From Agaricus subrufescens (Eukaryota; Basidiomycota; Agaricomycetes; Agaricales; Agaricaceae), in NCBI GenBank assembly GCA_029945375.1, contig CM057067.1, positions 310,001-374,000 on the forward strand: a stretch of DNA of 64,000 nucleotides, read 5' to 3'. Both the position numbers and the translations under genes were made by a program. How positions within the stretch are numbered: the stretch's first letter is position 1; each line of letters opens with the position of its first letter. Under the pieces are notes generated by a model. The model saw nothing but the letters and a program-made list of their open reading frames with translations. It was not told the DNA's origin and made no database searches. This document shows positions 1 through 64,000 of the stretch, piece after piece.

Positions 1-2739
1 GAGGGAGTGGTTTACGGTTCAGCCTCCACGGGTTTACTTACCCGCAAAATCAGGTCCGAATTAGGCCAGAGGAGAAAGCTGAGAGTGAAATCCTCAAGTG
101 CAAGTTCTTAGTCTTCCGACCACTCTGGGAGAATGTTTACGACTCTCGTATGGCCTTTGGGAGCTACTACTCTATCCCAATTGCCGTTAGTGTCCTTGAT
201 ACAGGAGTCATTCTTTTTAATTCATCATTGTTCCGACGAGCTAACCAAAACTGCCTGTAGCTTTGGTCAAGTCTGCTCAAACCCTCTTTACCTTTGTGGA
301 TTGTTTCCACTCGTTCGTTTCAGGTCGTGGAGTAGCTGATTCTCTTGGCCTTCGACTAGCGTTGACGCCTCAAAAGGTTATCTATACTACAACTACTTTA
401 ACGATATCACTGGTAAGTATCACTGTCAAGCTAACCTTTGATAGGCATGCACTTATAGAACGTATACTTCTTGATGCAGAATATTACTCAGATGCTATGT
501 CCCCTTTGGTGCAATGGTTATTTCGCCGACTAGGGTAGCCTACTTACACCTTTTGTTTCTGAATCGGTCGCAGTTGAGATTGCATGTCGTCTTTATGATA
601 CCCGTAGGTATTTATATTATGCGCTCGAGATATTGATCAAAATTTTAAAGTAACTTGACAAGATCATTGTTACTCTAACCGCCGGAGGCCTTGATTTGGC
701 ATTTGTGGCTCTATTCTTAATTCTCATTTTACCGTGTCGGCATTCACTTCGCCCTAAACTTTCCTAGAATCAAAACCTAGTCGGCACCGTCTCTAAATGA
801 ACTTACGGAATTCAGCCAATGACCAGATTCCCGGCATTGATTTCATATTTCCAATATCCGATGATCTCATCAGTTACGGGAAACCACTTTGTGCGCTGTG
901 GGCATCATTACCGTTCTCAGGCGTTCATTGGCTTTTTAGCTTCTGACAAGCGGGAAAGTGATTCGTGATGCCGTTAGGTGTATCGACTGCTGCGAATGGC
1001 AGGAACTTCAAAAATATATAGCAACGGAACAACTTTGCTGAATAGAGCAGTCGTTTGGTTTACTCAACTCCTTGAGACAATCTATATCTAGCCGCCATGA
1101 TTCATCCACACGGTGCTTCTAACAATCACCTTTGCTTATTATATTCCGTATTCTGTGGGTTGGTTTTAGCCCCGTTCTCCCTTCCATCACCAGTGGCAAT
1201 ACTCCAGATCATGAGATATCTCAGATTAATTTATTATCACCGTCGGAACTTGTGCGTAGCCCCTTATATCATTCAACGCCGTAACAACAAAGTTCATATA
1301 TAGACATACACGAAATGAGTAACCTCCTTCCCATCATGTTCAACAATAACATCATGGTCGCCGGAGCCGAGCCACTGCGCAAGAAGAATCTAAACTTTCT
1401 TCAAGTCCGCGGCTGCATTCGGACCGAATATGTCCGTATGATGCGATTTGTCTTTGTGGGTAGCATAAAATGCCGAACGACGGTATCTTGGCGGTACTAA
1501 CTTCAGGAATCAGATTCAGAAGTCTTGATGTATATGTAGAAAGTACAACATCTTATGAGCATGATTTCATGGAGTGGGAGCTCCATAACTTTAATTGTTC
1601 TCCTTCGGTGGGGTTCTCGCATGTTGTGTGCTCTTCTGTTATATATATATATATATATCAGGCTAGCGTGGGCTTTGGAAAGCGCAATAAGGCTGGTTTC
1701 CACAGTGATGATGGCAAGACAATTAATAGATCTTATCGAAATGATAGATACATCAATCTATTTAACATTCCCGAAAGAAGGTACACCGACAGCGTCAACT
1801 CTCTTCCGGAGTACGCTCAATCTCCTGAGAAACAATTCTCACTTTCTCCGAAAGTCCACCTGGACTAAAGTTGATGCAGGCCGATTCCGAGTGAGAGCGC
1901 TTTGGTAGAAGTCTTCCTAGCTTATCAGTAGTCCGAAGTCATAGCACCGATTCACAGCGGACACTGCGGATCAGATCTTGTGTTTATTTTTTTCTTGGAA
2001 AAAAAAATGAATCAGAACGTCAATGTTGTATGTCCAAAACAAATTTTCGTTTGACTAGAACACAGGTACATAGACGTCAGGGAACGGCGATCGACTCGTC
2101 CACCTCTTAAGTTACTCCCAAAAAACGGATCAGCGATGTAAATTGGGAAAGGCGGATGTAAGAGGGGCGTGTCACAACGTTTTTATCATTGTTTTACCGC
2201 ATGGCGAATAGCATTGAATATGGGGCATGAACGAGCGTGGCAATACCGATTGATTATGATCATTATGGAGCCCTATAGTGGTCACAAGAAAGGGTAGTGT
2301 TCTAGTTTCGCCGCCTTGGTAAATTCTATGGATCAGTATACAGTGGGGTCCAATCGCTTGAGCTTAGGAACCCAAACTCTTGAAGGTGAGAGGGCGTTAC
2401 AATTTGCGAAAAACTCATCGTGGTTGGACATCGACACAGATACAGGCATCTGAATCACACATCTATCCCCAGTTAAACAGTATGTATTGGGAACTGAATA
2501 TAAGAGTAGGGATCAAATCGAGTATAGTACACGTACGGAAAGTCGGAGAGAAATAGTGATGCAATCTTCACCTCCGAGGCTAGTTTGTCGCACGCAGTTG
2601 ATAAGGTGCTATGATTGCCTTTCGAGCCACGGTAGCTAAATTAGAAGCGAAGGGACCTCTATGCCATCTGAAATAAAGCCCAGAGCTGATTATGAGGGGG
2701 AGACACAATTTTTTTTCCGGTGTACCATGTTCGGGACAG
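1..2739. other. Gene-poor stretch, no supported gene
   Basis: No open frame here has recognisable coding content. The longest frames (up to about 130 codons) overlap each other on both strands and include a (TA)n tract near 1641-1657. A stretch around 485-540 resembles 62135-62190, so part of this region may be an old repeat. I see nothing else. Confidence 0.6.
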
Positions 2740-2744
2740 GAAGA

Positions 2745-3107
2745 TGTTGATAAAGTAGAGCTGCTACCTGCAGCATGGAGACGGATAGACTCACATTGTT
2801 ATAATCCTAAGCAGTAGGAGGATTGAGGTAGTAGATAGAGTTGGTAGAGCTGAGAGAGCTTGTAGAGCAAAGTGAGAGAGGAAACTAAACTGTTATTCTA
2901 TGGAATATACATAGGGTTTATATACTCGACAAAGAACCTCATAGTGGTAAAGGGTAATGTGAAACATATAGGTAAAACAGGAGTCCGCAGAAGGAGTCCG
3001 CAGTATACATGCATAAAACGATTGAAAAGGTGTGGCATAGTGCATAGTGCACAGTAGTTGCTCATACACGTCATACCGAGCGTATAACTCGAGGTATTTC
3101 GTCAACA
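2745..3107 (-). mobile_element. Solo LTR of the Copia-A family
   Basis: The reverse complement runs from TGTTGACGAAATACC to CTTTATCAACA. It matches, with scattered differences, the two LTRs of the Copia element at 53395-60330. It is flanked by identical 5-bp duplications GAAGA (2740-2744 and 3108-3112), the size expected for a Copia integrase. No internal element sequence is present, so this is a solo LTR left by LTR-LTR recombination. Confidence 0.93.
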
Positions 3108-3165
3108 GAAGAGATTGAATCTCAAGCATACTATAAAGCAATCTACGAATAATGCAAGGTGGCGT

Positions 3166-4549
3166 TGTTACGGCCCCAGCCGTTTTACGCGTGAAAATAT
3201 ACATTTAATGCAGTTAGGTGTACATATTAAGTTCGGGAATGAACAATCGATCACCCAGTTAGAGATAATCTCAGTCGAGGGCATGTGTGAAGAAAGGTTG
3301 ATCTAGGGGACAGTTGAGATTGCATCCACAATTCCTAGTAGGAAAACTGTACTGCTAGGGGAAATATAATTGCGTTCGAGGACTTTAAGACGGAAGTCTC
3401 GAGGCTGAGTCTAGAGAGACTTTATTGGGAATTATCATCGAGACTGGCTATAGGATGGCTTGAGGACTTAGTGGAACGTGGTTCCTTCAGTGGACCTTAT
3501 GCTAAACCGAATCTATAACTACTACCTGCCTAATAAGGAAAGGGCTAGGAAGTAGACAACTTACACATGTCGAGACTGAATTAACCTGAAGCGAGATTGT
3601 TGGAATTGTCAGTTGAGACTCTGGATCAGGCGGAAATAGTGATAATCTCGAAGCAACTAAAGGCGAGATAGAAGCATAGTCTAATCGAGGACATCTTATC
3701 GACGGGACAATCAGTGGGGGATGCGCCTCGAGAGTTTCTAGACTAGGGTTTAGGGTTGGAAGCTCGTTAGCCAATGGGGAGCAGGAGATTAGGCAAGTGC
3801 GATGTTCGGTTGAGGAGACTGAATAGTCGAGACTGTTGATTGGTGGGGGAAGATGAGTTGAGGAGACTATACCCATTCAGTGCTGGATACGGACTTGGTT
3901 ATTTGTTTCATATTTGTTTATTTTGTCTCAGTTTTTTTTTATTGTGTATCATATATAGTCGCCAGTCAAGGACAAGGTTTGGCATCAAATCTTTGCCCAA
4001 GCGCTGTGCAAGTGAAATCGAGTTTGGTTAAACTTCGCAGTGTTCTAAGCATTTCTTAAAGTTCTTTCTCGACTTGGAAGGTCTTGTGTTCTGCTCGAGA
4101 GAGTATCTTCACTGGTCTAATAGGATCGTGATAGCATTCGGTGCTAGCTCGACTTGTCTTGCAGTCTGTCTCGAAGCGCGAAGCCAGGTCAAGGCTCTCG
4201 AGTTTGTTGAGGCATCACTAGGGCGGACTCGCTACCCCTCCTAGATAGGTGTCTAACCCATCCTATTGAGGACAGTCATCGCAAGCTTAGCCCCTTGTCG
4301 TGAAGGTTCTAATCGAAACGGCATAGGTCTGGAAGAGGTCTCTATTCAGTCGAGACTTGTTTCACATTTCTATTCTACCCCTATTTTCATTTAATACTTA
4401 ATTGAGATGCTTACTTTCACTTTCTTTCTGATTTATTCTCCCCACGAACCACACTCGAGACTCGGTGTAATTCAAAGGGTTGCATTCACATTTGATTTTA
4501 TATTTTTTTATATTTTATTTTCCACATTTACACTGATCTAGTCTCTTCA
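3166..4549 (+). repeat. 1.38 kb LTR-like repeat, copy 1
   Basis: This is one of three copies of the same 1.38 kb sequence in the window (others at 31065-32442 and 48236-49713, both on the minus strand). It begins TGTTACGGCCCC and ends TAGTCTCTTCA, so it has TG...CA ends. A 4-bp direct repeat GCGT flanks it (3162-3165 and 4550-4553). It contains no coding frame I can defend. The simplest reading is a large solo LTR of a Gypsy-type element; a short non-autonomous LTR element is the alternative. Confidence 0.8.
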
Positions 4550-4553
4550 GCGT

Positions 4554-5511
4554 GAAGGCCGAATGACGAAAGTCTGTCGGCATGGACCGAGACAAAATGG
4601 ACCTAGTAGTGTGCTGAAGGCTGATTCTAGTTTGAGGCCATCTGATTCTACTGCTTAAACAGCTGAATTTCTACTATACGTCTGTGCGAAAAAACTTAAT
4701 CGGTTACTTTGGAAAAGCACAGGGTTGTGAGATTTGGTTTAGTATCGGTGTGTGGCGGGGAACACTGGCCTCTGGCTTGACTTCAGTCGCCATACACAAG
4801 TGAGACTGATCATTCAAAACATGAAAGGCCTTTCAAGTGTTATCTCGAAGACATATTCCTTTTTGCGCATTATGTCTCCAACTACATCCCAAGGTTCTTA
4901 TGGTAGCAAGTTCTTCTGTGCCCCACTAATTCGATCCATGACCGGGATGCATATTTGAGTCATCAGGTAGTAGCTTCTCAGTGTCGAATTATCGTGGTGA
5001 GCTTGGACTTTTGCATTCGTAGTCTTCTTGGTCGGTCATAATAATAGAAGACTACTTGGGCAGACGGACTGTATTTTGCTGGCCAATCCATAGTCATGAT
5101 TTGTCGAGAGGATCGATAGTATCACTTACATTACATAAAGGTTCCTGATTCCACTCTGTATATCATGGAGCAAGAAGGCTTTTACAAACCCATTAGCAGC
5201 CATCTCTGGAAGCGAATGAAGGGCGTAGAACGACAGAGACTGATCGCAAGTCGAGATGACCACTACCAACTTGGCTGGTGTTAAGCGTTGTTACCATATA
5301 ATATAAACAGGTTCGAGTATGAATCGCAGTATTATGGCTCGAGTCATTTCCCTGTGAGTATGCGTTATACCTGAAGGAGATAACTGAGCCTGAACAGCTC
5401 CTTGGTTTGGTGAATATTTAAACGTTACACGTTGAGCAGTCGTGGTAGACTGAGAGCCCACCAAACACTTCCGATCGTCTCGACGTTTCAATAACTTCGA
5501 CAACCACTGCT
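4554..5511. other. Intergenic, promoter side of small-family copy 1
   Basis: No gene is visible. The last 150 bases must include the promoter of the small-family gene that starts at 5512. Its upstream sequence is not obviously shared with the other copies. Confidence 0.5.
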
Positions 5512-6120
5512 ATGTCCGACACCGTTATCGACCTCAATCCCCAATTCAACGGCAAGAAGGGAAGGCCTCGCAACAGCTCATGTATCGTTGGTGGCCTTTT
5601 CATTGAGGGTAAGGAGGGCGTGCGGTGGTGGGAGAAGCTCACTGGCGTGAAACTCACGGAAGACTCCATGGAGGATCTAAGTGTCGTGAAACTTGCGGAA
5701 GACTCCATGGAGGATCTAAGTGTCGTGAGCTCTCTGGGGCGTAGGCTCGAAGAACACGGTTTAACTGATGCGAATCGCATCTGTCTCATTAGCCCTTGCT
5801 TTCAACAATGTCAAGCTGCCAATAAGCAGCCTGGGGACAGTAGGATCTGGGACTTCCTGGTTATCACCTATATTGAACGCAGGCCTTTTTGCCATGATGG
5901 AGTCAATGGCTGTGATTTCGTTGTTGATGAAGAGAGGAAGCCATATCCTGGAGTGAAAGAGGCGGGATTGAAGGAACAATTGAAGGAGTTGTTTTGTATG
6001 TTGTGGCCTGTATATCTTTCATCATCTTGCTAATGCGAATCTCTTCCAGGAATTGAAGCTACTGGCTACAAGAGCCAATATTGTGACCTGTATTACTCGT
6101 GGCTAGCTCGTTATGGCTGA
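5512..6120 (+). CDS. Small multicopy protein of unknown function, copy 1
   Basis: I do not recognise this family. It has four loci in the window: here, 6772/18845, 21879 and 29462. Shared features are an MSDTV start, an LNP-FNGKKG stretch, CIVGGLFIEGKEG, a central DFLVITYIE-RPF block and a cysteine-containing tail. By comparison with the other copies, exon 1 is 5512-5995, a 54-nt intron follows (GTATGT...CCAG), and exon 2 is 6050-6120. Two oddities are visible. A 39-bp tandem duplication repeats 13 residues (VKL-EDSMEDLSV) near residues 46-71. The last base of exon 1 is T where copies 3 and 5 have G, so the codon across the splice junction becomes TGA and the product would lose about 20 C-terminal residues. 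No signal peptide or membrane segment is seen. Confidence 0.65.
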
Positions 6121-6771
6121 TATAATGTACCTACCATCTTGGCTGTGGATATACTAAGTGCTAAAGTGAGGGTGCCAAAACAATGCCTGTGGCAGCGTGA
6201 TTTCTCTGGAGAAGTGCTGAGTGTTTAGACTTGACAAACCGGGCAATTCTCTTGGCCTGCATCATCGCTACTGGGACCAAATTTGAACCCACCATTGCAA
6301 TCTTTGCTTAACATTGTCGGTAAGGAAAGACAGCTAGCATTGAGTTGCAGATGTGGCTGAGAATTTCTTTGAGTTTTTGGTCAAGCGTCTCTCGCCAATC
6401 ATGTACCATACCCTTTGCAGCAAAAAAAATTGTGTGTGTATCATGTTCCGAAGATGCCCTGATCATTATCGCACTGCTAGAAACAGCATGCATGTCCCTC
6501 CTTGTATCCGCTCAGGAGCTGAGATCGACAATATTGCACTGAAAAGAAAAAGTTGTCATGATGTTGCAAGTAGTATCGTACTCGTGTGATGCGTGAAAGT
6601 GTTGTAATGTCTGCTGGTAACAGCTGAGTAATTTCATTATTTGTACACCCTAGATGATTACCTACCAGAAGGAGATGGTCAGAACTAGACTTCTTTCGCG
6701 AGTTCTGAGACTTGCTGAACAGTCATAAGGACCCTGGGGTCACACAATTCCTTGTCTCTACAGCAACTGCT
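6121..6771. other. Spacer between two small-family copies
   Basis: No supported gene. The final 130 bases (from about 6641) match the 130 bases upstream of the broken copy at 21879, including ACCTACCAGAAGGAGAT and CATAAGGACCCTGGGG. These two copies therefore share a promoter-proximal sequence. Confidence 0.6.
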
Positions 6772-7091
6772 ATGTCCGACACCGTTATTAACCTCAATCC
6801 CCATTTCAACGGCAAGAAAGGAATAACTCGCAGCAACTCATGCATCATTGGTGGCCTCTTCATTGAGGGTAAAGAGGGCGTGCGGTGGTTCGAGAAAATC
6901 AGTGGCGCGAAACTCGCGGAAGATCACTCTGAGGATCTGAGTGTCGTGATGTCTCTGCAGCATATACTTGAGGAACATGGTTTAACTGATTCGTGTCATG
7001 CCTGTCTCATTGATCCCTGCGCTGCGCATTGTCACGTCACCAATGGGCGTCCTATCGACCCTAGAGCTTGGGACTTCCTTGTCATCACCTA
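6772..7091 (+). pseudogene. Small multicopy protein, copy 2, 5' part (split by transposon)
   Basis: This is the first 107 codons of a small-family gene, from ATG at 6772 to the middle of the conserved DFLVITYI block. The frame breaks at 7091, exactly where the Plavaka element begins. The gene resumes at 18845 after the element. The encoded part is well conserved with the copies at 5512 and 29462 and has no other defect, so disruption by the insertion is the only visible lesion in this half. Transcription from its own promoter would run into the element and end in a foreign tail of a few residues (TAG at 7117-7119). Confidence 0.9.
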
Positions 7092-7099
7092 CATCAGCA

Positions 7100-7731
7100 A
7101 ACCGGCTCAAAGATTGTAGTGATTACATACTCAAAAATATATTTTGTATGAATACTATCTTATACAAACAAATGTGCAAGAATACAATGTACTCCCAGAT
7201 AATGTCAAGAGTAGACCATCTACATACAAGCTTTATTCTCTGGTTACAAACCAATAAAATATATTGGGTGAGGATTACCATCATCTGCACATTGTCTGGT
7301 AGGATGACAATCTTTGGTCCAAAGCTTACATTTCAATACAATTTATTAGTTGAAGAATACCATCATCCACATAAAACTTACATTCCAATACAATCTATTA
7401 GTTGAGGAATACCATCATCCACACACTGCTTGGTAAGAGTACCAGTTTTCAACCTAAGCTTATATTTTAAAGAAATGCATTAGCTCAGTATTACCCTCAT
7501 TTACAAAGTTGTAGAGATATAATACCATCTTTTGTCTAAAGCTTACATTTCCCTACAATTTCATAACTTGTCTGAACTTTCATGGTGCATGATTACAAAC
7601 TTTTAGACATTGATGGTCTTATTTACAATTTTTACAAGCTCTGCCTCAAGATATTCACAATCTGTTACAAGAAGTTACAACCTAATCATATGCTCTAAAG
7701 ATATCAACAGTCTGTTCCAGAAAATTACAAC
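7100..7731. repeat. Left subterminal repeats of the Plavaka element
   Basis: AT-rich, non-coding DNA between the left end and the transposase stop codon. Variants of a unit containing CTTACATTTCAATACAAT, then TATTAGTTGA-GAATACCATCATCCAC, recur roughly every 55-65 bases (7255-7560). Subterminal repeats of this sort commonly bind the transposase in CACTA-like elements. The 3' UTR of the transposase must also lie here. Confidence 0.7.
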
Positions 7732-10700
7732 CTAATCATATGCCCCATATCCTTCATTCTCTGGAACTATAAAGTCCTCATCAACCACATCTTCATTCTC
7801 CTCTGGTCTATCTGAATCTTCATCTGAATTTTCCTCACTGCTATTCACCTCATTGTCATCATCATCATCATCCTCACTCTCATCTTCATCTTCATTGGGC
7901 ACTTCTAAAGTCTCATCCTCATCATCCACCCAGTTGAAATGATGGACCATGGGTATATTCAGTGACTTGTGGCCAATCCCACCACCAAGAAAGTGCATGA
8001 ACATGTCACGATCTGCAAACCTATAATGCATTGTCACATAACTCTGCTATAACAAATAAACAAAAACTCACATATTGACATAATAAAATCTCCAGTCTTC
8101 TTCTTCACCACTTGGTTCACGTGCAATAGTCTTGGGAAGAATGTTATGGTGTCCATATTCAAAGGCAGGGATAATATGTGCAGCCCGCAAAACATAGTTT
8201 GGATCCAAGAACCCAAATTCATCACTATCATGATAGTGATAGAATGATAGACGAGGTAGGCGACGATGTTCAAATCCTGCAGGTGACTCTGTATCATATG
8301 AAAACCATCTCACCCACAGAAAATCAACTTGTTGAAAACTCCCCTTGTTGGCACCAACTTGTCGATGAAATACATCAGCATGAAAAATTCCCAATACTCG
8401 AGCATAGCAGTAAAGATGCTCATCTTCATCATTTCCAGTCTCTGCCAGTGTCATGATATCTGGGTGTGTGCGAGGATTTATTGTATCTTGAGATCGTCGC
8501 CCATCATAAGTTGTGAAATTGATGCGAAGATGTTTGTGCATGTACAACCGATCTCGAGAGAATATTACACCATTTCGCTCAGCCTGAGTATAGACTTTTC
8601 CTGGTTGGTGGTTACCATCAAGGTGGGCAAGAACATGATTTTGCAGCTTTGACAGAAAATCCTAGTAGCCATGATCAGACTTTGTTTTTATATATCAATG
8701 AAGTTTACCACAAACCTTGACTGCTGGGTCACCTAAAGACAAGTGTTCACCTAACCATGTTGTAATATCAACATAATGCTTCTTGGACTTTGACATGTGA
8801 TAGTGATCATTTGGTGAAGTTGCTGCCAATGGATCTGAATCTTCAAATGGAATAGCAAGTGAATGACGGTGATGCTGCTGCTGTGCCTTGATAAGAATCC
8901 GTTGGCGCTGTTGATGTTTTGCAATTTGCAAAGGAAAGTTCATTCGCTTGTTGGTACGAGCATAATGACGTTTGACTTGACGATGTTCTAATTCACCCTA
9001 TAATTTTGTTATACTTCTATCCTTTTCAAAAAAAAAAAAACTTACTATTTGAGTTGACATACCATCTGAAGGACCATGTAGTTTGATATATTCCACATAA
9101 TCTCCCAATGAGTGAAGTTTGACTGTACACAAATTGAAGGTACAATTTTGAGCAGATGTTTTTTCTTTTTTCCCATCTCTTTCCTCTTGACGGTTTCTTG
9201 CTGCAACTTCTTTGTCCAGTTCATAGGTATCATGTGATGAGCATACTACCTGGACAAATTTCCGGAGACAGGATCCCAGAGCTTGGGTACATTCTTCCAG
9301 AAGTGATACTGTTGACTCAGTATGCATTCGCAACTTGGCCAATGCATGCCAACAGCTAAGAATAAATAAGAGATCTTGAACAATCTCATTGTGTTGCATG
9401 AACACCAAATGCTCAAACACTGGAAGAGCACACTGTTATAACAGAAATATTAATGCTAGACCAATCTCATTTTAAAATTAAACATACCTGCAACAAATCT
9501 TCAAAATCACGGGCTGCTAGCTGTTTCATAGCAGAGGCATTTGCATGAAAATGGCATATTGTATCCCACCCAAATCTAGGTACAAGACGATATCTATATA
9601 ATAAAATTAGAAATATCACAAGCATACTCATAACAATGCATACCTTTTATCTAGCACTGTCACTTCCTCATGGTCTTGACACATTAGGATCCAGATTAAA
9701 TGGGTGAATACAGACTTCCAAACACCCAGCTCAAATTCATGAAGGAGATCTGGAACAAACATCTTGTGGAACTGAAAACCAAATTTGAACAGTTTTTCAG
9801 AAAATGCATTCTATCAATCCAAATTAAATATAGTTATATCAATAATCGGAGGACACTTACTCTAGTTGGAACCTCAGACAATGGTTTCAATAGGCTTTCA
9901 ACTGCTGTTCCATTTATATTTTCACCTCGTTGAAAAATCTTCTTACGGACAGTCTCAATTCTCTTGCGACATTGTTCATCATCAACCCGTTTCTCTTCTT
10001 GCTGAGCCATGTCTGACTCAGTTCCTAGCAGATAAATATCCTTCTTTTCCACCATGCATCTCACACAAGGACAGTTACCAAGATAGCATATTGTTCCCAA
10101 CAAAATTCTGATAGCTAATCAGTAATAACAATTAGATTAACAAAAGAACACATACTTTTCAGGATAATCAGCAGAATAGGAAAGAATACGAGGATAGAGT
10201 CGTCGTTCAACACCATCACCACATTTGACTACAAGACCATGTTCATAGGCAGCAAGAAATTCATCATCAAGCAAAAGCTTCCATATAGCATGCATAAGCT
10301 CTCGTTTAAGGTGTGTCAACACTGCTGCTGATGGCCCTCGATCAAATTTATCCTGATAGTGCTCACTAACAGTGGCCGGAAGCTGTAAGTAAATTCCTAT
10401 CAATTTTTCAAATCTCAAAACCAAAAAAAAAAACATACCAAAGGGATATAAGCCAAGTGATGAGCTGCATGCTCTGATGGTTTACATCGGGAATACTTTG
10501 ACTGGTTACCAAAGTAACAGTAAATTGGCCACAAAGATGCATCACCAAAGCTTGCAAGTTTAGTTGCATCTGAATGAAACATTAAAGCTGCAATAGCCCG
10601 GTTGAGATTACATCCAGGCTCCGGTGGAAGATTTTGCAGCTTCTCATTCTCATTGGTGAAAGCATCACAATTGTATGCTTCACTATAAACTCGTTCAGGC

Positions 10701-11907
10701 TCTGACTCTCCACTTTTTTGGTGCAGGAGTTTGAATGGTTCAAAGTGAAAACTTTGGGCAGTTTCATCACTAAACGCAGCTTGTATCACCTCAGTGAGTT
10801 TACGGTAGTATATACCACCAACACTGATTGTCATAGCCTCCAATTCTGGTGACTTCTCTGACTTGCGTTCAGGGGGTAACCTCAACAAAACTGAACCCTC
10901 AGTCCAACCAGCTTCTCTCAGGAATTCAGGAACTTTAGTGGTAACAATACAATTGACTTCACGATGAGCATTAAAGCCATCCAAATGCTCAACCCGGAAA
11001 TCTTTTGCTTGAATCACATTCTTCACCAAGTCATTGGTGGCATTTAGGGTCAGAGACCCCTGGGTCCGGGTGAACCATGAGACAAGGTTAAGAACAGTTG
11101 GGTTTTTATAAAGGCTAAACTCGTTTTCTGATGAAAAGCCAATACTATCCATAACTGTTCGGTTCAACGACATTTTTGATATATTGAAAGTCTGTGCGTC
11201 ACATAGATCCTCAAGAGTTTGATCTGCCTCAGGATCTGTGCTGATGTATTGAGTATAACGGCGAAATAACCCCAGGCCATTTGACATTGTTTCAACAATA
11301 GCAGTGGTGATGTCAAACGTGCCTGTGATTTCAGGCTCAGTATGGTCCTCCTCAGCGAGTACTGGAGGAGGCATGTGTGGAATTGGGGTAGGGAGTGATG
11401 GAACCATATCATTGAACCACCGTGGCTGTTGACGACAACGCCCTGATCGAGTTGAATACACAGAGCGGTCACGGGCTTGGACTTCAGACATCGGGGAACC
11501 CATTATGCTCTGTTCATTCATATAAGCTCATACTCACACATTTGAAAAGAACAAACAACTTACCATCATTGTATCATCATTCATCTGGCCACTGGGTCCT
11601 GGGGTAGGATCCCTAGTCGGCGAGACCTATGTATTTTAATTAATAAAAATATATTTATAGACATTTAAAAAATGCTTATGTTATCACTTCTGCCATCGGC
11701 AATATCTCGTTGGTCTGCTCGTGCAATTTTTCGAGTGGCAATGCGAGGTTCAGAGATTGAGTTTTTTCTTTTCAAGTCAACTTCAGCTAGCTGGGCTGCC
11801 CAACTATTCATCTCCTCTCGAAACAAGGCACATTTGCCCTGATGATGATTGCGAGATTGTTGGTTTTTTCCACGAAAATTGCACGCAGTGGCCTGGCAAG
11901 GAAACAT
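7732..11907 (-). CDS. Plavaka transposase, 11 exons, unbroken frame
   Basis: Predicted to cut and rejoin DNA at the element ends in the nucleus. Exons on the minus strand: 11688-11907, 11564-11598, 10439-11509, 10156-10382, 9861-10107, 9644-9810, 9488-9593, 9046-9432, 8716-8997, 8072-8661, 7732-8020. Introns are 48-89 nt with GT-AG ends, and summed exons give 3621 nt (1206 aa) with no stop. Order of parts: N-terminal Cys/His finger-like segment (C-x4-C...H-H-x3-C); Plavaka core with LPPEPGCNLNRAIAALMF, an Asp in HSDATKLASFGDASLWP and GNQSKY; LKRELMHAIWKLLLDDEF; zinc-binding CPCVRCMVEKKD; VPDLLHEFELGVWK with candidate catalytic Glu; GELEHRQVKRHYART; and a very acidic C-terminus. Residue roles follow from the family. 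An unbroken frame over 11 exons suggests recent activity. Confidence 0.9.
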
Positions 11908-11926
11908 ATTGGTGAAATGAGGGATG

Positions 11927-11981
11927 CCCCGGGACTACCCAGTAACAAGGAATCAACACAAACGTCTCCGGGACTACCCAG
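11927..11981. promoter_or_regulatory. Two GGGACTACCCAG motifs just upstream of the transposase
   Basis: CCGGGACTACCCAG occurs at about 11929-11942 and again at 11968-11981, only 20-75 bases before the transposase ATG. The same motif lies in front of the other two genes of the element (15106-15118 and 15554-15674). I see the sequence; a regulatory role is inference. Confidence 0.6.
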
Positions 11982-12589
11982 AAGACAATGGCAGCAGTCA
12001 ATGATCGATTGAGTTGAATAAACGTATGACCTGCTCAGTCACACTCACATGCCACATTCTCACGCATCAAACAACAATCCATGAAGAAGCATTTATTAAA
12101 CGTTGACTTGGAAACTGCTATCATGAATACAAGAGTTGGAAAGGTGCTATAATGTTCCCAAAAAAAGAGACAATGAAAACTCAAGAAAAAATGCACCAAC
12201 TTTTCTCCTAAAATTGCTATCATCTTCTAAATGGTTGAACTGACACAAATATAAGACTTACCGTGACATACCTACTAATGAAATCACCAGGCACCTATCT
12301 GTTCAGTCATAATCTTTGCATAGAGTACCTCTTGATATTTTTTTGCTCGCCTAGAGGCCCCGATACCCCTCATTAGAGACCTCCACTTGACCGATAAGAT
12401 TGGCACGGCTGTCCCCTATTTAATCATGTCCACTCGCTTTAGCCACTCTGATTCATTGCGAGGGGTCCAGTGTTCAAAGTCTTCACCTGACCCCTCAAAA
12501 CTAACCGAAGGGAACCAGGACTTTCTTGTTGTAGCCATATCTCCGCCCCCTATTCATGGTTAGACTTAATGTTATAATAAAGTTCAAAG
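11982..12589. other. Non-coding interval inside the Plavaka element
   Basis: It lies between the transposase promoter and the stop codon of the next minus-strand gene, so it should hold that gene's 3' UTR and part of the transposase promoter. No gene and no strong repeat seen. Confidence 0.55.
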
Positions 12590-14998
12590 TCACTTGCCTG
12601 TGTATTGATTGTATACCCCACATAAGACCTCCAGCTCTTCAGACATAAGGTCACCATCTATATATCCATGACCAAACTTATCTGTTGCAATGAACATCTC
12701 AGAGGGCTTCGCATACAAACCTGAGGGGCCACTGAGAGCCTCGCCAACTCCAATCGAGATAGATGCAATTCGTCCAATATATCCACCTCTGAGCAGAGCT
12801 GCGTGAGACCTAGGATGTGTAAAGAAGCGGTTGCGTTGATCCTCATAGGCAGCAAAGTCTGCCGCAGTGAACATATGGCCTGACAGATGCACGGGAATAA
12901 AAGCTGGTAAAGGTGGTGCCGTCACTGCTACTAATGTTTCCCGCAGTTGGACAGTGCAGAACAATATACCGTTTCTGATAAGGTCGATTGCAATCTCCTC
13001 TTCACTCAGCTTGTCGGGTAAACGACATATGTAAAATAGGATCATGGGTGATGCCACAGCGATTGACCAAGGCACAGTGGCTTTCTCCTCGAGATCAATC
13101 ATATAGAAGATCTGCTCTGCTCGCTTCAAGAGACGAACACAGCTTAGACGCCCACCAAAGTACAAGGTGTCGCGATTGTTGGGGGCGACGTCCCACAAAT
13201 CTTCCCTGGGAGGACTATGTTGCTGGCCCATAAGAGACATCACGAATGCCACGCAGAGCCGACCAAGATCAGATGCAAAAAATGGATCATTTGAGAAGAA
13301 GCGATTCTCGCCTAGGAATTTGAGCAGCCATTGAGCCTGAAACTGCTGCTCTTTCGTAGGTGCAGAGCCTCCTGTGTTAGGCATCGGAGTAGGAGGCACA
13401 AATCCGTGATACGATCTAAGAAGGCCTACGATGATATGGGCGATATCGTCGACCGGAACTTGCGGCGAAGAATCAGGAGGCGCGGCAGGAGCAGGGGCAG
13501 GGGAGTGAGGGGTGAACAAAATGGGAGATGGCGAGCCTGGACACTGATTTGCAGGATCAGGATGCTCTTCAGGAGTAGCATCTTGGGATCCGGACGGAAG
13601 TTCGATGACGCCGTCATTCTCGATTGACTGTCCCCACAATGAACAACAGTCCCATTCATTCAAATAGGCATCGAATCGTTTTTGAGCCCCACTATAATCT
13701 GTGAGCGTGTCTTCATTGTTGCTCTTGAGAACCAGCGATCGAACAAATTCATCATCATTGTTCCAATCCCAAACGTAGACACGAGCCTTCCTGATGCTAG
13801 GATTTTGAGCTCGTGAGAGCCGTGCTTGCTTCTCTCTGGCACTCTCTTTCTTCTCCATCTTCTTATGGAGTTGACGACGCTTTTCGAAATGTGGGGCCCA
13901 GAAAGATTTGGCCGAGGGTCTTGATGCACGAGAGCGGGGCGGCGAAGTAGTGGAGGAGCGGTGGGTAGGCTGAGGAGTGGTGGTGTGGTAGGGGGTGGCT
14001 GGCACAGGAAAGTCTGGTTGCAAGAAGTCGTTGTCGAAGAAGGACGCGCTCTCATTAAAGGAAGAGTCTGTCTCAGTGTAGGAATAATGCGCTGGAGGGT
14101 GAGGTATTATGCTTCTGTCGATCCAAGTGACTATGGTTTGTAGTTCTTCGGATCGAGGCGCCATCAACCCATACTTCGCGATCTTGTTGGCACAGCTGAT
14201 CTCCACATTTGTCCAACGGTACCACACTGGAACTCCCTGTTCCATAAACCAGGCTGCAGGGGGCTGAGACGGGCGACGATTTGGATTATGCAGCCACAGA
14301 CCCACGCGATCGACTTCCCAGTTACGATTGAGGAGGGGAGTCAAGCAAACGCTGTCTACGGCGGCGTGCATCGAGTGGACAACGATCACCTTTTTGAGCC
14401 AGGACGGAGGTACCAGGCCCTCGATGAAGTCGTCGGGTTCGCGTATCTTCCTGGTCATCCAGAAGAGGAGACCAAGAAGCATAGCAAACCAGTCCCGGCC
14501 ACACTGGATGTTATGCCTGGCTGCATCAGCGGTAGAATGTGTTCGATCATATCCTAGATCTGAGGGGGGGAAGGGTTTAATAAAATTGAGTTGGAAATGC
14601 TCGGCGAGAATATTGATGAGTTCGCTGAGCAGTTTTTCCGCCTGTGTCCATCGCTGACAGACGGGGCCATACAAAACATACTCGTGGTTGCTGAGCTTCG
14701 TCGGCTGCCACGGTATGTGACTTAGTGCGTCAAACCATGCGCCGCTATACATCACAGGCCTACGAGGTACAAACCCCAGCCATTCTGAAGACTCATCCCA
14801 CCAGCGAGGTTCTTCGAAGTCACGAACCTGGGATGTTGCAGGCTTGAAGATTAAAGGATCGTCGAGGGGTAGAGGGCGCGGAGGAGATCGGGTGCAGTTG
14901 GGAGAGTAATAAATGGTGCCATCAATCATCCAGCATTTGCCAGGCGGTCGTTCGGCGTATGCTTGCCCTTGACGCGTTTGCGTATAGTAGCTAGCCAT
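12590..14998 (-). CDS. Plavaka cargo gene 1: about 800-aa agaricomycete family, function unknown
   Basis: Single-exon frame. I chose ATG 14998 (MASYYTQTRQ); the frame stays open to an earlier ATG at 15058 (822 aa), but that stretch looks like promoter sequence. The N-terminal half is Trp/Pro-rich and globular. The middle (about residues 350-400) is Ser/Thr/Pro-rich. A basic, helical stretch follows with EKKESAREKQARLSRAQNP, then a FDAYLNEWDCC block. The C-terminal part holds SHAALLRGGYIGRIA. From memory, basidiomycete proteins of unknown function carry near-identical blocks (R-x-SRLxR, NEWDCC, AALxRGGY) in large lineage-specific expansions. No enzymatic motif, signal peptide or membrane segment is evident. 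It is transcribed away from the DUF6698 gene and shares an upstream motif with it. Confidence 0.85.
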   Translation of the reverse strand: MASYYTQTRQGQAYAERPPGKCWMIDGTIYYSPNCTRSPPRPLPLDDPLIFKPATSQVRDFEEPRWWDESSEWLGFVPRRPVMYSGAWFDALSHIPWQPTKLSNHEYVLYGPVCQRWTQAEKLLSELINILAEHFQLNFIKPFPPSDLGYDRTHSTADAARHNIQCGRDWFAMLLGLLFWMTRKIREPDDFIEGLVPPSWLKKVIVVHSMHAAVDSVCLTPLLNRNWEVDRVGLWLHNPNRRPSQPPAAWFMEQGVPVWYRWTNVEISCANKIAKYGLMAPRSEELQTIVTWIDRSIIPHPPAHYSYTETDSSFNESASFFDNDFLQPDFPVPATPYHTTTPQPTHRSSTTSPPRSRASRPSAKSFWAPHFEKRRQLHKKMEKKESAREKQARLSRAQNPSIRKARVYVWDWNNDDEFVRSLVLKSNNEDTLTDYSGAQKRFDAYLNEWDCCSLWGQSIENDGVIELPSGSQDATPEEHPDPANQCPGSPSPILFTPHSPAPAPAAPPDSSPQVPVDDIAHIIVGLLRSYHGFVPPTPMPNTGGSAPTKEQQFQAQWLLKFLGENRFFSNDPFFASDLGRLCVAFVMSLMGQQHSPPREDLWDVAPNNRDTLYFGGRLSCVRLLKRAEQIFYMIDLEEKATVPWSIAVASPMILFYICRLPDKLSEEEIAIDLIRNGILFCTVQLRETLVAVTAPPLPAFIPVHLSGHMFTAADFAAYEDQRNRFFTHPRSHAALLRGGYIGRIASISIGVGEALSGPSGLYAKPSEMFIATDKFGHGYIDGDLMSEELEVLCGVYNQYTGK

Positions 14999-15105
14999 AG
15001 GGAGTGCAAATAGGATTCGGATTGTAGATATAAAGCCGCACGGGTCTACCCAGAGCAACTAATATAGGAGAGAAGAGAGACGGATGTGGAAGATAACACC
15101 CCCCC

Positions 15106-15118
15106 CAGGACTACCCAG
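15106..15118. promoter_or_regulatory. CAGGACTACCCAG motif upstream of cargo gene 1
   Basis: This differs from the motif found twice before the transposase by one base in its core (AGGACTACCCAG for GGGACTACCCAG). It lies about 110 bases upstream of the chosen ATG. Confidence 0.5.
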
Positions 15119-15312
15119 AGGAGATGCGGTGTATGTGGATGGATGGTGAGAAAATAAAGGCAACTAGAGACGAGAGAGGCTATCAGAAAGGTGGATGCAA
15201 AAGATTTGAAGCCGTACTCACTGTTTTTTGAGCCCAGAAATGCCTGCTATCACTTACGCTGGCGGTGGTGGTGGTGGTGTTGGGATGAGGCGAAGACGCG
15301 AGTGGCCATCAA

Positions 15313-15475
15313 CGATCAGTGATCAGTGATCAGATCGTTGATGGCCGATGTGATCACTGATCATGATCATTGTGCATGATCATGAAGGTGCGTGATCATG
15401 AAGGTGCGTGATCACGCGTGACAAAATGCGTGATCATCACTCAGCGATCATTGATCAATGATCAGTGATCACTGA
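15313..15475. promoter_or_regulatory. GATC-dense palindromic array in the divergent promoter region
   Basis: About 15 GATC sites fall in 163 bases, most of them as TGATCA, GTGATCAC or CATGATCATG palindromes. They include short direct repeats (GTGCGTGATCATGAAG) and an inverted pair CAACGATCA...GATCGTTG. The array lies between the divergent cargo genes and is flanked on both sides by GGGACTACCC motifs. Such density is far above chance. Whether it binds a protein, forms structure or is a methylation target is not shown by the sequence. Confidence 0.6.
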
Positions 15476-15551
15476 TTGGTCATCCCTCTTGTTTCCTACC
15501 ACTACCGTCGCCCACCACCGCTATGGCCCGAGACTGGACGTTTGTGCGATC

Positions 15552-15674
15552 TTGGGTAGTCCCGGATCGTATAATCCTCCACTATTCCACCTCCTTACGA
15601 TGACATAGGGTAGTCCCGTGTCGTATATTCCTCTACGATTCCACCTCCTTACGATGACCTAGGGTATTCCCGGG
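15552..15674. promoter_or_regulatory. 54-bp tandem repeat carrying GGGTAGTCCCGG, upstream of DUF6698
   Basis: Three repeats start at 15554, 15608 and 15662 (the third is partial). Each begins with GGGTAGTCCC or GGGTATTCCC, followed by a TCGTATA-TCCTC block, an ATTCCACCTCCTTACGATGA block and a linker. The leading motif is the reverse complement of the one upstream of the transposase and cargo gene 1. Confidence 0.65.
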
Positions 15675-15998
15675 TCGTCATTAACACTCTGATTCCTCGC
15701 GCCCCCTGCCCCACTCTCTATCCATGGCCTCTGCGGTCGCTACTATGTAGCATCACCACATTCAACGAGGATATTTGGCTCCTCTAGACGGCGCAAACCC
15801 TCACCTTTCACGCCTCCGAGTTCCCGGAGCCGGCTTCGATCCCCTGATTGACAGGTCAGACGTGACCCGACATCAGAAGCCCGCCATCTATCCATATCCA
15901 GCAGCCTCGTCGTCTGGCATATTTAAGAGAGATTCAAGTTCTTTTCCTCTCTCCCCTGAACCACCATCTTATCGCCTTGCCTGTGCGCGCGTAACGTC

Positions 15999-18125
15999 AT
16001 GCCTGCTCATTCTCAACATGCAGACCAGCCTTTGTACGAAGTTGACGACGTGAAATACCTCGCGGACAGTCTCAGGAGCAATGACAATCCCGCACCAGCG
16101 TAAGTCACAAATTTCTGCGCATATATGGCCTTTATTTAATTATACTAGTACCTTGGAGCAAGACTACCTGAAATTCGCTTGATGGGGAGCACGCAGCATC
16201 TGTCCCGACATCAATTGGACCCTTGTCTTCTCGATTGGCGTGCGCGAGATTAGCGGCATCGCGCCGCGCGATACTAGGTGAGATATCATGTAATATATGC
16301 GCATATATTAACCCATGTTGCCAGGGGAAATGAGCAGAATGCCGCTATAGCTAAGAAGGCTTGGGATCGACTCGTACAGAGGGTGCCTCGCACAAAAAAT
16401 ATCGCACGAGTTCTGCTTGAAGACCCCAAGCTCTTATTGGCCCTTGGTAAAAGGGTGAGTAGTCAAAACATAGTATATGCGTCTATGTAACAAGTTACTA
16501 GATGAATCGGGCTGCCAAATGTGCGCAGAGCGATGATATTCGGGGCCTCAGGAACGTCGGGCTTCGTTACATTGCTAGACAGATGCCCAACCGTAAAATA
16601 GAACTGCCAATCGAGATCGGGAGCGATAAGCAGGTCGAAAGAGGGTGGAACCATCCTCAGATCACTGAGCTACTCCTTCCAATGTGCTATCAAAAGGATT
16701 ATGTTGCTGATCCTGAAGGGTAAATATGCATATATGCGCTCTTAATACATTGGCACTGATAATATTTTATAGAACTATAGCACGGATAAAGAGCGGGGAG
16801 CTGAAGATCAAAGCCAATACATACCCCTCGTTCCTGTATCATCGGGACCATTGGGACTCGTATGACAAGGAGGACGTGCGCAAGGGATTGTTCAACAATT
16901 CCTTATCCCTGCTGGTAAGATCCTCTCTTATGATTAAATTCCGCTACATTTATATTTTATGTAGGTTTATAAACATCTATTCACATCACCTTCTTCGGCG
17001 GAATCTGAGGAATACACAGAAACGCACACCCGAAAAAGTCAAGCCAAGCTCAATCATCTGACCAAGGTGACTCCTGAGACGTGGGCATACGCCGTCCTTC
17101 ATGTATGTTTTTATTTTATTTGGTCATATGTCCGCCTGATATGTTTCATAGACCCATTATATGCTGTGGGGAAGTAACAACTGGCATGACAAAACTGGAT
17201 TTTTCAAGCGCGAGAAGTTTTTCGATAACTTGGTAGACATGTTCTCAGGGCACAATCGCTGGATTCACTCTACATTGACCCACTTATCTGCGTATATTTT
17301 TTTTCTCTGGTGTCAATGATACTTGGTTGATTATGTTATTTTTTCAGGCGGGTATTTGGCCCTCCTTGGCAGATTGGTGGCGAATGGGATACAGAGTCTG
17401 ATGATGATAACAATGACTTTAATCTTTTCGCTGCGCAATGTGAGCAAGATGAGTCAGTTGAAGAAAATGGTGAGGAAGCGCATAATGAGCAAGATCGTGA
17501 GGTTGTAAGTGTTGGTGAGAATGAGACGACCGCTTTTGGTGGAAACGAAGAGATGTTCGAGAAAACTGAACAAGAGAGGTATATTTCTTACAATTTTTTT
17601 TTGGTGGTACTGAAATTATTGCATAGAGAATTGTCACCTTATGGAGAGGATAGAATCCGGGCACGCAGTGCATTGTTCGTGTTTCTGCTCATTCTGAACA
17701 TTGACATATTACTAATCCTTTGATAGATTCCTATTTTCTCGGGAGAATTCGCCGGTGGCCAGTAAGGGCGCAGAAAATAACAAGGCATCAGAATCGTGTG
17801 AAGAACAGGACCTGTTAAGTGAGGCCTACCCTACAAAGCGTGGCAAGAGTACACAGGTTCATAAACGAGTTGCAGCACCACCAAACCCAGATGAAGGTCC
17901 CTCGAGCGAAGTGCAGTGTGCAAAACGTCAAAGGAGCATGCGAGGAATTGAAAAGAAGGAATATTTGTTGAAAAATATTCAAAAGGAGAAGGAGGGGCAT
18001 TTTTCACAGCGCGGTGAGTGTGTTCTACATGAGAATTGTCGATGCTGATAGATTTTCAAGTTATGCCACCGTCATCGACGCATAAAAACAAGAAGAATAA
18101 GGGACTGCATGCTAAAGCGACTTAG
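15999..18125 (+). CDS. Plavaka cargo gene 2: DUF6698 protein, 10 exons
   Basis: Exons: 15999-16099, 16197-16277, 16325-16454, 16502-16719, 16773-16914, 16965-17102, 17152-17291, 17348-17578, 17727-18013, 18061-18125. All junctions are GT-AG, the sum is 1533 nt (510 aa), and no stop interrupts it. The DUF6698 signature is at residues 225-236 (VYKHLFTSPSSA). It is followed by VTPETWAYAVL and a Trp-containing segment ending the domain near residue 330. The C-terminal third is Asp/Glu-rich then Lys/Arg-rich and looks disordered, ending KKNKGLHAKAT. DUF6698 is a large uncharacterised basidiomycete family; I know of no assigned function. Its place inside the element, with a promoter motif shared with the transposase, argues it is carried as cargo. 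Confidence 0.88.
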
Positions 18126-18339
18126 TTACAAAATTGCTTCATTTGTAGAATTTTTTCTTGGGCGCCTTGTTCTTGGTATCAAGTTTCTTGGTCCTCTTGC
18201 TAATGTTTTTTTTTGGTAGTGTACAAAAATTTCTTGGTCGTCTGGTAATTCTAGACTGTCTGTGTAGTGCATGATAAGGAATGTGACAATGATTGGAAGT
18301 ATAGTATACATCTGATAGTATTGTAACTTGTTACAATTG

Positions 18340-18660
18340 ATGGTACAGATGGTATACTATTTAGTTGATTGTAACGATGGTCTACTATTAAGTTGATTGT
18401 AACGATGGTATACTATTAAGTTGATTGTGAATATGGTATACATCACCTTTGAGGGTAAGCCTGGGATACGTTACCTTTGATTGTAAGAAAGGTATATGTT
18501 ACCTTTGATTGTAAGCAAGGTATACGTTGCCTTTGATTGTAAGCAAGGTATATGTTGCCTTTGATTGTAAGCAAGGTATACGTTGCCTTTGATTGTAAGC
18601 AAGGTATATGTTGCCTTTGATTGTAAGCAAGGTATGGCCTAGCTCTGACGGTAAGGAAAG
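18340..18660. repeat. Right subterminal tandem repeats of the Plavaka element
   Basis: A first block (18345-18435) repeats TTGATTGTAACGATGGTATAC. A second (about 18470-18640) has at least five copies of a 28-bp unit, CTTTGATTGTAAGCAAGGTA plus eight bases, alternating TATACGTTGC and TATATGTTGC. The reverse complement resembles the CTTACA-rich units at the left end. This is non-coding. Confidence 0.75.
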
Positions 18661-18844
18661 TATGCTTTACAAGTGCTTGTGATGAATGTAGACATCGCCA
18701 TATATTTTGAATATTATATACAAGTAGGGCAAAAATTCCATAAACAACTTGAGGATTTGTTGTGATTGTGGTAAATATGGTGCATTGGAGGGATTACCCT
18801 CGGATTTTTGAGGATTACCTCTTCTGAGCTGGTTCACTGATGTA

Positions 18845-19093
18845 TATTGAACGCGGGCCTTTTTATCATGATGGAGTCGGTGGTTGTAACTATGTTGTCG
18901 ATGAAGAGAGGAAGCCGTATCCCGGGGTGAAAGAGGCGAGATTGAAGGAACAATTGAAGGAGTTGTTTGGTATGTTGTGGCCTGTACTTATCTTTCATCG
19001 CCTTGCTGATGCGAATCTCTTCCAGGAATTGAAGCTATTGGCTACAAGAGCCAATACTGTGACCTGTTCTACTCGTGGCTAGTTCGTTATTGA
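18845..19093 (+). pseudogene. Small multicopy protein, copy 2, 3' part (split by transposon)
   Basis: This continues the gene that breaks at 7091. Exon 1 resumes here and runs to 18969. A 56-nt intron (18970-19025, GTATGT...CCAG) follows, and exon 2 is 19026-19093, ending CGT TAT TGA. Conserved residues include the RPF-HDGV-GC block, PGVKEA-LKEQLKELFG and GYKSQYCDLFYSWLVRY. Apart from the insertion this half has no defect. Confidence 0.85.
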
Positions 19094-19479
19094 TACAATA
19101 TACCTCGCTAGTTTGTTTCGTTTCGGCTGATACAGTGTACCTACCATCTCGGTTGTAGACACAAAGGTCAAAGTGTGGAGGGCAAAATAGCAATTATAGC
19201 AGCATGTCTTCGTTGGAGAAGCGCTGAGCGCAAGCAGGCTTTGAAACTCGGTATGGGTGCAGCTGCCGGTCAGTATCGGAAGCACAAGGACCACATACTT
19301 CCAGGACAACCTGACCAATTCTTGAACTATCGTGGCAGAGTGCTGTTTGTTACACCCTTTAATAGCGCTCAATGCCAATTTCGGACCAATACATTTGTTA
19401 TCAAAGCCTCAGGTTCTTATCCCACAGTGAGGACAGCGGATCTTTAACGTCACCATTTAACACTGACCATCTGCCTCAC
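19094..19479. other. Spacer upstream of the NACHT gene
   Basis: The first part resembles sequence downstream of small-family copy 1 (for example TGTACCTACCATCT and AGAAGCGCTGAG). The rest should contain the NACHT promoter. No supported gene. Confidence 0.5.
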
Positions 19480-21717
19480 ATGCAAGCCTTTCCTAATGCA
19501 CACAATTTTGCGTTAAACAATGCCACGTTTGCCAATCAGAACATTTACTACCAATCAAGCAGGAATGGTGAGTAGGAACATTAGCCTCAAAAGCAAACTG
19601 ACCGTTCCGTTCTATCAAAGGTATTGACATTTTGCGAGAGGCATCCACTCCAGAGGCTGCTTTTGATTCTGACTCTCGCCGATATGTGCTCTCATGTTTT
19701 CCTGGAACTCGAACACAGCACATCGAAGACATCGTCAAGTGGGGCACTGCTGGATCAAGTTGTCCAATATATCGGATGACTGGACCAGCAGGGGTTGGAA
19801 AAACCGCCATCGCACAAACGTGTGCAGAAAAGCTTGGTGATGTGTACCAACTGGGAGCGTCGTTCTTCTTCAAGGCAAATGTATGCGATGACTACACTCG
19901 CTTTTTCACCTCTATATCGCACCAGCTCTCGTCAAAGTCTGTTGATTACTATGAACTTCTCGACCAGAAACTGAAACATGATCCTGGTCTTGTTCACAAA
20001 CAATTGAGGTCACAATTCAAGTGACTGATTGTCGAGCCGTTACGGGAGATGGAACGAAGAGGGAGGTCATTTGGCAGGGAAGTTATCCTTATCGACGGTC
20101 TGGATGAATGCAAAGACAAAGATGCTCAGAGGGGAATCATCGAGATCATCATAGATTCAGCCGCTGCTCGAACCACTCCGTTCTACTGGGCCTTCTTCAG
20201 CCGTCCCGAGCCTCAGATACAGGCCGCATTTGCGGATCGTAGAGTAGTGTCCCTCTGTATCTCTACCTTCCTCCCGATCTCTCGTAGTATTGATCAGGAG
20301 ATAGAGCTTTACCTGCGAGATGGCCTCCAAAATATCCTCCATCGCCGCAGTATCGCTACATCTGTTCCTTGGCCTACAGAGCAAGATATACACGCGCTTG
20401 TATCTGCAGCTCAAGGGCTGTACATTTATACAGCAACAGTTCTTCGCTTTGTCGGACGGACAGACACACAATATGATCCACAAGAGCTGCTACGCATGGT
20501 CATCAGAGGATCTGCACCAGGTGGCTCAATAAGGTCGCCATTCGAGGAGTTGGATGCCTTTTACACTCTCATCTTGCAGCGTGTACCGAACGAACTCCAC
20601 TCTTCCACCCAACTTCTTCTCTCTTACATAGGCTCGGTGCCTGCCAGTGGATTTACCCCAATACATCTCTTATGCAATATGTTTCGGTTCTCCGAAATCA
20701 AACTGAAGATGTTATATGGTGAACTGGTCGGCATTTACGACGCCCTTTCTCCGTTAAACTCGTGGACAATATCATGCTACAACCCTTACCTTGCTGATTA
20801 CATCTCTTTATGGAGATCAGAGCCGCCCAATCGAGAATTTGTGCTGCTACCCTGTCATAAATCTTTTGTCGACTTTATCACTGACCCCACTCGATCTGGC
20901 CCCTTCTGTGTTAACACACCCGCGGTACGCAACATGTCATTCCGTCATATTTTACAAATTCAAGTCGACTACTCGGGGACATATTCTTTCAATAGTGACT
21001 GTATGTGACGTGAATCTCGCCAACAGATTGACTACTCACTGCCGTGTACAGCATGTGGATTAACCTTTACTGGATCAGATGTAAACACAGACAATGTTTA
21101 TATCTGGCCATACTATTCAGAAAAATTGAGAGCAATATGCACAGCTCAGGTGTTCCAACTATCAACAGCACTTTTGCTCCACAAGTTCTTCCCCTACGAT
21201 GACATAGACTCAGCACTCCTTCGCGGTCTCGGAGACTTGGATCATCGTACAGCTTTACAGGTTTTCTTATTGTTCTACGGAGAGCGGATTTACCACGGCA
21301 TGCTTAGCTTCAATTTTCCCTGTTCCGCAAGGACTCTCCGTGGGACAGTCTTATGTTCGACATGTCATCGGAACATGTCCGCTTTTGATGTCGAAAAGTT
21401 TCGAATAGTGAGTTCGGTTTGTATTACATTTGTACCGTACTTGATACGTTGTTTTATAGGGTCTCTCGAGACTCGAAGCTGCTAAAGTTATCCAGCGATA
21501 TCAACCAGACTCAACGTCGTTAGAGTTGCCTCTCTTTCGTTGTGATTCTGATGACAATCTTTTATCCGGGTTATACATCAAAGGTCGTGATCGGATGAGC
21601 ACATTTTGGTATTGGACTATAGATTTCGAAATAGGGTATTTTCGAAGCTTTGAGACAGCGGATTTAGTGGAGGGGGAAAAGATATTCCGAGAAGAGAAAT
21701 TTGAGCTATGGGGCTAG
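19480..21717 (+). pseudogene. NACHT-domain STAND NTPase, one internal TGA
   Basis: Exons: 19480-19567, 19621-21000, 21052-21407, 21460-21717; the joined frame is about 693 aa. After a short N-terminal segment (FALNNATFANQNIYY, typical of agaricomycete NACHT proteins) comes a Walker A motif GPAGVGKTAIAQT, a Walker B motif VILIDGLDEC and the FFSRPEPQIQAAF segment. No ankyrin, WD or TPR repeats follow, so it is a short, repeat-less NACHT protein. Such NTPases act as signalling switches in fungal non-self recognition and programmed death (family knowledge). The frame is interrupted once, by TGA at 20022-20024, just before Walker B. A 57-nt GT-AG segment (20021-20077) could splice it out in frame but would remove a stretch that looks conserved, so I call a likely recent pseudogene. 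Confidence 0.8.
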
Positions 21718-21749
21718 GAACGTTGAAGATGATAATGGAAAAATCAACC

Positions 21750-22262
21750 ACTAATTGTACACCTCGATGATAACCTACCAGAAGGAGATATTTAGAACTA
21801 GACTTCTTAGTGCGAGTTTTGTAACTTGGTGAGCAGTCATAAGGACCCTGGGGATTCCTTGTCTCAACAATAGATACTATGTCTGACACCCTCCTTGACA
21901 TCAATCCTCGTTTCAATAGCAAGAAGGGAGAACCTAGTAACCGCTCATGTATTGTTGGTGGCCTCTTCATTGAGGTTAAAGAGGGCGTGTGGTAGTGGGA
22001 GAAAATGAGCGGCTCGAAACTCGCGGAAGATCACTCTGAGGATCTAAGTGTCATGTTGTCTCTCTGACGCAGGCTTGAGGGACAAGATATAACTGATGCC
22101 CGTCGCGTCTGTGTCATCGATCCTTGCATTCAACGTTGTGGCGGTATTCCAGACATGGATGACTTACACCCATATTTTTACGATAAGGGCATCTGCTAAA
22201 TTTGTAAATGAGGACCTTCACATACCTCGTAATTGTAGGCCTTGGAAGTTTATCCTGTTCCG
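21750..22262 (+). pseudogene. Small multicopy protein, copy 4, broken
   Basis: ATG at 21879 is followed by 38 family codons, then TAG (21993-21995, where other copies have tryptophan), a further TGA, and loss of everything after the CIDPC-like region near 22140. Upstream, 21755-21878 matches the promoter-proximal region of copy 2. Downstream, about 22150-22262 matches 30090-30192 beyond copy 5, so the duplicated unit is larger than the gene. Confidence 0.8.
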
Positions 22263-22586
22263 GCGTAAAGGGCTTACAGGCCCTATTCTTGCCGGTTGTG
22301 TTACGGTACCGAATCAGGAACTGTAGCCTCTCCGGAGAATCCTTTGGGTGCTCTGGTATCACTGAGGGCGACGCAGCCTTCAATCCTTTGCATCAGCGCA
22401 GCTCCAAGCCTGTATAGAGGGCGTGGTTTCGAGGTCGTAATAGCTACTTTTGGTCGGCTAATGAGATTGAGGTCAATATGTGCAGCACGTCAAGCGTGTG
22501 AACTTTCCTGTCGAATTGCCCTCAAGCCCGCCACCACCTCCGTCGCCAGTCCAAGTTCCTGGCAGTCCTCTCCGCCTCCGCCAACG
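22263..22586. other. Promoter interval of the coiled-coil gene
   Basis: No supported gene. Pyrimidine- and CCGCC-rich sequence rises just before the ATG at 22587, as is common in basidiomycete promoters. Confidence 0.45.
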
Positions 22587-25095
22587 ATGGCGACCTCGCC
22601 GGCCCATCGTTCGGCTTACTCAACGAGTCAGACGAATCTCCAAACTCCGTCCGCCGACTCCCGTCGCCGCCGCTTGAACTCGCCATCGCAGTCTTCGCTT
22701 AATATTGTATGTGTTCGTGGGTTTCAACGCGAAAAACTTGCTAAAGTCTTTGTAGCCAGAAGGAGGGCAACAACAGCAATTTGTCCGACCACCGTCACCG
22801 CTCCGTAATGGTTTTGTTCCGGACACTGGGACCGGCATTGATGTCAGTGCTAATCATGATGGCGACGACGACGACGACGCACATTGGGATGAACAATCTC
22901 TATCCCCTTCGTCATCTGTGTCTCAACTTGCTTCCAATCTTGCTCAACGAGTAGGATCCCTTGTCGACGGTATAAAACCTCGACATCAGCTCCCTACTGA
23001 TGAAGAGCTCGAGGCAGCAGCACAACGAGAACGCGATCGTAGCCGTCGCGAAGCCGAGGCAATTCTCAGCAAAGAAGCAGAACAACGTCGCCTCGTTGAA
23101 GATCGCGTGCTATCCATGATGCAAAATACGCGATCACTCCCGCCGCCTCCCTCTCGAGCAGAAAATGCATCCGAACCTCCCTCACCAGCAGGTTCTCACA
23201 AGGATCCTGACAACGTGAGCTGGTGGACGGCCGCAAAAAAGAGGCTCACGCCGACAAAGGACAAAGACCCTCTAACTCCTGCGCAGCAAGTCATTCACGA
23301 TGCCAAGACTCGCGAGAAGGAGCTGAGGAAGAGCAGCAAGGGGAAAGAGAAAGCCAATGACTGGCAGTCGCCTAACAGGCTTTCGGATTCGATTTTCAAT
23401 AACCTCAACCTGCCACCAGTGTCACCCCAACGCAAACCCGTCCCTGGTTCGCCTGTCTCTCCGACACCATCTCGGCCGAGTCTTTCGAATATGGCACCTA
23501 ATCTCTCGCCATCCCCTATGCGATCCGTTGAGAACCTTTCGTCTTCACCCTCACGCGAGGTTCCCCCTCTCTATGCCCAGTTCAATGGACAAGGAACGCT
23601 GGATGTACCGGGAACACTTTTAGTGATCGCCAAGCGTTTTGAAAAGCTTGAGAAGTGGACTGTGGGCCACGTTCGTGCTTTGGAGGAGCGTATGAATGAT
23701 GTTGAGCGGTGGCTTGTGGACAAAGAGAAGGAACGGGAGGAAAAAACGAATGTTACCACTGCAGGGGTGTCTTCCGGGCCTGAAGCTCAACTAGAGCTGA
23801 ATGAAATTCGCGAGGAGATTGGCGAACTACAAGGAAGAGTAGGCATGTTAGGCAGAGAGATGGCTCGACTTGCGACAGCGCCACCCAGTCTTTCCTCTGG
23901 ACCCTCTCGCCCTTCTCCGGTCGTTAACAACCCATCTCCGACAAGTTCTATGATCGCAGGCCATCATAGCCCTTCCAATTCTACATCGAATACGCCGCAT
24001 CACTCACGCCTTGTTTCTGTTACTGCGCGGGAGTCAACAAGCCCGCCTATGGTGTCTTCTTCCAACAAGTCATCTGGAACGAAATTGCCATATCCTGCTG
24101 GTGATTACGCCTCTCCTAACGATTCGTTCTCACCTCCCAACTCACCTCCCTCTACGAAAACGCGCCATATGTCCATACCCGGCCCTCCGATTACCCCTGG
24201 ACCCACTAATACATCCACACCTATCAGCTCTGCACCTACATCATCTATCGTTCGTGCTGTTTCCCCGGTCTCGTCGTTGACCAATATCAAGCAGACGGCC
24301 TCACCGTCCGCCTCTATCACCAGCTTAACAAAGTCTAGCGGAGCTAGCCCTAATCTTCCGGCCCCTAAAGCTCAAAAACGACACTCTAGTGTCAGTCCGA
24401 CACCACGAAAGCGATATACCGTTGCGCTTGGTGAACCTATCAGATCCCAATCACCACATGAGGAAGAGACCACGCCGCAGTCGTCGAGCAAGAGAAACAA
24501 TACTGGGACGCCTATTTCGTTTAATAAACCTCAAACTTCTATTGGAACTGCTATGTTCTCGAATTCTCAAGCAACTACTGGGGAAAGTGGGAATGAAGAC
24601 GAAGAAGGATTTCAGGATGAAACTATTGGGAAATCTACTGCGAGACTGGTCACCTCGAATGTCGGAGGTGGTGGTAGTCATGAGAGCGGAGATGTCTTTG
24701 CGTCGAGTAAAGGCCCTTACAGGCCTCACGAAACCACTTCTCAACCAAGTACGAGGCCGCCCAGAAGACCTCGCCCCCAATCCACTTACTCGTACGGGAC
24801 TCCTTCACATAGCGTTGAACCACCGCAAGCGTCCATTCAGCCCCTCAAACTTCGCGTTCGATCTAAATCCACGGACAGATTTGGTTCTATGGATAGTTTG
24901 AGTAGCGTCAGCTCATTGTCCTCTACTGGTTCTGGTAAATTCGTTGATCCGTTGTTGTTGAGGAAGCAGGAGCAGGAGCAGGTGAAGAAGGAGAGGGGGA
25001 GGAGTAGGAGTACGGTGCAGAACCCGAGAGGGAAAATACCTATAGGACAATTGGTTGCGTTCTTTGATGGGGATAAGAAGGACTCAAAATCCTGA
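22587..25095 (+). CDS. Conserved-looking disordered protein with a central coiled coil, function unknown
   Basis: Exon 1 is 22587-22706 (MATSPAHRSAYSTSQ), a 49-nt intron GTATGT...GTAG follows, and exon 2 is 22756-25095, ending TCC TGA; total 819 aa without breaks. The N-terminal third is charged and helical (EELEAAAQRERDRSRREAEA). Around residues 325-420 the segment LYAQFNGQGTLDVPGTLL is followed by heptad-like helices (RFEKLEKWTVGHVRALEERM; LNEIREEIGELQGRV) that should form a coiled coil. The next 350 residues are Ser/Pro/Thr-rich, with many SP and TP sites. The C-terminus holds KFVDPLLLRKQEQEQ and GKIPIGQLVAFFDGDKK, short motifs likely to be interaction sites. No enzyme domain or membrane segment is visible. 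I do not recognise the family; it looks like a single-copy host gene. Confidence 0.8.
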
Positions 25096-25355
25096 TCTAA
25101 GAGAGGGGGGTGTTTTTGCTTTATGTTTGCTTGCGTCTTGAACTGCTTCGTATTATCCAACTATTTTGTGTACTCATCTTTAATAGCTTGAATCGACGGT
25201 TTACCTTGTTTGTTTGATTATTCATGTTGGGTGATAGTGATAGTGTGTATGATACTTGAGTCTTGATGCTTAGCTTGACTGTTGTCTTTATGCCTTGGAC
25301 AATAGACACGGGTTTATTTAGTGGGGTATATAGGGCTATTGACCATATAGCTGGT

Positions 25356-25473
25356 ATCCACGGCCATAGGACTTTGAAAGCACTGCATCCCGTCCGATCT
25401 GCGAAGTTAAACAGAGTGCCGCCTAGCTAGTACCGCGGTGGGGGACCACGTGGGAATCCTCGGTGCTGTGGTT
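25356..25473 (+). rRNA. 5S ribosomal RNA gene
   Basis: 118 nt from ATCCACGGCCATAGGAC to the closing GGTGCTGTGGTT, in the order of fungal 5S rRNA: the GAAAGCACTGCATCCCGTCC loop A/helix region, the GATCTGCGAAGTTAA internal control region, and GGTGGGGGACCACG. The first and last bases pair (ATCCACGGC with GCTGTGGTT). GTATATAGGG about 25 bases upstream resembles a TATA-like pol III element. Several positions differ from the 5S consensus I remember (ACTTTG, GCGAAG, CCTAGCTAG), so it may be a minor variant or an early pseudogene. Confidence 0.93.
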
Positions 25474-25479
25474 TTTCTT
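25472..25479 (+). terminator. Pol III T-run terminator
   Basis: TTTTTCTTTTT follows the 5S 3' end directly, as expected for RNA polymerase III termination. Confidence 0.8.
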
Positions 25480-25594
25480 TTTCGGCACCCGTAACGGAAC
25501 AGGAGTGTGGGAAATCAGAATCAATCCGATCAATTTTTGGGATTGATGCTTGTTTGGTATTTCGCATCCCGAAACTTTATTCTACCCAGACTCC

Positions 25595-28057
25595 ATGGAC
25601 GACGGAAACTCCGTAACGACCAAACTCCTGACACTCCTCAACGTATCTGCTACGAAAATTGGAAAACGTAAACGAACGTATGAAGAGCATTTTGTGCCTA
25701 CGAACAAGCTTAATAAACGAAAGTCGGCTTCGTTTGTTGTTGCTGATGAACCTGTGCAACGTGAAGATGCGGATCAAGGTGGAAAAGTGGGGGAGGATGT
25801 TGATATGGATTCTGTAGTAGTCGAGGAGGGCAAGGAGAATGTAGAGGATGATGGGACTGACGGTAAGTGATACTTTTGCCCTTCCATCCCATATGTTTTA
25901 TCTTTTGAACAGACGCCACTGGTAGTTACGAGAAGCACTTCGGAAACGGCCCTACCGTTCTCACAGAGTCATCTCGAGCGGCTGTTGACTCTCGTTCTTG
26001 GAAGTCTACAAATGAAAAACTCGGATCGTTAGGTCCAGCCAAAATTTCGACAGTGGGATCGTCAGAGGCGACCACAGCATCATTACCTTCACCAGATGTA
26101 AGTCTGCTCGTGTTTTATGTGACTCTATGCTGATCTTTGTTAGATACTGGATCGATTAAAAGCAACATTCAAGGATTGTCAAGCCAAGTCCTCTCCTAGT
26201 AAGTCGTCATAGTTATTCCTTGTCATCTGGCGACTGAGATCCAACAAGAAACTAGTCAACTCCAAAATGACCTCTTATCGGTTCTTTCTACGCGACGCGA
26301 CCTCTACTGTACTCATATACCACTCGAAACACGTCCAAGTACGCGCGAAGCTATCGCTTTACACGCTCTTAATCACATAACGAAGTAAAAAACCGTTCCT
26401 TCTCTGTTACCTGCCAACCTGATTTCTTGTCATAGAAAACGTCGTCGGGTCTTAAAAAACAACGAACGCCTCGCTCATGCCTTAAAATCCAATCCTGATC
26501 AACCACCAGAAGATGTCCAAGACCAAGGATTCACACGTCCTTCTGTCCTTATACTTCTTCCATTCCGCTCCTCCGCAATAAATTGGTTCAATGCTCTCAC
26601 GTCCCATACTCCCTCTCCCTCATACCAAGTTGAAAATCAGTCTCGATTTCTATCGGAATATGGTCTACCTGCTGGTGCGGTGGATAAGCTGGCCACAGCA
26701 GACCCAGGTGTATACCCACCGGATCATATGGATACTTTTCGAGGAAATGTCGATGATAATTTCAGGATTGGAGTGAAGATGACTAGGAAGAGTGTTAGGA
26801 TGTTTATGGAGTTTTATGGTTGTGATATTGTCCTGGCTAGTCCGCTCGGTCTGAGGAGATCGATCGACAAGGAAAAGTTCGTGGTTTTTCACTCTGGGGT
26901 TTGATTTGGTGATTGATGGGTAGATGAAAAGGCATGCAGATTACTTATCATCGATAGAAATTCTCATCATCGACCAAATGGAAGCTCTAACGATGCAGAA
27001 CTGGGACCATGTGAAGGTTATTGTCTCCGCTCATTTTCGTTTCAGGACATATACTTACCTTGGCCATAGTTTGTGCTTTCGCATGTAAACCAACTGCCAA
27101 AAGAGTCACACGACACTGATTTTTCACGTATCAAATCTTGGTACCTTGATGGACAGTGCGTTTTATTATTTCCCTTCACATTAACCTCAATCTCAATACA
27201 TTTTTCTTTGCCTAATCTTCAAGTGCCTCATATCTTCGTCAAACAATCGCCCTTACAGCATATGAAACACCGGAAACGAGAGCACTGTACAATTCACTCA
27301 CAAACGTTGCTGGAAAAATCCGTACTGAACAACTTTATTCGCCAATACCCGTTCCAGAGGGTATCAACCAAGTATGTATTCATGCTCAGTCCCTCCGTAC
27401 CTGGCCGGTTTCTAAGTAATCTTCTAGGCTTTAGTACATTTTGATTGCACGTCACCACAGGATGAGCCCGATAAACGATTCCACCACTTCACAACTCAGC
27501 TTCTCCCTGCGCTCCTCAAGTCAGCGGTACAGAGCGTGAATACGATCGTGTTTATTCCCTCTTCGTTCGATTTTATAAGAATACACAATTGGTTCAGGAA
27601 GCAATCAGGTGTTGATTTTACCATCCTCTCCGAGTGCGTTTAAATCTACTTTGGCCTGTTTTTAGTGGCAAGCTGTTGATGGTTATGAAATAGGTACTCA
27701 ACAAACCAAGAGGTTTCGCGTGCTAGACAAGCCTTTTTCAAAGGCACAAAATCATTCTTACTCATAAGCGAGCGGTTCCATTTTTACAAACGGTAACGTC
27801 TTGTTTCCCTCTCCACTCCTTTTTGGCTCTTATATATTTTACTAAGGTATAAAATCCGTGGTATACGCAACTTTGTGTTTTACGCTCCCCCTTCCCATCC
27901 CCAATTCTTTACCGAGTACTTGTCATATCCATTCCTCGATGATGGTGTTGAGGCCTCGGATGTGACTTGTAAGGTATTGTACTCAAAGTTTGATTGGTTA
28001 AAGTTGGAGAGGATTGTTGGAACCGAGGCAGGGTTGGAGCTGATAAAGGGCATTTGA
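25595..28057 (+). CDS. UTP25: U3 small nucleolar RNA-associated protein 25 (UTP25)
   Basis: Component of the small-subunit processome, needed for early cleavages of pre-18S rRNA in the nucleolus; related in fold to DEAD-box proteins but lacking helicase motifs (family knowledge). Exons: 25595-25862, 25913-26097, 26144-26198, 26249-26384, 26436-26880, 26924-27016, 27070-27155, 27224-27371, 27461-27633, 27694-27792, 27847-28057; 1899 nt, 632 aa, no breaks. An acidic N-terminus is followed by [94 protein letters not shown] and [21 protein letters not shown], the usual order in UTP25. An upstream in-frame ATG at 25550 is possible. The smallest intron is 43 nt (26881-26923). Confidence 0.93.
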
Positions 28058-28394
28058 AGAACTGGCAATAGGGCGTCGTCTTCTGGTTCACTTTGCGAGT
28101 CGTTCCGGTGGCATGTTTATATCTCAACGATTCCAATGGGGCAACATTATGGCATGCGCTTTTGTATCATCGGCAGAATCGTCTGGTCTTCAGGTACCTG
28201 GCATCCTGCAAGTCTGGCATCGCGTCCATTTATAGGCCGTGACTTTCTTAACGATGTTATCGGTGGCCAATGGCGACTTCGCTCAAACTTAAATCTGCAT
28301 CTACACATTTACTGGATTGTGCGCACGGCCGCCTATTCAATGTGACGCGATACATTGGTGACTTATGTTACTAATTAGCCAAGCGACCTTCAGG

Positions 28395-28630
28395 ATGAAC
28401 GAGTATTTTCACTGTTCAGCCCTCAATCAGCTAAAAGCCATCCAAAAATTATAAAAGCACACCGACCATGCTTGTCATTTTTTCAGACAAGAGTTTCTTA
28501 ATTCCCTCCACTACATCGTCGATTGAGATACGTTTAGTGATCAGTTTCGCGATGCCCTTGAGTTTTCCGGAGGTAATCATTTACCAGGTTATACGGTGAT
28601 ACCCGCTCCACGTGAGGAGGTTTGGACACT
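28395..28630 (-). pseudogene. 3' fragment of a zinc alcohol dehydrogenase gene
   Basis: The sequence downstream of UTP25 is collinear with 50745-51290, which carries the 3' end of the alcohol dehydrogenase at 51091-52833. Here only the last exon region remains (in reverse, ...GGCATCGCGAAACTGATCA, TCTCAATCGACGATGTAGTG). It then degenerates near 28600. Transcription would have been convergent with UTP25. Confidence 0.75.
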
Positions 28631-29461
28631 TGGTGTTAAAAAGGTTCGCCTCTGAAAACGGCAGCTGCAGAATCTTCTCTCACACTGGATGACTTGCCGC
28701 AGAGCTGAATTTCTAAATTCTAAAACACTTAAAAGGAAATATTTCGTACAGCGGAACTATCCGCTCCCCAAATCGAGCGTTGCCATCAGCTGGTCTTGAA
28801 ACTAACTGCTTTCTAAACCTTAAATCAAGAAGAGGCCCTCCCCCTCCCCCTTCCAGAATTCTGAACGTTGCAAACTCGGCTAATCATAGTTTCACACACT
28901 AAACCATCACGTGTAAGATCTATCGCCCTCAGGGTGTTGCGGGACACTAGTATATGTATATGGTATATCGGTACGGATTTAGGCATCATAAAGTGTTCAC
29001 TGCTCCCCACCTTTGCCAAATGTCATTGGCAGGCTAAGGATGCTAGTTGCAAGTACATTGGATAAACTATCAATGTAATTTAGTCAACTTTACTGAAGCC
29101 ACTAACAATGGGTGACTACACGAACAACGAGACCTGGAAATTGAACAGATACGAATGTCTCTACTCAGGGAAGAGGGAAAGGGAAGCTGAATTACTATAC
29201 TCGTCGCCCTCACTACTACTTAAGCTTAATAACTGTTATGTACGACTTTCTACCACCACCTACCGGTGTCCCAGTGGTCTCAAACTTCAACTTGATCTGT
29301 GAGAGGCAAAGACAACGTCATAGGCAATTTTACATTTGCATTTAGAACATGGTCTGCAGTTTTGCATAATTTATGTGAGTCGTTGGGGTCCGAAACTCAT
29401 TAAGGTTTACAGCAATTTTAGAATCTCTAAATCCTGCAGCAAGTCATCCACTATCACATTT
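28631..29461. other. Intergenic, upstream of small-family copy 5
   Basis: No supported gene. The final 100 bases must include the promoter of the gene at 29462; they do not match the upstream sequence shared by copies 2 and 4. Confidence 0.5.
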
Positions 29462-30028
29462 ATGTCTGACACTGTTCTTGACCTTAATCCCCACTTCAAT
29501 GGCAAGAAAGGAATATCTCACAACAGCTTGTGTATCGTTGGTGGCCTCTTCATTGAGGGTAAGGAGGGCATGCAATGGTTCGAGAATATCACTGGCATGA
29601 AACTTGCAGAAGATCACTCTGAGGATATCAGTGTCGTGAGCTCCCTGAGGCATAGAATCAAGGAACATGGTTTAACTCAATCATGTCGTGTCTATCTCAT
29701 TGATCCCTGCACTGCGCGTTGTCACATCACCGATGGGCATCCTATCGACCCTAGAGCTTGGGACTTCCTCGTCATCACCTATATTGAATGCAGGCCTTTT
29801 TATCATGATGGAGTCGGTGGTTGTAACTACATTGTCAATGAAGAGAGGAAGCTGCATCCTGGAGTGAAAGAGGCGAAATTGAAGGAACAATTGAAGGAGT
29901 TGTTTGGTATGTTGTGGCCTGTATATCTTTCATTGCCTTGCTGATGCGAATCTCTTCTAGGAGTTGAAGCTACTGGCTACAAGAGTCAATACTGTGACCT
30001 GTTCTACTCATGGCTAGTTTGTTATTGA
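29462..30028 (+). CDS. Small multicopy protein of unknown function, copy 5 (best-preserved)
   Basis: Exon 1 is 29462-29906, a 54-nt intron (GTATGTTGTGG...TCTTCTAG) follows, and exon 2 is 29961-30028, ending TGT TAT TGA: 170 aa. The two-exon model rests on the conservation of frame and residues after the splice junction in copies 2/3 and 5 (GYKSQYCDLFYSWLV). Without splicing the frame would end about 12 codons into the intron. The protein is soluble-looking, with no signal peptide or membrane helix. Several cysteines are shared between copies (C-IVGG, IDPC-xx-C, GGC, QYC). I cannot assign a fold or function. It is the only copy here with neither a nonsense codon nor an insertion. Confidence 0.8.
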
Positions 30029-30079
30029 TACAATATACCTCTTCGTTTACTACCTGTTAGTACTTTTGACTTCCTGTGG

Positions 30080-30192
30080 CTGTATTTCCAGCATGGATGG
30101 CTTATACACGTATATTTACGACAGGAGCCCCTGCTGAATTCGTAAACAGTGACCTACATGTACCTTGTAATTGGAAGTTTTGGAAGATTATC
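30080..30192. repeat. Tail of the duplicated small-family unit
   Basis: GCATGGATGGCTTATACACG through AGATTATCCTGTTT closely matches 22150-22262 downstream of copy 4. It marks the downstream limit of the unit that was copied together with the gene. Confidence 0.65.
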
Positions 30193-30442
30193 CTGTTTTA
30201 CACTAACCTCAATCTCAATATACATATTTCCTCAATCTTCCAATGTATCATATTCTCGTCAAACAATCAGCCTCACAGCATATGAAACACCAAAAACAAG
30301 AGCACTGTATAATTCTCTCACAAATGTTGCTGGGAAAATTTGTACCAAACAACCTCACTCGCCAGTACCCATTCCAGAGGGTAATAATCATGTACTCGTG
30401 CCCCATTTAGCTAGCTGATTAGTAATCCTGTATGTTTTAGTG
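30193..30442 (+). pseudogene. UTP25 fragment (exon 8 and part of intron 8)
   Basis: Matches 27170-27440 of the intact UTP25 gene, including the codons for [20 protein letters not shown], with many substitutions. It ends inside the intron at TTTTAGTG (30435-30442), the left target duplication of element X. The remainder of this copy reappears at 50686. Confidence 0.85.
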
Positions 30443-30482
30443 CTGTTTTCGGATAGGTGATAGTTGAATGATGCATCAGGAT

Positions 30483-32696
30483 CACCTGTGCCTGCCAAAA
30501 TCACCCTCGTGCTATAAATGTCAAAGGGGGTTGTATGACATATAATGCTAGTAGGCTTTGATCTGAAACCGTCATATAGCCATTATCTAGTGCCCCAATT
30601 ATGTATTTGAGCACTTGAACACGCTCACACTTACTCCCTGGCATGCCTCTGCTGCCTGATGGCTGATCAATGCCTGTCCCATGTGAATGCTGTCATGCTC
30701 ATTGACCCCTCGCTGTTCACAACCCCTCCCATGCTCCCTCCTGCCATGATTTCACCCCTCTCTGTCATCATCCTGCCATCAGTCCCATCCCATCACTCAG
30801 CAGTCTTCCCACACCCCATCTGTCCGCTATCACCTTCATCCATCATCCGGCACTCTCCTCATCACTCAGCATCCCCTCCTTGTTATTCCTTGTCCCTCCC
30901 ATGCCCACAACCACCATCAAGTGCCTTCCCACCCCGCCATCACTTCTCCTTAATCACACGGCACTCTTCTCATCACCTTGGCACCCTTCTCATCACCTCA
31001 GCACTCTTCTCATCACCTCCCACGTCCTTCCTCTGCCTTTCCCCGCCCTTGACTCCCATCACGTTCAAGAGACTAGATCGGTGTGAATGTGGAAAATAAA
31101 ATATAAAATATAACATTGAATGCAAATGCAACCCTTTGAATTACACCGAGTCTCGAGTGCGGTTTGTGGGGAGAATAAATCAGAAAGAAAGTGAAAGTAA
31201 GCATCTCAATTAAGTATTAAATGAAAATAGGGGTAGAATAGAAATGTGAAACAAGTCTCGACTGAATAGAGACCTCTTCTAGACCTATGCTGCTTTGATT
31301 AGAACCTTCATGATGAGTGGCTAAGCTCACGACAACTGTCGTCAATAGGATGGGTTAGACACCTATCTAGGAGGGGTAGTGAGTCTGCCCTAGTGATGCC
31401 TCAACAAACTCAGAGAGCCTTGACCTGCCTTTGTGCTTCAAGACAGACTGCAAGACAAGTCAAGCTAGCACCAAATGCTATCGCGATCCTATTAGACCAG
31501 TGAAGATACTCTCTCGAGCAGAACACAAGACCTTCTGAGTTGAGAAAGAACTTAAGAAATGCTTAGAACACTGCAAAGTTTAACCAAACTTGATTTCACT
31601 TGCACAGCGCTTGGGCAAAGATTCGATCCTGAACCTCGTCCTTGACTGGCAACTATATATGATACACAACAAAAAACTGAGACAAAATAAACAAATATGA
31701 AACAAATAACCAAGTCTGTATCCAGTGCTGAATGGGTATAGTCTCCTCGACTCATCTTTCTCCACCAATCAACAGTCTCGACTATTCAGTCTCCTCGACT
31801 GAACATTGCACTTGTCCAATCTCCCACTCCTCATTGGCTAACGGGCTTCTAACCCTAGACCCTAGTCTAGAAACTCTCGAGGCGCATCCCCCACTGATTA
31901 ACCTGTCAATAAGATGTCCTCAATTAGACTAAGCTTCTATCTTGCCTTTAGTTGCTTCAAGATTATCACTATTACTGCCTGATCCAGAGTCTTGACCAAC
32001 AATTCCAACAGTCTCGATTCAGATTTATTCAGTCTCGACATGTGTGAGTCGTCTACTTCCTAGCCCTTTCCTTATTAGGCAGGTAGTAGTTATAGATTTG
32101 GTTTAGCATAAGGTCCGCTGAAAGAACTGTGTTCCGCTAAGTCCTTGAGCCATCCCATAGCCAACCTCGATGATAATTCCCAACAAAGTCTCCCTAGACT
32201 CAGTCTCGAGACTTCCATTTTAAAGTCCTCGAACATGATTATATTTCCCCTAGCAGTACAGTTTTCCTGCTAGGAATCGTGGATGCAATCTCAACTGTTC
32301 CCTAGGTCAACCTCTCTTCACACATGTCCTCGACTGAGCTTATCTCTAACTGGGTGACCAATTGTTCATTCTTGAACTTAATATGTACACCTAGCCACAT
32401 TAAACATATATTTTCACACGTAAAATGGCTGGGGCCATAACAACATCTCCCTCACGGCCCTCCTCTACCAATCTCTCTTGTGCCCTCGCTCTTCAGTCAC
32501 CCATTATTGCATAGCACTCTCTGGCACAGCCAGCTTCCTGCAGGCTTCCTGCTCACTGGCTCCTTCCCACTCACTGGCTCCTTCGCCACTCCGGCATGCA
32601 CTGCCAATGTTCCCACCATAGTTACTATTACAATATCAAATGCTTGAAACAAAAATAACTGCAAATGACTCAGAGCACCCCTAGGTTGATAAGATG
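30483..32696 (+). repeat. KDZ left terminal inverted repeat (interrupted by an LTR)
   Basis: Reading inward from CACCTGTGCC to AGCACCCCTAGGT, it matches the reverse complement of 39053-39836 closely. Removing the LTR at 31065-32442 restores collinearity. It contains a TATAAAT about 45 bases inside the end and long C-rich stretches; the open frame there is not convincingly a gene. Confidence 0.85.
31065..32442 (-). repeat. 1.38 kb LTR-like repeat, copy 2, inside the KDZ inverted repeat
   Basis: Same family as 3166-4549. The uninterrupted right inverted repeat (near 39270) shows the empty site. Left of the insert stands ACGT (31061-31064) and right of it ACAT (32443-32446), a 4-bp duplication with one C-to-T type change, the same length as in copy 1. 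In reverse it starts TGTTATGGCCCC and ends AGTCTCTTGA. Confidence 0.88.
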
Positions 32697-32918
32697 ATCT
32701 GATGATTGGTCGCTGCAGACAGTGAGATAATAATAAACAATGGCACATGTGATAATTAACACACAACATTGATTCACATGCTTTGTGTGATCACTGTTGA
32801 ATCTTGATGCAATGTTGATTGTTGATTGTCATGTGGTGTTGACGTGATGTTGATTCACACGTGTCATGTGTTGATGCTCATATGTGTCATGTGTTGTGAC
32901 GCAACAATAATATACACC
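32697..32918. repeat. KDZ left subterminal region
   Basis: Contains repeated variants of CATGTGTTGA, GTCATGTG and TTGATTC (for example around 32820-32900). Matching motifs occur in inverted arrangement near the other end (38628, 38651, 38778). They may be transposase-binding sites. Confidence 0.5.
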
Positions 32919-34900
32919 CTACTGCGTAGCCAATGATTCTAAGTGAATGACACTTGACAACATTGTATACCTCTGGTCAATTTCTTGCAATTTATCCGCT
33001 TCAGAGTCATCAAGATCCTCCTCCTCATGATTTTTTAGCTCCCCTGAAACAGCTGGCGGTTGACCCTCAACCTCTAGATCACTGTCATCGATATCAAGAT
33101 TGATGTGCCTGGAACAATCAGTACTTTGGCCCGGAATTATACTGCCACTGAATCCCGGATTGCCAGCTAGTTTTAGGAACCTACGCATATGCAAGTCCTT
33201 GAATCACATAGACTTGAGGTGAAGACGTTTAATCTGATGGGCAATGAGGTTATTTGATTGAGCCACTTTCTTCTCCATTGCACATAGATACTTGTCTTCA
33301 TCATGGAAATAAGTGACAACTCGGCAGATCTCAATATTAACATGTTTGATTTCTTCATGTGCCCAAATGATCTTGAAATGTTGGTCCATGAGAGTGCGGG
33401 ACTGAGGTCGTGCCCATGGGCACTGAGTAATGTCTTCACAACAATCGCAGAGGAGTGAAAAATCTGTAAGAAATGCATAGTCGACGACCTGATCCCAAGT
33501 CAACTTCTGGCATGGGGGCATCATTTCTGCTGCAGCTGAGTTGTATCAATCAATGGCATTCCGTATAGCTTGTGAGCATTGACAAAGTGTGTTACCAATA
33601 TGTTTACACATTTTGTAACCTGATAGATGTGGATTAGCACTACCTTATACAATAGAGACTAGGCATGCCCACCTGTTTGCGATATATTCATTTTTGTAAG
33701 TTCAAAAAGTCGGGAGACTACCAGAGACTCAAGTTCATCCAAGCAGCGTTGATAATGCTGGTGTATGAACAGAGTAGCAGCTTTATTCCACTCCGGTGAA
33801 CCCAGTACCCACTGCTCTCCAGGTAGGATGTCTAGCATATGTTCAAGATCTTGAACCCTGTCAAGAGTCTTTCCAAACTGCTCTCGTGTGTGCATCAGCC
33901 GTAGACCGTGGCTTTGGTTTTGACAAGGCTGCTTGCCAGAGCTAATGGAACCAGGGGTAGTGATGGGAGGTTGATATGCAATGAAGTTTGCCTGTTGCTT
34001 TTGAATGTCATCTCTGAAGTCAATGTTGAACGAGATATTTTTGAAGTAAAGAACTACTCACTGAAGTGAATTGAGCTTAACCAATGCTCAGTAGTAGTCA
34101 ATGTATAGAGTCTCTACCTCAGGTTCCTTTGATTGCTCCAGGAGATATTCACACTCCTCTCTAAGCCAGTCATTGAAGACACCAGCATCAGGAATTCCCG
34201 CCCTGTGCATTGTGTTGTAGAGATCCTGTTCACTGGCAATTATCTGGAGTGCTTGTTTGTAGTTATTGACAAGGAATTCACCTGAGGTGTTGAATTCAAT
34301 TATTCAGAGTACGCAAAAAGGTGTGGGGGTTCAACGCACTGAGGTTTTGTGATGTTTCAGTGATATCCGTATGCTTCATGTATTCAGTGATGTGTTGCCG
34401 GCGGTGGAAAGCACTTGAATACCTGACAGAACTGGCCAAGGCATTGGATTTTGAAAAAAACTGTTCACATCCCTCCAGATCCTCAAGTCCAAGTCCTTCA
34501 ACATACATTGTCAAGTTTGAGAGTTGGCAGAGTTGATTGTGGGCATGGCCATGGAATGCGCCAACTAGAGTTTTGAGGCACAGATCCTGCACTTTATCCC
34601 CCAATCCACTCTGAGCTAATGTAGCACTGAATTGATAACCAATATCATACCCTACCCCTATCCCAGCTCCAAACGTGTCTAGGAGCTTTTTGACGATGGC
34701 CAAGGGATACTTGGCTCTAGAAAAAATCTCCATATTATCAAGGGCTCAAGGCAGAAACATATATAGCACTTACAACTCCCCACTACAAACCATATCTGCA
34801 ACAAGTAGAGCATATCCATGGTGACAAGGGGCTAGAAAAATCCCAGTCTCATCAAACACCCCCCACATCGCATGTACGAAATGTTGGCTGCTCAAGGCTT
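32919..34900 (-). pseudogene. KDZ transposase, 5'-truncated and decayed
   Basis: Recognised from FDETGIF, ADMVCSGEL, KYPLAIVKKLL, GYDIGYQFSATL, LVGAFHGHAHNQLCQL, GLGLEDLEGCE, SNALASSVRYSSAFHRRQ and the following C-terminal region, which ends with TAG at 32919. An intron separates about 34776 from 34733. The N-terminal CxC zinc regions and first catalytic segment are missing upstream of about 34900. At least two in-frame stops (near 33545 and 33200) and frame breaks around 34040-34280 make it inactive. KDZ transposases act in the nucleus on the element ends; this copy could only move if supplied in trans. Confidence 0.85.
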
Positions 34901-35700
34901 ACAAGCAGAAATGTGCTAAGAAGCGATCTAATATAAGTCATATAACGTTTTAACTGTCAAAAAATGCAATACCAAAGTGGATCATCATCGTTACTACAAT
35001 CGCAGTTCAGACCAATGCCTTACAGCAATTTAGTTTTCTGTTACAGATTGTACATGCTGTCAAGACCATGTGTGGTCGCTTTTGTTACAAAAGTGTTTGG
35101 TTCAAGTTAACTAGTCGTCAAGAGCCTGTAAATAACTGTATAGCTCTGAGTAATCATGAATGGTACAGTGTAATGCATGCCAGTGACCTACAACTCACTC
35201 AGGTTTCCTGCGGAATCCATCCACACACCAACAACACCAACAACACCTGTTAGCTGTACCAACATAAGCTAAGTCTGCTATTATGATATGATACAAGAGA
35301 CCTCAGTAAGCCTTCATCACTCACCGAGGCCCTGACCTGCCCTTCTTTGTGTTTAAGTCATTTATGGGTGCCATACTTGAATGTTTGTCTATCTGGCCAT
35401 ACAAGTGCCAGTTTGTGATTAGCACTATTTGCTGTTTGTACACCAGTTTCAATATGTTATATTGAAATTAAACAAGTTATGATGATGCCTGTGTAGTGCT
35501 ACTAGAGTGGTCCATCCGAGAATTGCTCTCTTGTTCTTCGATGCAGTGGGGAGATCTTGTAGATTGAAGGGATTGCATTATTTGAATTTGATCGATGATC
35601 AGACAATTGTCTTATGATTGAAATTTGTATTCAATTAAGTTGGTAAATCAAGATTCTCATTCAATAAATCAGTGCATTCTATTGCAAATATATTTAAACT
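34901..35700. other. Non-coding interior of the KDZ element
   Basis: No supported gene. Short CAACACCAACAACACC repeats occur near 35225. The missing 5' part of the transposase may have been deleted here. Confidence 0.45.
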
Positions 35701-36650
35701 AGGGGCATCCCCGGCCCAACTCTATACAATTTACCGTCCCAGATGACACCTACGTGTGAGGACCTCAAGGCCCATATGAAGAGGACCACTGCATTGGCTT
35801 CAGATTTGCAAAATTCAAGTTGACAGAGCTTGGAAGGTTCAAGTGCATGCATTGCTTCCTGTCTAATAAACGTCAGTGGGCATGAATATGAAGTTATACA
35901 TACTTACAGATTGTTGTAAATGCTGGGGCACTGACCACAAATCACTGCATACCATGGTGCAGCTGGGGTCCCCATATTGCGGAAGCTGATTCTTGAACGG
36001 TTTTTGTAAGAACCATTGATGTTCACTCAAGTGCCTATCATTCGAGTCTTTCATTTGTGAAGTAGTGATCCTGTGCATCAGTGATGATCCTGTCAATTTT
36101 GGAGTCGGAAACAGTTCTGCAAGGTGTTATGAGACTCGAAACCAGAGTCTGAAAGGAATTCCTACAGTAGCCAAGACAGTGACGAGTTCATAGCTGCAGT
36201 CTGCCTAGGAGTGGCTTTGGTGGATGTAGCAACTGCTGACATCACAAGAGAGGTGTGATTGGAATGGTGGAAATCTTCGGCACTGGGCAATAGTGAAAGG
36301 GGACTGGCCCAAACTGTTGATGCTTGAGGTTCCTGCGGCGCCTCCACAAGGGGTGGTTGAAGATCAGGTGTAGACAACCTGATATATCGGGGGCTTCAAT
36401 CAATATTATAAGTTGGCGACATTGGTGTTTACTTACAGACGTAAAGGACCATCTAACCAGATAGAGATGGAAGACGGACAAGTTGTAAAACTTGCAGTGG
36501 AACTCGTCACTTGCTGCATTGTAGTATGGGAATTCAGTGTGTGGGTCGAGCCAGGAGCGTTGATTTGAGTCAGTGTACTGTCTCTATGAAGTGTATATGA
36601 GATGATGTGAGTTGTTAAGTGAGGGTACTTACATCATTGCTGAGTCCTGG
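35700..36650 (-). pseudogene. Unrecognised multi-exon gene of the KDZ element
   Basis: The minus strand shows coding-like segments separated by short introns with GTAAGT donors: a first exon with STLTQINAPGSTHTLNSHTT, then STPDLQPPLVEAPQEPQAST, then MKDSNDRHLSEHQWFLQKPF and CSDLWSVPQHLQQS, then an exon near 35850-35720. The product would be Ser/Pro/Thr-rich and probably disordered at its N-terminus. I do not recognise it and cannot show an unbroken frame. Confidence 0.35.
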
Positions 36651-37058
36651 GATTGGGTAATTGTACAATAGTCCTCATCCTTGCTATTGGATGATACCTC
36701 TATAAAGTGAGTGGGATGGCAACAGCTGTAAGGAGGGGGAGGGACTAGCATCAGATGGTGTGGTAGTCAGTTGAAGGATACAATAAACAAACTTGTGCAG
36801 CGCATATGCGCTCGTCACAAGTACAGGATAGGGGGAGGTTTTGCATGTGTAATGGTGGTGCCGCACAGCACATGTGTCGCCTGCCTGTTAGAATGCAGGC
36901 CATTGAATGGGTTGAAAAAAAAAAGTTAGGAGGGTTCCTGGGGCTTTTAAAAGGCGTGTCAACAAACATACCAAAGTCATTATCTTACACGTGAATCAAC
37001 ACCCCTCATGTTTTCATCTTGAAGCTTCGCATTGACCAGACACCTCCAATCTCTACCC

Positions 37059-38513
37059 ATGGATACCAATATGTTATCGTCTCTCCCCCCTCCTACATTT
37101 ACTGCGTCACTATCTCCTCAATGCAGTCCTCCAAACGCTCAACCAGCCATGTAGTCCTTTGCATCTTACACTACTCATAACCCATTGCAACCTATAATTC
37201 TTCCTAATCTAAGGCCTACTCCATGTGTCAATAAAGCATCACATCATGCTGCACAAGTTGTCTGTCAACAATGTCAAGCCGAGTTCTTGCAAGATCTTAG
37301 TGAGTTCCAGGCCAATCAATCAAAGGCGGTGGTGGATCTTGCAACTAAGTACAACCGGAAACCTGAGTATATGAAGAAGATATTAACTGCGCAGTCGCAT
37401 TACAAGAAAAAAAGAGTGATGAGCCTTTTTAATGCAAAGCTGGCCTTCAAGCGTTGTGAACTACTTGCAGCAGGTAAAGTCCTCAGTCCTATGTCAGAAC
37501 AATTATACTTTACTGAATGTATCCTGTAGGAAAGGGCCCTATGAAGCTTCAAGAATTGTGGCAGGCAGTACAGGCTGACACCAGCCTTCAAAACTTAACC
37601 ACAGATCAGAAGAAGGAACTGATCTCTCAGCTCAAAGCCAAGAAATCTGTCAAGAGAAGGGGGGCACAAGTCAGTAATTGAGCCGCTGCTCATGATTACC
37701 ATTCTACAATAAGTCAAATTGGGGAAGAGGTAAGTCTTCAACTGCTTCTGTTTGAACAATGTACTTACAATACATTAAGATATCGTCCCTTGAAAGTCAA
37801 ACTGGTGTCACCGCATTCGTGTTCTTCTCCAGATCCCATATTAATGATAGCATGCAACCCAAATGGGTTTCATCTACCAACGTGCTACAATTTCTTCCCA
37901 AAACTATGCAAACAAGCGCTGGCAAGGTGGGCCGTAAACTTGAGCTGTGGGCATGCACCAAGGATAATAGTAAGTATGACCACTCACAATGCAACTTGAA
38001 GAAATCTAATCAGCAAATTTTAATAGAAAAAGAAAGGCAAGTTACAAACTTTGCAAAGTGAATGCTCAGAGACTATCACTCAGAGATTGAGTAAGTGATT
38101 GGTTATAGAACAATGTACTGATATACTCACCAATTTTTGCAGAGGAGATCACAAAGTCTCGCAATGCCAAGATGAGTTATCAATACTATGATACCGATGT
38201 TCATTTGAGGTACAAAGTGGCACTTTGTGGTTGGCCTACCAATGTAAGATTCTTAGCCCCATGGAAGATTACAACTTTGTATGAGATCCATACCCTCCAT
38301 GACACCTTGCATTTGGGGGGCTGTTTCTGGGCCTTGATGTCAGCACAGGAGTTAGCTGATCTGTTGAAACAATTGGAAGATTGGCCAGTGGTTAAAAAGC
38401 AGAGGGGAAGAAAGCCAGCAGATGCAGAGCAGAGCAAGGTACAGGGGAAAAGGCGGGGGAAAGGTCCCAAGAGTGCTGCCATAGTTGAAAATGACTGTGA
38501 GGGTTGGGAGTAG
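37059..38513 (+). pseudogene. KDZ-associated HMG-like companion protein, decayed
   Basis: Exons approximately 37059-37473, 37530-37729, 37780-37969 and further short exons to a long last exon ending at 38513. Recognised from TGVTAFVFFSRSHIND, the KLELWACTKDN block, NAKMSYQYYDTDV and VALCGWPTNVRFLAPWKI, which match a family found beside KDZ transposases. That family was described as a divergent HMG domain protein (Iyer and colleagues, from memory). TAG at 37152-37154 and TGA near 37680 interrupt the frame, both explicable by C-to-T changes. The C-terminus is Lys/Arg-rich (KKQRGRKPADAEQSKV). A role in DNA binding for transposition is inferred from the family. Confidence 0.75.
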
Positions 38514-39052
38514 TGTAGCACAGTCAGGATCATAGGCGTAGTGGTATGATCCAATCAGAATCAATTTGCATTCCTCGGGCCCAAAATTGTGAGAGTTATC
38601 ATACAGTGTCCTGACTTTCAACAATACCATGTGTTGACACAATGTAGGACACCATGTGTTGATGCAATGCATACAATTTCATGTCAATGTCATGTCCTGA
38701 GCCTGCCAGCCCAGTTTCCTGAGCTAGCCCCTCTGTCTTCCCACATGTTTAACAATGATCGAGCCCCTCTGTCTTAACACGTGTTGAACACCAATTGGCA
38801 TGGTGGGAACTCATCACATCCCCCTATCATCATGTCATTCAAGCAAGGTGATGCCTGCCCATGGCAGTATATCACAACCACAGAGTAAAGAGTTGTGACT
38901 GGCGTGAAAAGTCTAGACTCCAAAAGCACACCACAGAAGGAATGGAAAGAGCACAGCAGGAGCACAGGTCAGAGTCTGATAGTCAGTTCAACAACTTCTT
39001 GTTGTTCACAAGACACCAGCATGATTGCCACAACATCATTGATTTTTAAAAT
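38514..39052. other. KDZ right subterminal region
   Basis: Non-coding. Carries CCATGTGTTGACAC, CCATGTGTTGATGC and CACGTGTTGAACAC (38628-38790), counterparts of motifs near the left end. Confidence 0.5.
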
Positions 39053-39836
39053 ACCTAGGGGTGCTCTGAGTCATTCGCAGTTATTTTTGTTTCAAGCATT
39101 TGATATTGTAATAGTAACTACAGTGGGAACATTGGCAGTGCATGCCAGAGCGGTGAAGGAGCCAGTGAGTGGGAAGCCTGCAGGAAGCTGGCTGTGCCAG
39201 AGAGTGCTATGCAATAATGGGTGACTGAAGAGTGAGGGCACAAGAGAGATTGGTAGAGGAGGGCCATGAGAGAGACGTGATGGGAGTTGAGGGCGGGGAA
39301 ATGCAGAGGAAGGATGTGGGAGGTGATGAGAAGAGTGCTGAGGTGATGAGAGGAGTGCCAGGTGATTAAGGAGAAGTGATGGCAGGGTGGGAAGGCACTT
39401 GATGGCAGTTGTGGGCATGGGAGGGACAAGGAATAACAAGGAGGGGATGCCGAGTGATGAGGAGAGTGCCAGATGATGGACAGAGGTGATGGCGGACAGA
39501 TGGGGTGTGGGAAGACTGCTGAGTGATGGGATGGGACTGATGGCAGGATGATGACAGAGAGGGGTGAAATCACAGCGGGAGGGAGCATGGGAGGGGTTGT
39601 GAACAGCGAGGGGTCAATGAGCATGACAGCATTCACATGGGACAGGCGTTGATCAGCCATCAGGCAGCAGAGGCATGCCAGGGAGTAAGTGTGAGCGTGT
39701 TCAAGTGCTCAAATACATAATTGGGGCACTAGATAATGGCTATATGACGGTTTCAGATCAAAGCCTACTAGCATTATATGTCATACAACCCCCTTTGATA
39801 TTTATAGCACGAGGGTGATTTCGGCAGGCACAGGTG
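39053..39836 (-). repeat. KDZ right terminal inverted repeat
   Basis: 784 bp, the uninterrupted counterpart of 30483-32696. It supplies the empty site for LTR copy 2 near 39270. Confidence 0.88.
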
Positions 39837-39897
39837 ATGAGGATTGCACGCAGGGTCATCACAACTGCATATGTGGGGTTGTGTGTCAGACTCTCAC

Positions 39898-41042
39898 ACC
39901 CCTATAGGGATACCTTACAAAGTAAGGTACAATAGTACTCCTTGAAGATCGTCTTAGTCAGGCATCAGTACTATAATATTTGATACAAAGAGTGTCATTA
40001 TACTCTCCCAGAGAGTATGGTCATACTCACTGCTGTTAGAAGTGGCAAGTATGATTGTACTCGTAGTCAGGCATCATTTTATGAAATATACAGGCTGAAT
40101 ACACACCAAAACGGTAACAGAGTACTATAGTACTTGATGCAAAGAGTGTCATTATACTCTCCTAGAGAGTATGGTCATACTTGCTACTGTTAGAAGTGGT
40201 GAGTATGATTGTACTCGGTACCACAGGAAGCGGGGATAATCATACACCCTGCTGCTAGACGGTGCTAATAACAGAGAGTACCACCGTACTCACCCCCACT
40301 GCTGTTGGATGTGTGGAGTATGATGATACTCAGTGGTAGCAAGGGCAGGGAGTATGACAATACTCCCTGCAACTACATGGACTGAGTATGATCATACTCG
40401 CTGTGCATGGAGTAAGATGATACTTGAGGATATGAAGAGTGGGCAGTATTGTCATACTCCCTGTGGCTAGATGTACTGAGTACAATCATACTCACTGCTG
40501 GTGGCAGAGAGTATGACTATACTCAGTGGGTACTAAGAGGGGCAAGTATCATCATACTCCCTGCAACTAGATGTACTGAGTATAATCATACTCGCTACAC
40601 CAAGAGTATGATGATACTTAGGGATATGAAGAGCAGGGAGTATTGTCATACTCCCTGCAACTAGATGTAGTGAGTACAATCATACTCACTGCTGGTGGCA
40701 GAGAGTATGACTATACTCAGTGGGTACTAAGAGGGGCGGGTATCATTGCCACCAGAAAATATGACTATACTCAGCGGGTACTAGGAGTGGCAAGTATCAC
40801 CATACTCCCTGCAACTAGATGTACCGAGTATAATCATACTCACCACGCAGAGTATGATGACACTTAGGGATATGAAGAGTGGGGAGTATTATCATACTAC
40901 CCATGACTCAATGTACTGAGTACAATCATACTCTCTGCCGCCAGCAGTGAGTATGACTATACTCAGCGGGTACTAGGAGTGGCAAGTATCATCATACTCG
41001 CTGCACAGACAGTATGATGCACAGAGAGTATGATGATACTTA
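39898..41042. repeat. Dyad-rich array of element X, left block
   Basis: Dozens of near-palindromes of the form GAGTATGA(C/T/G)(T/A)ATACTC are spaced 20-40 bases apart, each arm GAGTA or TACTC. Larger units of about 190-250 bases repeat around GGGATATGAAGAG and CAACTAGATGTA(G/C)TGAGTA. The array resumes at 46951 beyond the Copia insertion. No coding capacity. Confidence 0.8.
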
Positions 41043-41047
41043 GGTGT

Positions 41048-41319
41048 TGTTGACTGTAGGTGATGTAGATACGTAAGAGTCTTCAGATGATAGGAACAAC
41101 TTATCATTACCTGTAGGCGACGTAGATACGTAAGACTACAGGGGAAAGTTAACACATGAATACAATGTAGTGAAATGAATAGTGTACTCACGTCTTCAGA
41201 TGATAGGAACAACTGAAGATGAGAGGAAGAAGAGACGCAAAAGTATATACATGGTCACATGATAATTCCTATACATCACCTGACGACTATCCTAACTAAT
41301 GTCTTTATGAATCTCAACA
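41048..41319 (-). repeat. Copia-B 3' LTR
   Basis: In reverse it starts TGTTGAGATTC and ends ACAGTCAACA. At three CpG sites of the other LTR this copy has TpG, and at another it has CpA. Confidence 0.95.
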
Positions 41320-41444
41320 CACCCCCACAAAAGACATAATGAGCGAAATAGGAGAAAGGTGAAAGGTAGGAATAGAACAATAGAAGGGTAGAAGGATAGG
41401 AATAAGGATGAACAAGATGAATAACCCAAGCGAAGAGTAAAGAA

Positions 41445-44400
41445 TCAAGAAGGAAGAGAGACAACTCCCAGAGACCCACGATGCTTATCAAAAATTGGTT
41501 GGGGCAATGGCTTCGTCAAAATATCTGCAGGCATCTCCGAGGTGGGTAGCCACGATGTAGACAGTTCCTTTCCCATATATTGTCGGAGGAAATGATGGCG
41601 CACGTCGATATGTTTAGTCCGGGATGAGATCACTTCTCGGTTTGCTATGGATATCGCTGCCGAATTGTCGCAAAGAATCGGATAGGGTGAGGGGATAGGA
41701 ATATCAAGGAGAGTGAGAAACATCCTGAGCCAGAGTGCCTCCTTCACCGCATGTGTTAAAGCGTAATATTCCGCTTCGGCAGATGAGAGCGCTACCGATT
41801 TCTGCTTGACAGCCGACCAAGAGATGCAACATCCTAGGAAGAAAAAACAGAAACCTGCAATACTCCTGCGATTGTCAATGTTGGAGGCCCAGTCCAAATC
41901 TGAGAATCCACCATGTTGAATGTAGCCTCGGATAGCAGTAGGGAAACGATCATCTCGCCGTCCAAAAACCATACCCATCCGCCTAGTTCCAGCAATATAC
42001 CGTAAGACATTTTTAGCAGCGACTAAGTGTTTGCGTGTTGGATTGGCATTATGTTGACCAAGCACCATACAGACATAAGTGATATCGGGGCGGGTGCAGA
42101 GAGCGAGGTAGAGTAGACTCCCAACGAGGCTCTGGTAGGTGTGTTTTAAGTCACTGTCAGATATAGTCGGTAGTGCTCCGGGTGGAGGATCCTTCATCTC
42201 GGATAGCTGAGTCTTGATTGGAATACCCAGTGGTGGCGCATCACTCATATTGTAGTCATCAAGGAGATCCCCAATAAAGGCTTCTTGTGATAAATGAATG
42301 GTCCGCTCCGAGCGATTCCGAATGATCCTACAACCAAGATATAGCTGAGCGGGCCCTAGATCAATAATGGTAAGACGCTTCTGTAACTGTGCCAAGAACC
42401 ATGAATATAGTTCCCGATTTGTAGACGCTGTTAAACCATCATCAACATGGACAGGGACCAATAATTGTAAGCGGCCAGATCGTGGCATCGGGATTGAGGG
42501 GTCTGGGGGAGATTCCCAAATCCCATAAAAGAATGCATGATCCACTTCGCTATGTCGCATACCAATACTCTCCATCACAGTCAAGATCAACTGATAAAAC
42601 TCGTAGGCCGCCTGTCTGAGTCCGTAGAGGGCAACATTGAGTTTCAACACCCGTGATGGATCCGCTAGAGGGTAGCCGGGTATCTGTCTGATATAGATAT
42701 CTTGCCGCAATCAAGCATGGAGGAATGCAGTCTTGCAATCCCATCCATATAACTCTAAATCGTTAACGGCAGCTATGGACAAGACAATTCTGATACTCGC
42801 CATCCTCGCAACAGGTGCGTACGTCTCTCCGTAATCCTCCGGCCGTTGACTGAAACCCTTAGCCACTAACCGGGCCTTCTCTTCACCTTCTCTCGGTACT
42901 CCCATGTCGTCCAACTTGTAAGCGAAAACCCATCTCACATCTATTGCTTTCTGTCCCTTAGGTAGATCACACTCATCCCACGCCTTCATTCTCATCAGGC
43001 TGTTGTATTCCCTGTCCATCACCTTCTTGAACATTTTCCAATCTCTCCTCTTCTGCGCTTCACAATAATTCTCTGGTGCTTTATGGTAACCAAAGGAAGT
43101 GGCAACCATCGATATCGGCCTGTCCATCATGAGATCAATCAACACATCTTCACAACCCGCCATCGCAAATTCGGTGAATTCTGATAAATATCCTTCGTGA
43201 ACAATGTCTTCTACACCCCCATACGCAACTAGTGCTCGAACGGTGTCAGGGGAATGAGAAGGTTGTGTGCCAATGTTGCGAGTTGAACGTCGAGTGGCTC
43301 GTTGTTTGATTTCGTCAAGGTAAGGTTCTCCTTTTGCTGTTCATACTCGTGTTCTATCACCCCCATCCAACGGAGTTGGAAGCGTAAGAGGACGCGGAAC
43401 ACCGAGACGACCAGGGCAAACTTCATCAAAGATGACGTCAGCCAAAAAAGCATACAAACCAGAAGTCGACCGCACACGCCAGCCAGCCCGAGACTCCTCA
43501 TAACCAACAAAGATAGCCTCATACTGTCGAGGACCAGCTTTGGAACGCTTCTCTGGTGGAATCAGAGGGTAGCAAAGACACCCCCATACATGCAGATGCG
43601 AGAGATCGGGCTTGGATCCAAAGACACGCTCAAAAGGAGTCACACTGGAAGGAAGGGTGGAAGTAGGCAGGCGATTCCGAAGGTATTGCATGGTCAGGAT
43701 GGCGTCACCCCAAAACTGATCCGGAAGTCCAGAAGTAGCCAGAAGGGTCTGGCAACCGTCCTCCAAGGTCTGTATGAACCGCTCAGCCTTGCCGTTCTGA
43801 TGATGGGCATAAGGAGCAGTGACCTGAGCCACAATGCCAGCGTCGCATAGGTAATCCCCGAGCTTACCAGCAACAAACTCCTTGGCACCATCAAAACGGA
43901 TAGAACAAACAGCAGCAGAACATTGTTTGAGGAGGAGGGCCTCGGCCACGCGAAAGGATCTGAAAACATCCGAACGAGATGACAAGAGGTAGGTGAAGCC
44001 AAAGTTGGAAAAATCGTCCAATAAGGAGAACGCATAACGAGCCTTCGAAGCAGTCTGAACCAGCCATGGACCACAAACATCCGCATGGACCAAAGCACCA
44101 ATGGCGACAGCACGGTTACCACGAGAAGGGTGACTCTGCTGAGCACCCTTGCCGATAGTGCAGGAGGGACACAGGGAACGCTGAAAAAACCCAACATGTG
44201 AAACCCCTCTCACATAATCCTTCATTAGAACAGAGCGAGTCGCATTGAAACCAAGATGACCAAAACGCTGATGCCACAAGTCCGGAGTCAAAGGAGCAGA
44301 GACAAAGAGGGAAGTGTCGTGGTCAGAAGACAAGTGACAGAATGTATTGACGTAGTGACACCGCAACCAGGAAAGGCCATTGCGAGCAGTCACCGGCAAC

Positions 44401-46520
44401 GCAAAAGCACCACCAGGACGCACAAGAGAAAGGGTAGTGACACCTGCGGAAGCGAAGGAGCAAGACACGCCTGAGGAGACCAATCGACCTACTGAGAGCA
44501 AGTTCACCGGCACAGCAGGGGCATAGAGACAACCACGCAACTGTATGCGAACAGGACCAGAGGAAGACCCGAAGGAGAGCGACACGTCACCACGACCCAA
44601 TATCAGAAGGGGAGTGTTATTTGCAGTAGAAACGGGCAGGGAAAAAGAGTTGTCAAGAGAGGAAAAATAGTCCCTGTTGTTGAAAATGTGGTGCGTCGAA
44701 CCTGAATCCAAAATGGCTTCAAAGGAGCCTAAGAAGCGTTCATCCTCCAAGATAACCATACCCTCTTCAGGAACTTTACAACTCATCACAACAGGAGGAT
44801 AAAACGAAGAAAGGAAATCGGCATTGATCGAGGAAGGTAGGATTACATTCGCAACATACGGACTATCCTCGTCACCACCCCCATCATCTAAAACAATCTC
44901 GTCCTGATCATCGTGCTCAACCAGAGAAGGGGAAGTCGCAGAAGTGTCGGGAGCCGCAAGGTGAGCCTGAGGGCGAGGCTTAAAAGAAGTGGAAGGAGGA
45001 TCACGACGAGCGGGTGCTGGAGTCTGGCCAGAGGGCTTCGACGAGGCAGGATTAAGAGAGGAGGGTCAGTCACGAGGAGGCTGAGGTTTCGCGGTTGTAT
45101 CCTTGATACGAAAATTGTGTAAAATAACTTGGTCCAGAAGACGTTGGACAACGCCAAAGACAAAATCAACCTTGAGATTAGGATTACTCGAGAGTTGATC
45201 ATAGACATCAGTCTTAATCGCCGTAATAATGCCAAAAGAGGGAAGAGGACAGAAAAATGTATCCACAGCATGAACAGTGTCAATACGGTATTGTGAGTCA
45301 CAGACCCTGTTGAAATCTGTGAGCCATCGTTGACAGTATCCAATGATGTCCATCCCAGGTTTCAAGCGCTGAAGCTCATCCCACACAGCTCGCCCTCCGA
45401 TCCAATCACGGTTCAAGTGACGAAGACGCAAGACCTGATAAATCTCCCTAGCAGAACCAGTACGTTTCACAGTAGCAATAGAACCGGATACACTCTTCGT
45501 GATCTTATTGAGAAGAATGTGTCGAACAGTGCTATCAGCAGAACGCCAGGCCCGAGCAGCCTCCAACTCCTCGTCCGTCGGCACCGGTGACAGCACAGGA
45601 CGAGTAGACATGTGAGAGATGGAGTCGGGAGGATTGTAGGCCGGATCATAGATCAAATCCAAGTATCCCAAGCTATCCAACATGGTCCGGATATTGTCGT
45701 CCCAAGCATCAAAGTTTGCGGAACCCTCCAGAGGTTCAATATGAGAAAGTGAAGGAATTGTACGATTATTACCACGAAAAAAGGAGGGAGTAGAAACAAC
45801 ATGATGCGAAGAAGAAGAAACAGGGACAGGAGTTGGAACCGGAATGGAAGTTTGAACAGAAGTGGGAGCACAAGTGGAAATGTGAGGGGGAGGAAGAGAA
45901 GGGTGGGGTTGCATATAAGGATGTGGAGGCATATATGGATATGGAGGGAAATAATAAGGTGGGTAACCGTAAGGGGGAAAGAAATTAGGGAATGGATAAT
46001 TATGATTGAAAGGTAATGGTGCACGAGGCAGCTGGGAATGTGAAGAAAGAGGAATGGAAGTGTTATTAAAATTTGCAGACGCCGGATGCGGATGACCCTG
46101 GTTAAAGGGAGAGGGCAACAACGGAGTAGCCGATGGATCATTCGCAGGAGACAATGACGGTATAGCTGGAACCGAATGGTCCGGCTCAGCATGCGAATCC
46201 TGAGGCTGTTGTTGCCCAGACGTCACCGGTAAAGGAATAAATGGATTAAAGGAATTCCCATTAGGGGGATGCGAAGAAAAAATTGTAGCATTTGGAACAG
46301 AAGAATTTCTGCCAATAGGTGGGAAGAATGCATCTAAACTACCAGAAGAAGGAAGATTAAGGTTTGAAGAATGTTGTGAAGACGAAGGATTCAAAGACGG
46401 AACATTTTGTGAATTTGGAAAAATTGATTGATTACCTGCTGGAGGGTCTGTCTGCGATATTGATGATGGAAAATTACTCTGGGGTACTGGTGGGCGGGAT
46501 CTTTGTCGTCGACTGGGCAT
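41445..46520 (-). pseudogene. Copia-B Gag-Pol polyprotein, three TGA stops
   Basis: One reading frame of 1692 codons runs the whole length (all partial ORFs share the frame), broken only by TGA at 45066-45068, 43341-43343 and 42711-42713. Order: Pro/Ser/Asn-rich Gag (46520 to about 45070); protease with ILDSGSTHHIFN; GAG-pre-integrase LWHQRFGHLGF...CPSCTIGKG; integrase with HADVCGPW, FDGAKEFVAG and QNGKAERFIQT; reverse transcriptase with VRWVFAYKLD, ARLVAKGFSQ, DCKTAFLHA and the active-site box VHVDDGL; RNase H with SDLDWASNIDNRRSIAGF and ALSSAEAEYYAL. No canonical CCHC knuckle is evident in Gag. Each TGA could be a former CGA. As it stands the copy should not yield a complete polyprotein. 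Confidence 0.92.
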
Positions 46521-46661
46521 GGGGTGGGTGTATGCGTTATAAACTGGATATATGCTGGTTTTTAGTTAAGCGGCGGATATATGCGTCACAATAAATCCTA
46601 TCAAGAACGAATGCTATGAGTTGTCAAGAATCTATACGTATCCTACAATCGGTTGATGGCA

Positions 46662-46673
46662 GGGCCCATAACC
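46662..46673 (-). other. Copia-B primer-binding site (initiator tRNA anticodon region)
   Basis: In reverse the 5' LTR is followed directly by GGTTATGGGCCC. This is complementary to GGGCCCATAACC, the anticodon stem-loop of initiator tRNA-Met, which fits the half-tRNA priming used by Copia and Ty5. Copia-A has the same site. Confidence 0.85.
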
Positions 46674-46945
46674 TGTTGACTGTAGGCGACGTAGATACGT
46701 AAGAGTCTTCAGATGATAGGAACAACTTATCATTACCTGTAGGCGACGTAGATACGTAAGACTACAGGGGAAAGTTAACACATGAATACAATGTAGTGAA
46801 ATGAATAGTGTACTCACGTCTTCAGATGATAGGAACAACTGAAGACGAGAGGAAGAAGAGACGCAAAAGTATATACAGGGTCACATGATAATTCCTATAC
46901 GTCACCTGACGACTATTCTAACTAATGTCTTTATGAATCTCAACA
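46674..46945 (-). repeat. Copia-B 5' LTR
   Basis: Same 272-bp length as the 3' LTR. It keeps CpG at positions where the 3' LTR has TpG or CpA. Confidence 0.95.
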
Positions 46946-46950
46946 GGTGT

Positions 46951-47300
46951 ATTAAAAGTGGGGAGTATCATCATACTCCCAGTGACTAGATGTAGTGAGT
47001 AAATCATACTCACTACTGGTGGCAGAGAATATGATTATACTCAGATGGTACTAAGAGTGACAAGTATCATACCCCCTGATGATACCCACAATAAGTATAA
47101 TTGTACTTGCTGCTGTAGGATGCAGAGAGTGTGATTATACTCAGTGATACTAGAAGTGCGGAGTATCCTGAGACTGCATACTGTAGATATAATTAGTATG
47201 ATCACACCCACTATTCTAGGACATATGAAGTATTGTGATACTTGCTGTAGCTGAACATGGTGAGTATGACTATACTCATTACTTTAAGATACCCACTCTC
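46951..47300. repeat. Dyad-rich array of element X, continued
   Basis: Continuation of 39898-41042 beyond the Copia insertion, with the same GAGTATGAT-ATACTC dyads but more diverged. Confidence 0.7.
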
Positions 47301-47451
47301 CTGTGCCCAGCAAGGAATAATATAGACTTAAAATAAATCAATAACAAGCGCATAGTAGACAATCACTCATTGTTTAAAAAAACACCAAAGTGTTATCTCT
47401 CAAATTCTACATCTTTAAGCTACTAGTGAATGATCATAAAACAACAGTCAC

Positions 47452-48230
47452 TTAGATCCACTCAGGCCTCCCCTCATCTTCCTCCAGCACCGGAAAATCT
47501 TCATCCAGTGTCATTTGTTGTCCAATAAGTTCAAAATGACGACGTGCACAGTAATTGGCTACCTTCCTCATTACATGAGCCTCCTTTCTTGCCTCCACCT
47601 CTAAATCTGAAGAGCCTGTAAACATATCTTCGACAGTATAGCCAAATTTAAACTTCAAAAATTGGAGGATGAATAAAATTTCGCGGGGATGGAATGCCCA
47701 ACGCTTATGCAAACCTTCCACAGCCAATTCCTCTTTAACCCAACTCCTAGCCTTCCATGTTTTCCACATTACAAAACTAGCCAAAGCAACCTTTTCATTG
47801 CAACCACAGTGGAAATGACCTGGCTGACGAGGAATTTTTGTTGACACATTAGGATTCTGATTCTGTGGCATCAGGGTTCCGAAAATTTGCACAGGCTCCT
47901 TGAGGTTGTCGATTTTGGTAATGATTTTCCAGCTCAATTTTACATGCGGGATGCAAAGATAATTGTTGTTGTTGTTCCACAACAATTCAAGAGTGAGATC
48001 ATAGTCCATTGTAGCCACATCAGGGAGATAGTCTAGGTCTTTTTGGATAAGCTTGATACCCTGGGGGAGCGGTGGATGATCATCCACAGACTCGGCATTC
48101 AGCCAAGCCTCAGCAAACTGCCGATGAGTCGCTATGTTTGAAGTTAATGACAAATATAATGATTTGAAAAATGCTCACAGACCTTCCTTATCAGCCCATC
48201 ACTTTTGTTGCTTTGCCAGAATCTTGTTAG
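47452..48230 (-). pseudogene. Element X ORF, 5' end lost to an LTR insertion
   Basis: The main exon (47452 to about 48127) follows an AG acceptor and encodes HRQFAEAWLNAESVDDHPPL through DEDFPVLEEDEGRPEWI, about 225 aa. A short upstream exon (RFWQSNKSDGLIRK, about 48180-48232) has a GTCTGT donor; beyond it lies the LTR at 48236. Blocks such as FHCGCNEKVALASFVMWKTW and HPREILFILQFLKFKFGY look structured, and CGC with nearby histidines could bind metal. I do not recognise the family. It is the only coding trace left in X, so it may be cargo or the tail of a lost transposase. Confidence 0.5.
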
Positions 48231-48235
48231 CGTGG

Positions 48236-49713
48236 TGAAGAGACTAGATTGGTGTGAATGTGGAAAATAAAATATAAAAATATAAAATCAAATGCAAATG
48301 CAACCCTTTGAATTACACTGAGTCTCGAGTGCAGTTCATGGGGAGAATAAATCAGAAAGAAAGTGAAAGTAAGCATCTCAATTAAGTATTAAATGAAAAT
48401 AGGGGTAAAATAGAAATGTGAAACAAGTCTCGACTGAATAGAGACCTCTTCTAGACCTATGCTGTTTCGATTAGAACCTTCATGACGAGTGGCTAAGCTT
48501 GCAATGACTGTCCTCAATAGAATGGGTTAGACACCTATCTAGGAGGGGTAGCGAGTCTGCCCTAGTGATGCCTCAACAAACTCGGAGAGCCTTGACCTGC
48601 CTTCGCACTTCAAGACAGACTGCAAGACAAGTTGAGCTAGCACCAAATGCTATTGCGATCCTATTAGACCAGTGAAGATACTCTCTTGAGCAGAACACAA
48701 GACCTTCCAAGTTGAGAAAGAACTTAAGAAATGCTTAGAACACTGTGAAGTTCAACCAAACTTGATTTTACTCACACAGTGCTTGGGCAAAGATTTGATT
48801 ATCCTGAACCTCATCCTCAACTGGCAACTATAAATGATACACAATAAAAAACTGAGTCAAAATAAACAAATATGAAACAAATAACCAAGTCTGTATCCAG
48901 CGCTGAATGGGTATACTGTAGCCTCCTCAACTCTTCTTCTTCCACCAATCAACAGTCTCCTTGACCGAACATTGCACTTGTCTAATCTCTTGCTCCTCAT
49001 TGGCTAACAAGCTTCCAACCCTAGACCCTAGTCTAGAAACTCTCGAGGTGCATCCCCCACTGATTAACCTGTCAATAAGATGTCCTCAATTAGACTAAGC
49101 TTCTATCTCACCTTTAGTTGCTTCGAGATTATCACTATTACTGCCTGATCCAGAGTCTTGACCGACAATTCCAACAGTCTCGCTTCAGATTTATTCAGTC
49201 TCGACATGTGTGATTCACTTATTTCCTAGCCTTTCCCCATTAGGCAGGTAGTAGTTATTGATCCAGCCTAGCATAAGGTCCGCGAAAGGAACCACACTCT
49301 GCTAAGTCCTCAAGCCATCCCATAACCAGTCTTGATGAGATTTCCCAATACAGTTTCCCTAGACTCAGTCTCGAGACTCTTGTTTTAAAGTCCTCGAATG
49401 CGATTATATTTCCCCTAACAGTACAGTTTTCCTGTTAGGAATTGTGGATGCAATCTCGACCATTCCCTAGGTCAACCTCTCTTCACACATGTCCTTGACT
49501 GAGCTTATCTCTAACTGGGTGACCAATGGTTCATTCTTGAACTTAATACATACACCTAGCCACATTAAACGTATATTTTCATGCGTAAAACAGCTGGGGC
49601 CATCATCAGCAAAAGGTTTGGCTACTTGATGCTACCTACTTGGAAATTTTCCAAGTAGCCCTCAAGTACCTTCAAGTAGCATCAAGTAGCCAAACCTTTT
49701 GCTGATGATAACA
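48236..49713 (-). repeat. 1.38 kb LTR-like repeat, copy 3, with a MITE inside
   Basis: Same family as copies 1 and 2. In reverse it ends TAGTCTCTTCA at 48236. At the other end the expected GGCCATAACA is split by a 104-bp MITE. Flanks (GTGG, ACGG) do not give a clear duplication, so sequence may have been lost at one side, consistent with the missing 5' part of the neighbouring ORF. Confidence 0.82.
49604..49707. mobile_element. 104-bp hairpin MITE
   Basis: The ends form a perfect inverted repeat of about 30 bases (CATCAGCAAAAGGTTTGGCT continuing to GCTAC), and the middle also folds back (CTACTTGGAAA-TTTCCAAGTAG). It is flanked by AT on both sides (49602-49603, 49708-49709). Removing it restores the LTR end seen in the other copies. 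It is too short to code. Confidence 0.88.
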
Positions 49714-50465
49714 ACGGTACTCACCTCTCTCTGGTGGGTAGAGTACCGCAGTACTTGCCTCTCTCTGGTGGGTGGAGTACCATTGTTATGATAATGAACA
49801 ATGTTTTCTTTTACGGAAATGATTACTTATGTAATCATTCCAATTATGCCTTTCTATTCTTGTACTTATATTTTGCTTCTTTGATCTTGATATTTCTGTA
49901 CTGTCTTCTGTGCCTTGATTATGAATGAACTCTATATAAATAGTTAAGAAGTCTTATATATAGATAGAAGAACTTCTATCTAGATATCTTTAGTTTCATT
50001 AAGCTTCTATCTCGGTCCTGGGCCATGCTTCCTGCCCTGAGGATCATTTATTAGGGATAGAGGTTCCTAGAATCAAAGTTATTAATAGATAGAGTCATGT
50101 AGTATATAAGACGTCGACTTGGCCATGTAGAAACTCCCCAACATTTCTACTTGGTTAGGTGGAGACTCGAATATAGAGCCTTTCTCTAACTAAAGCCTAG
50201 AAGTGAATTAAGCCTTAATTGCTTTAATATCTTTGATATCGCTCTCTAGCTCTAGTTGCTTTGCATATTCGGGTTACTCTGAGATATTGATCATCGAAGA
50301 GGATCCTTTGTTACGCTTAGGTAATCTGAGCATTTCCTACGACGTAACGCCCTAGCTTAGGACTGGGCCGGGGTCACTATAACAACCATGGTACTCACCT
50401 CTCTCTGGTGGGCAGAGTACTGCGGTACTCACCTCTCTCTGGTGGGCAGAGTACTGCAGTACTCA
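49714..50465. repeat. 33-bp tandem repeat of element X, right block, split by a solo LTR
   Basis: Units of GGTACTCACCTCTCTCTGGT GGG(C/T)(A/G)GAGTAC... occur twice before and twice after the LTR at 49784-50384. Each unit carries GAGTAC and GTACTC arms, echoing the dyads of the left block of X. Confidence 0.82.
49784..50384 (+). mobile_element. Solo LTR, 601 bp, with 5-bp duplication
   Basis: Begins TGTTATGATAATG and ends GGGTCACTATAACA, flanked by identical ACCAT (49779-49783, 50385-50389). TATATAAATAG near 49931 could be its TATA box. No relative of this LTR was noticed elsewhere in the window, so the parent family lies outside. Confidence 0.92.
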
Positions 50466-50685
50466 CCATGATAATACTCTTCACAGGTAAGGAATACCAT
50501 GATATCTTTTACTAGATGCTCCACTTATGGCAATCTTTGAGGAGTACTGCTGTACTGCTTAAACAATCACTATCTACAGTTCCTTTATAAGGACCGTGAG
50601 AGTTTGACACACAACCCCGCATATGCAGTTGTGACGACCCTGTGTGCAATCCTCATGTGTTATTCAACCATCCCCTGCCCCACTG
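50466..50685. repeat. Right terminal region of element X
   Basis: In reverse, 50596-50656 matches 39837-39897 (about 57/61). It contains the single copy of the 8-bp site in which the KDZ element inserted on the other side. Confidence 0.75.
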
Positions 50686-50770
50686 TTTTAGTACATTTCA
50701 ACTACACATCACCACAGGATAAGCCTGATAAACAATTCCATCCCTTCAGAAAGGGCATTTGAAAAACTGG
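50686..50770 (+). pseudogene. UTP25 fragment (exon 9 start joined to gene end)
   Basis: Intron 8 end and the start of exon 9 (DKPDKQFHPF-like) run straight into the last codons of UTP25 (GGGCATTTGA), skipping about 550 bases. With 30193-30442 it forms the second, broken UTP25 copy, split by element X. Confidence 0.85.
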
Positions 50771-51090
50771 CAATGGGGTCTCGTCTTCTGGCTCACTTTG
50801 CAAGGCATTCCAGTGGCATATTTATACTTCAATAATTTCAATGGGGTAGCATTATGGTGTGCGTTTTAGTATCAACGGCAAAATTATCTGGTCTTCAGGC
50901 ACCTGGCATCCTGCAAGTCTCGCATTGTGTCTATATAGGCCTTGACCTTCATAATAATGTCATCAGATGTCACTGGAGATGTCACTCAAATCAATTCTGC
51001 ATCCACACATTTTCTGATTGTGCACACAGCCACCTATTTGTAGCGACGTGATACATTGGTGACTTATATTACTAATTAGCCAAACGACCT

Positions 51091-52833
51091 TCAGGATGAA
51101 CGAGTATCTTCACTGTTCAGCCCGCAATCAGCTAAAAGTCATCCAAAAAGTTATACAAACACACTTACCATGCTTGTCCTTTTCTGACAAGAGCTTCTTA
51201 ATCCCCTCCTCCACTACATCGTCAATTGAAAGACATTTGGTGATCAGTTTCTCGATGCCCTTGAGTTTTCCAGAGGCAATCAGAGAGATGACCTCTTCAT
51301 GGACACGGTCATATCCTATGATACCTGTATGTTCAAAAGTCAAAAATGGCCTGTCAAACTAGAGTATCAACAGGAGCTTTTCAGATAATACCCACCAGTG
51401 AAAGTAATTTCCCATATCAGAATTGAGTTTACGTTGAGTGTTACATCCTTCTCCCAGACTGTGAAATTCATATAGGTTCCCCTTGCACGTAGACTCAAGA
51501 GAGATGCATCCATAGAGGCTTGCATTCTGGCAGCATCAAAGGCAACATCAACACCAGGGCCAACCATTAGTTTGACTGCCTCTGGTACATTCACTCTAGT
51601 TGTATCGAACACCTGTGTTGCACCATGCTTGAGGGCCAATTCACACCGTTTAACCGCTGGTTCTGATACCAAAATGGTAGTGGTCGGATAGAGAGATCTG
51701 AATAAGTTTTGTTTTAGAACAAATCACCACTAGCAGTGGAATATGGTTCTAATCAATCTCACCTGAGTATTTTGACAACAAATATTCCGATCTAAGAGAT
51801 CAAATCAGCCAAAAGAAAGAAAAGAAAAGAAAAGAAAAGAAAAGAAAATTGGTAGAGTAACCTACTGGTCCTGCACTGGTCACGAGAGCACTCTTAGTGT
51901 TTTCGTTGAATCCAGACCTCTTTATAGCATGATATGCCACAGCGATAGGTTCAATACAGGCACCAACATCCACTATAGTTAGTTAGCAATACATAACTAA
52001 TAACAAGAACATTGAAAGCACACAGGGTATTCCTTCTGGAAGGACATGTAAATATCACTCATTCACTGTGATATATTCTGCAAGACCTCCGCCCTAGCCC
52101 CCGATTCCCTGTCGCCAATCATTGATACATAAAGTTGCGAAGCAGCAAGAGGTTTGCACCCACAATGAAAGTCAAGTCTGGGCAAAGATTACAATAACCT
52201 TGAGAGCAGGTATTGCAACTTCCTTTCCAGTAACCTAGAACAGGCTCACTGGGGTGTTTTAGGTGATGAAATACTCATAATGGAGTGATAGAATAAAGCT
52301 CTCACATACATTACAACGTTAGTACTGGCAACCCACTTGGCCTTATTGACACCTGGCCCTATTTCAACTATGGTTCCAGAAAATCTGAAAAGTTTTGAGA
52401 AATCCTAACAGGATTGGGAAACTTATCAAACACCCTTACTCGTGACCAAGTGTGATAGGAACAGTTTCTTGAGTTATAGGATGTGGTTGAGTAGATGCAT
52501 AGGTAGGTATTTGGCTCAAGTAGGCATGGAGGTCACTGCCACAGACTGTAAAGAGTAGCTGTCAGGGACAGATGTATGAGCTGGTGGGAGTGATTAATGA
52601 AAGCTTACTTCCATTCCTATCAAATCATAAGAATAACCCTTAATTTGAAGAAGGTTCACATACCAGGCAATCTATGACCACATTGCACTAATTCACTGGT
52701 CAATCAACCGATTGAAGTCAAGGGGATTGGAAAGAAGAATTACCTTGACCTTAACCTGACCTTCTGTAGGCACAGGCTCAGAGATATTCTCAACTTGTAT
52801 GTCTCCAGGTCCGTAATACCTTGCAGCTTTCAT
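51091..52833 (-). pseudogene. Zinc-dependent alcohol/polyol dehydrogenase, probably decayed
   Basis: A medium-chain dehydrogenase of the butanediol/sorbitol type: it would oxidise an alcohol with NAD(P). ATG at 52833 (MKAARYYGPGDIQVENI), first exon to 52744. Later segments encode CGSDLHAYLSQIP, PITLGHE, FSGTIVEIGPGVN, LAEYITVN, CIEPIAVAYHAI, the cofactor region SAGP-IGIFVVKIL, VSEPAVKRCELALKHGA, GPGVDVAFDAARMQ and GYDRVHEEVISLIASGKL. Many exons of 40-300 bases are split by short introns. Signs of decay: the exon with the first zinc cysteine is garbled near 52650-52700, the structural-zinc region is disturbed near 52130-52240, and the first glycine of GxGxxG appears as serine. One intron contains (AAAAG)n. 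Confidence 0.7.
51806..51848. repeat. (AAAAG)n microsatellite
   Basis: About seven AAAAG units lie in an intron of the dehydrogenase gene. On the coding strand this is a CTTTT-rich tract upstream of the acceptor. Confidence 0.85.
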
Positions 52834-53394
52834 GTTGTGGCTGATATCAGTGTATGAGAGTACAGGAATTTCTGCATCATCTCAACCCAATCCATGCCAA
52901 TTTATATTCCAAATCCACATGGGAACGTGCCCCCAAGCCCCAAGTTACCAATCAGTTATGAGTATATTTAGAGCCTGTCACAAGAGTGGCAGTGATAGAA
53001 ATCAGTCTGGGAGTGTGTTTCACAGTAAAATTTGTATTCATATTGTGTGTTAAATGGGGCTTCAGTAAATACAAAGAGCCTGTGTGGATGGCAGTTTTAT
53101 GTGGAAGGGTGCAGGTGATGCAGACAGGCGAGTGAAGACTGCGAGCGCGGAGGGGTGTGGCATTTGCATCTAGACCTTGAGGCATGTCAGACTTACCCAT
53201 GGGTAGGATGCAGACCAGGCGTGGGAGGGATGGCCGTACCACTCAAATGACATCTATTCTCTAGTCATTTAGTACATATGTATACCTCTTGTTCACAAGA
53301 AATGGGAATAGAAAAGATAGAAGTAAAGGACACTTTGTGGGTTCCGTGCAAGTATGAGCAAAGGTTGAACACAGACACTATTTTGGCATACAGA
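52834..53394. other. Upstream region of the dehydrogenase and left flank of Copia-A
   Basis: No supported gene. Confidence 0.5.
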
Positions 53395-53760
53395 TGTTGA
53401 CGAAATACCTCGAGTTATACGCTCGGTATGACGTGTATGAGCAACTACTGTGCACTATGCACTATGCCACACCTTTTCAATCGTTTTATGCATGTATACT
53501 GCGGACTCCTTCTGCGGACTCCTGTTTTACCTATATGTTTCACATTACCCTTTACCACTATGAGGTTCTTTGTCGAGTATATAAACCCTATGTATATTCC
53601 ATAGAATAACAGTTCAGTTTCCTCTCTCACTTCGCTCTACAAGCTCTCTCAGCTCTACAAGCTCTATCTTCTACCTCAATCCTCCTACTGCCTAGGAACT
53701 ATAGCAATGTGAGTCTATTCGATCTCCATGCTGCAGGTAGCAGCTCTGCTTTATCAAACA
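53395..53760 (+). repeat. Copia-A 5' LTR
   Basis: TGTTGACGAAATACC...CTTTATCAAACA, 366 bp; TATATAAACC near 53578 is a likely TATA box. One base longer than the 3' LTR at its end (CAAACA against CAACA). Confidence 0.93.
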
Positions 53761-53773
53761 GGTTATGGGCCCC
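53761..53773 (+). other. Copia-A primer-binding site
   Basis: GGTTATGGGCCCC directly follows the LTR; same initiator-tRNA anticodon-loop complementarity as in Copia-B. Confidence 0.82.
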
Positions 53774-53963
53774 GCAATCGCTCTCGCCTTTCCGGCTTGA
53801 GATACGATCTGTGGATCTATTTTAGATCTCGCTTCTCTGAAGCTTGAGTTCTATATTTATCCCAATCGCTCGCTGTTGAAACGAGTTAATAGCCTTTGTT
53901 GGATTCTATATATAACCTTAGATAGAGTTTGTCATACCCTAGATTACATTTACTGACTGCCGG

Positions 53964-55937
53964 GTTGCAGGGCCGCAAACGGAATCTCCGTCAACACTCT
54001 CCCGGACCAAACTTAAAGAGACTTACGGGGTTCGTGGACCTTCCTTCGTTTATTCTAAACTGATGGAAGCCATGACATTCAAAGTTCCTGATGTAGCCGA
54101 TCCATCTGGATCCATCGCGCATTTACGCGCTATTTTCTCTCAAATCTCCGATGCGGGGGCTCCCATTCACGAGTCCCTCCAAGTGATGATGCTACTTAAC
54201 GCATTGCCACCACGCCTTGAAGGCGTGACTTCAGTCATGCTGGCCTCTTCAAAGAAGGTCACTGATATGGAGTTTGATGCCGCATGAAATGCGATTATGG
54301 GTGCCTGGCGCAACCCTCATTCTACTGCTAATGCGGCCAAGTTTAGACAACAAGGCCAGCAGAAACCACAGTGGAACCGTAACAATGGTCAACCACAAGC
54401 TTCTGGGTCGAAGCCTCTGGCTCCCCAACAACAGAAGCAGCAGCAGCAGCAGAAGCCGGCCCAGCAGGGTCCTTCTGGCCAGAACAATGGCAATGAGAAG
54501 AAGCGCAAGCGCACACGAGGCCGAGGCAAAGGCAAGGGCAAGAACCAAGGTGGTGTCGCCCAAATCAAGGAAGTGCCTGCAGATTACAATGCGGCATCCG
54601 CAATTGCCTTCCCCATGGTAGCCGAAGTACCGGCTCCTTCCACACGCTCCCTGGTGGAGCGCATACGTCAAGGAAAGGTCAAGAACATGACGATGGGATC
54701 TACTCCTATCTCCGCTCCTTCCGGTGCGTTTTCTCCCGTTCTTACCCCAGAGGAATATCAAACTGACGAAATCGTTTATCCTATCTTTTCACCTTCGGAT
54801 TGCAATCATCATTTCAATTGTGGTCATCTCGCACACCCTTACTGCGATGGCCATAATTGTAATCATCTGAATCATTCCGATGACGATGAACTTTCCGACC
54901 ACTCAACCGCATCTGACCAATTCTATAATTGGATTTGCGAATGGCGGAATGATATTCCACAATATTCGTCACCTACTCTGACCCCTGGAACTTCTGTCTC
55001 CGATCCCACAGATGACGGAACATGGCTACCTGGTACGGATGGATATCCTGCCTGGACGATCCATGATCATTCCATACAGGAATCAGAATATGCCCATAAT
55101 CAACGGGATCCCTCGGAACCCGTGGATTACGAAATGACTCCGGAACTCCCTTCCGATGTCTATCGTGGCTGGGCATTTGATGAAACGCCACATGGCTGGT
55201 CACTGACTTCTGCAGATGTTGCACCTCCTGCCGTCCCGCACTGGTCTGTGACTACTTCGGAAATCTATCGGGCATATGAATCTGATGATGATGATAACCG
55301 CACAATCACATCTTCGGAAATTCGCAATGAACTCTATGGGGTTTGTGCGGATGACTTCATCCCTTATGATCAACGATCATTCGATTCCCGACGTGGCTAT
55401 TTCCGGCGCCTGCATATCCCTTGCGCACCGGAATCATCATATGATGGCGATGTTGATCTGGACCGGTATCGTCGAACCAATCGCTGGGTTCACGAATACC
55501 GGAAATATTCCTTGATGCATGAATGGGTTCATGTCTACCCCATGAAATGCGAACATCTGGTTACGCTTCGGTCCAACCCGGCACCGGATGTCTGGTCTAT
55601 TGGAAAATACACCAATGGCCACGTCTTTTCATGGAACCCAAATGGTAAATACGTGGACATCACGAAAACCCTATTGGCCATGACAGTTGCTAGGATAACT
55701 GATCCTCGTCTTTGGACTGGCAGGGTCACGCCCTACCAAGAAGCCAAGCTGAAAGCCCTGCTTGCATGGGACAAACACTTGGGGGACGTAGTTCTCAACC
55801 TCCCGGAAAGCGTCAACATCATCGAAGAAGCATTCCCGGTGGAGGAAGAAACGGAATCCCCGATCGATCACACGATCAATGGCTTCGGGTCAATGGAAGT
55901 TGTGGAGCAAGGGCCTTCCCTTATCGATGAGAAGTAA
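53964..55937 (+). pseudogene. Copia-A Gag, one internal TGA
   Basis: Reading frame from about 53964 through TGA at 54285-54287 to TAA at 55935-55937. The N-terminal part has the Copia Gag look (LKETYGVRGPSFVYSKLMEA, ISDAGAPIHESLQVMMLLNAL). A Gln-rich, then basic, segment follows (KKRKRTRGRGKGKGKNQGG). The remaining 400 residues are unusual: a Cys/His-rich tract with CNHHFNCGHLAHPYC in place of a canonical CCHC knuckle, then acidic sequence. The frame stays open and overlaps Pol by 59 bases. Confidence 0.78.
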
Positions 55938-58900
55938 AAAACAAGATGAAGACTTAATCTCTCTTGGAGATGAAGACTTAATCTCTCTTGGAGATGAAGA
56001 CTTAATCTCTCTTGGAGATGAAGAAGACGAGTATGATGGCAACATGGATACAAAGGAAGGGTCGTACACGCAAGTGTCCCCATCCTCTTCACATGCCTCT
56101 ACTAATCACATGTTTCAGATCTTACATGAATCCCGAGTTGCAAGCATGGGTCAATGCGCCCATTCGCCCCGAGGATCGACCGGACAAAAGTCAGTTGACG
56201 TACATTTGATGGATCGAGTATTAGCTCTCTCTATGTATAATAGTCCGATTTGTAATATCTATGCGATGCAATCGAGTGCTAGAGGCACTCTTCTCGATGA
56301 TCTGACCCCCTTGTGTGATTCTTTCTTCATAAATTCGACTATCAAACGCAGTCACTATGATGTTAAGTGGATGATTGATTCCGGTGCTTCAGCACACTTT
56401 ACCGGAAACCTTTCGGACTTCGCTTCGATACAAATGGGTTTCTTCGGATTAGTACACACCGCTTCTACTCCCCAAAATATTAAGGGTCGAGGAACAATCT
56501 TCATAGAACACTTAGTCATAGATCCCAAAACTGGTGCCGAGTCCACTTTAGTGACGAAACTCTGGCCCGTTTTCTATATTGAAGGTACACATATGAGGCT
56601 CATCTCGGCCGGCCAATTATTGCGATCAGGCCTGAGATTAGAAGCCGATGCGAAGTTACATACATTTCGAGATAAAGATAATCGCGCTGTTATGAGCGGT
56701 GTCTCTGGGCATTACCAAAATATCCCAGCAGTCCTTTCCAGGATTGTAAAGAAACACCCCAAAGAGTTTGCGAAAGCACTCCAGCCCGCTGATTATCAAA
56801 CTTGGCATCGTCGATTAGGACATCCTTCTGATTTTGTACTGAATCAATTCTGTGAGGAAACTCAGGGAGTACCCAGAATTACGATTCCGAAATCTAAAGG
56901 GGTTTGCGATGGTTGTGTTAAGGGTAAATTAACCCAACAACAATTTCCACCATCTGAAAGCCGTGCTAAAAAGATTCTTGAACTGGTTCATTCCGACCTG
57001 TTCGAACTACCTGTATTATCATATCATCGCTATAAATGGATTATGACTATAATGGACGACTACTCTGGTGTCGCTTTCATTGTCACACTATCCAAGAAAA
57101 GTGAAGCTCCAAATCAGATGAAAAACATCTTGACATTCTTGGCTACATCTACTGGCCAGAAAGTCGTGCGACTACGCACTGATTGAGGAGGAGAATACAC
57201 TAGCGGAGTTCTAAAAGAATATCTAGCCGCAAACGGAATTCAGCATGAAATGTCGTCACCCCACGTTCACCAACAGAACAGTCACGCGGAACGACTTAAT
57301 AGAACCTTGCATGAGAAATCACAAGCATTATGGTTGCAGGCATGCCTCCCGGATTCTTATTGGGAATTCTCTATGTCGTATGCGGTTTATATTTACAATC
57401 GCACTCCAATGCAACGGTTAAAGTGGAAAACACCATTCAAATTGTTCTTCGGAACCAAACCAAATTTGTCCTTAATCCGAGTATTTGGATGTGGTGCACA
57501 CGTGTATTTACCAGATGAGATCCATCAGGATAAACTCTCTGCATGTTCCGAACTTATGTTATTCGTTGGCTATGATGGCACGAATTACAAGTTCATTAGA
57601 CACACTAAAAATAACGCTGTGTTCATCGGCCCACATGCCATATTTGACGAATCATACTTTCCTAAATGTTTGTCATCTAAACCAAGTAACCTCGAAAAAC
57701 AAATTGATGAGGAACTTTCCAGGGATTCATCCCCTGACGAAACAAGTGATGAAACTCCAGACTTACCTAGTCCTTCACATCCTCGTGACCCTCCACCGGG
57801 TCCTCCACCTGCTGCACCGCAGCAACCTCCTCATAATCCGCCTGATCCTCTGGCATCACCACCGAGATCACCTCCTCCATCACCTGGTCCTTCCAGACCA
57901 TGGCAAATTCCACAACAGGAAAAGCCACAATGGAATAGAGGAAAAAGGCGTGCGGAATCACCACCTGATGAATCTGAAAGACCACCACTCCGACGATCGG
58001 AAAGAGAATCTCGAGTTCCTAACCGTCCGGATAATGTCTATGGCAATAAACCGCCAACTAAGATTCTTCGGGATTATGAGAAACAACCCTTCTTACCTGA
58101 AATGGATGAACGGATCAGAAATAGAGTTCCTTCTAGATCTGATTGTCAGAAAGCCAGACTTCCTAATGATGACATCACTGAACGTCACGAAGAAATTTGC
58201 TGATGATTTGACGAAGCCCAACAAAGGGCTGAAGATTGGGAAAAAGAACATGGCACTGAAATACCTCCCGTACAATTCGGATCATGCCCTACTCCAAACC
58301 AGGAGGAGGATAACGACGATGACCAAATGGAGGATATTCAAGTTCTTCTCAGAGAAGGAGGAGTAAGGTTAAATAACTTTCTCTTCGAACTTGCAAACAA
58401 AATCCAAACACCAGTCCAATTCAAGGACTTATCACAATTGCCTGCGGCAACGCGCAAAAAATGGATTGATGCTTGTTTAGAAGAATTAAAAGCCTTACAA
58501 CAAAGAGGTGTCTATGAATTAGTGGATCTCCCGAAAGGTCGAAGAACCATTAAAAATAGATGGGTGTTTAATGAAAAGAGTGATGGTCGCCTTCGGGCTC
58601 GACTGGTTGCTAAAGGATTCTCTCAAGTCGAGGGAATTGACTATAACGAATTATTCTCTCCAGTAGTCCGCTACGAAACTGCTCGTCTTCTTTTCGGCGT
58701 TGTTGCCATGGAAGACTGGGATATGTTCAGTGTTGACGTTAAAACTGCCTATCTTTACGGCAAACTGGATGAAGAAATCTATATGTCGCAACCAGAAGGA
58801 TTTAGAGTTCCTGGAAAGGAAAATAAAGTCTGGAGATTACGCCGTGCCCTATATGGCCTTAAACAGGCCGGACTTAGTTGGTGGAAAGAACTCACCGCTA

Positions 58901-59949
58901 GCATGACAGAAATCGGTTTTATCCGATGCAAGTCCGATGCAGGCGTATATTATTATCGACATCCAAAAACTCGCGAATTAGTTATCGCTGTAGTTTATGT
59001 TGATGACGTAGCCTTCTTAGGCAAAAAGAATTCTAAGCTCCTCCAAGAGTTGAAGCTAAAGTTTTCTACCAAATGGGAATGTCGTGATCAAGGCGAAATG
59101 ACTGAGTTTCTCGGGATGCAAATCTCTAGAGATAGACCTCGTCGAAAAGTCTTTCTGCATCAGCAGAAGTACCTTCAAAAAGTACTTGATCGATTCGGAA
59201 TCAAATCTGGATCTGAAGAAACACCATTACCGAAAGGTTTTGTGTTCTCTACTTCTGACAAAATGCCTAAACCTGAATTCAGGCAAAAATACCAGCAATT
59301 AGTTGGATCCTTGATGTATCTTATGATCGGATCTCGACCAGACATTGCATTTGCGGTTGTAAAATTATCGCAACAGATGGTAAAACCTAACAAGGAACAT
59401 TATACCACTGGAATGCATTTGCTACGGTATCTCAACGGTACCAAAAATAGAGTTCTTGAGTTTGATGGTAACTCAAATTCTGGTATAATTGCTTATTCAG
59501 ATTCTGATTGGGCATCTGATCCTGAAGACCGGAAATCAATCACCGGCAACTTTTGCACACTCGCTGATGGTCCAGTATCTTGGTTGAGTCGCAAACAAAA
59601 AACTGTTGCACTTTCATCGACGGAAGCCAAATATATGGCTCTCTCTGATTGTTCGCGACAACTTGTCTGGATGTCCCAACTTCTTACCGAAGTAGGTTTT
59701 GATATCGACACACCCCTTCTCTATGGAGATAATTTGGGAAGCCTATTTTGGGCCACCTCAGAAGTCCAAGAAAAGCGATCTAAACATATTGATATTCGCT
59801 TTCACTATGTTCAGAATCTTCTTGAGGAAAAGCGGATCAAAATTGACTGGATTGACGGTCAAGAAAATCCTGCTGACATCATGACCAAAAATCTCGAGAA
59901 AATCAAATTTAATATGTTCTGCCCTATGTTAGGATTGCGTGAACAGTAG
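55879..59949 (+). pseudogene. Copia-A Pol (protease, integrase, RT, RNase H), TGA-interrupted
   Basis: A single frame, +1 relative to Gag, is broken only by TGA at 57184-57186 and a double TGA at 58201-58206. Near the start 24 bases are repeated three times (DEDLISLG, 55953-56024). Protease: WMIDSGASAHFTGN. GAG-pre-integrase: TWHRRLGHPSDF...CDGCVKGKL. Integrase: LVHSDLFELP, then RTD-stop-GGEYTS at the second catalytic Asp region, and NSHAERLNRTL. A long Pro-rich stretch follows. RT: NRWVFNEKSDGRLRARLVAK, VDVKTAYLYGKLDEEIYM and the box YVDDVAFLG. RNase H: SDSDWASDPEDRKSITGNF and ALSSTEAKYMAL. The RT/RNase H part (58207-59949) is unbroken. Confidence 0.9.
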
Positions 59950-59965
59950 TCTACTCAAGGAGGAG

Positions 59966-60330
59966 TGTTGACGAAATACCTCGAGTTATACACTTGGTAT
60001 GACGTGTATAAGCAACTACTGTGCACTATGCACTATGCCACACCTTTTCAATTGTTTTATGCATGTATACTGTGGACTCCTTCTGCGGACTCCTGTTTTA
60101 CCTGTATGTTTCACATTACCCTTTACCACTATGAGGTTCTTTGTCGAGTATATAAACCCTATGTATATTCCATAGAATAACAGTTCAGTTTCCTCTCTCA
60201 CTTCGCTCCACAAGCTCTCTCAGCTCTACAAGCTCTATCTTCTACCTCAATCCTCCTACTGTCTAGGAACTATAGCAATGTGAGTCTATTCGATCTCCAT
60301 GCTGCAGGTAGCAGCTCTGCTTTATCAACA
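59966..60330 (+). repeat. Copia-A 3' LTR
   Basis: 365 bp, ends CTTTATCAACA. Differences from the 5' LTR include CpG changed to CpA or TpG at several places. Confidence 0.93.
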
Positions 60331-60382
60331 ACCCGTCCCTGATCCCACCCCTTTACCCATTCCGAAACAGGAAGATAACTCT

Positions 60383-60790
60383 ATGGATGAAGACTCCGAC
60401 AAGGAAAACAAACCCCCAGGATTGGACCGTGTCTCCAATATCCACTCCACCGAGTTAGCCGAAGAAGCCGATTGTCTTTTCCGTTATCTGAACTTTATCC
60501 CACCCGCCACCATGCCTGCTGAAATCAAACCCCCCACTACCTATGCGTTCGCCCACAACAATAACCGATACAAGTCTCCTGGAGAAAGGACCGCTTACTG
60601 GAACATTATCCTCACCGTCTTGCTGATGAAGAAAGGAAAGGACGAAACCTTCAAAGGATTACCCACGCGCATCATCATAGGAGGAAGAGACAATGCCCCC
60701 CACTTCATTGGTTTCAATGAGAAAACCGACCAATGGATCATGGCCAACACCAAGAGGAAACTCTTGAACAATCTTTTTGCACACATCTAA
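60383..60790 (+). CDS. Unrecognised ORF beside Copia-A
   Basis: The frame is open from inside the LTR; the first ATG outside it is 60383, giving 135 aa (MDEDSDKENKPPGLDRVSN...). An acidic start is followed by a compact-looking segment (YAFAHNNNRYKSPGERTAYW, ILTVLLMKKGKDETFKGLPT, WIMANTKRKLLNNLFAHI). Codon use looks real and the frame exceeds chance for its composition. It ends 40 bases before an LTR. It may be a gag or other internal fragment of the retroelement whose LTR follows, or a host gene truncated by Copia-A. Confidence 0.4.
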   Translation: MDEDSDKENKPPGLDRVSNIHSTELAEEADCLFRYLNFIPPATMPAEIKPPTTYAFAHNNNRYKSPGERTAYWNIILTVLLMKKGKDETFKGLPTRIIIGGRDNAPHFIGFNEKTDQWIMANTKRKLLNNLFAHI

Positions 60791-60830
60791 ACTTGCTTCG
60801 ATCGGAATCTGAAGCCTGAACAGAGGGTGA

Positions 60831-62001
60831 TGTTACAATCTATTTCCGTTATTGTCCCCTGACCCAGAGGTCGTAACAGAATAGAATCTAAGTCAATTTC
60901 AGACTGAGGAATAGATACAGGAATGCGGAACTTATATACAAAGGTGTACAGGAGTAAAGTATGGAAAAGGTATAGTTCCGGATAATAGAAATAGGAATCA
61001 GAATAGAGATATGGCAATTGCATCGCAATAGGAATGAGTACCGATCCGGATACAGTTGCATTGGCTGTTGGAAAGTTATGACCCGCATTGCATTGGTCGT
61101 AGAGCGACTGCGAGAGCACAACCGTAGTCTCGGGAAGGGACTACAGCATAACCGGCCAACCACTACCAGTTCCAGGAAGCAGACTTACCAATTAAAGGAA
61201 CCCGCAAGACAACGGTCCCAAGCAGATCCCATTGAAATGTTATATCCCATTTCCAGAACTTTCCAATCATTCCCGACGTTTCCTTTTCTATCTAGAATGT
61301 TCCATTTCCATTTCCAGTATGTTCCATGGAATCCCGCTGTCAAGTTTCCTTTCGATGGGATCCGCTCAGGACCATTGTCTTTTGGGTTCCTTTAATTGGT
61401 AAGTCCGCTTCCTGGAACCGGTAGTGGTTGGCCGGTTATGCTGTAGTTCCCTTTCCGGAACTACGGTTGCGCTCCCACGGTCGCTCTACGACCAACGCAA
61501 CGCGGGCCGTAACTTTCCAACGGCCAACGCGGCTGTATCCGGATTGGTACTCACCCCTATTGTGATGCAATTGCTATAACTCTATTCCGATTCCTATTTC
61601 TATTTTCCAGAACTATTCCTTTTCTGTAATTTACTCCTGTATACCTTCATATATAAGTTCCGCATTCCTGTATCTACTCCTGAGTCTGAAATCGACTTAG
61701 ATTCTATTCTCTCTCGATTCCTATCTTCCCGCTAAGCGTTCCGCAACTCGCATTCTATTCCGCTATCGCTCTCTAGGCATCCGGAACCTGCTGGAGGGCA
61801 CAGTGCACCTTTGCGTCGCTGACGCCAACGCCTATCCCCAAATCGGAACCACCTAGTTCCGACTCTGCAGTCGTAGTCTTAACATGAAAGGAAACTTGAC
61901 ATCAGGATTCCATGGAACATACTGGAAATGGAAATGGAACATTCTAGATGGAAAAGGAAATGTCGGGAATGATCAGAAAATTCTGGAAACGGGATATAAC
62001 A
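60831..62001 (-). repeat. Older LTR, interrupted by a younger LTR of the same family
   Basis: In reverse it runs from TGTTATATCCCGTTTCC (62001) to ATTGTAACA (60831), with a 647-bp insertion between 61237 and 61885. It is clearly homologous to the inserted copy from its start to about 60878, where its last 45 bases diverge. No matching target duplication was found around it. Confidence 0.8.
61238..61884 (+). mobile_element. Younger solo LTR inserted in opposite orientation
   Basis: 647 bp, TGTTATATCCC...TAGTCTTAACA, flanked by perfect TGAAA duplications (61233-61237, 61885-61889). Excising it and one duplication rejoins the older copy exactly. The pair forms an imperfect inverted repeat able to fold over several hundred bases. 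Confidence 0.93.
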
Positions 62002-64000
62002 ATACTCCCCCAGTGAACCTTTATAAGTGGTAGTCCTATTCTCTCAGCATGGCGGATTAGGATAGTGGTTAAGCCCTCTGATGAGCCCCTTTAATGTAAG
62101 GGTGAAATCTGCATAGTCCTTACGTTGGTAGCAGAATACCTAAGATATTCTGTTATGTCCCTTTTGGTGTAACAGTTATTTGGCTGACTAGGATAGCCAG
62201 GTTACAGTGTTGGTTGTCGAAGTAACCCAATAATTACCACTACTATTACAAAGTGTTTAAGCAACTCTTGAACATTTACAAGGGCTATCTCAACCTCTTA
62301 TGTCATCACAACCGCAGGCAAGGGTTGAAGGTTGATCAACCACCGAGTGCCCTCATTTGACTCTGCACATCGCCAGGATTGAGAATTTGGTTAGTTTTGA
62401 TTGAGTAATCGTACTACAGACATACAATCGTTGTGTTTATTCTATAACGCTTCTAGGCTTGACATGTGTAGCACCCATGATACGACCACCTTTGTTTGTA
62501 GGTAACGCGTTATTTTGCGACTGGGCATATTTCCTTCGTAAGTGTAATATTACTCTGCAGGCCAGAACAGGGCTGAGTGCCCCTTCCAACCTTCGGGGAC
62601 AAAAGTCAGAATTGTAGATGCTTTACACTGGTCTGTACAGACTTACAACAACAGCAATATGTTGTAGTCGCTCTGCAAACAGATGTATCTCAGCGGTGAG
62701 GTCAGAATGTGTCATGGAACGTGTCTACCTTGCCAATTAACAAGATAACATTCGCAATGGAGACAGCTGTGAGGTATGGCAAGTCCGGAAGATTAGGATT
62801 TTGACTGGTTTATGATCCAGATAACAAGTGTCCATTTACCGGCATTATATACATAGAAGCTTATCCCTTCGCATATTCATGTAAGCATGGTGATAGCCCT
62901 GAGAAACAAGGTACTAACCGTCACTATACATAGTTCGAAAGAGATCTGAGTCTTTTCCCCACCAGTCTGTTTGGAATGCGTTTATAACTTTTGCTTCCAA
63001 CAGTCTTCATTACACTCACAGAGTGATACCCCCCGAATGAGCATTAAGGCAAGAACGACTATCATCATGATCAAAAATGTATTGATGATCTAAACCATAC
63101 GACGAACTTAAATCATAAGATAGACTCACCGGTGTCAAAGACAGTATGAACTAAAAATGCAGCAGATAGATACATTTTGTCAATCCTCGGGTAGCATCCA
63201 TGCAAAGGCCTGGGAAAGGTAAAGTCTAAAAAGAAGAGAAATTCAAGTTCTTATGCAAAACACCCAAGTCAAACAAGACCTACGGTGTGTATGCTTTAGG
63301 GATGCGACATAGGACCCAATGGTCGAGCATGCTGACATGGCAAACAGTCCAAATAAAAGGTATGTTATGTACTTTCCTTTGGCCCATACAGCCCACGTTC
63401 GAATTGTTAGGACCACTGGTTTTACCTATCAAGACACACGAGGTCCATCTGCTATCAAGATCTCACACTCACAATCAGCAAAGAGCCCAACGGTCATGAA
63501 CAATACTAGTCAGAGTTAGACCGGATGTTAACAATGACAGGATACAATAACGTACTTCCATTGATTTCGTATAAAGGTGCGCATTGCGAAGCAGTATACT
63601 TGCCCAGGATATCTAAAACAGAGTATTACAATAATTTTCGAAAGCCCAATATACCAATAAAACTTACACAGCGGACTTGCACTGCCATAAGCAAGGGGTA
63701 CATAACGCAGAAGTATATACACCACTTTTATTGGCATTCCTTCAGCCTTCCAGACAAACTTGATTTCCGAGTCAAGGTTCAGGAGCCAGTCGAAACACTA
63801 GTAGAGTCATCAGGTTAGGTTCCAATAAGTTTTCCAGATAGTCGCATGTACAGACTATGATTGTGAAGCCGGCCACTAGAGTTCAAACACATGTCAGACG
63901 TGCCTCTAACCTTGCAGTATAATGTGACGTACCGTCAACACACTACAAAATCATCCTCGTGAGTGGTACTCAGAAAGACTATGGGAGAGAGGTTTGGAGT
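62002..64000. other. Gene-poor right end
   Basis: No supported gene; frames under 100 codons overlap on both strands. 62135-62190 resembles 485-540. I see nothing else. Confidence 0.5.

Follow-up and report, generated by a model that had tools for sequence, protein, structure and literature searches.

The window, a 64,000-bp stretch of Agaricus subrufescens contig CM057067.1, holds at positions 7092–18842 a complete Plavaka DNA transposon of the cut-and-paste type with three genes, as claimed in an earlier reading of the letters alone (hereafter the sequence-only reading) and as borne out by its ends, its target site duplication, its match to Pfam PF18759, and full-length copies elsewhere. 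Between the termini (CATCAG...CTGATG; the left end, CATCAGCAAACCGGCTCA, starts at 7092 and the right end, TGAGCTGGTTCACTGATG, stops at 18842) lie, in order, the transposase gene and MID on the minus strand and a DUF6698 gene on the plus strand. MID is our name for the ~800-aa middle gene, the NEWDCC gene of the sequence-only reading. All three gene models were made in this analysis and are predicted from sequence alone. The parts of the element and its insertion site are as follows:

6709–7091, plus strand: left part of a reading frame split by the element, resuming at 18845–19082
7090–7091: target site duplication TA, left
7092–18842, no strand: the entire transposon, 11,751 bp, supported by its inverted ends, its 2-bp duplication, and full-length copies elsewhere
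7092–7109, plus strand: left terminal inverted repeat, CATCAGCAAACCGGCTCA
7244–7743: left subterminal repeats, periods of 52 and 50 bp
7732–11907, minus strand: Plavaka transposase gene, 11 exons, 1,206 aa, open frame with no stop inside it (predicted model)
12416–14998, minus strand: MID gene, exon 1 at 14998–12598 and exon 2 from 12549 to about 12416
15314–15476: short repeats rich in GATCA, within the divergent MID/DUF6698 promoter
15999–18125, plus strand: DUF6698 gene, about 10 exons, 3′ exons uncertain (predicted model)
18290–18693: right subterminal repeats, period of 28 bp
18825–18842, minus strand: right terminal inverted repeat, CATCAGTGAACCAGCTCA as read on the minus strand
18843–18844: target site duplication TA, right

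The inverted ends, the TA duplication, and the subterminal repeats described earlier were all confirmed, and when the flanks are rejoined with a single TA, the reading frame runs unbroken across the insertion site. The right 28-bp repeats show ten successive starts at 18337–18589 and an eleventh at 18645, and short words such as TTGTAA have the same orientation toward the ends in the left and right subterminal regions alike.

Pfam bears out the Plavaka and DUF6698 identities given by the sequence-only reading. The transposase matches PF18759 (E 6.6e-32, 111.5 bits against a cut-off of 26.3) over profile positions 45–318 of 325, and its N-terminus carries a CxxxxC...HHxxxC pattern that, judged by eye, is zinc-finger-like. 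Plavaka transposases are described as having C(2)C and H(3–4)H motifs between the second D and the last E; the translation contains CVRC, a candidate for the first of these. The DUF6698 protein matches PF20414 (E 2.4e-46, 158.5 bits against a cut-off of 23.7) over its full length (positions 2–206 of 206) and contains an acidic stretch, EWDTESDDDNNDFNLF, and a basic C-terminus. This acidic, aromatic stretch is conserved and resembles an activation domain. An alternative splice choice for the gene was out of frame. A comparison with solved structures gave no matches, and no paper on DUF6698 or PF20414 was found in the freely available literature searched.

Exon 1 of MID is open over 802 codons, and the intron separating it from exon 2 is of the GC-AG type. 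While the end of exon 2 was set by eye, we credit this short exon because family 2 (described below) has a matching frame, the motif being WFPS..FEGSGED..HWTP.NE.EW. Of the three unbroken multi-exon frames reported earlier, that of MID consists mostly of one exon and is multi-exon only weakly. The ~800-aa predicted MID protein had no Pfam or NCBIfam match and, as a single sequence, no match among solved structures; its profile gave one match there at chance level (E 2.3), and single-sequence structure prediction returned a mean pLDDT of 36.7, with no usable fold. Apart from the transposase itself, Pfam recognised no DNA-binding domain in any of the three proteins.

A search of the assembly for further copies, as the sequence-only reading had proposed, yielded three more full-length copies (on C10, C2, and C4; the window copy is on C11) and a diverged family, all with the same three genes. 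The C10, C2, and C4 copies are bounded by ends identical to those of the window element; since two of these three have common flanks, the four copies, called family 1 below, represent three independent sites. The 2-bp duplications of the further copies are AG (C10), AG (C2), and GC (C4), so the length of the duplication is fixed while its sequence is not TA-specific. Over all elements, now including a deletion relative on C7 and the diverged C3 element, the duplications read TA, AG, AG, GC, TG, and AT, with CT in one short relative, and CATCA..TGATG termini are present in the C11, C10, C2, C4, C7, and C3 elements. Non-autonomous relatives of ~820 bp also occur. The largest indels among the copies fall in the GATCA-rich tract at 15314–15476. 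The C4 copy holds one extra 28-bp unit in its right repeats, and it also contains a 4,991-bp foreign element as a nested insertion.

Family 2 (C3:1855403–1867492, 12,090 bp) matches family 1 in gene content and gene order, the genes being 55–79% identical over the stretches compared. Silent change is far above replacement change between the families in all three genes, with pN/pS of 0.226/0.762 (about 0.30) for MID, 0.186/0.685 and 0.118/0.611 for two transposase exons, and 0.289/0.785 (about 0.37) for three pooled DUF6698 exons; silent sites are near-saturated at this distance.

Each of the nine DUF6698 loci found across the genome has a Plavaka gene no more than 15 kb away (9/9, where 0.42 would be expected), compared with 0/9 for the KDZ control at 15 kb and 1/9 at 20 kb, which ties DUF6698 to Plavaka as had been proposed. 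The parallel claim that MID spread as Plavaka cargo stands for some copies only: MID loci are enriched near Plavaka in this genome (14/55 against 2.6 expected), although 41 of the 55 had no detected Plavaka gene nearby. Carriage of these genes by other Plavaka elements, and their enrichment near Plavaka, were thus both observed in this genome, where the absence of either had been named as grounds for rejecting the cargo proposal. KDZ elements were rejected as the vehicle of either gene, with only 1/55 MID loci and 0/9 DUF6698 loci within 15 kb. The three genes are not obligate partners, since Plavaka loci exist with DUF6698 and no detected MID (C10:930406, C3:1284509, and C13:703377) or with MID and no DUF6698 (e.g., C9:296100). 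At the two-gene locus C10:930406, no CATCA-type end pair was found in the 10 kb around it.

We describe here seven 14-bp boxes resembling CTGGGTWGWCCCGG, which stand before all three genes of the element:

11929–11942, minus strand: transposase box CTGGGTAGTCCCGG, upstream edge 35 bp before the ATG
11968–11981, minus strand: transposase box CTGGGTAGTCCCGG, upstream edge 74 bp before the ATG
15040–15053, minus strand: MID box CTGGGTAGACCCGT
15105–15118, minus strand: MID box CTGGGTAGTCCTGG
15552–15565, plus strand: DUF6698 box TTGGGTAGTCCCGG
15606–15619, plus strand: DUF6698 box TAGGGTAGTCCCGT
15660–15673, plus strand: DUF6698 box TAGGGTATTCCCGG

The counts ahead of the transposase, MID, and DUF6698 genes in family 1 (2/2/3) recur in the seven boxes of family 2, the orientation of the box follows that of its gene in 14/14 cases over both families, and the two transposase boxes are 39 bp apart in each. 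Base 7 is A in 7/7 boxes of family 1 and T in 7/7 of family 2, i.e., uniform within each of the only two families compared and different between them. At a score of at least 11.6, family 2 has six box matches against a shuffle mean of 0.21 and maximum of 2 (200 shuffles), while the top single score was higher among the shuffles (20.3) than in the real family 2 sequence (17.3). A DNA search with the MID/DUF6698 promoter region found only the four family 1 copies; therefore, five or more of the seven have been kept amid sequence that has otherwise diverged.

Genome-wide, 12 of 14 exact box matches lie inside elements of the family 1 or family 2 type. Elsewhere there are two exact matches, about the chance level (about 1.3 expected by simple arithmetic), and 22 of the 41 one-mismatch matches, with one match in the deletion relative on C7; a control with the pattern reversed gave 31 matches in all. 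A further nine Plavaka loci contain matches at two mismatches, and the partial promoters of six DUF6698 or MID loci outside both families did not show this form of the box.

Several known systems resemble parts of this arrangement. Spm/En and other CACTA elements encode TnpA and TnpD, with a CMC-type transposase and subterminal repeats, and in Spm/En a separate accessory protein can bind the repeats and the promoter. The window element is alike in its CMC-type transposase, subterminal repeats, and separate accessory proteins, for which comparable binding may be supposed; it differs in its ends (CATCA rather than CACTA) and duplication (2 bp rather than 3 bp), and the sole Pfam match of its accessory proteins is DUF6698. 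Judged by sequence features, the element fits the published PlavakaB lineage of Agaricomycotina, which has 5′-CATCA..TGATG-3′ termini and a 2- or 3-bp target site duplication (PMC12730594, Kojima 2025). Common to both are the Plavaka transposase, CATCA..TGATG ends, 2-bp duplications, and carriage of extra genes; these are DUF6698 and MID in the window element, in contrast to the TET/JBP genes that fungal DNA transposons take up and PlavakaB can carry (PMC12730594). We rejected TET/JBP as cargo here, as none of the three Tet_JBP loci (C2:3846077, C7:2235142, and C14:163711) lies in the elements studied. No mention of a shared promoter box was found in the available part of the PlavakaB description (PMC12730594).

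A likeness in mode of working is seen with VANDAL21 and VANDAL6 of Arabidopsis, which carry the genes VANA, VANB, and VANC, with VANC proteins countering host silencing for VANDAL elements and short motifs in the noncoding regions differing between related families and changing in step (PMC10398659). Both systems combine a transposase and two further genes with short noncoding motifs that change in step by family. VANDALs are MuDR-type (PMC12730594), whereas the window element is Plavaka by Pfam and hence no VANDAL member, and the anti-silencing shown for VANDAL would be a supposition here.

The presence of one common box ahead of each gene suggests that the three proteins control the element together, and we infer that they form one working system. 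On balance, we favour a PlavakaB transposon that works in a VANDAL-like manner, with two integral accessory genes and a common regulator that the element itself probably encodes. One element-encoded protein would bind the box and set the expression of the whole element; DUF6698 is the first candidate, given that all its loci found in this genome are next to Plavaka and that it carries the acidic, aromatic activation-domain-like stretch. The transposase may bind the subterminal repeats and mobilise the full element as well as the ~820-bp non-autonomous relatives, and the accessory proteins would most likely maintain expression against host silencing, as VANC does for VANDAL. The fuller version, a three-gene regulon in which one accessory protein, DUF6698 or MID, recognises a box private to the element and co-evolves with it by family, the circuit countering silencing as an independent parallel to VANDAL/VANC, is put forward only tentatively and is more doubtful. 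Neither DUF6698 nor the MID family has been characterised, and the Plavaka link (9/9 loci in this genome) places DUF6698 in a biological context for the first time. With the near-private box, what was loosely called "cargo" becomes a circuit open to testing, made up of three proteins and one 14-bp site, with a different version of the site in each of the two families. If true, this would reveal a way in which DNA transposons of mushrooms may sustain their own expression, a question argued in published work from TET/JBP-carrying elements (PMC12730594).

The two accessory genes might instead be captured host genes, passengers that play no part in the life cycle of the element and persist either through hitch-hiking or through their usefulness to the host. 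The published TET/JBP uptake (PMC12730594) and the 41 MID loci away from detected Plavaka genes speak for such capture, yet both genes are kept in the same order in two families under the pN/pS ratios given above, share box, counts, and orientation with the transposase gene, and, for DUF6698, were not found apart from Plavaka in this genome, and we consider it unlikely. A host transcription factor could also read the boxes and co-express the genes, as a shared box requires merely some common factor and also occurs elsewhere in the genome (including the 22 one-mismatch matches). The accessory proteins would then act in end binding or target choice, as the TnpA of Spm/En acts in transposition itself, and the subterminal repeats at both ends do call for an end-binding protein, possibly an accessory one. 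We regard this as improbable, given the chance-level number of exact boxes outside the elements; the concerted change of base 7 in every box from one family to the other also fits an element-encoded reader better than a host factor.

Chance joining of three unrelated genes, or their assembly by nested insertion (which does occur, as in the C4 copy), is mainly refuted by the same genes, order, and matching ends at C11, C10, C2, C4, and in family 2, and we give it almost no credence. Finally, the accessory pair might be a counter-silencing or otherwise selfish module acting on the host independently of the transposase, with a box that only autoregulates the pair. While the accessory genes do occur singly beside Plavaka at other loci, we find this very unlikely, as the transposase gene has two boxes of its own, spaced 39 bp apart in family 1 and family 2 alike.

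The window corresponds to C11:310001-374000 of the A. subrufescens genome (44.65 Mb, 44 contigs; contigs are numbered C1, C2 and so on). When the flanks of the PlavakaB-type element are joined with a single TA, a reading frame runs uninterrupted across the site, indicating that the boundaries are right and that the insertion split a frame. The element carries three genes: a Plavaka transposase, a middle gene of ~800 aa (MID) and a DUF6698 gene.

Features of the window element and its surroundings
6709-7091 and 18845-19082: reading frame split by the element
7092-18842: element, imperfect inverted ends CATCAGCAAACCGGCTCA (left) and CATCAGTGAACCAGCTCA (right, read inward), TA on both sides
minus strand, in element: Plavaka transposase, 11 exons, 1,206 aa (Pfam Plavaka, E 6.6e-32); two promoter boxes, upstream edges 35 and 74 bp before the ATG
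minus strand, in element: MID, modelled as 802 open codons, a GC-AG intron and a second exon; two boxes, upstream edges 55 and 120 bp before the ATG
+ strand, in element: DUF6698 gene, about 10 exons, 3' exons uncertain (PF20414, E 2.4e-46, positions 2-206 of 206); three boxes, about 340-450 bp before the ATG
18790: eighth in-element box match, near the right end
34365-34874, - strand: KDZ transposase match

By eye, we also noted a NACHT-like frame downstream of the element (20025-21008) and long frames resembling Copia-type retrotransposon polyproteins at 41445-46565 (-) and 54288-59949 (+).

The Pfam search of the transposase was run on 1,111 of its 1,206 residues. MID and three relatives displayed no significant match in Pfam, and for MID none was found in NCBIfam or among solved structures; its modelled second exon has a matching frame in a diverged second family (KYWFPSLTFEGSGEDYMHWTPKNEAEW vs KSWFPSVSFEGSGEDFEHWTPRNESEW). 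The DUF6698 protein contains a conserved acidic/aromatic stretch (EWDT..DDD.NDF.LF..QCEQD) and a basic tail, the latter within the uncertain 3' exons.

DNA searches with both ends as query identified three further full-length copies (family 1), at C10:2227993-2239839, C2:3774269-3786115 and C4:3103327-3120154. The C10 copy differs from the window copy at 162 of 11,744 aligned bases, from the C4 copy at 68 of 11,799 and from the C2 copy at only 5 of 11,847. Given that the C10 and C2 copies are 99.95% identical over 15,847 bp, flanks included (C10:2225993-2241839, C2:3772269-3788115), they are most simply a single insertion duplicated together with its surroundings, leaving three independent family 1 insertions, with target duplications of TA, AG and GC. 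The 1.35-kb stretches flanking the C10/C2 element are 83% alike in direct orientation: the element sits within an older repeated unit. On C7 lies a 2.26-kb relative with an internal deletion and a TG duplication. The C4 copy is longer due to a 4,991-bp foreign element inside its transposase gene (L021-L023; ends CAGGGGGCTGGCAAAACCCGAAGCC, target duplication of about 9-10 bp). Using the gene models of the window, the C10 and C2 copies have stops at transposase codon 726 and MID codon 17, and the window copy alone among the four has both genes unbroken, in a copy-by-copy check that took in transposase and MID and set DUF6698 aside given its uncertain 3' exon model. Separately, several matches on C6 recur on C9, shifted by a nearly constant 278.9 kb or so, which suggests that some 280 kb of sequence is present twice, as a segmental duplication or leftover haplotype.

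The second family is represented by a 12,090-bp element at C3:1855403-1867492 (ends CATCAGCAAACCGGCTCA and GGCGCCGGTTCGCTGATG, AT duplication), in which the order and orientation of all three genes are identical to those of family 1. Identical residues number 231 of 338 in transposase exon 3, 155 of 196 in transposase exon 10, 486 of 779 in MID and 91 of 164 in DUF6698 (three exons pooled; 47% over longer stretches). Between the families, silent change is close to or at saturation (pS 0.61-0.79, DUF6698 pooled), against replacement differences of 0.12-0.29; read plainly, the three genes have all been under purifying selection since the two families diverged. Within family 1 the signal is weaker: comparing the window and C10 copies puts dN/dS at about 0.45 in both transposase and MID. 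Search matches point to two further loci that resemble family 2. The first, on C3, begins with a DUF6698 match at 3846574 and runs to a left end at 3865099, its MID and DUF6698 genes separated by some 9 kb; the second, at the start of C31, has only transposase and MID in view.

Across the genome, matches lying within 4 kb of one another were merged, yielding 70 Plavaka, 9 DUF6698, 55 MID and 65 KDZ loci. These counts are lower bounds, since scoring covered 55 of 104 MID candidates and 123 of 153 for Plavaka. All nine DUF6698 loci, which stand for about four independent lineages, have Plavaka no more than 15 kb away (0.42 expected), as do 14 of the 55 MID loci (2.6 expected). Given that these expectations assume uniform placement and ignore repeat clustering, we used KDZ, another transposase family, as a control, and found 0/9 and 1/55 within the same distance. 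At 10 kb the Plavaka neighbours number 5/9 and 13/55; at 20 kb they number 9/9 and 14/55, against 1/9 and 1/55 for KDZ, the single DUF6698 case being that of the window, with its KDZ match 17.4 kb away. The association measures nearness, and neighbouring genes need not belong to the same element. The DUF6698-Plavaka gap is 10.3 kb at both C13:703377 and C3:1284509, and in the greater part of the C13 gap, which was examined, other frames were present while MID and element ends were not found. At 15 kb, DUF6698 or MID accompanies 17 of the 70 Plavaka loci, so most Plavaka genes in this genome have neither. The association is modular: besides the triple elements, some Plavaka loci have DUF6698 without MID and others MID without DUF6698, with transposase and MID on opposite strands in the latter group. 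Among the 41 MID loci away from Plavaka we noted several look-alike sets with near-equal scores (e.g., C1:608006, C1:2249496, C13:248056, C21:15804), in which neither Plavaka nor KDZ was detected within 15 kb.

All three genes are preceded by a 14-bp promoter box. With up to one mismatch, GGGACTACCC occurs nine times in the window (2.04 expected; nine reached in 0/100 shuffles), eight times inside the element, and seven of these precede the three genes, reading CTGGGTAGTCCCGG-like in gene direction. The C10 and C4 copies keep all seven. Family 2 also carries seven boxes, which follow the pattern CTGGG(T/C)T(G/A)(A/T)CCCGG with small departures and are arranged as 2, 2 and 3 per gene in gene orientation as in family 1, with the same 39-bp spacing of the transposase boxes; base 7 is A in 7/7 family 1 boxes and T in 7/7 of family 2. 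Using a matrix built from family 1 boxes alone, family 2 gave six matches scoring ≥11.6 (mean 0.21, maximum 2 in 200 dinucleotide shuffles), and the seventh box scored 8.3. The highest score in the shuffles, 20.3, was above the 17.3 of the best real site, and it is therefore box count and placement that matter, not any single site.

Plain homology may suffice to explain the first transposase box, since in a looser comparison of the families about 240 bp align over transposase exon 1 and the end of this alignment, at 11943, just covers that box. In the MID/DUF6698 promoter region (15020-15700), a DNA search matched the four family 1 copies only, and the 59-bp piece that aligns in the looser comparison lacks the box. 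Genome-wide, CTGGGTWGWCCCGG has 14 exact matches, 12 of them in promoters of the elements described here. Allowing one mismatch adds 41, of which 18 fall in those elements and 22 at other places, and the C7 deletion relative has one (55 in total vs 31 for a reversed-pattern control). Since these same elements supplied the pattern, the counts point to a near-private box and do not constitute an independent enrichment test. The form was not found in six DUF6698 or MID loci outside both families (L061-L066), in the parts of their promoters examined; at two mismatches it also matches nine other Plavaka loci (L029, L030, L037-L039, L041-L043, L048).

Plavaka transposases bind the ends of their element and move it by cut and paste, and by analogy the transposase here would do likewise. 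We infer that one regulator acting through the box could elicit a response of all three genes. Given that the box changed in step between the families, a reader encoded by the element itself seems favoured, and DUF6698 would be the first candidate, owing to its exclusive tie to Plavaka in this genome and its conserved acidic/aromatic stretch. The closest working parallel, though not one of membership, is VANDAL of Arabidopsis, where PMC10398659 describes VANC proteins binding family-specific short motifs in the noncoding DNA of the elements, leading to loss of silent marks. For PlavakaB, CATCA..TGATG termini, duplications of 2-3 bp and TET/JBP as cargo are already published (PMC12730594); new here are the DUF6698 and MID content kept across two families and the near-private promoter box. 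No mention of DUF6698 was found in the open-access papers searched, nor of such genes in the relevant passages of the Plavaka papers PMC8290104, PMC9674265 and PMC7473861.

The element ends also carry subterminal repeats, of 28 bp on the right and 50-52 bp on the left, which have short words in common, oriented alike relative to the ends; TTGTAA occurs eight times on the left and nine on the right, vs four in the 10.5-kb interior. At up to three mismatches, the genome contains 1,425 matches to the end pattern (842 to the control). Among 78 of the 100 matches listed, we identified 18 facing pairs 813-832 bp apart, those on C32 probably repeating those of C11. The ~820-bp elements are probably non-autonomous and mobilised by the same kind of transposase; one example, L067 (C11:2146610-2147432), has a CT duplication and ends resembling those of both families.
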